A stretch of 32,128 bases of DNA. Source: Cyanobium sp. (GTDB lineage: Bacteria; Cyanobacteriota; Cyanobacteriia; PCC-6307; Cyanobiaceae). This document shows, in pieces, positions 1-32,128 of the stretch (position 1 is the first letter of the stretch; each line of letters opens with the position of its first letter). The notes under the pieces were generated by a model that was given only the letters and a program-made list of their open reading frames with translations, searched no databases and was not told where the DNA came from. Location: the NCBI GenBank assembly GCA_007135755.1, contig SLIG01000065.1, forward strand, positions 1 to 32,128, in the 5' to 3' direction. The translations under genes and the position numbers were made by a program.

Positions 1-518
1 ATCGCCAGAGCCAGGAAGGGGAACAACACCGCCGTGATTCCCAGGCCGACCAGTGCACCCACGACGTCGAGCAGGCGCTTGGGCAACGAGCGCACCGAGG
101 GATGGGTGATCGCGGGCCGCTCCTTGGTGTTCACGGCCTGGAACCGATTGAGTCCCTCGCTCCCAGGCACCAGAGGCAGTGCCTGCTCCAGTCCGATCAG
201 GGAGAGAGCCAGCTTCACCTGGGCGCCGGCGCTCCAAGCCTCGATCGGGATGCCTCGGGCCCGGGCCAGCTTGAGGTTGGGGATCAGGGAACCCAGACCG
301 CTGCTGTCGATCAGTTCAGTCCGGCTGCAGTCCAGCACGATGCGGCGTGTCTCCGGGTGGAGCGGCAACAGGGTCTCCAGGCAGTCACGGAAGCTCACCG
401 CCTCGCTCACGGTGAACAGCCTCGGCAGTCCGAGCAGGAGCACGCCGCGATGGACGGTCACCGTCACACCAGCGGGGGTGGCGGTGGGATCGTGGCCCGT
501 GGTGCCGTCGCTGGTCAT
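1..518 (-). CDS. STAS domain fused to initiating sugar transferase (partial, 3' end off the left edge)
   Basis: The 172 visible residues begin with a STAS (anti-sigma-factor antagonist) domain at about residues 18-120. It carries the signature IDSSGLGSL, in which Ser72 sits where SpoIIAA/RsbV proteins are phosphorylated. From about residue 138 the protein changes to the start of a bacterial sugar transferase (polyprenyl-phosphate sugar-1-phosphate transferase): KRLLDVVGALVGLG followed by a hydrophobic membrane helix at 150-172, where the window ends. The catalytic part lies outside. This enzyme class loads the first sugar onto undecaprenyl phosphate at the inner membrane. The ATG overlaps the stop of the Alg13-like gene (ATGA), so it is last of the visible operon. 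Inference: the STAS part lets a partner-switching circuit control the first step of polysaccharide synthesis. The fusion is read directly; the control role is not proven. Confidence 0.87.
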   Translation of the reverse strand, partial: MTSDGTTGHDPTATPAGVTVTVHRGVLLLGLPRLFTVSEAVSFRDCLETLLPLHPETRRIVLDCSRTELIDSSGLGSLIPNLKLARARGIPIEAWSAGAQVKLALSLIGLEQALPLVPGSEGLNRFQAVNTKERPAITHPSVRSLPKRLLDVVGALVGLGITAVLFPFLALA

Positions 519-1042
519 CGAAGCAGGGGAAGGACGCTTGTGGAGTCGGCCGATGGCTCGGCGGCGTCCGGGAACAGCAGGTCCAGCCGGCGGCAGACGG
601 CCTGGGCGGCCGCCATGGACAGGTCACCGATCGACACCTTGGTGGGAGCCGCCACGAAGCGCACCAGATCGGCCGGACCCCAGGCGATCGGCACCCCGAT
701 CGACGCCAGGGCCTGGGCGAGTTCGACCTGATGGTCGTCGACGTGCTCCTGGTAGCGCTGGCTGCGGGGCACCAGCAGAAACGGCGTGTCCATGCCGTCG
801 AGCAACAACACCGTGCCCTCGCCGCAGTGGGCGATCACCAGCCGGGCCCGCCGCACCAGGGCCTGAAAGTCGTGTTCCTTCAGCAGCCGATAGACCTTGG
901 TGCCTTCCGGCAGCACGGTGCAGGTGCCGTATTGCACCACCACCTCCTCGTCCCCGATCAGATCGTCCTCCAGCAGCAGCTCCACCCAGCGCATCAGGCG
1001 GTTGAAGGGAAATTTCTCCGTTCCGACGGTGACGAGGATCAT
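515..1042 (-). CDS. Alg13-like / PssE-type glycosyltransferase subunit
   Basis: This 175-residue protein resembles the C-terminal (nucleotide-sugar-binding) half of GT28 glycosyltransferases, as in Alg13, PssE and Cps14G. It starts with MILVTVGTEKFPFNRL and has the family block VIAHCGEGTVLLL at about residues 69-81, followed by PFLLVPRSQRYQEHVDDHQ. The length fits the single-domain Alg13-type subunit. It overlaps the preceding Alg14-like gene by 4 bases (ATGA), and such two-gene pairs normally form one membrane-bound transferase, with this subunit catalytic and the partner as membrane anchor. The sugar and linkage cannot be read from the sequence. The last 25 residues are low in similarity to the family and probably a flexible tail. 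Confidence 0.87.
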   Translation of the reverse strand: MILVTVGTEKFPFNRLMRWVELLLEDDLIGDEEVVVQYGTCTVLPEGTKVYRLLKEHDFQALVRRARLVIAHCGEGTVLLLDGMDTPFLLVPRSQRYQEHVDDHQVELAQALASIGVPIAWGPADLVRFVAAPTKVSIGDLSMAAAQAVCRRLDLLFPDAAEPSADSTSVLPLLR

Positions 1043-1524
1043 CGGGTTACAGCCTCGAGCTCCCCGGAGCGCTGCTGTGCTGCCGCGACGATCAGCTCCG
1101 CCCGTGGATAGCGGAGCTGAAGCTGGGGCCAGTGCACGTAGAGCACATCAAGAAAGGGAAGGACCAGACGGGCGGAGAGGCTGAGGGTCTCGATCCGCGT
1201 GATCGATTCCACGAACACCGTGCGACACCCCAGCACCTTGCCGAGGATCAGGAACGGCACCGCCACGCCGGCACCGGTGGAGAGGATCACGTCTGGCTTC
1301 TGGCGACGCAGCAGCCTCCAGGAGAGCAGGGCATTGCGGATCAGATTGGGCAGGTGGCGGTTGGTGGGGCTGTGGGCCCAGGTCACCGGCTCCCCATCCA
1401 GAGCGGCACGGGTGGTGGCGGTGTCGAAGGTCACCCAGCTGCGGCGGTGCCGGCTCCAGAAGGGCTGCAGCTGGAGCAGACCCTTGAAATGACCGCCGGA
1501 GGAGCACACGAGCAGCAGATGCAT
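1039..1524 (-). CDS. Alg14-like / PssD-type glycosyltransferase subunit
   Basis: This 161-residue protein matches the Alg14/PssD/Cps14F family. It has an N-terminal MHLLLVCSSGGH motif (glycine loop after a hydrophobic strand), a central KPDVILSTGAGVAVPFL block, and the VFVESITRIETLSLSARL segment typical of the family. Members act as the membrane-attached acceptor-binding half of a split GT28 glycosyltransferase and need the Alg13-like partner, which is encoded immediately downstream with a 4-base overlap. The gene follows the double GT2 gene with a one-base TGATG overlap, so translation is probably coupled. The product should add one sugar to the lipid-linked repeat unit at the cytoplasmic face. 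The sugar is not identifiable. Confidence 0.87.
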   Translation of the reverse strand: MHLLLVCSSGGHFKGLLQLQPFWSRHRRSWVTFDTATTRAALDGEPVTWAHSPTNRHLPNLIRNALLSWRLLRRQKPDVILSTGAGVAVPFLILGKVLGCRTVFVESITRIETLSLSARLVLPFLDVLYVHWPQLQLRYPRAELIVAAAQQRSGELEAVTR

Positions 1525-3629
1525 CAGCTCAGGTCTCTCCTGGTTCCACCGGGATGGGAAGGGGGTGCCGGTTCAGAGGTCGATCGGTCCATCCTCAGAC
1601 GCTGCATCAGACCGGTGATCCTCATCATCAACCCCTCCAGAAGCCTATAGAGCCCCTGAGGCAGGAGCACCCCGAGGTGGGCCGCCGTCAGGGTGATCAG
1701 GGTGCGGATCGGCTCCTCGCGCCACAGGCGTGGATAGTGCTCCAGAGCCTGATGGGCAAGCTTCACGCCCAGGTGTGGCTGGCCTTCGCGGATGGAGCGG
1801 CGGGCCAGATAGCGCAGCTGGTACCCAAGGGCCCGGTCGCCATGGCGGCGGATCAGCTCCGGGGCGTAGCCGGCCGTCTTGTCGAGCACGCGCTGCCAGC
1901 TGGCGAACTGCTTCTCGATGTTGGCCGAGAGGCCACCGCTGCTCACCCGATAGAGCGTGAGCGCCTCGGGGAGGCCCTCGATCCGCCACTCCGTCTGCAG
2001 CGCAATGCGGAGCCAGCATTCGATGTCTTCCGACTGGCGGAAACCGTCGTCGAACCAGTAGCACTCGGTGCTGCCGTAGAGGTTGGCCTGGAAACGGATG
2101 CCGTCGAGCACCTCGCGACGCAGCACCACACACGAGCCGTTGCTGATCGGGTTGCGGCAGAGGATCAGCTCCGGTGTGATCCCGTGCAGGGGGGGGGTCT
2201 GATAGATGCCCAGCCGTCGTCCGGCAGCGTCGATGAAGGCCGATCGCGAGTAGCTCACCCCCACCTCGGGATGGGAGCGCAGATGCGCCACATGCCGCTC
2301 GATCTTCTGCGGCATCCAGAGATCATCGCTGTCGAGAAAGGCCAGGATGCTGCCATGGGCATGACGGATACCCGTGTTGCGGGCCCCCGCCAGCCCGCGG
2401 TTCCGCTGTTGGATGACCTGGACGCGCGGATCCTGGTAGGCACGGCAGATGGCCGGCCCCGCGTCGGTGGAGCCGTCGTCGACCACGAGGATCTCCAGGT
2501 GGTGGTGGGTCTGCGCCAGGACAGACTCCAGGCTGGCTGCCACCGTGGCGGCGGAATTGAACAACGGCACGACCACCGACACCAGCGGTTCGGTGGAGGA
2601 AGAGGCAGCGGGCACGGTGGGTGATTCGGCGGCAAAGGGAGCAGGGGCGGCATGGCCGTCGGTGCGGCGCCGTCGCAGCGGTTCCAGGATGGAACGGCCG
2701 AACACCGCGACCATCGTGAGGGCGGTGCGCCGTGGCTGGCGCAGCAGCAGCCACGGGTCCGAGCGCAGGGCCCGGACCATGAAGCCACGGCCCACCCCCG
2801 GCGCAATGTTCAGCCGCAGGGAACGACGGGCCAGGTAGCGCAGGTGGGTGGCCTGGGCCCGGGCGAAATGCTGGTCCACCATCTGAGGCGCGTAGCGGCG
2901 GGCTTCCTCCACCAGCCGCAACCAGCCACGATCCATCCGCTCCAGGCTGGCCGAGAGCCCGCCATCGCTGGTGCGGTAGTAGGTGAGCACCCGATCCAGG
3001 GGGTCGATCCGCCACCGGCCCTGGCAGGCCACCCGCAGCAGCCACTCCAGATCCTCCGAATAGCTCATCGCCGCGACGAAGCCCCCCACCGCCTCGAACA
3101 CCTCCCGGCGGAGCACCCAGTTGGAGGTGGTGGTGGTGGGGTTCTCGTAGAGAAAGGTGGCAGGCCGCAGCGGGGACCGCGGCTGGGAAGCCACCTGTCC
3201 TGTGGGTCGGCCGGAGGGTGTGAGGAACTCCACCCGGGCGAAACTCACCCCCAGCCCCGGGTCATGCTCGTGGCGTGCCACATGCTGCTGAAGTTTGTCG
3301 GGATGCCAGAGGTCGTCGGCATCAAGAAACGCGATCAACGGTGCGCGGCTGGCCGCCACACCCCGGTTGCGGCTCAGCGAAACGCCTGCATTGGACTGAC
3401 AAAGCAGCTGGATCCGGGCGTCCTGACGGGCCAGATCGGACACGATCGCCGCACTGCCATCAGTGGAGCCGTCGTCGACCGCGATCAGTTCCCAGTCGGT
3501 GAGGCTCTGCTGCTGCAGGCTGCGGAGGGTCTGGGGCAGAACGGAGGCGGCATTGTGGATCGGCATCACCACCGAGACGCGCGGCGTCGAGGGTGGCGGG
3601 GTCTCGATCGGGGAGCCGGCAGCGTGCAT
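1524..3629 (-). CDS. Double-headed GT2 glycosyltransferase (two GT-A domains)
   Basis: The 701-residue protein contains two complete family-2 glycosyltransferase domains in tandem. Domain 1 (about residues 17-320) has VDDGSTDGS (DDG at 52-54), FLDADDLW (103-108) and SEDLEW near 191. Domain 2 (about 348-640) repeats the pattern with VDDGSTDAG (DDG at 384-386), FLDSDDLW (431-438) and SEDIECW. Each domain keeps the nucleotide-sugar-binding and metal-binding acidic residues, so both look active. A Pro/Ala/Ser-rich linker (about 326-346) separates them. I chose the ATG at 3629, seven bases after the flippase stop, because the upstream in-frame extension lies inside the flippase gene and has no domain. 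Both C-terminal arms share an RYLARRS motif, suggesting an internal duplication. It probably adds two successive sugars to the repeat unit. Confidence 0.9.
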   Translation of the reverse strand: MHAAGSPIETPPPSTPRVSVVMPIHNAASVLPQTLRSLQQQSLTDWELIAVDDGSTDGSAAIVSDLARQDARIQLLCQSNAGVSLSRNRGVAASRAPLIAFLDADDLWHPDKLQQHVARHEHDPGLGVSFARVEFLTPSGRPTGQVASQPRSPLRPATFLYENPTTTTSNWVLRREVFEAVGGFVAAMSYSEDLEWLLRVACQGRWRIDPLDRVLTYYRTSDGGLSASLERMDRGWLRLVEEARRYAPQMVDQHFARAQATHLRYLARRSLRLNIAPGVGRGFMVRALRSDPWLLLRQPRRTALTMVAVFGRSILEPLRRRRTDGHAAPAPFAAESPTVPAASSSTEPLVSVVVPLFNSAATVAASLESVLAQTHHHLEILVVDDGSTDAGPAICRAYQDPRVQVIQQRNRGLAGARNTGIRHAHGSILAFLDSDDLWMPQKIERHVAHLRSHPEVGVSYSRSAFIDAAGRRLGIYQTPPLHGITPELILCRNPISNGSCVVLRREVLDGIRFQANLYGSTECYWFDDGFRQSEDIECWLRIALQTEWRIEGLPEALTLYRVSSGGLSANIEKQFASWQRVLDKTAGYAPELIRRHGDRALGYQLRYLARRSIREGQPHLGVKLAHQALEHYPRLWREEPIRTLITLTAAHLGVLLPQGLYRLLEGLMMRITGLMQRLRMDRSTSEPAPPSHPGGTRRDLS

Positions 3630-3636
3630 GGGTTTC

Positions 3637-4911
3637 TCAGATGGTCGCTGGCCTGACCCGGCGGAACACCAGTCGGCGGCTGAGGAGCAGGTACACAGGC
3701 TGAACACCCAGGTGGACGACGGCGACGGCTGCCGCCACGCCCAGTACACCCCAGCGGCTTCCCACAAACACGCCCAGGGTCAGCACCACGGTGAAGCCCA
3801 GGTTCCAGATCAGGTCAACCTGGGGCAGACCCACCGCACGCCAGAGCATCGAGGCGGCGTTGGCAAAGGGCCGTGAAAGAGCGGAGAGGCAGATCAGCAC
3901 GAGAATCGGTACCGCGCCGGCCGCGACCCACTGCTGTCCGAAGACGAGCGGCACATACAGCGGCGCCAGGCTCGACTGCAGAGCCACCAGGGGCACAATG
4001 ACCTTGGCGATGGTGATCAGGTTCCTGCCAAAGCGCTGGCGCAACTGCTGCGGTTGGGAACTGACGAGGCAGAGGTCGGAATACAGTGAAATTGCGAGGG
4101 CGTTGATCACACTCAGGCTGAGGCCAAGGCCGGCATTGAAGGCAAAGTAATAGACACCAAGAGCCTTCATGCCGATGACGCGCCCGATCAACAGATAATC
4201 AACATTCTCACGGAAGGTGTTCAGCATTTCCACGCCGAGAATGCGGCTGCCGAAGCCGAGAATCCGTTGCCATCGCTGCAGGGTGAACAGCGGGCGAGGG
4301 CGCCAGTGCTGATAGTGCAGCATCATCCCCACCCACACCGGGGCCACCAGGAGCTTGGGCAGAACGATCGCCCACATGCCGAAGCCCAGCACCGCCAGCA
4401 GCCCGGTGAGAAGGTTGTCGGCGACCACCTGGGCCAGATTCGTGAGACTGAAGATCTTGAGGCGGTTCTCGCGGCGCACCAGGGCCGTCTGCACCATCGC
4501 CAGCGGATAGATCAGATAGGTGCAGCCCACCAGCATGATCGGCAGGATGAGCCGTTCGTTGTCATAGAAGCTGGCCACAGCGAAGGAGCCAACCAGCTGC
4601 ACCAGGAACAGACCGATGCCGATCATCCAGTTCAGGCACCAGGCCGTCTGGCAGAGGTCGCCGACCTCCTCCGCTTCAGCCTGCACCAACTTGTCACCGA
4701 TGCCGTTGCGGGTGAAGACCCGCACAAACTCGGTGGTCATCAGCACGATCGCGGCAATCCCGTAGTCCTCGGGAGTGAGCAGCCGTGCCAGCAGCACCGT
4801 GGCGAGCAGCCTGGAGACGCGGATCCCCACCTCTCCAAGCCCCATCCAGCCGATGTTGCGGACGAAGCTGTCCCTGGGCATCCGACGGCGCAGCCGCTCG
4901 AGCAGGGTCAT
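3637..4911 (-). CDS. Wzx-type polysaccharide flippase (MATE/MOP superfamily)
   Basis: This 424-residue polytopic membrane protein begins MTLLERLRRRMPRDSF and continues with the family's typical first helix region (NIGWMGLGEVGIRVSRLL), then LTPEDYGIAAIV, a common signature of RfbX/Wzx and oligosaccharide flippases. About a dozen hydrophobic segments follow across the length. The protein should move the lipid-linked repeat unit from the cytoplasmic to the periplasmic face of the inner membrane for polymerisation. The chosen ATG overlaps the stop of the preceding GT4 gene (ATGA). A longer reading into the GT4 gene adds only low-complexity residues in an overlapping frame and is rejected. The gene sits mid-operon between transferase genes, as usual in Wzx/Wzy loci. 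Confidence 0.9.
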   Translation of the reverse strand: MTLLERLRRRMPRDSFVRNIGWMGLGEVGIRVSRLLATVLLARLLTPEDYGIAAIVLMTTEFVRVFTRNGIGDKLVQAEAEEVGDLCQTAWCLNWMIGIGLFLVQLVGSFAVASFYDNERLILPIMLVGCTYLIYPLAMVQTALVRRENRLKIFSLTNLAQVVADNLLTGLLAVLGFGMWAIVLPKLLVAPVWVGMMLHYQHWRPRPLFTLQRWQRILGFGSRILGVEMLNTFRENVDYLLIGRVIGMKALGVYYFAFNAGLGLSLSVINALAISLYSDLCLVSSQPQQLRQRFGRNLITIAKVIVPLVALQSSLAPLYVPLVFGQQWVAAGAVPILVLICLSALSRPFANAASMLWRAVGLPQVDLIWNLGFTVVLTLGVFVGSRWGVLGVAAAVAVVHLGVQPVYLLLSRRLVFRRVRPATI

Positions 4912-5900
4912 CGGGATTCGGCCAGCAGTGCCGCCCAGCCATCGAGATAGTCCTGCCAGGCGCCCTCGGCGGAGCGGCGGCCCGCCGCCGACCAGCGCTG
5001 CCGCTGGGCCGCATCGCCCTGCAGCAAGGTCTCCAGCGAGGCTGCCAGGGCCTCGTCCGTGGTGGCGGCAGCCTGCAGGCCACAACCCTGCACCTGCTCC
5101 GGCAGTCCGTCGACCGGGCAGATGATCACCGGCCGGGCAGCGGCGCGGGCCTCCAGGCAGACATTGCCCCAGGGCTCCCAGCGCGAGGGAATCACCACGG
5201 CGTCCGAGGCCGCCAGCAGCTGCGGGATGTCGTCACGGGCGCCCAGCAGGCTGATGCGCCCGTCACTGGCCGCCAGCCGCTCCAGCTCCTGCCGCTGGGG
5301 CCCATCGCCCACCAGCTGCAGTCGCAACGGCGCCTCCGGAAGGCGGGCCATCGCCCGGATCAGCAGATCGAAGCCCTTCTGGGGGGTGAGGCGCCCATAG
5401 GCCAGCAGGCGCAGGGGCGATCCCGGCGGGGGAGGTTCGGGATGGGCCAGCTTCAGGAACGCATCCAGCGGGCGGGAGGACAGCAGCAACCGCTGCCGCC
5501 TGGTGGACACCAGCCGAGCCTTGCCCATCCAGGCCTGCTGCGCCCGCGACACCGCCACCACCCGCTCCATGCAGCCATAGCTCAGACGCAGCATGGTGCG
5601 GAACCTGCGGCGGGAGGGCACGGTGTGGTGCTCGAAGCCCGCGCAGTAGTGGTGTTCAAACAGGATCTGGCGCCGTGCACGCCAGGCCAGCAGACGCGGC
5701 AGGGTCCTCCAGGAACAGGCGACATGCCAGACCAGCAGATCGGCCGGCCAGTCAGTCAGGGTGGCCCTGAGATCGTCCTGGCCCGTGACCTCGAAGCGGT
5801 GCCGGCTGCCGAGTTCGGAATCGGCCAGGCTGCGAAGGGTTGGCCGGATGCCGCCGCTCCAGCCCATGCCGCCACTCGGCAGCACATGCAGAACACGCAT
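4908..5900 (-). CDS. GT4 family glycosyltransferase
   Basis: This 330-residue protein has a GT-B fold layout. The N-terminal acceptor half starts MRVLHVLPSGGMGWSGG (glycine-rich loop). The C-terminal half has the GT4 blocks LAYGRLTPQKGFDLL (Lys175), LVGDGPQR (about 197-203), and the EX7E motif EPWGNVCLE with Glu242 and Glu250. This is the retaining glycosyltransferase family 1/4 signature. It probably adds a sugar to the lipid-linked exopolysaccharide repeat in the cytoplasm. The ATG at 5900 is chosen because it begins the conserved first strand and follows the stop of the pyruvyl transferase gene by a single base. Sugar donor and linkage are not predictable. Confidence 0.88.
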   Translation of the reverse strand: MRVLHVLPSGGMGWSGGIRPTLRSLADSELGSRHRFEVTGQDDLRATLTDWPADLLVWHVACSWRTLPRLLAWRARRQILFEHHYCAGFEHHTVPSRRRFRTMLRLSYGCMERVVAVSRAQQAWMGKARLVSTRRQRLLLSSRPLDAFLKLAHPEPPPPGSPLRLLAYGRLTPQKGFDLLIRAMARLPEAPLRLQLVGDGPQRQELERLAASDGRISLLGARDDIPQLLAASDAVVIPSRWEPWGNVCLEARAAARPVIICPVDGLPEQVQGCGLQAAATTDEALAASLETLLQGDAAQRQRWSAAGRRSAEGAWQDYLDGWAALLAESR

Positions 5901-5901
5901 C

Positions 5902-7014
5902 TCAGGCGATCCCCGTGGCAGGCAGCCGACCCAGACACCAGGCGAAATCACGCCTGACCTGATCGCGAAGGCTCTGGTGATCGAAGCCGTCACGGGGAGC
6001 TGACAGCACGGCGTTCAGGGTGTCGGCCGGGTCGAACCCGCCCAGATCCGAGCCCGGAAGCTGCAGCCGCGTGCACAGATCCTGCCCCTTGTTGGAGTAG
6101 TGCAGATGAAACGGCACCGTGCCGGCGGCCAGTGCGAGCACGGCCGTGTGGTAGCGCACGGCGATCACCCTCTGGGCCAGCTGGAACACCCCCATGGCGA
6201 GCTGCCAGGAGGGAAAGCCTGAATGGTGGAGGAAGGGATCGAGGATGACGGTTCCCGGAGAGCGGACAGCGATCGAGCGGGCCACCTCGAGGTCGTTGTC
6301 GGCGCCGTAGGCCCGTGACTGGATCAGGATTGCAGGGGTGAGGTGGGCCTGAGCAAGGCCTCGGCACAGGGCTGCCATGCGCTCCACGAAGCGGTCGTTG
6401 TCGTGGGCGTACATGCTGTCGAAGGCACGCACCGACAGCACGGCTGAGCGAGAGGGATCGAGACCGCTGGCCTGGAACAGGGCCAGGGCGGCACGACGGG
6501 CGGAATCCGAGCACTCCAGCACGAAGGCGGTGTCGAAGGAGAGGCGGGCCTCCACCCCTGCCTGTCGCAGACGGAGGTGACTCTGGGCGTCACGCACGCA
6601 CACGGCGGCCAGGCGCCGCAGGCAGCGGCACAGGGCGAAAAAACTGAGACCGTGGCAGGAGCGCGGGATCGACTGGCCGAACAGCAGCGTGCGGCTGGCA
6701 TGACGCGTGAGCTCAGCCAGGTTCTGCAGAAACGCCTTGGTGATCAGCCACTCCCTTGAGTTGTTGAAGATGTCGCCACCCACGCTCACGTAGGCAGAGC
6801 AACCGTCAGGACGTCGAGGCAGGAACCTGATGCCAAGGGTTGAGTCGGGCTCGGGATCCTGAACATGCGCCACCAGGTCAGCACCCGGAAGGAGGGTGCG
6901 AAAGGCGCTGTAGATGGCGGCATCACCCAGGTTGAGGGTGCTGTAGGCATTGATCAGCCCGATCAGCTCCAATGGATCAGAGGCCTGGTAATCTGTCAAG
7001 CGTTGGCTTGTCAC
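5902..7014 (-). CDS. Polysaccharide pyruvyl transferase family protein (CsaB/WcaK-like)
   Basis: The 370-residue protein shows the family pattern: an N-terminal NAYSTLNLGDAAI block (about 22-34) matching the N-x-GD start of pyruvyl transferases, VSVGGDIFNN (GGD at 79-81), and a late AVRYHTAVLALAAGTVPF block (Arg287-Tyr288-His289) like the conserved RxH of CsaB. These enzymes transfer pyruvate from phosphoenolpyruvate to a sugar as a ketal, giving the polymer negative charge. It is first in the leftward operon. The start is a GTG (7014) with only a weak upstream purine stretch. No ATG exists before the conserved block, so this start is the best available but is not certain. The substrate sugar is unknown. 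Confidence 0.85.
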   Translation of the reverse strand: MTSQRLTDYQASDPLELIGLINAYSTLNLGDAAIYSAFRTLLPGADLVAHVQDPEPDSTLGIRFLPRRPDGCSAYVSVGGDIFNNSREWLITKAFLQNLAELTRHASRTLLFGQSIPRSCHGLSFFALCRCLRRLAAVCVRDAQSHLRLRQAGVEARLSFDTAFVLECSDSARRAALALFQASGLDPSRSAVLSVRAFDSMYAHDNDRFVERMAALCRGLAQAHLTPAILIQSRAYGADNDLEVARSIAVRSPGTVILDPFLHHSGFPSWQLAMGVFQLAQRVIAVRYHTAVLALAAGTVPFHLHYSNKGQDLCTRLQLPGSDLGGFDPADTLNAVLSAPRDGFDHQSLRDQVRRDFAWCLGRLPATGIA

Positions 7015-7300
7015 CAGGTCGTCCCGTTGGAGTCACAGCGCCGCGGACCTGCCATCTTCGCCGCAGGGAGTGTCCGGGCGGAGAAGGAAGTGCCAGCCGA
7101 GCAGGTGATCATGGGAAGCGGCTATCTGGATCCAGATTTGGATGGGGAGATCTTAGCGGGATGGCAACAACGCCAAATGCTGCCAGCCAATGCGCTAGCG
7201 CCCACAACCCCAACCAGCGGATCGGTAGACGTAGTCGGCTACGTACCGCAAGCTTGACACGATTATCCCGGCCCCCAGGGATGTCCTGCGATCGAACCGC
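7015..7300. promoter_or_regulatory. Divergent intergenic region between the two polysaccharide operons
   Basis: These 286 bases separate the leftward and rightward polysaccharide transcription units and must hold both promoters unless transcripts enter from elsewhere. On the plus strand a TTGACA (7254-7259) is a good -35 match, but the expected -10 position (7277-7282, AGGGAT) is poor. Just upstream lies an imperfect inverted repeat (7224-7234 with 7239-7247; core CGTAG-TCGG-CTACG), which could be an operator or small hairpin. A small open frame (7111-7257, 48 codons) with an AGGTGATC just before its ATG is also present. No clear leftward promoter was found. All assignments are by eye. Confidence 0.35.
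7111..7257 (+). CDS. Candidate small protein, 48 residues (doubtful)
   Basis: An open frame starts at an ATG immediately preceded by AGGTGATC, a good Shine-Dalgarno match although closely spaced. It begins MGSGYLDPDLDGEI, is rich in Asp/Gly in its first third and Pro/Thr later, and ends at a TGA inside the TTGACA promoter-like element. It lies wholly in the divergent intergenic region. No family is recognised and no hydrophobic segment is present. It could be a chance frame, since the same frame stays open upstream on the antisense side of the pyruvyl transferase gene. Confidence 0.2.
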   Translation: MGSGYLDPDLDGEILAGWQQRQMLPANALAPTTPTSGSVDVVGYVPQA

Positions 7301-8347
7301 ATGATGAAGCGACTCGTGTGCCTGGCGAAGGTACTCATGGCTCTGACAACGCCGTTATCCCCAGCCAACGCCCTGCCGCTGTCGGCCGGAGATCGTGTCA
7401 AGGTAACAATCCCTGAAGGAGAAGAATTCAGCGGCATCTTTGAGGTGAACTTGAATGGAGAGCTTGAACTTCCCTATGTCAGGGGAATTCAAGCCGCCGG
7501 GGTTGAGGCCAGGGACCTGGAACAACGTATTCACCAGGCGCTGGTGGCACAGGGATACTTCCAGCCCTCCTTTCTCAAGGTGAGTGTAAATATCCTGCAA
7601 TGGGCACCGGTTGAGGTGTTTGTCAGCGGTTCCACGTTTCAGCCGGGTCGGGTCTTGATCAATGAGTGGAGCGATGCGGAGCAGACGCAGACACCCGTTC
7701 AGCTGACCGGACAGTCCCCGATGAAACGCTTTCTATCGGCCGCGATCCGACAGGCTGGAGGCGTCACGCCTACGGCGGATGTATCGGCGGTGGAGTTGAT
7801 CCGAGGACCCAGGCGTCAGACGCTCGACCTCTCCGGAATCTTCACCGGCGAGCCATTCACCGATGTGCCGTTGATCGCCGGTGACCGAGTGGTGGTTCCC
7901 GACGCTGGGGTGATCAATCCCCTGATCGTGCGGCCATCACAGATCACCCCTGTCGGAGTAAAGATCTTTATCTCCAACCTCACAGTTCCTGCTGCCGGCA
8001 ACGCCGTGGCTGCGATCGGCCGAGACGCCACATCATTCCCCTATGGCTCCCGCTTTTCCCAGGCGGTTGTTTCCGGCAATTGCGCCGGGGGCACAATGTG
8101 GACAAATGCGCGCCGCCGTGCCGTGCTGGTGACCACCGACACGCAGTCGGGCAAGACAACCGTTCTGGAACGGGGGGTGGAAGACCTGCTGCGTCGCTCA
8201 ACGGACGACAGCAACAATCCCTATCTGATGGCCAATGACGCCGTTGCCTGTTATGACTCAGGGGTCAGCAATCTGCGCGATGTGCTGGGAGTAATCAGAG
8301 ACCTGGTGGTACCAGGGGCGCTGATCTATGGCCTGACCAACCCATGA
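7301..8347 (+). CDS. Polysaccharide export outer-membrane protein (OPX / Wza-like)
   Basis: The 348-residue protein starts with a signal peptide (MMKRLVCLAKVLMALTTPLS, cleavage likely after ANA near residue 24). A polysaccharide-export (Poly_export) domain follows at about 25-110, with LSAGDRVKVTIPEGEEFSG and the strand pattern VNLNGELELPYV, then an SLBB-like segment (about 112-200) with QAGGVTPTADVSAVEL and a second AGDRVVVPD. No lipobox cysteine is seen, so it is probably not acylated, unlike E. coli Wza. The C-terminal third (about 215-348) has no family I recognise. It should form or gate the periplasm/outer-membrane export channel. It starts the rightward operon and is four bases from the chain-length gene. 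A second ATG lies one codon downstream. Confidence 0.88.
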   Translation: MMKRLVCLAKVLMALTTPLSPANALPLSAGDRVKVTIPEGEEFSGIFEVNLNGELELPYVRGIQAAGVEARDLEQRIHQALVAQGYFQPSFLKVSVNILQWAPVEVFVSGSTFQPGRVLINEWSDAEQTQTPVQLTGQSPMKRFLSAAIRQAGGVTPTADVSAVELIRGPRRQTLDLSGIFTGEPFTDVPLIAGDRVVVPDAGVINPLIVRPSQITPVGVKIFISNLTVPAAGNAVAAIGRDATSFPYGSRFSQAVVSGNCAGGTMWTNARRRAVLVTTDTQSGKTTVLERGVEDLLRRSTDDSNNPYLMANDAVACYDSGVSNLRDVLGVIRDLVVPGALIYGLTNP

Positions 8348-8351
8348 TGAG

Positions 8352-9872
8352 ATGGTGAAGTTCGGCCCCCCCAAGCCACAGCCACAACCCAGGCGAAAAG
8401 TGCCCGGTGCCGATTCACTGGGTAAGGCTCAACGCTTGTTCAGCGAACAGCTGCGCAATGTGCCGCTACCTAGGCCGCAGCATCCACGGGTCTGGTGGTC
8501 TGGGCTGAACCGCAGGGACAAGCTGCGCTGGAGCCGCTACATCGTGGTGAGCGGAATCGCGAACAGCTTCATCTGGGGTTCAAGCCTGCTGATTCTGCTA
8601 ACAGCCAGGCCGGTCTACACGAGCACTTTTGCCGTGGTGCTACCAGGCAATATCAACCAGGTCAATGTCAACCTCCCGGGGATTGGCCAGACAACTGCAT
8701 CAACCGGATCTGCAGGAATGGCAACATCCACGTTTGATCCACGAGCCAATTACGAATATATCTTCAGCAGCGAACGCGTCCTGACACGGGCAGCCACGAA
8801 TGCAGGGCTGGCAGTTGACAGCTTCGGCGAACCACGTATTCGCAGTATCGACAACACCACCCTGATGGAAATTGACGTGACAGGTCCGTCTCCTGAGGTG
8901 GCTCGCAAGAAAGCCTTTGCCCTGCACGGGGCCATAGAAGAACGGCTGAATGAACTACGGGTCAGTGAGATGAGGCAGCGGGAGGGACCCACGCAGATGA
9001 TTCTTCTGCAAGCGCGTTCGACACTTGAAGATGCTCAGAAGGACCTGTCTGCGTACAAGTTGTCTTCCGGACTGAACTCTGCGGAGCAGGTCGAGACCAT
9101 TTCCACCAATATCGAACAGTTGCGCCGTCAACGGGCTGAGCTCGCCGCACAGCAGGCCCTTGCAGAGGAAAGTCTGGCAATGCTTCGGGGACAGCTTGGC
9201 CTCAGTTCGGCTGAAGCTGCCGATGCCTTCAAACTGCAGGCTGACCAGATCTTTCAGCAGAACCTGAAAGACTTCAGTGAAGCCAGTTCAATTCTCCAGG
9301 TTCAGACAGCCAAGTTCGGTCCCAATCACCCCCGCATCGTCAAGGAGGTGAAGCGGCAGAAAGCCGCTGAGCAAGCCATGAATGGACGAGCCAGCACGGT
9401 GCTGGGGCGCGTCCCCTCGGGCAGAACCCTGACACAGCTGGCACTCGCAAGCACGGGTTCAGGCAGGGATGCACTGTTCCAGAAACTGGTTTCGAGTCAG
9501 TCTGAAGCCTCAGGCGCGGCCGCTCAGGTCACCAAACTCGATCAGCAGATCGGCGTCCTCGAAGAGCGGCTCCAGAAGTTGTCGCAGCGGCAACCCACCC
9601 TGGACAGTCTTCGACGCAACGAGCAGATTGCGGAAGCAGTGTTTGCCTCAACGCTGGCCAAACTCGATCTCGGTCAGGCGGATGTGTTTGCGGCATTTCC
9701 CTTGATCGAGATGGTGGTCGATCCCACTCTTCCTACCAAACCGACAACCCCAAAGAAAGGCTTGCTGTTGGCGGGAGCACTGGCGGGCTCAGTGTTTACA
9801 TCGGTGGGGCTCTGGGTCCTGTGGATTCGGAAGCCATGGATCAAACGACTGGCCACCTGGATTTCCACCTGA
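8352..9872 (+). CDS. Wzz/GumC-type chain-length (co-polymerase) protein without a kinase domain
   Basis: The 506-residue protein has a long proline-rich cytoplasmic N-terminus (1-60), a first transmembrane helix (about 63-84), a large periplasmic region and a second helix (about 470-491). The periplasmic part carries extended heptad-like coiled coils (about 205-300 and 380-430) and FGPNHPRIVKEVKRQKAAEQ, the usual GumC/Wzz loop. The proline-rich PTLPTKPTTPKKG before the last helix is the family signature. Only about 15 residues follow the second helix, so the BY-kinase domain found in many Wzc proteins is absent, and no separate kinase gene is visible. It should set polymer length with the Wzy-like protein next to it and couple to the OPX protein. 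Confidence 0.88.
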   Translation: MVKFGPPKPQPQPRRKVPGADSLGKAQRLFSEQLRNVPLPRPQHPRVWWSGLNRRDKLRWSRYIVVSGIANSFIWGSSLLILLTARPVYTSTFAVVLPGNINQVNVNLPGIGQTTASTGSAGMATSTFDPRANYEYIFSSERVLTRAATNAGLAVDSFGEPRIRSIDNTTLMEIDVTGPSPEVARKKAFALHGAIEERLNELRVSEMRQREGPTQMILLQARSTLEDAQKDLSAYKLSSGLNSAEQVETISTNIEQLRRQRAELAAQQALAEESLAMLRGQLGLSSAEAADAFKLQADQIFQQNLKDFSEASSILQVQTAKFGPNHPRIVKEVKRQKAAEQAMNGRASTVLGRVPSGRTLTQLALASTGSGRDALFQKLVSSQSEASGAAAQVTKLDQQIGVLEERLQKLSQRQPTLDSLRRNEQIAEAVFASTLAKLDLGQADVFAAFPLIEMVVDPTLPTKPTTPKKGLLLAGALAGSVFTSVGLWVLWIRKPWIKRLATWIST

Positions 9873-9887
9873 GCACACGAGAGAAGC

Positions 9888-11288
9888 ATGGGACTCAGGA
9901 GCTGGATCGGGGGATGGAGTCATGACAGCATTCCGTCAGAGACGCATCTGAAGCCTGAGAACTGGCCAGAACGGTTGATCTGGTATTCCCTCGTTTTCAC
10001 CTATCCGATCTGGTTAATCGGCGGACTCTATGTGGTGGGTTCCGTTCTTGGCTGGCTGTTGTTGCTGTGCCTGGTGATCAAGATGCTGGCGGCATTCGAC
10101 AATCCTGAAGAACACGAGAAAGTGACGATCTCTCCGGTGATCTGGCTCTGGATCCTGGGAATGCTGGTGATGCAGGTGGCTCTGGTTCTTGGCCACGTCG
10201 ACTTCAACCTTGGCACAGCGACAATCATCAAGTCATCGATTGGTTGGGCTAAGGGCTGGGCCGCCCTGGCACTGTACCCCCTAGCCGGATGCCTGAACAT
10301 CCGCAACAAGATTATCAGTAGAGCCATCTGCATCGTTGGCCTCCACACTCTGATCATCACGCCAATCCTGATGCTCACCCCGCATCTTGGGCTTCCTCAG
10401 GTGCTCTACGTGTCGCCGCTGAGGGCAATTGGGGGGCCCGGAAACGAGTTCTTTGATGTTCCGCTCTATGAAGTCGACGGCAGCACCGGGATTCTGCGCT
10501 GGCGACTGTTCACACCCTGGGGACCTGCGCTTGGGTTTGTGGGCAATGTGAACTTCATGATCTCTTTACTCGAACAAGATCGGCGATGGAAACTTGCTGG
10601 CATGGGCGGCGCAATCCTGATGTGCCTGATCTGCAAGTCACGGCTAGCGCAAGTCGCAATCCTTCTCATTCCTACTGTCACATTTCTGATCGCGCGGATA
10701 CGACAGCCCTTAACACTGATAGGCCTGGGTGTAGCTTCTTACATTGGTGGTATTCTATCGCCAGTCATCCTACAGATGGCCAGTGAGTTCTGGGAAAGTT
10801 TCAAGGGAGCAAGAGCCGGATCAACACGCGTTCGGATGGCTCTCAAGCGGATTGCCGTGTATCGATGGGAGCGAGAGGCTCCGCTCTGGGGGCACGGAAT
10901 CGTCGAACGTGGTCCGCATCTGGTAGAAGCCATGCCGATCGGATCGCATCACACCTGGGCAGGCCTTCTGTTCGTAAAGGGGATAGCGGGTTTTATTGCA
11001 CTGGCAGTGCCAATGCTGGCAACGTTCATCGACCTTCTTCGCCGAGCCTCTAACCCTCGATACAAGCTGGGCTCAGTAGGCCTCAGCATGATCGTGATCC
11101 TGTTCCTCTATACCTTTGGAGAGAATCTAGAAATCCTGGTATATCTATACTGGCCAGGGATGGTGATCATGGGAATGGCCTTGCAGGAGTGCAAGGAACC
11201 GACCAACGCTGTGGCCTCACTCAGCTCACAGGCAGGCAGTGGACCAGAAGAAAGGTCAACCTTTGATGCAGAACCTCATGGTCTTTGA
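9888..11288 (+). CDS. Wzy-like O-antigen/exopolysaccharide polymerase (membrane protein)
   Basis: The 466-residue protein has about ten hydrophobic helices and a large extracytoplasmic loop before the last ones. That loop includes KRIAVYRWEREAPLWGHG followed by GSHHTWAGLLFVKGIAGF, the arrangement typical of Wzy/O-antigen ligase (Wzy_C) proteins, where Arg and His in the loop are functionally important. A purine-rich GAGAGAAG lies just before the ATG. It follows the chain-length gene by 15 bases and completes the rightward polysaccharide set. The expected role is block polymerisation of flipped repeat units on the periplasmic face. An O-antigen ligase role is possible, but its neighbours (OPX and Wzz-type) favour a polymerase. 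Confidence 0.82.
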   Translation: MGLRSWIGGWSHDSIPSETHLKPENWPERLIWYSLVFTYPIWLIGGLYVVGSVLGWLLLLCLVIKMLAAFDNPEEHEKVTISPVIWLWILGMLVMQVALVLGHVDFNLGTATIIKSSIGWAKGWAALALYPLAGCLNIRNKIISRAICIVGLHTLIITPILMLTPHLGLPQVLYVSPLRAIGGPGNEFFDVPLYEVDGSTGILRWRLFTPWGPALGFVGNVNFMISLLEQDRRWKLAGMGGAILMCLICKSRLAQVAILLIPTVTFLIARIRQPLTLIGLGVASYIGGILSPVILQMASEFWESFKGARAGSTRVRMALKRIAVYRWEREAPLWGHGIVERGPHLVEAMPIGSHHTWAGLLFVKGIAGFIALAVPMLATFIDLLRRASNPRYKLGSVGLSMIVILFLYTFGENLEILVYLYWPGMVIMGMALQECKEPTNAVASLSSQAGSGPEERSTFDAEPHGL

Positions 11289-11349
11289 GCCATCAGATCA
11301 CAAAGTTGATTGGACTCGGCTAGATTGGTAAAAAGATGCAGTGATGCTG

Positions 11350-11955
11350 ATGTACGGTCTTGTCAACCGGGCCATCCAACAGATGGTGACCACGCAGCAT
11401 GGAGAGGACGTTTGGAATCGTATCAAGGAAGCCGCTGATCTGTCAGACCTTGATTTTTTCTCAACCTTTCAGGCCTATCCCGATGACGTGACGCACCGAC
11501 TCATCGCGGCCGCATCGGAGGAGCTGGGCCTGAAGGGGGAGGAGATCATGCAGGCCTTTGGGGAGTACTGGATCACCTACACGGCCTCAGAAGGATATGA
11601 ACAGTTGCTGGAGAGTACCGGTGAAACACTTCCTGAATTCCTGGATCATTTGGACACCCTGCACTCCAGGGCCGGACTTTCGTTCCCACAACTGCAACCT
11701 CCGTCCTTTCGATGCGAACATGCTGCCAACCAATCGATGAATCTCGAATACCGATCCAAGCGCCAAGGCCTGGCGCCGATGGTGATCGGTCTACTGCATG
11801 GCTTAGGCAAGCGGTTTCAGACATCTGTGACGGTTGAGCAAACTGCCTCCCGCGACCGAGGAGATGCACAGGATCTCTTCCACGTGCACTATTCCAAGCC
11901 ATGGGCTGAATCCGATTCCAGCTGCGCGGCTGATGACGACTCGCCAGCCACATAA
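11350..11955 (+). CDS. H-NOX haem nitric-oxide sensor protein
   Basis: A stand-alone H-NOX (HNOB) domain of 201 residues. It begins [13 protein letters not shown], has a Trp at 74, the proximal haem-ligand region LDTLHSR with His105, the haem-propionate motif YRSKR (Tyr134, Ser136, Arg138), and [17 protein letters not shown] with Met144. Starting at the ATG at 11350 gives exactly the numbering I recall for the Nostoc H-NOX (W74, H105, Y134/S136/R138, M144), which decides the start over GTG 11341 and ATG 11344. A distal tyrosine of the O2-binding type is not seen, so an NO-selective ferrous haem is predicted. The last 30 residues are polar and less conserved. It sits 16 bases before a kinase with an HNOBA-like domain, its expected partner. 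Confidence 0.95.
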
Positions 11956-11958
11956 CCT

Positions 11959-11962
11959 AGGA
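11959..11962 (+). promoter_or_regulatory. Ribosome binding site deciding the HNOBA kinase start
   Basis: AGGA nine bases before the ATG at 11972. Two upstream in-frame ATGs (11834 and 11933) fall inside the H-NOX gene and lack such a site, so 11972 is preferred. Confidence 0.5.
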
Positions 11963-11971
11963 ACTGAACTG

Positions 11972-14569
11972 ATGGTTTCAACAGTTCAGCTGACAGGGGA
12001 CAACTGCGATCGCCTATTCCCCTTTCACCTCATTCTCGATCGAAATCTTTGTATTGTCGCAGCTGGTTCCGTTCTCAGACGAATCCTGCCAGACGCCCTG
12101 CTCCTGGGACAACCGCTGGAGTTCGAGTTTCGACTGAAGCGGCCTGACATCGTCCTGGACTTCGATGATCTTTGCGCTTCTAGAAATCAGCTCGTAATCC
12201 TGGAGTCATTATCGTCTCCGCTGCAACTCAAGAGTCAGATCTGCTGGCTGGTCGATAGGGATCAATTGCTGATCGTTGGCACACCATGGGTTGTAGATTT
12301 TGAGGATCTTAAGTCTCTCGGACTCAAGCTCAACGACTTTCCCTTTCACGATTCCGCTGTTGACTATCTCTTTCTGTTGCAAGCTCGCAATGTCGCGCTT
12401 GAAGAAAGCCAGAAGCTCAATGAACTTCTCATTACACAGCGAAAAGAATTAAGTGACAATGCGAGACGACTGATATCGCTCAATCAGGAACTTGAAGCCG
12501 CCAGATCAGCAGCGGAAGCGGCCAATGCGGCAAAGGACTCGTTCCTGGCAACGATGAGCCATGAAATCAGGACGCCGATGAATGCGATCATTGGCATGGC
12601 CGATCTGCTCCAGGACTCCCAGCTTGGCCCAACCGATAGAGAGTATGTTGAGATCATCAATAATAACACAGGCTCTCTGTTAGCTATTATCAACGACATC
12701 CTTGATTTCTCAAAGATTGAATCAGGAGCGATGCATCTGGAGGCAGAGAGTTTTGAGTTGCGAAGCACTATCGAAGAGGCATTGGATCTGATGGCGTCCC
12801 GCATCGCTGGACGCCATCTTGAGCTGATTCTTGATCTCGACCCATCGCTCCCCAGGGCCGTGATCGGTGATCTCACGAGGCTCCGTCAGATCCTCTGGAA
12901 TCTGCTGAGCAATGCCGTCAAGTTCACGCCATCTGGTGAGGTCATCATGGCCGCTTCGGCTGAACTACTGGATGTGCAGCTTGGCAAACAACCCACCTGT
13001 CGCATCATCCTTGAAGTTCGGGACACCGGCATCGGGATCCCAGCGGATCAGATCCCCCACCTCTTCGATCCCTTCCATCAGGCCGACACCTCGATGGCTC
13101 GCCGCTATGGGGGCACAGGGCTTGGGCTCGCCATCACGCGTCGTCTCTGCGAACTGATGGGGGGAGGCATCAACGTCTGCAGCACCGAAGGAGAGGGCAG
13201 CACCTTCAGGGTCAGCCTGTTTGTGAGGCTCGACGCATCAGCCCCGGCCCCCCCCCTTCACACCGATGCCCTTTCCTCTGCAGATGGAGCAGGGGCGATC
13301 CTGCTTCTGGTCAGCAACACAACCCTCAGAGAGACGCTGGCGCGGCAGCTCAGGCAAAGCAGCTTTGCTGTAGCAGCCCCAGCCCTGACCAAGCTGGGAG
13401 AAAGGGAACACCCGATGACGCGCAACGAGATCACTGCTCAGGTGGTTGTGATCGACAGCAAGCTGCTGACAGCAACCACCGCCCAGTCCGAAGCGTTGAT
13501 TACAGAGCTGCCGCATCTTCACCGTTATCCCTGGATTGTGGTGGCCTACAGGCATGAAGAGTTGGACTCAGCGCTGATGCCAGATACGTTCCCTATGATG
13601 GTCAACAAGCCAGTCAGGATCACCCAACTCAAGAACGCAATCGTTCAACAGCTGCATCGTCACAGTGACCGAGAGCAGACCACCCGCCAAAGCGGCAGGT
13701 TGCCAGAGACACCGGCAGCAACCGCACTGCAGGACACGGGTCGGAAACTCGCAGACCGTCTGCCGCTACGAATTCTTGTGGTCGATGATGTTGCCGTGAA
13801 CCGCATGCTGGCTCAGAAGTTGCTCGATCGCCTCGGCTATCGGGCCGAGGCCGTGGCCTCGGCTGCCGATGCTGTGAGGGCTGTGCGGGAACAGCCCTAT
13901 GACGTGCTGTTCATGGACGTTCAGATGCCAGAGATGGACGGCTACACGGCAACACGGTCCATCCGCAGCCTCCCGCCGTCGGTGCTGCAACCCTGGATCA
14001 TCGCCATGACTGCCCATGTGAGCTCAGAAGACAGGCAGAAGTGCCGCAGCTCGGGCATGGATGATTTTCTCGGCAAGCCCATCGTTCCGGCCGAACTCAT
14101 ACGTGCCCTGGAGCATTATCAACCTCGCCAGGGATCAAGCAACATAGGTATCCAGCCAACACCAATGAAGTCACGGCCAATCGACCACCAAGAGAGACCG
14201 GAAGAGGAACCGCTCGATGCATCAGCCTGGCAGGAGTTGTTGCAGATGCTGGGAACCGAAGCGGATTCAATCCTCACAGAGCTGATCGATATGTATCTTG
14301 AGGACTCGATACGTCAGGTGTCAGCTATTGTGATGACGCAGCAATGCAAGGATGGGCCGGGAATGATCGCAGCCGCTCATGCCCTACGGTCCCCCAGTGC
14401 CAGTCTCGGGGCAAAAAGACTTGCCTCAGTATGCCAACAGCTTGAGGATTCACTCCGATCCAATCCAGTCCAATGGCCTAGTGAAACGGTGGATCATCTA
14501 CTCGCAGAGGCGGCACGTGTGAGCGATGCGCTACGGCGTCGGCGCCCCCAGGTGGCCGGCCCTTCCTGA
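11972..14569 (+). CDS. H-NOX-associated hybrid histidine kinase (HNOBA - HisKA - HATPase - pseudo-receiver - REC - HPt)
   Basis: The 865-residue protein starts with an HNOBA-like (haem NO binding associated) domain at about 10-135: [23 protein letters not shown], and [16 protein letters not shown] signalling coiled coil (about 135-190) leads to HisKA with [10 protein letters not shown] (His197), then HATPase with NAVKFT, DTGIGIP and GTGLGLAI. Residues about 441-565 resemble a receiver (late NKPVR) but lack the N-terminal acidic pair. A true receiver follows (599-717; VVDD, FMDV with Asp649, GKP with Lys702), then a C-terminal HPt domain with [14 protein letters not shown] (His803). It is soluble. 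H-NOX proteins usually inhibit or tune such kinases in trans. The HPt can pass phosphate to an outside receiver, and the next gene, eight bases away, encodes one. Confidence 0.93.
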
Positions 14570-14577
14570 GCCAGCAG

Positions 14578-15768
14578 ATGATCCAGCAAGGTGCCATGGA
14601 GGGATCCCTCTCGCCTGTCACGATCCTCCTGGTCGATGACGACCGCGTTCACTCCCGCATCCTTGAGACTCGTCTGAAGGCGCAGGGCTACCAGGTCCAG
14701 ATTGCCGATTCAGGTGCAAGCGCTCTGGAGCAGGCACGCCGAGACACGCCCACGCTGATCCTCTGCGATTGGCTGATGGAGGGGATGGACGGTCTTGAGG
14801 TCTGCCGGCAGATCAAGGCAGATCATAGACTCAAGACAACGCATTTCATTCTCATTACCTCTCGATCGCGAGTGGAAGATCGGGTGATTGGGCTTGACTG
14901 TGGCGCAGATGACTTCCTCAGCAAACCTGTCGATCCCGAAGAGCTGCTGGCACGGGTAAGGTCTGGGATTCGCCTGCACCAGGCAAATGAACGGCTGCAG
15001 CTCATGGCCGCAGAACTTCAGCGACAGAAGGGCCGTCTTGATCGGGAACTGGCAGAGGCAGCCGGCTATGTGCGATCACTTCTCCCCCAGGCGACGTCTG
15101 GCAGTGTCATCGTTGATGCTCGCTTTTTACCCTCACAGGAACTAGGCGGTGATTCCTATGACTACTTCTGGATTGACGACGATCATTTACTGATCTATCT
15201 AGCCGACGCATCTGGGCATGGCCTGGCCGCGGCACTTCCCTCTATCTCACTGCACAATCAGCTGCGTTCGCGCTCATTGAATATTGATCTACGCGATCCA
15301 GCTCAAGCGCTGAAAGCACTGAATGCTGGTTTTCAGATGGAGAAGCAGCAGGGACGTTACCTCACGCTGTGGTATGGGGTTTACCAGTCCTCAACGAGAA
15401 CAATGCGCTATGCCACTGCCGGCCATCCCCCCGCGCTGCTATGGGGATTAGACAATGGCTCAAAGGCAAAATGGCTGAAGGGTCAGGGTATTGCTCTTGG
15501 TCTGTTTGAGGATTCAGACTACAGCACGGAAGTGCATGCGGTGGATCCCGGAGCATGCCTACTGGTGTACAGCGATGGGCTTTACGAAATCACAACACCT
15601 GGCGAACCAGTGTGGTCCTTTCCAGAATTTCTCGACCTGGCCGAGAAATGCCGATTCAAGCTGCAGGAAAAAGATGGCCTGGACAGCCTCGTCGCAGAGA
15701 TTCAGAAGCGGAGTGGGGGTACTGCGTTCTCAGACGATTACTCAGTAATTCGTGCATTGTTTCCATAA
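14578..15768 (+). CDS. Response regulator with PP2C-type (RsbU/SpoIIE) serine phosphatase output
   Basis: The 396-residue protein has an N-terminal receiver at 13-130 (ILLVDDD, phospho-acceptor Asp64 in LCDWLMEG, Lys116 in LSKP), a coiled-coil linker (about 135-168) and a SpoIIE/RsbU PP2C domain (about 170-396). Metal-binding blocks are visible: LGGDSYDYFWID (190-201), YLADASGHGLAAAL (207-220), ATAGHPPALL, LVYSDGLYE and SDDYSVI near the end. Such proteins dephosphorylate a serine on STAS anti-sigma-factor antagonists. It follows the H-NOX kinase by eight bases, so it is the likely phosphorelay target, and a STAS protein gene converges on it 23 bases away. The ATG at 14596 has a better-placed AAGG and would shorten it by six residues. 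Confidence 0.93.
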   Translation: MIQQGAMEGSLSPVTILLVDDDRVHSRILETRLKAQGYQVQIADSGASALEQARRDTPTLILCDWLMEGMDGLEVCRQIKADHRLKTTHFILITSRSRVEDRVIGLDCGADDFLSKPVDPEELLARVRSGIRLHQANERLQLMAAELQRQKGRLDRELAEAAGYVRSLLPQATSGSVIVDARFLPSQELGGDSYDYFWIDDDHLLIYLADASGHGLAAALPSISLHNQLRSRSLNIDLRDPAQALKALNAGFQMEKQQGRYLTLWYGVYQSSTRTMRYATAGHPPALLWGLDNGSKAKWLKGQGIALGLFEDSDYSTEVHAVDPGACLLVYSDGLYEITTPGEPVWSFPEFLDLAEKCRFKLQEKDGLDSLVAEIQKRSGGTAFSDDYSVIRALFP

Positions 15769-15791
15769 ACAGTGGCTGGCTGCGTGTCAAC

Positions 15792-16124
15792 TCAAGATTC
15801 GGCAGGGCGCTCAGCGACAAACGTGAAGCATTCGTGACTACTGGGAAAGATCGTGAATACCCTGTCCATGTTTGTAAGCTCAAGAACAAGCCTTAGCTGA
15901 CTGTTAAGACTGCACAGGAAAATCTGTCTTCCATGCTCCCTGACGCGCTTAAGAGCAGAAACCAAGGCACCAAAGCCACTGCTATCCATAAACTCAACCT
16001 CTTGAAAATCAATCAGGAAATCCATCGCTTTCTCTGCCAAAAGTGAGCAGATCTGGGCGCGCAGATCAGCACCATTCTGGGAATCGATAAAGCCCCTGGG
16101 CTTCAGGATATAAAGATTGTTCAC
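15792..16124 (-). CDS. STAS-domain anti-sigma-factor antagonist (SpoIIAA/RsbV-like)
   Basis: A single STAS domain of 110 residues: NNLYILKPRGFIDSQNG at the start, then FLIDFQEVEFMDSSGFGAL, where Ser48 is in the position phosphorylated by anti-sigma serine kinases. The terminal MDRVFTIFPSSHECF segment is also typical. The start is a GTG at 16124 with AGGA eight bases upstream (16133-16136); there is no ATG. In partner switching, the unphosphorylated form binds the serine kinase and releases its target. The RsbU-like phosphatase gene points at it from the other side, so this is its likely substrate. No RsbW/SpoIIAB-like kinase or sigma factor is encoded here. The same DSSG site occurs in the STAS-sugar transferase at the left edge. 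Confidence 0.92.
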   Translation of the reverse strand: MNNLYILKPRGFIDSQNGADLRAQICSLLAEKAMDFLIDFQEVEFMDSSGFGALVSALKRVREHGRQIFLCSLNSQLRLVLELTNMDRVFTIFPSSHECFTFVAERPAES

Positions 16125-16313
16125 CTATTGGGTCCTACAAATTACCTACAGTAGCACCATGCCACGACTCCAACGTCGCGGGGGGCGATGACCACACTGG
16201 ATCATCCCTGATCGGGAAGCAAGACGTGACGGTGCAGACTTGGCAAGCCGGGTACCAATGGCAACGCGTGGCAGTCGGGCTTGGTTAAACTTGAGTTCAC
16301 TGGCAGGATGCCC
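16125..16313. promoter_or_regulatory. Divergent intergenic region between STAS and PAS genes
   Basis: These 189 bases lie between the leftward STAS gene and the rightward PAS gene and should hold both promoters. Purine-rich sites exist for both starts: AGGA at 16133-16136 (minus strand) and AGGA at 16305-16308 (plus strand). I could not identify convincing -35/-10 pairs. No gene of useful length is present. Confidence 0.3.
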
Positions 16314-16661
16314 ATGGTCACGATTGAAGAACTCCGGCAACGAGCGTTACCGTTTGTATCCGCCGATCAAGAGGGGCTGATCGAAGAGATCAATGAACAG
16401 TTCACGTCGGTTTATGGCTGGACCATCGACGACCTGAAAGGCCACTCTCTGTCGATGATCCTGCCAGAATCCTTTAAAGATGCCCATCACTTAGGGTTCT
16501 CCCGCTTTCGCATCATCGGCGAATCCCAGATTCTGAATCACCCGCTGGAACTGATGACCGTCTGCAAAGATCAGCGGGAAATCATGTCGGAACATTTCAT
16601 CGTTGCCGAACGCCTTGGGGAGAGCTGGGTGTTTGCCGCGACGCTGCGTCCGCTGGCGTGA
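16314..16661 (+). CDS. Stand-alone PAS-domain protein
   Basis: This 115-residue protein is a single PAS fold: LPFVSADQEGLIEEINEQF, then VYGWTIDDLKGHSLSMILP (the usual G-W-x-x-x-D-L-x-G block), DAHHLGFSRF and a closing set of strands. It has no output domain. The ATG at 16314 is chosen because AGGA (16305-16308) lies five bases upstream; an ATG at 16308 overlaps that site. It precedes a PAS hybrid kinase by seven bases, so the two are probably co-transcribed and may act together, this one as a sensor or adaptor. A ligand cannot be predicted; no flavin-binding (LOV) cysteine motif is visible. Confidence 0.8.
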   Translation: MVTIEELRQRALPFVSADQEGLIEEINEQFTSVYGWTIDDLKGHSLSMILPESFKDAHHLGFSRFRIIGESQILNHPLELMTVCKDQREIMSEHFIVAERLGESWVFAATLRPLA

Positions 16662-16668
16662 GTCTCGG

Positions 16669-18309
16669 ATGGAGGACCTGACCCTCGTCAACCAGCTCCG
16701 CGCGACCCTGGGCAGGCTGGAGGCAGGACTCGCTGCGGTTGAGGAAGGCCTGGTGTTCACCAATCTCGATGGAATCATTGAGTGGACCAACGCGGCCTTT
16801 GATCGGTTCGTCGGTCGCTCCCGGCTGCAGTGCCTTGGGGTGGATCTCACCACTCTGCTTCCTGAGCGCTATCAGGATGGCCAGGCTCAACCAGCTGACT
16901 GTCTGCTGTTCTGGGCCAAGACCGGGGCCGGACGAGCCACCTGGGATCTTTCACCCGCACCGCCACGGCGAGTTGTTGAAGTGGTGTGGGCGACCGTCGA
17001 TATACCAAGCAAGCCGTCGTTCGTCTTCACCTTCAGGGATCAGAGCGCGATTGTGCAGGCACAGGATGCCTTGATCGATGCCCGCAATCATCTGGAGATC
17101 CAGGTTGACGAGCGAACACGTGAACTGCAGCTGGCTCGAGATGCGGCGTTGACAGCCAGTCAAACAAAGACTCGGTTTCTGGCAAGCATGAGCCATGAGA
17201 TCCGCACACCAATGAATGCGGTGATTGGCATGACTGAACTGTTGCTTGAGAGTCAGTTGAACTCGGATCAGATGGAGATGGTGACAACCATTCAAGGCAG
17301 TGGCGAGCATCTCCTCGGTGTGATCAACGACATTCTCGATATCTCACAGATTGAGTCAGGACGGATAACGCTCAATTCGAGAGCATTCGATATGCTGGCC
17401 TTGCTCAACGATTGTCGCGTTCTCTTTCAGCATCAGGCTAACGCCAAGGGCCTGACCATGGAGATGGATCTCCCGCCTGACATGCCGCAATGGATACTTG
17501 GAGACGATCTTAAGACTCGCCAGATTCTGGTAAACCTACTTGGCAATGCCTGCAAGTATACTCATCACGGAAACGTTCGTCTTTCGCTTGGATTTACAGG
17601 CAGCGAGACAGGAAGCTGCAGGTTTCAGTTTCATGTCACGGACACTGGTATCGGCATTCCTGATGATGTGCTGCCTTTTATTTTTGAAGAATTCAGCAGG
17701 CGATCCAACCGATCTCTGAGCACCCAGAGTGCTGGCCTTGGCCTCTCGATCTGTCGGCGCCTTTGCGATCTGATGGGCGGAGAGATCTCCGTGCAGTCCT
17801 GCATTGGTCAGGGCACCCGGTTCACGGTGCAGTTGCCCTTTGAGATCACCCAGAAACCTCACCAGGAACCAGAAGCACCTGCATGGAACAGCAGTTCTGA
17901 TGCGAATGCCACTGAGAGAATCCGGATTCTTGTGGCTGATGACAGTCGCGTGAATCAGCGAGTGCTAGAGCTGATGCTTGGTCGATTCAATCTCGACGCT
18001 GAGCTGGTGGGAGATGGTGAGGCAGCACTAGCACGGATTGCTGCTGGAGGGATTGATCTTGTCTTTATGGACGTCGAGATGCCCAAGCTGGATGGACTGG
18101 CCGCAACTCGCCAATTGCGTGCCAGCGGTTTTGAAGATGTCTACATCATCGCACTAACAGCTTATTCCTACAGTTCTCACCGTCTTGACTGTGAGGCTGC
18201 TGGTATGAACGATTTTCTTGCAAAACCACTCCGTCATCAAGATCTCTGTGACGCCTTAACGCGTTTCCGTGAGTTTCAGAGCCAGCCCGATCAGTACTCT
18301 CCCGGATGA
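16669..18309 (+). CDS. PAS hybrid histidine kinase (PAS - HisKA - HATPase - REC)
   Basis: The 546-residue soluble protein has a PAS domain (about 18-130; VFTNLDGIIEWTNAAFDRF), a coiled coil (130-165), HisKA with [14 protein letters not shown] (His176), HATPase with NACKYT, DTGIGIP and AGLGLSICRRL, and a C-terminal receiver with ILVADDSRVN, FMDVEMPKLDG (Asp468) and FLAKP. It lacks an HPt domain and a DNA-binding or enzymatic output, so its phosphate must pass through another protein. The H-NOX kinase upstream has a free HPt that could serve. It follows the PAS-only gene by seven bases. Its HisKA region is very like that of the H-NOX kinase, suggesting duplication within one family. Confidence 0.92.
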   Translation: MEDLTLVNQLRATLGRLEAGLAAVEEGLVFTNLDGIIEWTNAAFDRFVGRSRLQCLGVDLTTLLPERYQDGQAQPADCLLFWAKTGAGRATWDLSPAPPRRVVEVVWATVDIPSKPSFVFTFRDQSAIVQAQDALIDARNHLEIQVDERTRELQLARDAALTASQTKTRFLASMSHEIRTPMNAVIGMTELLLESQLNSDQMEMVTTIQGSGEHLLGVINDILDISQIESGRITLNSRAFDMLALLNDCRVLFQHQANAKGLTMEMDLPPDMPQWILGDDLKTRQILVNLLGNACKYTHHGNVRLSLGFTGSETGSCRFQFHVTDTGIGIPDDVLPFIFEEFSRRSNRSLSTQSAGLGLSICRRLCDLMGGEISVQSCIGQGTRFTVQLPFEITQKPHQEPEAPAWNSSSDANATERIRILVADDSRVNQRVLELMLGRFNLDAELVGDGEAALARIAAGGIDLVFMDVEMPKLDGLAATRQLRASGFEDVYIIALTAYSYSSHRLDCEAAGMNDFLAKPLRHQDLCDALTRFREFQSQPDQYSPG

Positions 18310-18417
18310 CTATGACCAGCCGGCGTCGACAAAGAATGTCCTCAATAGGGAACTGCCATAGTGCAAGCCTGAAGCGAGACTATTGCAGTGTTGCTGAGTC
18401 GATGATTTCAGACAGGC
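18310..18417 (+). other. Decayed 5' end before the frameshifted kinase
   Basis: Related sensors normally have an N-terminal membrane helix just before the sequence that starts at 18418. In the matching frame here there are TGA stops at 18370-18372 and 18403-18405, with short hydrophobic remnants (TIAVLLSR, then TGLLIS) around them. A 49-codon frame at 18312 is basic and non-hydrophobic and does not look like a gene. I see no promoter. Confidence 0.4.
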
Positions 18418-20232
18418 TTGCTGATCAGCTATCGAGTTTCGCAGCATCTTCTATTGAATAGCATCAAAAGTCGCCTCGGAGATCTGGTTACGATCACAGC
18501 AGCGGAGATCGATCCAGATCTACACGCCAAGATTGCAGAGCCCGGCCAGATGGGAAGCGCGGCTTACCGGCAAGCCTCAGAGCCACTACTTGATCTGCGC
18601 CGCGCCGTGCCAGATGTCTACTATGCCTATAAGACAACAACTTATTCTTTGTCCTTGACAGTTCTTATTACATCAAGAATCATGGAGATGACAACAATGT
18701 GGCAATAACTGGCCAGCTCTATGACGACGCTCCCCCCGCAGCCCAAGTTGCTGGAGAGACTGGACGTCTCACCATCAGCCCTGAACCCTATACCGACCGG
18801 TGGGGAACCTTTCTGAGCAGCTTTGCAGCTATTCAGGGTCGCGATGGCGACACCGTTGGCGTCGTTGGAGTTGATCTGTCGCTGGCCACCCTCAATCGTC
18901 AGCTACGCCCCCCTGCGTCTGACGCTCGGGATGTCCCTGCTTGGCACCGGGATGCTGTCCTGCCTCGTTGGGATGCTGGTCTGGCGCTCGGAGCGATCCA
19001 GGGAAAAGGCGATCCAGGACATCCTTCACGCTCGCAATATGGCCCGAGACGCCGCGAGGAACTTAGCAGCTGCCAGTCGTGCAAAGAGCACATTTCTTGC
19101 CACGATGAGCCATGAAATCCGCACACCCCTTAATGGTGTGATTGGTCTCACCGATGCGCTACTGACCACAACTCTTACTTCTGAACAGAGATCCTGCTTG
19201 AACAGCGTGAAGGATTCAGGCGAGTCACTGCTGCTGTTACTCAGTCAACTCCTTGACTTCGCGGCCATTGAAAGCAGTTCAGTTCTTGTTGACCAGGTCC
19301 CTGTTCGTATCAGAGAACTGCTTCAGGAGGTTATTTCCCTCGTTGCTCATTCCTCTGCATCGAAAGGGTTGACAACATCCGTTGAGGTCGCAACCGATGT
19401 CCCGGATGTTGTACTCACCGACCCTGCTCATCTTCGCCTGATCCTCGAGCAACTCATCGCTAACGCGATCAAGTTTTCCAGCAGCGGCACGGTGGAGCTG
19501 GCTGTGAACGGCCAACCTCCCCAGCCGGATGGGACGCTGAACCTGGTCTTCCGGGTCAGCGACACCGGAAGCGGTCTGAGTGACGCTGACTTGCGGCACA
19601 TCTTCGAGCCCTTCAGCCAAGTGGATTCCTCCAGCACGAAACAACATGGTGGTGTCGGACTCGGGCTGGCCATCTGCCGGGCCCTGGCCACGGCATTAGG
19701 TGGGAGTATCGAGGTCGAAAGTGCTATCGGCAAAGGCACAACCTTTCTGGTCACAGTTCCAGTCACGTCCACACAAGAGCCTGCTCGCAATGGCGTGGCA
19801 ACGGGGGATCCGGACGTCCCCCCAAGCAACCCTTTTGCGGCATCCCATCCGCTGCGGATCCTTCTTGTCGACGATAATCCTGTCAACATCCGCGTGTGTG
19901 TGCTGATGCTGGGCCGACTTGGGTACAAGGCCAGCACCGCCAGCGATGGCGAGGAGGCTGTCCATCAGCAGCAGAGTCTCGACCCCGATCTGATCCTGAT
20001 GGATGTCCGAATGCCCAGACTCGACGGCCTCGAAGCCACACGCAGGATTCGCGACAACTGTGGTAGTGGCCAACGACCGTGGATCGCGGCAATCACGGCC
20101 AATGCCAGAGAGAGCGACCGGGTGGAGGCGCTGAAGAGCGGCATGAACGACTTCATCAGCAAGCCCGTCGAGCTTGAGCGGCTGCGATCCGTGCTGATGA
20201 GAGCCCATGCGGCGATCCAGCAGCGCCCATAG
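18418..20232 (+). pseudogene. Frameshifted membrane sensor hybrid histidine kinase
   Basis: Three reading segments join into one recognisable kinase. The first encodes ITAAEIDPDLHAKI and AVPDVYYAYKTT. Near 18634-18641 (acaacaac) the sense shifts by -1 into NLFFVLDSSYYIKNHGDDNN, then QLYDDAPPAAQ and EPYTDRWGTFLSSFAAI and VGVVGVDLSL, the usual periplasmic sensor of this cyanobacterial family. At the six-C run 18908-18913 the sense shifts again; removing one C joins LNRQLRP to LRLTLGMSLLG, the second membrane helix. HisKA, HATPase and REC then follow intact. Translation from the likely TTG start at 18418 would end at 18706 after 96 residues. The initial membrane helix is also broken by stops. 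Either this is a true pseudogene or two single-base sequencing errors hide an intact gene; a programmed shift is unlikely because no slippery heptamer is visible. Confidence 0.75.
18931..20232 (+). CDS. Intact kinase core of the frameshifted gene (HisKA - HATPase - REC)
   Basis: The open 3' part could be translated from the ATG at 18931, in the second membrane helix, giving 433 residues. It holds part of the helix (MSLLGTGMLSCLVGMLVW), a coiled coil, HisKA with SHEIRTPLNG (His61 from this start), HATPase with NAIKFS, DTGSGLS and GVGLGLAICR, and a receiver with ILLVDDNPVN, LMDVRMPRLDG and ISKP. All catalytic motifs are preserved, which argues that the damage is recent or that the core is still made. 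The frame remains open back to 18823, with an ATG at 18844, but that extension reads the sensor out of frame. It converges on the GAF-GGDEF gene with four bases between stops. Confidence 0.6.
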   Translation: MSLLGTGMLSCLVGMLVWRSERSREKAIQDILHARNMARDAARNLAAASRAKSTFLATMSHEIRTPLNGVIGLTDALLTTTLTSEQRSCLNSVKDSGESLLLLLSQLLDFAAIESSSVLVDQVPVRIRELLQEVISLVAHSSASKGLTTSVEVATDVPDVVLTDPAHLRLILEQLIANAIKFSSSGTVELAVNGQPPQPDGTLNLVFRVSDTGSGLSDADLRHIFEPFSQVDSSSTKQHGGVGLGLAICRALATALGGSIEVESAIGKGTTFLVTVPVTSTQEPARNGVATGDPDVPPSNPFAASHPLRILLVDDNPVNIRVCVLMLGRLGYKASTASDGEEAVHQQQSLDPDLILMDVRMPRLDGLEATRRIRDNCGSGQRPWIAAITANARESDRVEALKSGMNDFISKPVELERLRSVLMRAHAAIQQRP

Positions 20233-20236
20233 GTGT

Positions 20237-21208
20237 TCAACGCCGTCCGATCCCGCCCGTCTGCCAGGCCTGCCTCAGCGCCGCTTCCGCACGCTGGTAA
20301 AGATCACTGAACACGGAATCCTGGCTCATCCGGCTCGAGACTCCCGCACTGATGCTCAAGGGATGGCGTGTTCCATCCACGGCCACGCCCTGGCAGGCGA
20401 TCCGCGTGCGGATGCGTTCAGCAAGTGCCATTCCTGCCTCGATGCCCTGCCCACACAGCAGGACGGCCAGCTCCGTGCTTGCCACCCGTGCCCCCTCATC
20501 ATTGGCCCCCAACTCGGAGCGGACCATGACGGCAAGATCCTGAAGCACCCGATCCCCATGGCCGGTGGCAAAGCGCTCGTTCAACCCGGCACCATCGTCG
20601 AGGTCGAACAGGGCCAGGGTAAGGGGCTCTCCGCTCAGCAGCGAGCGTTGGAATTCACGCTGCCCCGCTTCGAAGAAGGGTCGGCGGTTCTGTAGGCCAG
20701 TGAGAGGGCAGAGATAACGGTCCCGCCGTGACTCCAGACTATGGATGACCAACCCGGCGAGTTCCTCGAGCAACCGGCGCTCGTTGTCCTCGAGGCGCCT
20801 GGGCTCCGGGCTGATCACACAGAGCGTGCCCAGAGCGTGCCCGTCACGGGTATGCAACGGTGCCCCGGCATAGAAGCGAATGTGGGGGTCTCCGGTGACC
20901 AAGGGATTATTACGGAAGCGGGCATCATCCCTGGCATCGCCCACAACCATCACCTCGCTGGAACAGATGGTGTGGGCACAGAAGGCGAGCTCTCTGGCCG
21001 TTTCCGTCGCCTCCATGCCCACACGGGAGAGGAACCACTGCCGGTCTCGATCGACGAGAGAGATCAATGCAATCGGCATGCCGAGCATCTGGCTCGCGAT
21101 CCTGGTGATGCGGTCGAAGTCCTCGTCCGGCTCGGAATCAAGAATGTGGAACGAATCGAGTTCCCTCTGACGGTCAGCCTCGTTCTCCGGCAGGGGAAAG
21201 GCACACAT
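20237..21208 (-). CDS. GAF - degenerate GGDEF protein
   Basis: The 323-residue protein starts with a GAF domain (about 22-160; FDRITRIASQMLG, ALISLVDRDRQWFLSRVG, FYAGAPLHTRDGHALGTLCV), followed by a GGDEF-like domain (about 165-320; DRYLCPLTGLQNRRPFFE, ALFDLDDGAGLNERF, GHGDRVLQ). The catalytic GG(D/E)EF signature is replaced by ASTEL at 243-247 in RVASTELAVLLCG, and the metal-site DxDxFK is altered to DLDDGAG. Diguanylate cyclase activity is therefore unlikely. It may bind GTP or c-di-GMP or act by protein contact. The ATG at 21208 fits the common PLPENEADR N-terminus of this GAF group. It faces away from the HAD gene across a 145-base gap. Confidence 0.88.
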   Translation of the reverse strand: MCAFPLPENEADRQRELDSFHILDSEPDEDFDRITRIASQMLGMPIALISLVDRDRQWFLSRVGMEATETARELAFCAHTICSSEVMVVGDARDDARFRNNPLVTGDPHIRFYAGAPLHTRDGHALGTLCVISPEPRRLEDNERRLLEELAGLVIHSLESRRDRYLCPLTGLQNRRPFFEAGQREFQRSLLSGEPLTLALFDLDDGAGLNERFATGHGDRVLQDLAVMVRSELGANDEGARVASTELAVLLCGQGIEAGMALAERIRTRIACQGVAVDGTRHPLSISAGVSSRMSQDSVFSDLYQRAEAALRQAWQTGGIGRR

Positions 21209-21265
21209 CAGCTGACTCGCGGTGCTGGATCGGTGCGACGGCCTTGAACCGGCCTTCTGGAAGCA

Positions 21266-21295
21266 TGGTCACGAGAGGCGGGGAGGCTGTGACCA
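21266..21295. repeat. Inverted repeat TGGTCAC-N16-GTGACCA
   Basis: A perfect 7-base inverted repeat (21266-21272 and 21289-21295) lies in the 145-base gap between the divergent GAF-GGDEF and HAD genes. The spacing puts the arms about two helical turns apart, as in an operator for a dimeric regulator. No regulator can be assigned, and a chance repeat is possible. Confidence 0.3.
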
Positions 21296-21353
21296 GTGAC
21301 GATGCCTTCGAACGCAGACAGGGGACCATCCATTCAGCTGAGAGACTGTAACC

Positions 21354-22007
21354 ATGGCCAGCCCAGCAGCCTGCCTTTTCGACCTCGACGGGCTGCTGCT
21401 CGACACCGAGCCGCTGCATGCCAGGGCGTGGCGGCAGGCGTCCCAGCATTTCGGCCGGGACCTGTGCGAGGCCGAGCTGCTGGAGCTGCGCGGCCGCCGG
21501 CGACTCGACTGCGCCCGGCAGGTGGGCGCCTGGATCCGGGAGCAGCGGGGCCAGGCGCCATCGGTGCAGGAGCTGCTGGAGGTGCGCCAGCCCATCGCGG
21601 AACGTCTGCTGGTGCAGGCCCCAGCGATTGACGGGGCGCCGGAACTGCTGCAGCGCTGCACCGAGCTGGCCATCCCGATGGCACTGGTCACCAGCAGCGC
21701 CCGGGCCTCGGTGGCGCTCAAGAGTGCTCCCCACCCCTGGTTGGAGGCCATCGTTGAGCGCGTCCACGGCGATGAGCCCGAACTCAGGGCCGGCAAACCC
21801 GCCCCCGATCCCTTCCTGCTGGCCGCCCAGCGGCTGGGCGTGGCCCCGGAACGCTGCTGGGCCTTCGAGGATTCGCTGGCGGGTGCCACGGCCGCCGCTA
21901 CCGCCGGCTGCCAGGTGGTGGTGCTGATCAGCTCCAGCGACGAACCAGCCTGTTTCCCCCCAGGGACCCGCTGCCTGCACTCGCTGCGGGAAGTAGAACT
22001 CCGCTGA
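21354..22007 (+). CDS. HAD-superfamily phosphatase (beta-phosphoglucomutase-like)
   Basis: The 217-residue protein has HAD motif I at the very N-terminus (FDLDGLLLDTEPLHARAW, nucleophile Asp10), motif II in ALVTSSARAS, and motif III/IV in AGKPAPDPFLLAAQRLG and CWAFEDSLAGATAA. The DTEPLH element and the helical cap after it are typical of the subfamily containing beta-phosphoglucomutase, 2-deoxyglucose-6-phosphatase and GS1-like phosphatases. The substrate is probably a small phosphosugar or nucleotide, but it cannot be fixed from sequence. The ATG at 21354 directly precedes the conserved first strand. The gene is GC-rich like the housekeeping region to its right. Confidence 0.88.
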   Translation: MASPAACLFDLDGLLLDTEPLHARAWRQASQHFGRDLCEAELLELRGRRRLDCARQVGAWIREQRGQAPSVQELLEVRQPIAERLLVQAPAIDGAPELLQRCTELAIPMALVTSSARASVALKSAPHPWLEAIVERVHGDEPELRAGKPAPDPFLLAAQRLGVAPERCWAFEDSLAGATAAATAGCQVVVLISSSDEPACFPPGTRCLHSLREVELR

Positions 22008-22030
22008 GGGCAACCGTCTGTGGTTTTGCA

Positions 22031-23233
22031 ATGACAGAAACCGACTTTGATCCTGAAGATGCGCCTGAGCGATCCCTTGCGGCCGAAATCCAACCGTCCC
22101 AGGCCATGCTTGAAGCCGAACTGGCACGCAATCGTGCGGAACTGGCTCGCTACCGGGACCTGATTTCAGCCCTGCCCTCGATCTACGAAGACAAGTTCGT
22201 TTATCAGCGCCAGATGCTCAGCCGGGAGTTGCTGCGACTGGGAGAGGAGCAACAGCAATTGCGCCTGCTCGTGCAGCATCGGCTCAAGGCAGCAGCTCGC
22301 CAACGGCGACTGCCACCTCCCTCAGCACCAGCAGTGGAGACGCGCCGACGGCTGCGCACCGGACGTCGTCGGACGTATTGGAAGCTCCAGAGCCAACGCC
22401 ACATGCGGCGTTGGAGGAGTCGCCTGAGAAAAGTCGATCTCAGAAGTCGAATGCAATCTGCCTTGCACAAGCTTCAAGTCATCGAACAACAATCCCACCG
22501 TCAGCTGCGTCACTGGCAGCTGCAGCGGCAGCGGCGCCGTGACCGCCAGCGACGCCTGATGATGGCATCAACGGTGCCGTCCCCACCAGCCCAGGTGGAG
22601 CAGGTGCAGGCGCAAGCTGAACCACTGGACAGCAGGCCCATTGCGCAACTCCCCCAGCCCCTGTCACCTGCAGTTCTGACTCTGGAGCCATCCCAGCACT
22701 ACCACGAAGCTGTGACTGCTCTGGACGCAACATTCGCATCTTCAGATATCAGTTCAGCAGCCGAAACTGATTCTCATCAGGATTCCTTTCAGAAGGCTCT
22801 TGATGCACTGCTCGCTTCAGCACCACCAGCCGCCTATCCTCGGGCCTGTGACCTTTACTTTCATAAATTCTCACTGGAAGCCAGCATCAGTGCCCATTCA
22901 CCACAAATCGACGACGCCGACTTTGGCACCTATCTGTGCATCACTCCTGACACACACTCGGAGCAGGCAAAGCTCCTGTTCAGCCTTGTGAATTGGACAG
23001 ACCATTCCAGAGACCTCAGCGCTTGCACCAACTATCTGGCTTCCCGTTGGGATCTCCATCCTCAGGATTTACAGCCCTGTGAAGACACCTGGTTCCGTGG
23101 ACGAGGCCACGTTGTTCACTTCACTCTCGAGGAGAAGGACGTCAGTGCGTCGGCAGCTGCTCAGATCAGAAATCTGTGCACCGGCAATGCTTCGACTGGC
23201 CCGACCGGACCAGAGCTCACTGGAGGTCAGTAG
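22031..23233 (+). CDS. Hypothetical protein with coiled-coil and Arg-rich middle
   Basis: I do not recognise this 400-residue protein. Residues 22-95 are charged and helical (EAELARNRAELARYRDLIS, then LSRELLRLGEEQQQLRLLV), likely coiled coil. Residues about 95-177 are extremely Arg/Gln-rich, with short runs such as RRRLRTGRRR and RQRRRDRQRR, which could bind nucleic acid, polyphosphate or membranes. A Pro/Gln-rich disordered stretch (about 180-225) follows. The last part (about 250-385) looks folded and acidic, with DLYFHKFSLEAS and a Trp-containing segment RWDLHPQDL. There is no signal peptide or membrane helix. It follows the HAD gene by 23 bases and overlaps the end of the convergent sds gene by seven bases. 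Its base composition is lower in GC than both neighbours. It may be lineage-specific. Confidence 0.75.
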   Translation: MTETDFDPEDAPERSLAAEIQPSQAMLEAELARNRAELARYRDLISALPSIYEDKFVYQRQMLSRELLRLGEEQQQLRLLVQHRLKAAARQRRLPPPSAPAVETRRRLRTGRRRTYWKLQSQRHMRRWRSRLRKVDLRSRMQSALHKLQVIEQQSHRQLRHWQLQRQRRRDRQRRLMMASTVPSPPAQVEQVQAQAEPLDSRPIAQLPQPLSPAVLTLEPSQHYHEAVTALDATFASSDISSAAETDSHQDSFQKALDALLASAPPAAYPRACDLYFHKFSLEASISAHSPQIDDADFGTYLCITPDTHSEQAKLLFSLVNWTDHSRDLSACTNYLASRWDLHPQDLQPCEDTWFRGRGHVVHFTLEEKDVSASAAAQIRNLCTGNASTGPTGPELTGGQ

Positions 23234-24198
23234 AGGCGGCTGAGCACGAAATCGGGCAGGGCCCGCAGGGCGCTGCGGGGCTCGGAGGGAGGCAGCCAGT
23301 CGATGGCCTCGGCCGCCTCGCGGGCAAAGCGCTCGGCCAAGGCGCGGGAGCGCGGGATCGCCTCGCAGCCGCGCACCAGGGCCAGGGCCTGCTCGAGATC
23401 TCCCTCCTGGCTGAACTCCCGCTCGATCAACCCGGCCAGGGCGGGGCGTTCCTCAAGGGCAAAGAGCGCCGGAGCGGTGAGGTAGCCGGAAGCCAGATCG
23501 CTGGCGGCGGGCTTGCCGAGCTGCTGGTCGCTGCCGGTGAAATCGAGAATGTCGTCCACCACCTGGAAGGCAAGACCCAGCTGGCGGCCGAAGCGGTGCA
23601 GAGCTTCCAGGCGCTCAGTGGGCAGCTCGGAGAGCACACCGGCCGCCCGGGCACTGTTGGCGATCAGGGAGGCCGTTTTGCAGTAGCTCTTTTCCAGATA
23701 GGTTTCGAAGCTCTGACCGGTGTCGTAGCGGAACAGACCCTGCTTCACTTCGCCGTCAGCCAGATCCATGATCACGCGGCTGAGCAGCTTGACCACGTCC
23801 AGGTCGTCGAGATTGGCCAGATGCCAGCTGGCCTGGGCGAACAGGAAATCTCCGGCCAGCACCGCCACGCGATGATTGAAGCGGCTGTGAACAGTGTCGA
23901 CACCGCGGCGGGTGGCGGCCTCATCCACCACGTCGTCGTGCACCAGCGAGGCGGTATGGATCATCTCGGTGATCTCGGCCAGGCGACGGTGCCGGGCCGT
24001 GAGCTCACCATCGGGCGATACGGCCCGGGACAGCAGCAGCACGATGCCGGGGCGCAGCCTCTTCCCGCCGGCGGCGAACAGGTGCTCGGCGGCCGCCTGG
24101 AGGATCGGATGGCCAGCGCCGATCAGGCTGCGCAGGTCGGCCAGCAGGGCATCGAGATCGGCCTCCACCGGCTGGAGCAGCTCAGCAACCGTTGCCAC
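23227..24198 (-). CDS. sds: Solanesyl (all-trans polyprenyl) diphosphate synthase
   Basis: This 323-residue trans-isoprenyl diphosphate synthase has GGKRLRPGIVLLLSRA, the first aspartate-rich motif VHDDVVDEA (Asp88, Asp89, Asp92) and the second QVVDDILDF (Asp214, Asp215, Asp218). The length and the start ATVAELLQPVEADLDALL match cyanobacterial solanesyl diphosphate synthases, which make the C45 side chain of plastoquinone-9. A shorter-chain synthase is less likely because no bulky aromatic pair stands right before the first motif (SLVHDD). The GTG at 24198 is chosen because a full AGGAGGTGAT abuts it. It lies 23 bases after murI in the same direction. UbiD, encoded about 4 kb away, belongs to the same quinone route. 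Confidence 0.92.
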   Translation of the reverse strand: MATVAELLQPVEADLDALLADLRSLIGAGHPILQAAAEHLFAAGGKRLRPGIVLLLSRAVSPDGELTARHRRLAEITEMIHTASLVHDDVVDEAATRRGVDTVHSRFNHRVAVLAGDFLFAQASWHLANLDDLDVVKLLSRVIMDLADGEVKQGLFRYDTGQSFETYLEKSYCKTASLIANSARAAGVLSELPTERLEALHRFGRQLGLAFQVVDDILDFTGSDQQLGKPAASDLASGYLTAPALFALEERPALAGLIEREFSQEGDLEQALALVRGCEAIPRSRALAERFAREAAEAIDWLPPSEPRSALRALPDFVLSRLY

Positions 24199-24208
24199 AT
24201 CACCTCCT
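24199..24208 (-). promoter_or_regulatory. Unusually strong Shine-Dalgarno for sds
   Basis: The minus strand reads AGGAGGTGAT immediately before the GTG start, with a four-base spacer after AGGAGG. This is the longest anti-Shine-Dalgarno match noticed in the window and fixes the GTG start. Confidence 0.7.
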
Positions 24209-24218
24209 CTGTGGCGCG

Positions 24219-24224
24219 ATCCTA
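24219..24224 (-). promoter_or_regulatory. Possible -10 element upstream of sds
   Basis: TAGGAT on the minus strand overlaps the murI stop codon (TAG) and lies about 20 bases before the sds start. Its distance fits a short leader, but no -35 box is clear, so read-through from murI is equally possible. Confidence 0.2.
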
Positions 24225-25049
24225 GGCGGGTCGAACGGCCGTCCGCAGGCTGACCTGCTCCACCGGGGCCGAGCGCCCCAGCCAGTTGTGGGCAGAGCTG
24301 GCAAAGCTGTCCGGGCAACCGGTGACGCACAGCCGGGTGCGCTCGGCGGTGGCCGCCCAGAGCGTCCGATCCTGCTGTTCCGATTCCGGCAGATCACCCA
24401 GGCTGGCCAGCAGCGGGCCGAGCCGTGCCACCGCCGCCTCGGCTGGATCGATCAGGCGGGTGCCCGGCGGCAGCAACTCCTGCAGCAGCGACCGCAGCAG
24501 CGGGTAGTGGGTGCAGCCCATCACCACCGTGTCCACTGCCGCCGCCAGCAGCGGCTCCAGATAGGTCCGAGCCGCCTGGCGCAGCTCGGGGGCCTGCAGA
24601 CGGCCGGCCTCGATCAGGGGCACGAAGGCCGGGCAGCCCACTTCGGTGACCACCGCCTGGGGCCGGCTGGCGTGAATGGCTCGGCGGTAGGCCCCGCTGG
24701 CAGCGGTGGCCGGGGTGGCCAGCACGCCCACCCGGTCGCTGTCGATCACGGCGGCCACGCTATCGATCAGCCCCACCACCGGCACCCCTGCCTCGGCCAC
24801 CGCCACATCCAGAGCCAGGGCATTGGAGGTGTTGCAGGCCATCACCAGCACGCCCACCCCCTGGTGCCGCAGCCACTGCACCACCTCAGCGGCGATGGCG
24901 CGGATGTCGTCCACACTGCGGGTGCCGTAGGGAACGCGGGCCGTATCACCCAGGTAGAGGCAGGGGGAGTGGGGATAGCAGGCCTGCACCCGCCGCAGCA
25001 CCGTGAGGCCCCCCACACCGCTGTCGAACAGGCCCACCAGCAGGGTCAT
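24222..25049 (-). CDS. murI: Glutamate racemase
   Basis: The 275-residue protein has the whole glutamate racemase pattern: VGLFDSGVGGLTVLR (Asp9), YLGDTARVPYG, MACNTSNA with catalytic Cys72, and VMGCTHYPLL with catalytic Cys179. It supplies D-glutamate for peptidoglycan in the cytoplasm. Its ATG overlaps the stop of the amidase gene (TGATG), so two cell-wall genes are translationally coupled. Length and both cysteines are normal, and no damage is visible. Paralogous aspartate racemases lack this exact N-terminal block, so confidence is high. Confidence 0.96.
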   Translation of the reverse strand: MTLLVGLFDSGVGGLTVLRRVQACYPHSPCLYLGDTARVPYGTRSVDDIRAIAAEVVQWLRHQGVGVLVMACNTSNALALDVAVAEAGVPVVGLIDSVAAVIDSDRVGVLATPATAASGAYRRAIHASRPQAVVTEVGCPAFVPLIEAGRLQAPELRQAARTYLEPLLAAAVDTVVMGCTHYPLLRSLLQELLPPGTRLIDPAEAAVARLGPLLASLGDLPESEQQDRTLWAATAERTRLCVTGCPDSFASSAHNWLGRSAPVEQVSLRTAVRPA

Positions 25050-26149
25050 CAGCGCCCCCCGAGAAAATCGAGGGTCCCGGCGGCGATCGCCAGGGCCATG
25101 CGCCGCCGGAATTCGGGGTTGGCCAAGCGAGGGGCATCGATGGCACCGGTGACGAAGCCCATCTCCACCAGCGCCGCCGGCATCACGGTGCGCCGGATCA
25201 CAAAGAAGCGTCCCTCCTTCACGCCCCGGTTGGGGGTGCCGCCAGAGATGGCCATCATCCGGCGCTGCAGGGCACCGGCGAGCACCTGGGAGCGGCCGCC
25301 GGCGAAGTGGAAGGTTTCCACCCCATTCACGTCCGGCCGGGCCATGCTCAGGGCATTGGCATGGATGCTCACAAAGGCGTCGGCGCCGGAGCGGTTGGCG
25401 ATCGACACCCGCGGCGGCAGGTCGAGGTCGATGTCGCTGCTGCGGGTGAGGGTGACCTGCACGCCCTGGGCCTGGAGCAGCCGCGCCACCTGCAGCGACA
25501 CATCGAGCACCACGTCCTTCTCGCGCAGGCCGCCGATACCGACCGCACCGGGATCGGGTCCACCGTGACCGGGATCGATCACCACCCGGTGGCGCCCCCG
25601 TGGCACCACCGGCAGGCCGTCAGCCGAAAGCGGAGCACTGGCGGTGGGAAAGGCGGTGCCGGTGCGGGGGGCGGTGACCCAGCTGCCGGGAGCCTCCAGA
25701 TTGCCCTCGCCGAGGCCCAGGAGCACCGGGCGATCAAGTCTGCCGAACTCCATGCGCCAGCGGTCACGGGCGGTGCCCACCAGCCGCAGGCTGCGGGGAT
25801 CGAGGCGGGTGCCGGGGGCGAACTCCAGCACCAGCCGGGTGGTGGTGGGGGTGGGCTGGCCGATGCGCACCTCACGGATCGAGCCGCTGCCGCGGATCGA
25901 ACGGGATCGCTGGGGAGCCCCGGGGAAGTCAATCCACACCCGGGGCCCCTGGCCGGCCTGGCCGGCTTCGTAGAAGGCCTGCAGCGACACATCGGGGGTG
26001 GTGCGCAGCTCCAGCACCCCCTGGCGCGAGATCCGCCAGGCGGCCAGGCTGGAGGCCAGGGCGGGCAGATCGGCCAGCAGCAGGGCCAGCACCAGCAGCC
26101 CCCGCCAGCCCAGCGAGGGCAATCCGATCCAGCGCCGCAGCGGCCCCAT
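25049..26149 (-). CDS. N-acetylmuramoyl-L-alanine amidase (AMIN + Amidase_3)
   Basis: The 366-residue protein starts with a hydrophobic signal or membrane anchor (about 14-33), then an AMIN-like domain (about 36-135), a low-complexity linker (150-182), and an Amidase_3 zinc domain (187-362). Zinc ligands are seen at His195 (VVIDPGHGG), Glu210 (GLREKD) and His263 (VSIHANA), with catalytic Glu329 (LVEMGF). It cleaves the amide bond between muramic acid and the stem peptide in the periplasm, as AmiC-type enzymes do at division or cell separation. It overlaps the nitrilase and murI genes by one base on each side (TGATG). The AMIN domain normally targets such enzymes to the envelope. Confidence 0.93.
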   Translation of the reverse strand: MGPLRRWIGLPSLGWRGLLVLALLLADLPALASSLAAWRISRQGVLELRTTPDVSLQAFYEAGQAGQGPRVWIDFPGAPQRSRSIRGSGSIREVRIGQPTPTTTRLVLEFAPGTRLDPRSLRLVGTARDRWRMEFGRLDRPVLLGLGEGNLEAPGSWVTAPRTGTAFPTASAPLSADGLPVVPRGRHRVVIDPGHGGPDPGAVGIGGLREKDVVLDVSLQVARLLQAQGVQVTLTRSSDIDLDLPPRVSIANRSGADAFVSIHANALSMARPDVNGVETFHFAGGRSQVLAGALQRRMMAISGGTPNRGVKEGRFFVIRRTVMPAALVEMGFVTGAIDAPRLANPEFRRRMALAIAAGTLDFLGGR

Positions 26150-26979
26150 CAGCGGGTGGCGAACAGGGCGGGCCTGCGGTGCTGGAGGCTGGGCATCTGG
26201 GCGCGCACCCGCTGGCCGTGGCGGGGATCGATCGGAGCCACCGCCAGGCCGGGCGCCACGCCGGCATCGGCCAGCACCGTGCCCCAGGGATCGATCACCA
26301 GGGCATGGCCATGGGTCTGGCGGCGGGCGTAGTGCAGACCGGTCTGGGCGGGGGCCACCACATAGGCGGTGTTCTCGATCGCGCGGGCCTGCAGCAGCAC
26401 CTGCCAGTGGTCCTTGCCGGTGAAGGCCGTGAAGGCCGCCGGCACCATCAGCACATCGGCACCGTCGCGGGCCAGATGGCGGTAGAGCTCGGGAAAGCGC
26501 ACGTCGTAGCAGATCGACAGCCCGATCGGCCCCAGCCCGGGCACATCGACCACTGGCGGCAGCTCGAGGCCGGGCTGCACCGTGGCGGACTCCCGATAGG
26601 TGTCGCCGTCAGGCAGATCAACGTCGAACAGGTGGATCTTGTCGTAGCGGGCGAGCAACTGGCCCTCGGTGCCCACCAGCTCCGCACGGTTGAGGGTGAG
26701 ACCCTCCCCGGCCGGCACCGGGAAGCCGCCGCCCAGCAGGGTCACCTGGTAACGCCGGGCCATGGTCACCAGGAATCGGCTGCAGCGCTCAGCCAGCTCG
26801 GGGGCGAGCTGCAGGCGCAGGGCGTCCTCTCCCATGAAGGCGAAGTTCTCCGGCAGACCCACCAGTTCGGCGCCACGGCGGGCGGCCAGCTCGATCTGTT
26901 CCTCCGCGGCGGCGAAATTGGCGTCCGGGTCCGGTGTGCTGGTGAGCTGCACAGCTGCCGCCAGATAGCTGCTCACCAC
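26149..26979 (-). CDS. Carbon-nitrogen hydrolase (Nit1-type nitrilase family)
   Basis: The 276-residue protein carries the complete catalytic triad of the nitrilase superfamily: Glu44 in LVGLPENFAFMG, Lys114 in RYDKIHLFDVDL, and Cys157 in LSICYDVRFPELYR. The ICYDxRFPELYR block and HLFDVDLPDG match the Nit1/NitFhit branch, whose members hydrolyse deaminated glutathione (a metabolite-repair role). A different omega-amidase-like substrate is possible. Translation starts at GTG (26979, or the adjacent GTG at 26976), and there is no clear ribosome site. It lies 39 bases after comB and overlaps the amidase gene by one base. Confidence 0.9.
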   Translation of the reverse strand: MVSSYLAAAVQLTSTPDPDANFAAAEEQIELAARRGAELVGLPENFAFMGEDALRLQLAPELAERCSRFLVTMARRYQVTLLGGGFPVPAGEGLTLNRAELVGTEGQLLARYDKIHLFDVDLPDGDTYRESATVQPGLELPPVVDVPGLGPIGLSICYDVRFPELYRHLARDGADVLMVPAAFTAFTGKDHWQVLLQARAIENTAYVVAPAQTGLHYARRQTHGHALVIDPWGTVLADAGVAPGLAVAPIDPRHGQRVRAQMPSLQHRRPALFATR

Positions 26980-27018
26980 ATCGACTGATCAGACGGGCGA
27001 AGTGTATCGGAGCTGCCC

Positions 27019-27774
27019 TCAGCCAGCCCGAAGCACCCCGGGCTCCGTCTGCTCGGGAACCACCTGGAGGGTGTCCACGGCGCTGCAGCAGGCCAGATCA
27101 GCATCGTGATCACCCAGCCCGATCAGGCGCTGGCCATGGCTGGCCACCCGCAGACAGGTCTCCGGGTCCTGGCGCCACTGCTGCCAGAGGGCCAGGGCGG
27201 CCAGCATCTCGTCGTTGCCGAACTGCACCTCGCCGTGGGGCGCCACCGCCAGCTCACACAGGGCGGAGGCCAGGGCACCGGCCGCCAGGCTGTCCTCCAG
27301 GGAGTAGGCCCCCTCCCAGCCGCTGCCCACCACCCACAGCCGCCGGCAGCCCCGCTCCAGCAGCCGCCGCGCCACCGCGGTGCGGTTGGGCAGGCAGGCG
27401 GTGAGCAGCAGTGGCACCTCCCGCACCGCCGCCAGGGAGCGGGTGCCGTTCGTGGTGCTCATGAAGATGCGCTTGCCGCCCACGCACTCGGGAGTGACCG
27501 CCAGCGGCGAATTGCCCAGGTCGTAGCCGCCCAGCCGCTGGCCGCCGCGCTCGCCGGCGCGCAGGCGCCGCTCGGCGGGCCAGGCCTCAGCGGCGGCCTC
27601 CAACTCCTGGAGGTCGGCGAAGGCCTGGATGGCCTCGGCACCGTTCTGCAGTGCCCAGGCGATCGTTGTGGTGGCCCGCAGCACGTCAATCACCACCGCC
27701 GCATCCGGGCCCCCAGCGCCGGGCGGGGTGACGGGCGGAACGGCCTCGGAGGTGTGGAAGTAGAAGATCTGCAC
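27019..27774 (-). CDS. comB: ComB family protein (2-phosphosulfolactate phosphatase-like)
   Basis: This 251-residue protein has the ComB pattern: [16 protein letters not shown] (about 27-42), [50 protein letters not shown] and a closing DADLACC segment. In methanogens ComB removes phosphate from 2-phosphosulfolactate in coenzyme M synthesis. Cyanobacteria are not known to make coenzyme M, so the true substrate is uncertain (possibly another sulfonate). I place the start at the GTG at 27774, opening MQIFYFH, which matches the family's N-terminus; a much longer frame upstream is antisense to ubiD and is rejected. It is divergent from ubiD over a 90-base gap and heads the leftward run to sds. 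Confidence 0.9.
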
Positions 27775-27864
27775 GGGGTCGCGCCCTGGTAGCCGGGCCA
27801 GTGTGTCAGCACTCCCCGATGCCCTGCGCCACAGTGACCGCGACGCTCGCAAGCCCTCAAGCCC

Positions 27865-29439
27865 TTGGCGATCAAGCACGGCCGTGACCTGCGCCGGTTC
27901 CTCAAGCTGCTCGAGGAGCGGGGCAGGCTGCGGCGCATCAGCGCTCCGGTGGATCCCGACCTGGAACTGGCGGCGATCGCCGACCGGGTGCTGGCCGCCG
28001 GCGGGCCGGCCCTGCTGTTCGAGAACGTGATCGGCTCCTCGATGCCGGTGGCGATCAACCTGATGGGCACCCAGGAGCGGGTGCTCTGGAGCCTGGGCAT
28101 GGAGCGGCCTGAGGAGCTGGAGGCCCTGGGGGAGCGGCTGGCGTTGCTGCAGCAGCCCCGGCCGCCCAAGGGGGCCCGTGAGGCGGTGCGCTTCGGGTCG
28201 GTGCTCCTCGATGTGCTCAAGGCCAAGCCCGATCTCGACCTCACCCCCCCCTGCCGCCAGCAGGTGTTCAAGGGCGAGGCGGTGAATCTCGATGCGCTGC
28301 CGCTGCTGCGCCCCTGGCCCGGCGATGGCGGCCGGATCATCACCCTGGGGCTGGTGATCACCAAGGACCCCGAAACCGGCACGCCCAACGTGGGCGTGTA
28401 CCGGCTGCAGCAGCAGAGCATCAACACCATGACCGTGCACTGGCTGAGCGTGCGCGGCGGTGCCCGCCACCTGCGCAAGGCGGCGGCGATGGGCAAGAAG
28501 CTGGAGATCGCCATCGCCATCGGCGTGCACCCCCTGCTGGTGCTGGCGGCGGCGACGCCGATCCCGGTGCAGCTGAGCGAGTGGCTGTTCGCCGGCCTCT
28601 ACGCGGGCGAGGGGGTGCGGCTGGCCAAGTGCAAGGCGGTGAACCTGGAGGTGCCCAGCCACAGCGAGGTGGTGCTCGAGGGCACGATCACCCCCGGCGA
28701 GGAGCTCGCCGATGGGCCCTTCGGCGACCACATGGGCTTCTACGGCGGCGTGGAGGCGTCACCCCTGGTGCGCTTCCAGTGCGTGACCCAGCGGCGTGAC
28801 CCGATCTACTTCACCACCTTCAGCGGCCGGCCGCCGAAGGAGGACGCCATGCTCGCCATCGCGCTCAACCGCATCTACACGCCGATCCTGCGCCAGCAGA
28901 TCCCGGAGATCATTGATTTCTTCCTGCCGATGGAGGGCCTCAGCTACAAGCTGGCCGTGATCGCCATCGACAAGGCCTACCCGGGCCAGGCCAGGCGCGC
29001 GGCGATGGCCTTCTGGAGCGCCCTGCCCCAGTTCACCTACACCAAATTCGTGGTGGTGGTCGACAAGACCATCAACATCCGCGACCCGCGCCAGGTGATC
29101 TGGGCGATCAGCGCCCTGGTGGATCCCCAGCGCGATCTGTTCGTGCTGGAGAACACCCCCTTCGACACCCTTGATTTCGCCAGTGAGCGCCTGGGCCTGG
29201 GCGGCCGGCTGGCGATCGACGCCACCACCAAGATGGGTCCGGAGAAGCGCCACCCCTGGGGGGAACCGCTGCAGCGGCCGGCGGAGCTCGAAGCCCGCAT
29301 CGACGACCGGTGGGCTGAGCTGGGGTTGGCGGACATCGGCCGCGAACCCCCGGATCCGGCCCTGTTCGGCTACACCCTCGAGCACGTTCTGGAGCGTCTG
29401 GCCGGCGCCGTTGGGGCCGATGCCGTGGCCGCCCGCTGA
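27865..29439 (+). CDS. ubiD: UbiD family decarboxylase (prenylated-FMN dependent)
   Basis: The 524-residue protein is a full-length UbiD-type decarboxylase. Visible family blocks include [18 protein letters not shown] at the N-terminus, [35 protein letters not shown] in the prenyl-FMN region (about 176-193), and [18 protein letters not shown] (about 278-295), which holds conserved acidic residues. In cyanobacteria a UbiD homologue is thought to decarboxylate the 4-hydroxybenzoate-derived ring precursor of plastoquinone. It needs prenyl-FMN from a UbiX protein, not encoded here. The start is a TTG at 27865: an in-frame stop lies at 27835-27837 and no ATG or GTG falls between them. The ribosome site is weak. 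Confidence 0.94.
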
Positions 29440-29442
29440 GCG

Positions 29443-29958
29443 ATGCTCTCGCGCCAGGCCAGCCACGCCCTCAAGGCCCTGCTGGAGCTCGCGCGTGAAC
29501 CGCACGCCTGGCGCTCCACCCATGCCCTGGCCACGGCCCAGCAGCTGCCGGAGCCGATGCTCGAGCAACTGCTGCTCCAGCTCCGGCGCGCCGGCGTGCT
29601 CGAGGCGCGGCGCGGCCGCAGCGGTGGCTACCGCCTGCAGCGGCCGTCCGGGGAGATCACGGTGGCCGAGGTGATGGACGCCCTTCAGCAACTGGTCCAG
29701 CTTCCAGGCTGCAGCGGCGACCAACCGGGCGGCGGCGGCAGCACGAACGGCAGCGGGAGCGGCAGGAGCGGCGTGGAGGCCCAGCCCGCGGCAAGCGCCC
29801 AGCCCGCGGCGAGCGCTCAGGTGACCGCGGCGCTGGAGCGGCGCCTGCACCAGGCCGTGCTGCGCACGCTGATGGATGTGACCGTGGAGGACCTGCTGTT
29901 CGATCTGCGCAGCGCCGAGGCAACGCAGGCCAGCAGCGGTGGCCTGCTGCTCGGTTGA
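29443..29958 (+). CDS. Rrf2-family transcriptional regulator lacking the Fe-S cysteine cluster
   Basis: The 171-residue protein has an Rrf2 winged helix-turn-helix (about 1-85): [17 protein letters not shown], then [31 protein letters not shown], which carries the family's recognition helix and RG-SGGY wing. IscR/NsrR-type members bind Fe-S with three cysteines between the wing and the last helix. Only one Cys is seen here, replaced by a Gly/Ser-rich linker (about 92-125) that contains two copies of AQPAAS from 18-base direct repeats (29779-29796 and 29797-29814). A C-terminal helix resumes with [24 protein letters not shown]. It follows ubiD by three bases. It probably senses something other than an Fe-S cluster, or acts without one. 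Confidence 0.85.
29779..29814 (+). repeat. Two tandem 18-base repeats in the Rrf2 linker
   Basis: Two near-identical 18-base units (gcccagcccgcggcaagc and a copy with one change) encode AQPAAS twice in frame inside the disordered linker of the Rrf2-like regulator. Copy number could vary between strains by slippage. Confidence 0.7.
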
Positions 29959-29981
29959 AGGGCCGCCGCCGGCAGCCTGCA

Positions 29982-29987
29982 TAGGAT
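29982..29987 (+). promoter_or_regulatory. Possible -10 element upstream of aroA
   Basis: TAGGAT in the 52-base gap between the Rrf2 stop and the TTG start of aroA. No -35 partner is clear. If it is real, the leader would be about 15-20 bases and the upstream GTG start would be excluded. Confidence 0.22.
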
Positions 29988-30010
29988 CCCCGCACCCGAC
30001 TCCGGGCACC

Positions 30011-31336
30011 TTGGGGCTCCCCGCACACACCAGCACCCCGCTGCAGCTCCCCGCCGGCCCCTGCCTGCGCGGCCGGGTGCGGGTGCCGGGCGACAAATCG
30101 ATCTCCCACCGGGCCCTGCTGTTCGGTGCCATCGCCGAGGGCGACACCTGCATCGAGGGCCTGCTGCCCGCCGAAGATCCCCTCAGCACCGCCGCCTGTC
30201 TGCGGGCCATGGGGGTGACGGTGTCGGAGATTCGCGCCGGCGAGACCGTGACCGTGCAGGGTGTGGGCCTCGACGGCTTCCGAGAGCCGACCGCCGTGCT
30301 CGAGTGCGGCAACTCCGGCACCACCATGCGCTTGATGCTGGGCCTGCTGGCCGGCCGGGTGGGCCGCCACTTCGTGCTCAGTGGCGATGCCTCCCTGCGG
30401 GGGCGGCCGATGGGGCGGGTGGCCGCCCCCCTGGCGCAGATGGGCGCCCAGATCCATGGCCGCAGCGACGGCAACCTCGCCCCCCTGGCGGTGCAGGGTC
30501 AGCCCCTGCGCGGCACCACCATCCACACCCCGGTGGCCTCGGCCCAGGTGAAGAGCGCCATCCTGCTGGCGGGCCTCACCGCCGCGGGTGCCACCACGGT
30601 GATCGAACCGGCCCAGAGCCGCGACCACAGCGAACGCATGTTGCGGGCCTTCGGCGCTCAGCTGGAGGTGGGCGGACCCGGCCTCACCCAGGTCACGCTC
30701 ACCCCCGGCCACGGCCTGCGGGGCCAGACCGTGGTGGTGCCGGGTGACATCAGCTCGGCGGCCTTCTGGCTGGTGGCCGCCGCCATCACCCCCGGCTCCG
30801 AGCTCACGGTGGAGAACGTGGGCCTCAACCCCAGCCGCACCGGCATCCTGGAGGTGCTGGAGCAGATGGGGGCGCGGATCAGCGTGCACAGCCGCCGCGA
30901 TGTGGCCGGCGAACCGGTGGGCGATCTGCAGGTGCAGCACGGACCGCTGCAGGCCTTCGAGATCGGCGGCGAGCTGATTCCGCGCCTGGTGGATGAGATC
31001 CCCGTGCTGGCCGTGGCCGCCTGCGCCGCCGAGGGCACGAGCCGGATCCGCGATGCCGCCGAGCTGCGCGTGAAGGAAACCGACCGCCTGGCGGTGATGG
31101 CACGCCAGCTGGGAACGATGGGCGCCCGGCTCGAGGAGTTCGAGGACGGCATGGCCATTGGCGGCGGCGGCGAGCTGCGGGGCGCCGAGGTCGACAGCGA
31201 GACCGACCACCGCGTGGCCATGAGCCTGGCGGTGGCGGCTGGCATCGCCCGCGGCCGCACCACCCTGCACCGGCCCGAGGCGGCAGCTGTGTCCTATCCG
31301 GGCTTCTGGGATGATCTGCGGCGCCTCAGCAGCTGA
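30011..31336 (+). CDS. aroA: 3-phosphoshikimate 1-carboxyvinyltransferase (EPSP synthase)
   Basis: The 441-residue enzyme of the shikimate pathway joins phosphoenolpyruvate to shikimate-3-phosphate. Visible signatures are [18 protein letters not shown] (Lys29, Ser30, Arg34), the PEP-site [19 protein letters not shown], and the second signature [16 protein letters not shown], with a closing [12 protein letters not shown]. The SISHR form followed by GNSGT, rather than GNAGT, resembles class II-type enzymes in bacteria, which tend to tolerate glyphosate; this is a family-level remark only. I chose the TTG at 30011 because it gives a typical length and avoids a 20-base overlap with the Rrf2 gene. 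A GTG at 29939 would add 24 residues. A TAGGAT at 29982-29987 could be a -10 element. Confidence 0.94.
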
Positions 31337-32128
31337 CGGGCTACACAGCCGGACCGGGGCTGACGGCAGCTTCAGCCTCTGGAGTGAGCGCTTCGGCGAG
31401 GGCTTCCACGGCGCGATCGGTGCCCGTCGCGAGGCACGGGAGAAATTCGTGCGGCCGGCGGGGCTTGGGAACTGGCACGCGGGCAGCACCCTCACGGTGG
31501 TGGATGTGGGGGTGGGGCTGGGCACCAACACCGCCGCTCTGCTCAGCGCCGCCATCGATCGCGGTCTGCAGCTGCGCTGGTGGGGGCTGGAAATCGACCG
31601 GCGCCCGCTGGAGCGGGCCCTGGCCGAGCCCGTCTTCCGGCGGCAGTGGCCGGCGCAGGCCCTGGAGCTCCTGAGGCAGCTGGCGGCCACGGGCCACTGG
31701 CGCTGTGGGGCCGGTTCGGGTGCCCTGCTCTGGGGCGATGCCCGGCAGCGCCTGCCGGAGCTGCTGGAGCAGCAGCGCGGACAGTGCGATCTGGTGCTGC
31801 TGGATGCCTTCTCACCCCAGCGCTGCCCTGAGCTCTGGAGTGAGGACGTCCTGGTTCGGCTGGCGGCCCTGCTGGCTCCCCGGGGCCGGCTGCTCACCTA
31901 CTGCAGCGCCGCCGCCGTGCGCCAGAGCCTGCGGCGGGCGGGCCTGGAAGTGATGGCCATCACCCCGCCGGCCGACAACGGCTCGGCACCGGCGTGCTGG
32001 AGCCTGGGTACGGCCGCCAGTCCATCGCCACTGTGCGACGGAGACGGGGTGCTGCGACCGCTCAGCGCCATGGAGCGCGAGCACCTCGCCACCCGGGCTG
32101 CCGAGCCCTACCGCGACCCCAGCGGAGC
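31311..32128 (+). CDS. MnmC/MnmD-type SAM-dependent methyltransferase (partial, 3' end off the right edge)
   Basis: About 272 residues are visible. After a short N-terminus comes [18 protein letters not shown], a hallmark of the Methyltransf_30 (MnmC N-terminal) family. Next are motif [17 protein letters not shown] (SAM site), [14 protein letters not shown], and [20 protein letters not shown], the family's DAFSP-K/R-P-ELW signature. MnmC/MnmD methylates nm5(s2)U34 in tRNA wobble positions. The ATG at 31311 lies inside aroA, giving a 26-base overlap; it is the only suitable start codon I see in frame before the conserved block. Whether a C-terminal oxidase domain follows, as in bifunctional MnmC, cannot be seen. 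The substrate assignment is by family. Confidence 0.85.

Follow-up and report, generated by a model that had tools for sequence, protein, structure and literature searches.

A putative partner-switching module linked to the initiating transferase of exopolysaccharide synthesis in Cyanobium, and H-NOX as a proposed sensor

Gene content of the Cyanobium locus

The window analyzed here is a stretch of 32,128 nucleotides from Cyanobium sp. (assembly GCA_007135755.1, contig SLIG01000065.1). It is the entire contig, and the sugar transferase at its edge therefore breaks off in the first transmembrane stretch. The genes considered are as follows.

3..518, minus: STAS domain and first transmembrane stretch of a STAS-phosphoglycosyl transferase (PGT) fusion; 171-aa N-terminal piece cut by the contig end; STAS_2 8.6e-8; DSSG Ser72
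515..1042, minus: PssE-like glycosyltransferase subunit; NF041548 PssE 8.4e-20, under the curated cutoff
1039..1524, minus: PssD-like glycosyltransferase subunit; NF041549 PssD 3.9e-31, slightly under the curated cutoff
1524..3767, minus: tandem family 2 glycosyltransferases; Glycos_transf_2 in two stretches, 1.7e-72; ORF start uncertain
3637..5085, minus: polysaccharide flippase, Wzx-like; Polysacc_synt_3 6e-57; ORF start uncertain
4908..5993, minus: group 1 glycosyltransferase; Glyco_trans_1_4 1.9e-28
5902..7014, minus: polysaccharide pyruvyl transferase; PS_pyruv_trans 4.2e-23
7301..8347, plus: Wza-like export protein; Poly_export 2.8e-9
8352..9872, plus: Wzc-like chain-length protein; weak NCBIfam chain-length matches, 5e-6, under cutoff
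9888..11288, plus: Wzy-like membrane protein, called from position and hydrophobic sequence only; kept beside wza/wzc in relatives
11350..11955, plus: H-NOX, nitric oxide sensor; HNOB 2.5e-53; Alr2278 structures 7e-75; His105, YxSxR at 134-138
11972..14569, plus: HNOBA-HisKA-HATPase-receiver-HPt hybrid kinase (Pfam); His197, Asp649, His803; start codon chosen by us
14578..15768, plus: receiver-PP2C (SpoIIE) phosphatase; Response_reg 3.6e-28, SpoIIE 1.1e-37; Asp64; best solved relative 3eq2, 1.6e-35
15792..16124, minus: single-domain STAS protein; STAS 3.1e-19; DSSG Ser48; ant_ant_sig above cutoff; SpoIIAA/RsbV structures matched
16281..16661, plus: small PAS protein, a frequent module neighbor in relatives; PAS_9 3.9e-4, under cutoff
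16603..18309, plus: PAS hybrid histidine kinase without HPt (Pfam, relatives); possible second input; start uncertain
18418..20232, plus: third hybrid histidine kinase, frame-broken in the window; HisKA/HATPase/REC in 18823-20232; homologue L019 matches in two frames
20237..21208, minus: GAF plus degenerate GGDEF protein, a conserved neighbor; GAF 1.8e-18, GGDEF 6.7e-18; no GG[DE]EF in 16 of 16 aligned rows

An earlier note, made from the sequence alone, had proposed that nitric oxide (NO) is wired through H-NOX, a hybrid kinase, a receiver-PP2C phosphatase, and STAS proteins to polysaccharide synthesis. Pfam matched all five proteins (H-NOX, HNOBA hybrid kinase, receiver-PP2C, STAS, and STAS-fused transferase) where the note had placed them, and its residue numbers for the HPt (His803), the receiver (Asp64), and the two DSSG serines (Ser48 of the small STAS and Ser72 of the fusion) were correct. 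The H-NOX set occupies positions 11350 to 16124, immediately downstream of the wza-wzc-wzy-like genes. The accompanying call of a Wzx/Wzy locus stood for the flippase, Poly_export, PS_pyruv_trans, and glycosyltransferase genes, which are well matched, but the Wzc-like match is weak, and no family in Pfam, NCBIfam, or PHROGs matched the Wzy-like protein.

The H-NOX protein aligns end to end with Nostoc Alr2278 (7e-75), with His105 and Y134-R138 (YRSKR) at the same positions; we take these to be the proximal histidine and the YxSxR heme motif. Beside it, a single ORF carries HNOBA (5.9e-27), HisKA, HATPase_c, Response_reg, and Hpt (3.1e-9) domains. The phosphatase holds only receiver and SpoIIE domains, with no STAS kinase domain detected by Pfam.

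A STAS-transferase fusion and the kinase gene behind it

The earlier note described a sugar transferase with a STAS domain and a DSSG site at positions 1 to 518. The window itself keeps only the STAS end, and the transferase part is known from relatives. The full-length fusion in one relative (G124/L034) is 82% identical to the window piece, and in L034 the STAS domain is followed in one frame by Bac_transf (1.9e-64). The predicted structure of the fusion resembles both PglC and SpoIIAA/RsbV and puts the DSSG serine where a helix begins; the mutual placement of the two domains is not fixed by the model (pTM 0.58). The motif is present in 17 of 17 fusions gathered by protein search and 28 of 28 gathered by profile search, neither of which required it. 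Fusions in two further alignments (A1 with 17 and A3 with 41 sequences) were selected by a DSSG-type motif, and invariance there consequently proves nothing; the named loci were likewise found by motif patterns, with DSSG in 62 of 63 and the remaining one cut off. By row count, the fusion occurs in about 88 of 386 cyanobacterial genomes.

The next gene after the fusion in relatives encodes an RsbW/SpoIIAB-like kinase, as seen in all 17 testable loci of the family, and in eight of these loci it overlaps the end of the fusion by 4 bases. HATPase_c_2 scored above cutoff in 9 of 9 sampled kinases, the best solved sequence relative is the RsbW of an RsbV/RsbW complex (2.9e-6), and the best fold match is SpoIIAB bound to SpoIIAA. 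A profile search of 201 family genomes found the kinase in 20, comprising all 18 fusion genomes besides the window's own and two without a detected fusion. The same search did not find it in the window or its own assembly, which we attribute to the contig break. This kinase, visible in relatives only, could not have been noticed in the earlier reading.

Kinases of the window's clade keep the N box but have EAHWGL or similar in place of the glycines of the G2 ATP box, where most other fusion-linked kinases read GGxGL. Judging from this altered box, some kinases of the clade may bind STAS domains without phosphorylating them. Overall, the kinase gene lies behind 58 of 101 distinct fusions (5 of the 101 have less than 450 bases of downstream sequence) and behind 18 of 28 fusions from the phylum profile search. 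In the wider phylum, it is missing behind all 11 fusions of a Nostoc-type clade in the tree.

Three other strong RsbW-like kinases, C9, C188, and C189, are encoded elsewhere in the host genome, and each was considered as the module kinase in 38 chosen genomes (18 module-positive and 20 negative). None tracks the module: C9 is present in all 38, C188 in 14 (9 of 18 positive and 5 of 20 negative), and C189 in 8, mostly as weak matches. The C9 kinase, given its presence in all 38, could be the real STAS kinase. Four weaker RsbW-like matches in the host genome are long proteins.

Conservation of the module and of its sensors

Among the 201 family genomes, the receiver-PP2C (E<=1e-50) is found in 18, the fusion (E<=1e-20) in 19, and both in 18 (Fisher 9e-25, kinship ignored). 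The single genome with a fusion but without the phosphatase (G103) is 88% complete and split into 390 contigs. Both genes are present in some genomes and absent from others within genera g1, g6, g35, g24, and g51. They lie on the same contig within about 45 kb in 17 of the 18 genomes and about 525 kb apart in G054. Outside the family, a PP2C gene lies within about 10 kb of the fusion in 6 of 20 higher-ranked loci, a fraction biased toward close relatives, as are all linkage fractions from outside the family, since only higher-ranked loci were fetched; the phylum figures come from even samples.

An HPt lies directly upstream of the receiver-PP2C, as a separate or fused domain, in 18 of 18 module genomes, although that of G054 is a weak match (26 bits). 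A separate HPt gene touches or overlaps the phosphatase ORF in seven of the eight module genomes without H-NOX, and the HPt is fused to an upstream kinase in the eighth and in all 10 genomes with H-NOX. The earlier note had suggested a search for co-occurrence of the five genes. The phosphatase with its adjacent HPt accompanies the fusion in all 18 genomes, but H-NOX occurs in only 10 of the 18 and its gene is broken in 2 of those 10. Because eight genomes carry the module without it, we regard H-NOX as one plug-in sensor outside the core: judged by gene content, it is optional.

In all 10 genomes with H-NOX, its gene is preceded by an exopolysaccharide gene of like orientation, with 52 to 155 bases between them. 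The cassette and the fusion share a contig in all 10 and are separated by 4 to 14 kb, which argues for linkage beyond chance. The full H-NOX set also occurs outside the family, in Richelia sinica FACHB-800 (L148/L208) and Calothrix sp. PCC 7103 (L210). With the cassette beside the fusion in 10 of 10 family genomes and in these two Nostocales, the proposal that they belong together is upheld, and the opposite outcome, that they are never near each other, is excluded. Named loci and G-numbered genomes overlap in part (L148 and L208, for example, are the same contig). The ORFs in our neighborhood maps were chosen greedily, a procedure that drops some genes and misplaces the starts of others where a locus is GC-rich; separate searches recovered the H-NOX of L028 and the kinases of L039 and L045.

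A probable partner switch on the initiating transferase and its alternatives

Direct observations comprise the domains with their motifs, linkage that is conserved among genomes, an HPt next to the phosphatase, and, in relatives, a kinase gene that follows the fusion. They point to a partner-switching module that probably sets the activity of the enzyme initiating a Wzx/Wzy-type exopolysaccharide, with H-NOX among its sensors. The NO-to-polysaccharide circuit as first read is therein partly supported by the genomic evidence. In the scheme we propose, H-NOX, NO-bound or not, would tune the HNOBA hybrid kinase, and phosphate would pass from the receiver of this kinase to its HPt (His803) and from there to Asp64 of the receiver-PP2C, which would dephosphorylate the DSSG serine of the small STAS, of the fusion STAS, or of both. 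The RsbW-like kinase encoded behind the fusion would bind or phosphorylate the same STAS domains, and whether the transferase is free would depend on which STAS the kinase holds. We infer these phosphate transfers, the binding of the kinase to the STAS-transferase, and the effect on enzyme activity from gene content. By analogy with HnoX-HahK and SypE-SypA, NO would be expected to lower phosphatase activity and polysaccharide output. Protein phosphorylation may act in this scheme as an on-off switch for the first step of slime synthesis. Several observations weigh against the scheme: the kinase gene was not found in the window's own assembly, the G2 box of the clade's kinases is altered, the C9 kinase could be the real STAS kinase, most fusions fetched outside the family have no PP2C nearby, the Nostoc-type fusions lack the kinase, and the model leaves the mutual placement of the fusion domains unfixed.

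More specifically, and as a tentative proposal, the RsbW-type kinase could be an anti-transferase factor, holding the PGT by its STAS domain or phosphorylating that domain, until free STAS dephosphorylated by the receiver-PP2C lures it away. This would amount to partner switching applied directly to the first membrane step of exopolysaccharide synthesis, widely distributed among cyanobacteria and with exchangeable sensors, including an NO version.

The strongest competitor is a classical RsbV-type output, in which the small STAS makes an anti-sigma kinase give up its sigma factor, polysaccharide is affected through transcription, and the transferase STAS is a bystander or sink. The small STAS does score as an anti-sigma antagonist (ant_ant_sig), the genome offers three other strong RsbW-like kinases, and Nostoc HmpV is suspected to act on sigma factors (PMC6495340). 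We nevertheless consider this output unlikely: all 18 genomes with the phosphatase also have the STAS-transferase, the distribution of the kinase that follows the fusion mirrors that of the fusion, and none of the three other kinases tracks the module.

Less probable again is that the transferase STAS is a mere scaffold or ligand-binding part and that the adjacent kinase serves another target. STAS domains have other roles, as with MlaB in an ABC transporter (PMC7367683), and the Nostoc-type fusions have no adjacent kinase, but the constancy of DSSG in fusions gathered without regard to the motif and the kinase directly behind every testable family fusion speak against it. We give similarly little credence to a cyclic di-GMP output, in which the STAS would act on the neighboring GAF-GGDEF protein as in HsbA-HsbD and SiaC-SiaD (PMC7647112). 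That gene is in the fetched stretch of all 10 H-NOX family genomes and of six of the eight module genomes without H-NOX, but its GGDEF signature is degenerate in all 16 rows, making cyclase activity unlikely, and it was not found in the fetched stretches of L148 or L181, both of which retain the phosphatase-STAS-fusion core. Finally, the H-NOX cassette is improbable as a passenger of a mobile polysaccharide island without action on it. In favor of this reading are the patchy occurrence of the locus (18 of 201 genomes), the tendency of its genes to move as a set, and the disruption of H-NOX in 2 of 10. Against it, most module genomes without H-NOX have a separate HPt ahead of the phosphatase, whose place the HPt of the HNOBA kinase takes, and the same set recurs in Nostocales.

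Relation to known systems

The earlier note knew of no described system with such a chain, a statement that goes too far. In Vibrio fischeri, the central kinase SypF has an HPt role. There the NO-binding HnoX controls HahK, whose signal feeds into SypF, SypG, and SypE; the last of these governs SYP polysaccharide through the STAS protein SypA (PMC12369376, PMC3610818). This HnoX-HahK-SypF-SypE-SypA chain already ties NO to a STAS protein and polysaccharide, and it shares with our module the H-NOX and kinase, a central kinase, a response regulator serving as STAS kinase or phosphatase, a STAS protein, and the polysaccharide output. It differs in that SypE also carries STAS kinase activity, which in our module would fall to the product of its own RsbW-like gene, next to the fusion; in addition, SypG adds transcriptional control and, in the sections of these papers available to us, the SypA target is undefined and no STAS-transferase fusion is described.

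The pairing of an HPt with a receiver-PP2C, present in all 18 module genomes (weakly in G054), has a counterpart in the HptB-HsbR-HsbA-HsbD relay of Pseudomonas aeruginosa. That relay comprises an HPt, the PP2C-bearing regulator HsbR, and a STAS antagonist, and several kinases converge on the one HPt. Its outputs are control of RpoS (PMC6482189) and a diguanylate cyclase (PMC7647112) rather than a sugar transferase. In Nostoc punctiforme, HmpU-HmpV-HmpW is likewise a cyanobacterial phosphatase/STAS/kinase switch tied to hormogonium motility and polysaccharide, but the available text links no H-NOX or STAS-transferase to it (PMC6495340, PMC8256260).

STAS-glycosyltransferase fusions have also been published. 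Anabaena all4160 has the same N-terminal STAS on a glycosyltransferase (PMC8256260) and is required for heterocyst envelope polysaccharide (PMC4390870), but the portions available mention no partner-switch genes alongside it; we suspect that it falls in the Nostoc-type clade without an adjacent kinase. Post-translational control of an initiating phosphoglycosyl transferase by a signaling protein is known from EpsW-EpsZ of Myxococcus xanthus, where, unlike here, the protein binding to EpsZ is a single-domain response regulator, EpsW, and the term STAS is absent from the main text (PMC12802240). The synechan regulators XssS/XssR/XssQ were rejected as a parallel, as XssQ is a STAND transcription activator and STAS is absent from the available text (PMC8205485). 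Among the matches listed from the open-licence literature, no title or abstract opening joined a kinase to a STAS-fused transferase.

What is new here is a genomic case for a partner switch predicted to act on an initiating PGT. The route from partner-switch STAS proteins to the polysaccharide machinery is described as undefined, both for the target of SypA and for the effector of HmpV (PMC8256260, PMC6495340). If the anti-transferase proposal is true, the initiating transferase suggests itself as the missing target of both. The STAS domain fused to this enzyme, with the kinase gene behind it in relatives, names a target, and two or three purified proteins would be enough to test the proposal. 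Provided that the H-NOX branch operates as proposed, slime output in picocyanobacteria would be set by nitric oxide. The module shares with RsbU-RsbV-RsbW and SpoIIAA-SpoIIAB a PP2C phosphatase, a STAS with DSSG, and, in relatives, a kinase resembling RsbW/SpoIIAB by profile and fold; unlike in those systems, the neighbor of the kinase is a membrane enzyme with a STAS domain.

Gene organization of the H-NOX and polysaccharide locus

The window takes up the whole of contig C74 in a 2.75-Mb genome, and its genes are laid out as follows.

7301-15768, plus strand: Wza-like protein, Wzc-like protein, Wzy-like membrane protein, H-NOX, HNOBA hybrid kinase, and receiver-PP2C phosphatase, in that order
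Facing this run, which ends with the receiver-PP2C: small STAS gene
Behind the small STAS gene: small PAS protein, PAS hybrid kinase, and third hybrid kinase
Other side of the run, minus strand: pyruvyl transferase, glycosyltransferase, flippase, family 2 glycosyltransferases, PssD-like protein, PssE-like protein, and STAS-sugar transferase

The STAS-sugar transferase is truncated by the contig end, and its nearest named records belong to Synechococcus and Cyanobium strains. All residues that the earlier note named in the window proteins are present and correctly numbered. The H-NOX protein is close to Nostoc Alr2278, with His105 and the YxSxR motif at matching positions. The third hybrid kinase (18418-20232, plus strand) is split into two frames in the window versus a single open reading frame in relatives, reflecting either a pseudogene or an assembly error.

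A constant core with a variable sensor in Cyanobiaceae

Among 201 Cyanobiaceae genomes, the receiver-PP2C was detected in 18 (E value of ≤1e-50) and the STAS-transferase in 19 (E value of ≤1e-20), with both present in 18. H-NOX occurs in 15 of the 201 genomes, 10 of which also carry the receiver-PP2C; the phosphatase was not found in the other five (G140, G192, G195, G150, and G062). In all 10 genomes with both, H-NOX, an HNOBA kinase with an HPt domain, the receiver-PP2C, and a convergent STAS gene are grouped together, and H-NOX is preceded on the same strand by a wzy-like or pyruvyl transferase gene. Eight genomes have the receiver-PP2C and STAS-transferase with no H-NOX. In seven of these, an independent HPt gene abuts or overlaps the beginning of the receiver-PP2C reading frame (the match in G054 being weak); G069, the remaining one, has its HPt joined to an 850-amino-acid kinase that lacks HNOBA. 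The constant pieces of the module are thus the HPt, the receiver-PP2C, and the STAS-transferase, plus the small STAS next to the phosphatase, and the sensor is the variable part.

Two loci retain the kinase, phosphatase, and STAS next to a defective H-NOX gene, which is frameshifted in G132 (L029, near 9982-10534) and matches for only 79 residues in G048 (L030, near 10010-10246); these are either natural H-NOX losses or assembly errors. In G005 (L028 and L049), the STAS-transferase frame is broken, and one TAG falls within the receiver-PP2C match of the same genome. A GAF-GGDEF protein (20237-21208, minus strand, in the window) is kept near the module, with a degenerate GGDEF signature in 16 of 16 aligned rows.

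An RsbW-like kinase behind the STAS-transferase

Full-length relatives of the fusion consist of a STAS domain, a linker with THPSVR, and a small monotopic phosphoglycosyl transferase (Pfam Bac_transf; PglC fold). The DSSG motif occurs in 17/17 family fusions recovered by protein search and in 28/28 fusions recovered by phylum profile search; in the motif-picked alignments its invariance is by construction, since rows were chosen by motif.

When the three RsbW-like kinases of the window's own genome were used as queries on module loci, weak matches appeared just after the fusion. With a profile built from eleven fusion-linked kinases, the kinase was recovered behind the fusion at every one of the 17 family loci that could be tested, a set that excludes the window and the frame-broken G005. 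All nine sampled fusion-linked kinases scored above the Pfam cutoff for HATPase_c_2. The best solved relative of the kinase profile is RsbW of an RsbV/RsbW complex (2.9e-6), and the best fold match of a kinase model is SpoIIAB in complex with SpoIIAA. A second profile (A2) recovered the kinase in 20 of 201 family genomes, namely, the 18 fusion genomes other than the window's own plus two more, G155 and G023. In the latter two, the module-type kinase occurs without a detected STAS-transferase, at a contig start (G155:C23:303-791) and within a one-contig genome (G023:C1:3048368-3048838). Profile searches did not find the fusion-type kinase in the window's own assembly, which is consistent with the contig break at the fusion.

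Across the wider sample, the kinase lies downstream of 58 of 101 distinct fusions and behind 18 of 28 in the phylum profile set. Mapped onto the fusion tree, kinase presence changes 11 times versus a mean of 33 with shuffled labels, a low number that near-copies favor. It was not found behind the fusion in a Nostoc-type clade (11 rows) or a Leptolyngbya-type clade (11 rows, two of which stop at a contig edge). In kinases of the module clade (L034, L148, L181, and others in A2), EAHWGL or a similar sequence replaces the G2 box GGxGL present in most other fusion-linked kinases, and judging from this motif they may be weak or binding-only kinases.

Proposed switch and relation to described systems

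The most solid part of the proposed mechanism is that the kinase, small STAS, phosphatase, and STAS-transferase would form one switch. A step from the HPt to the receiver is well supported as a prediction from gene order, and we infer an NO input from family knowledge of H-NOX. The direction of control would follow by analogy with SypE/SypA: there, SypE is thought to tend toward its phosphatase state when phosphorylated, and biofilm is promoted by SypA in its unphosphorylated form (PMC12369376, PMC3610818).

The earlier note knew of no described system with an NO-to-polysaccharide chain. This was too strong, because a connection has already been described in V. fischeri between NO, H-NOX with its kinase, a phosphorelay, a regulator of the PP2C type, a STAS protein, and polysaccharide. 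A STAS-glycosyltransferase architecture (all4160; PMC8256260) and an initiating transferase controlled by a signaling protein (EpsW-EpsZ; PMC12802240) have also been published. Among the literature matches listed, we found no publication that couples an initiating transferase fused to STAS with an RsbW-like kinase and a PP2C/STAS switch. We classify the module as a variant of partner switching, in which the link to the STAS-fused initiating transferase would be the new element.

Distribution outside Cyanobiaceae

In the phylum, H-NOX was detected in 28 of the 386 sampled genomes, of which 24 lie outside Cyanobiaceae. Its surroundings were compared in 20 regions from 19 of these 24 genomes (all except G242, G245, G296, G218, and G271), several of them short at contig ends (e.g., L133). 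Among the 20 regions, the receiver-PP2C, STAS, and STAS-transferase lie beside H-NOX only in Richelia sinica FACHB-800 (G278); the set with H-NOX is also present in Calothrix sp. PCC 7103. In G242, G499, and G224, an HNOBA kinase occurs in the locus with no H-NOX beside it. Loci L181, L183, and L184 encode HNOBA-HPt kinases of 1,320 to 1,333 amino acids with no adjoining H-NOX, and each genome encodes H-NOX elsewhere. In three further loci, L189 (11151-13319), L221 (11736-14084), and L232 (11693-14044), the phosphatase place is taken by a long PP2C (722 to 783 amino acids) that adjoins the kinase, STAS-transferase, and STAS and has no receiver domain match, which would represent a different input.

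A profile of the N-terminal part of the fusion matched 106 of the 386 sampled phylum genomes at 1e-12, some matches covering the STAS or transferase part only. By a count of listed rows, 88 of the 386 matched the fusion profile at or below about 3e-32, including G005, in which a frameshift splits the fusion. The fusion also occurs in two gammaproteobacterial records, from Thiohalomonas and a symbiont MAG (L244 and L263).
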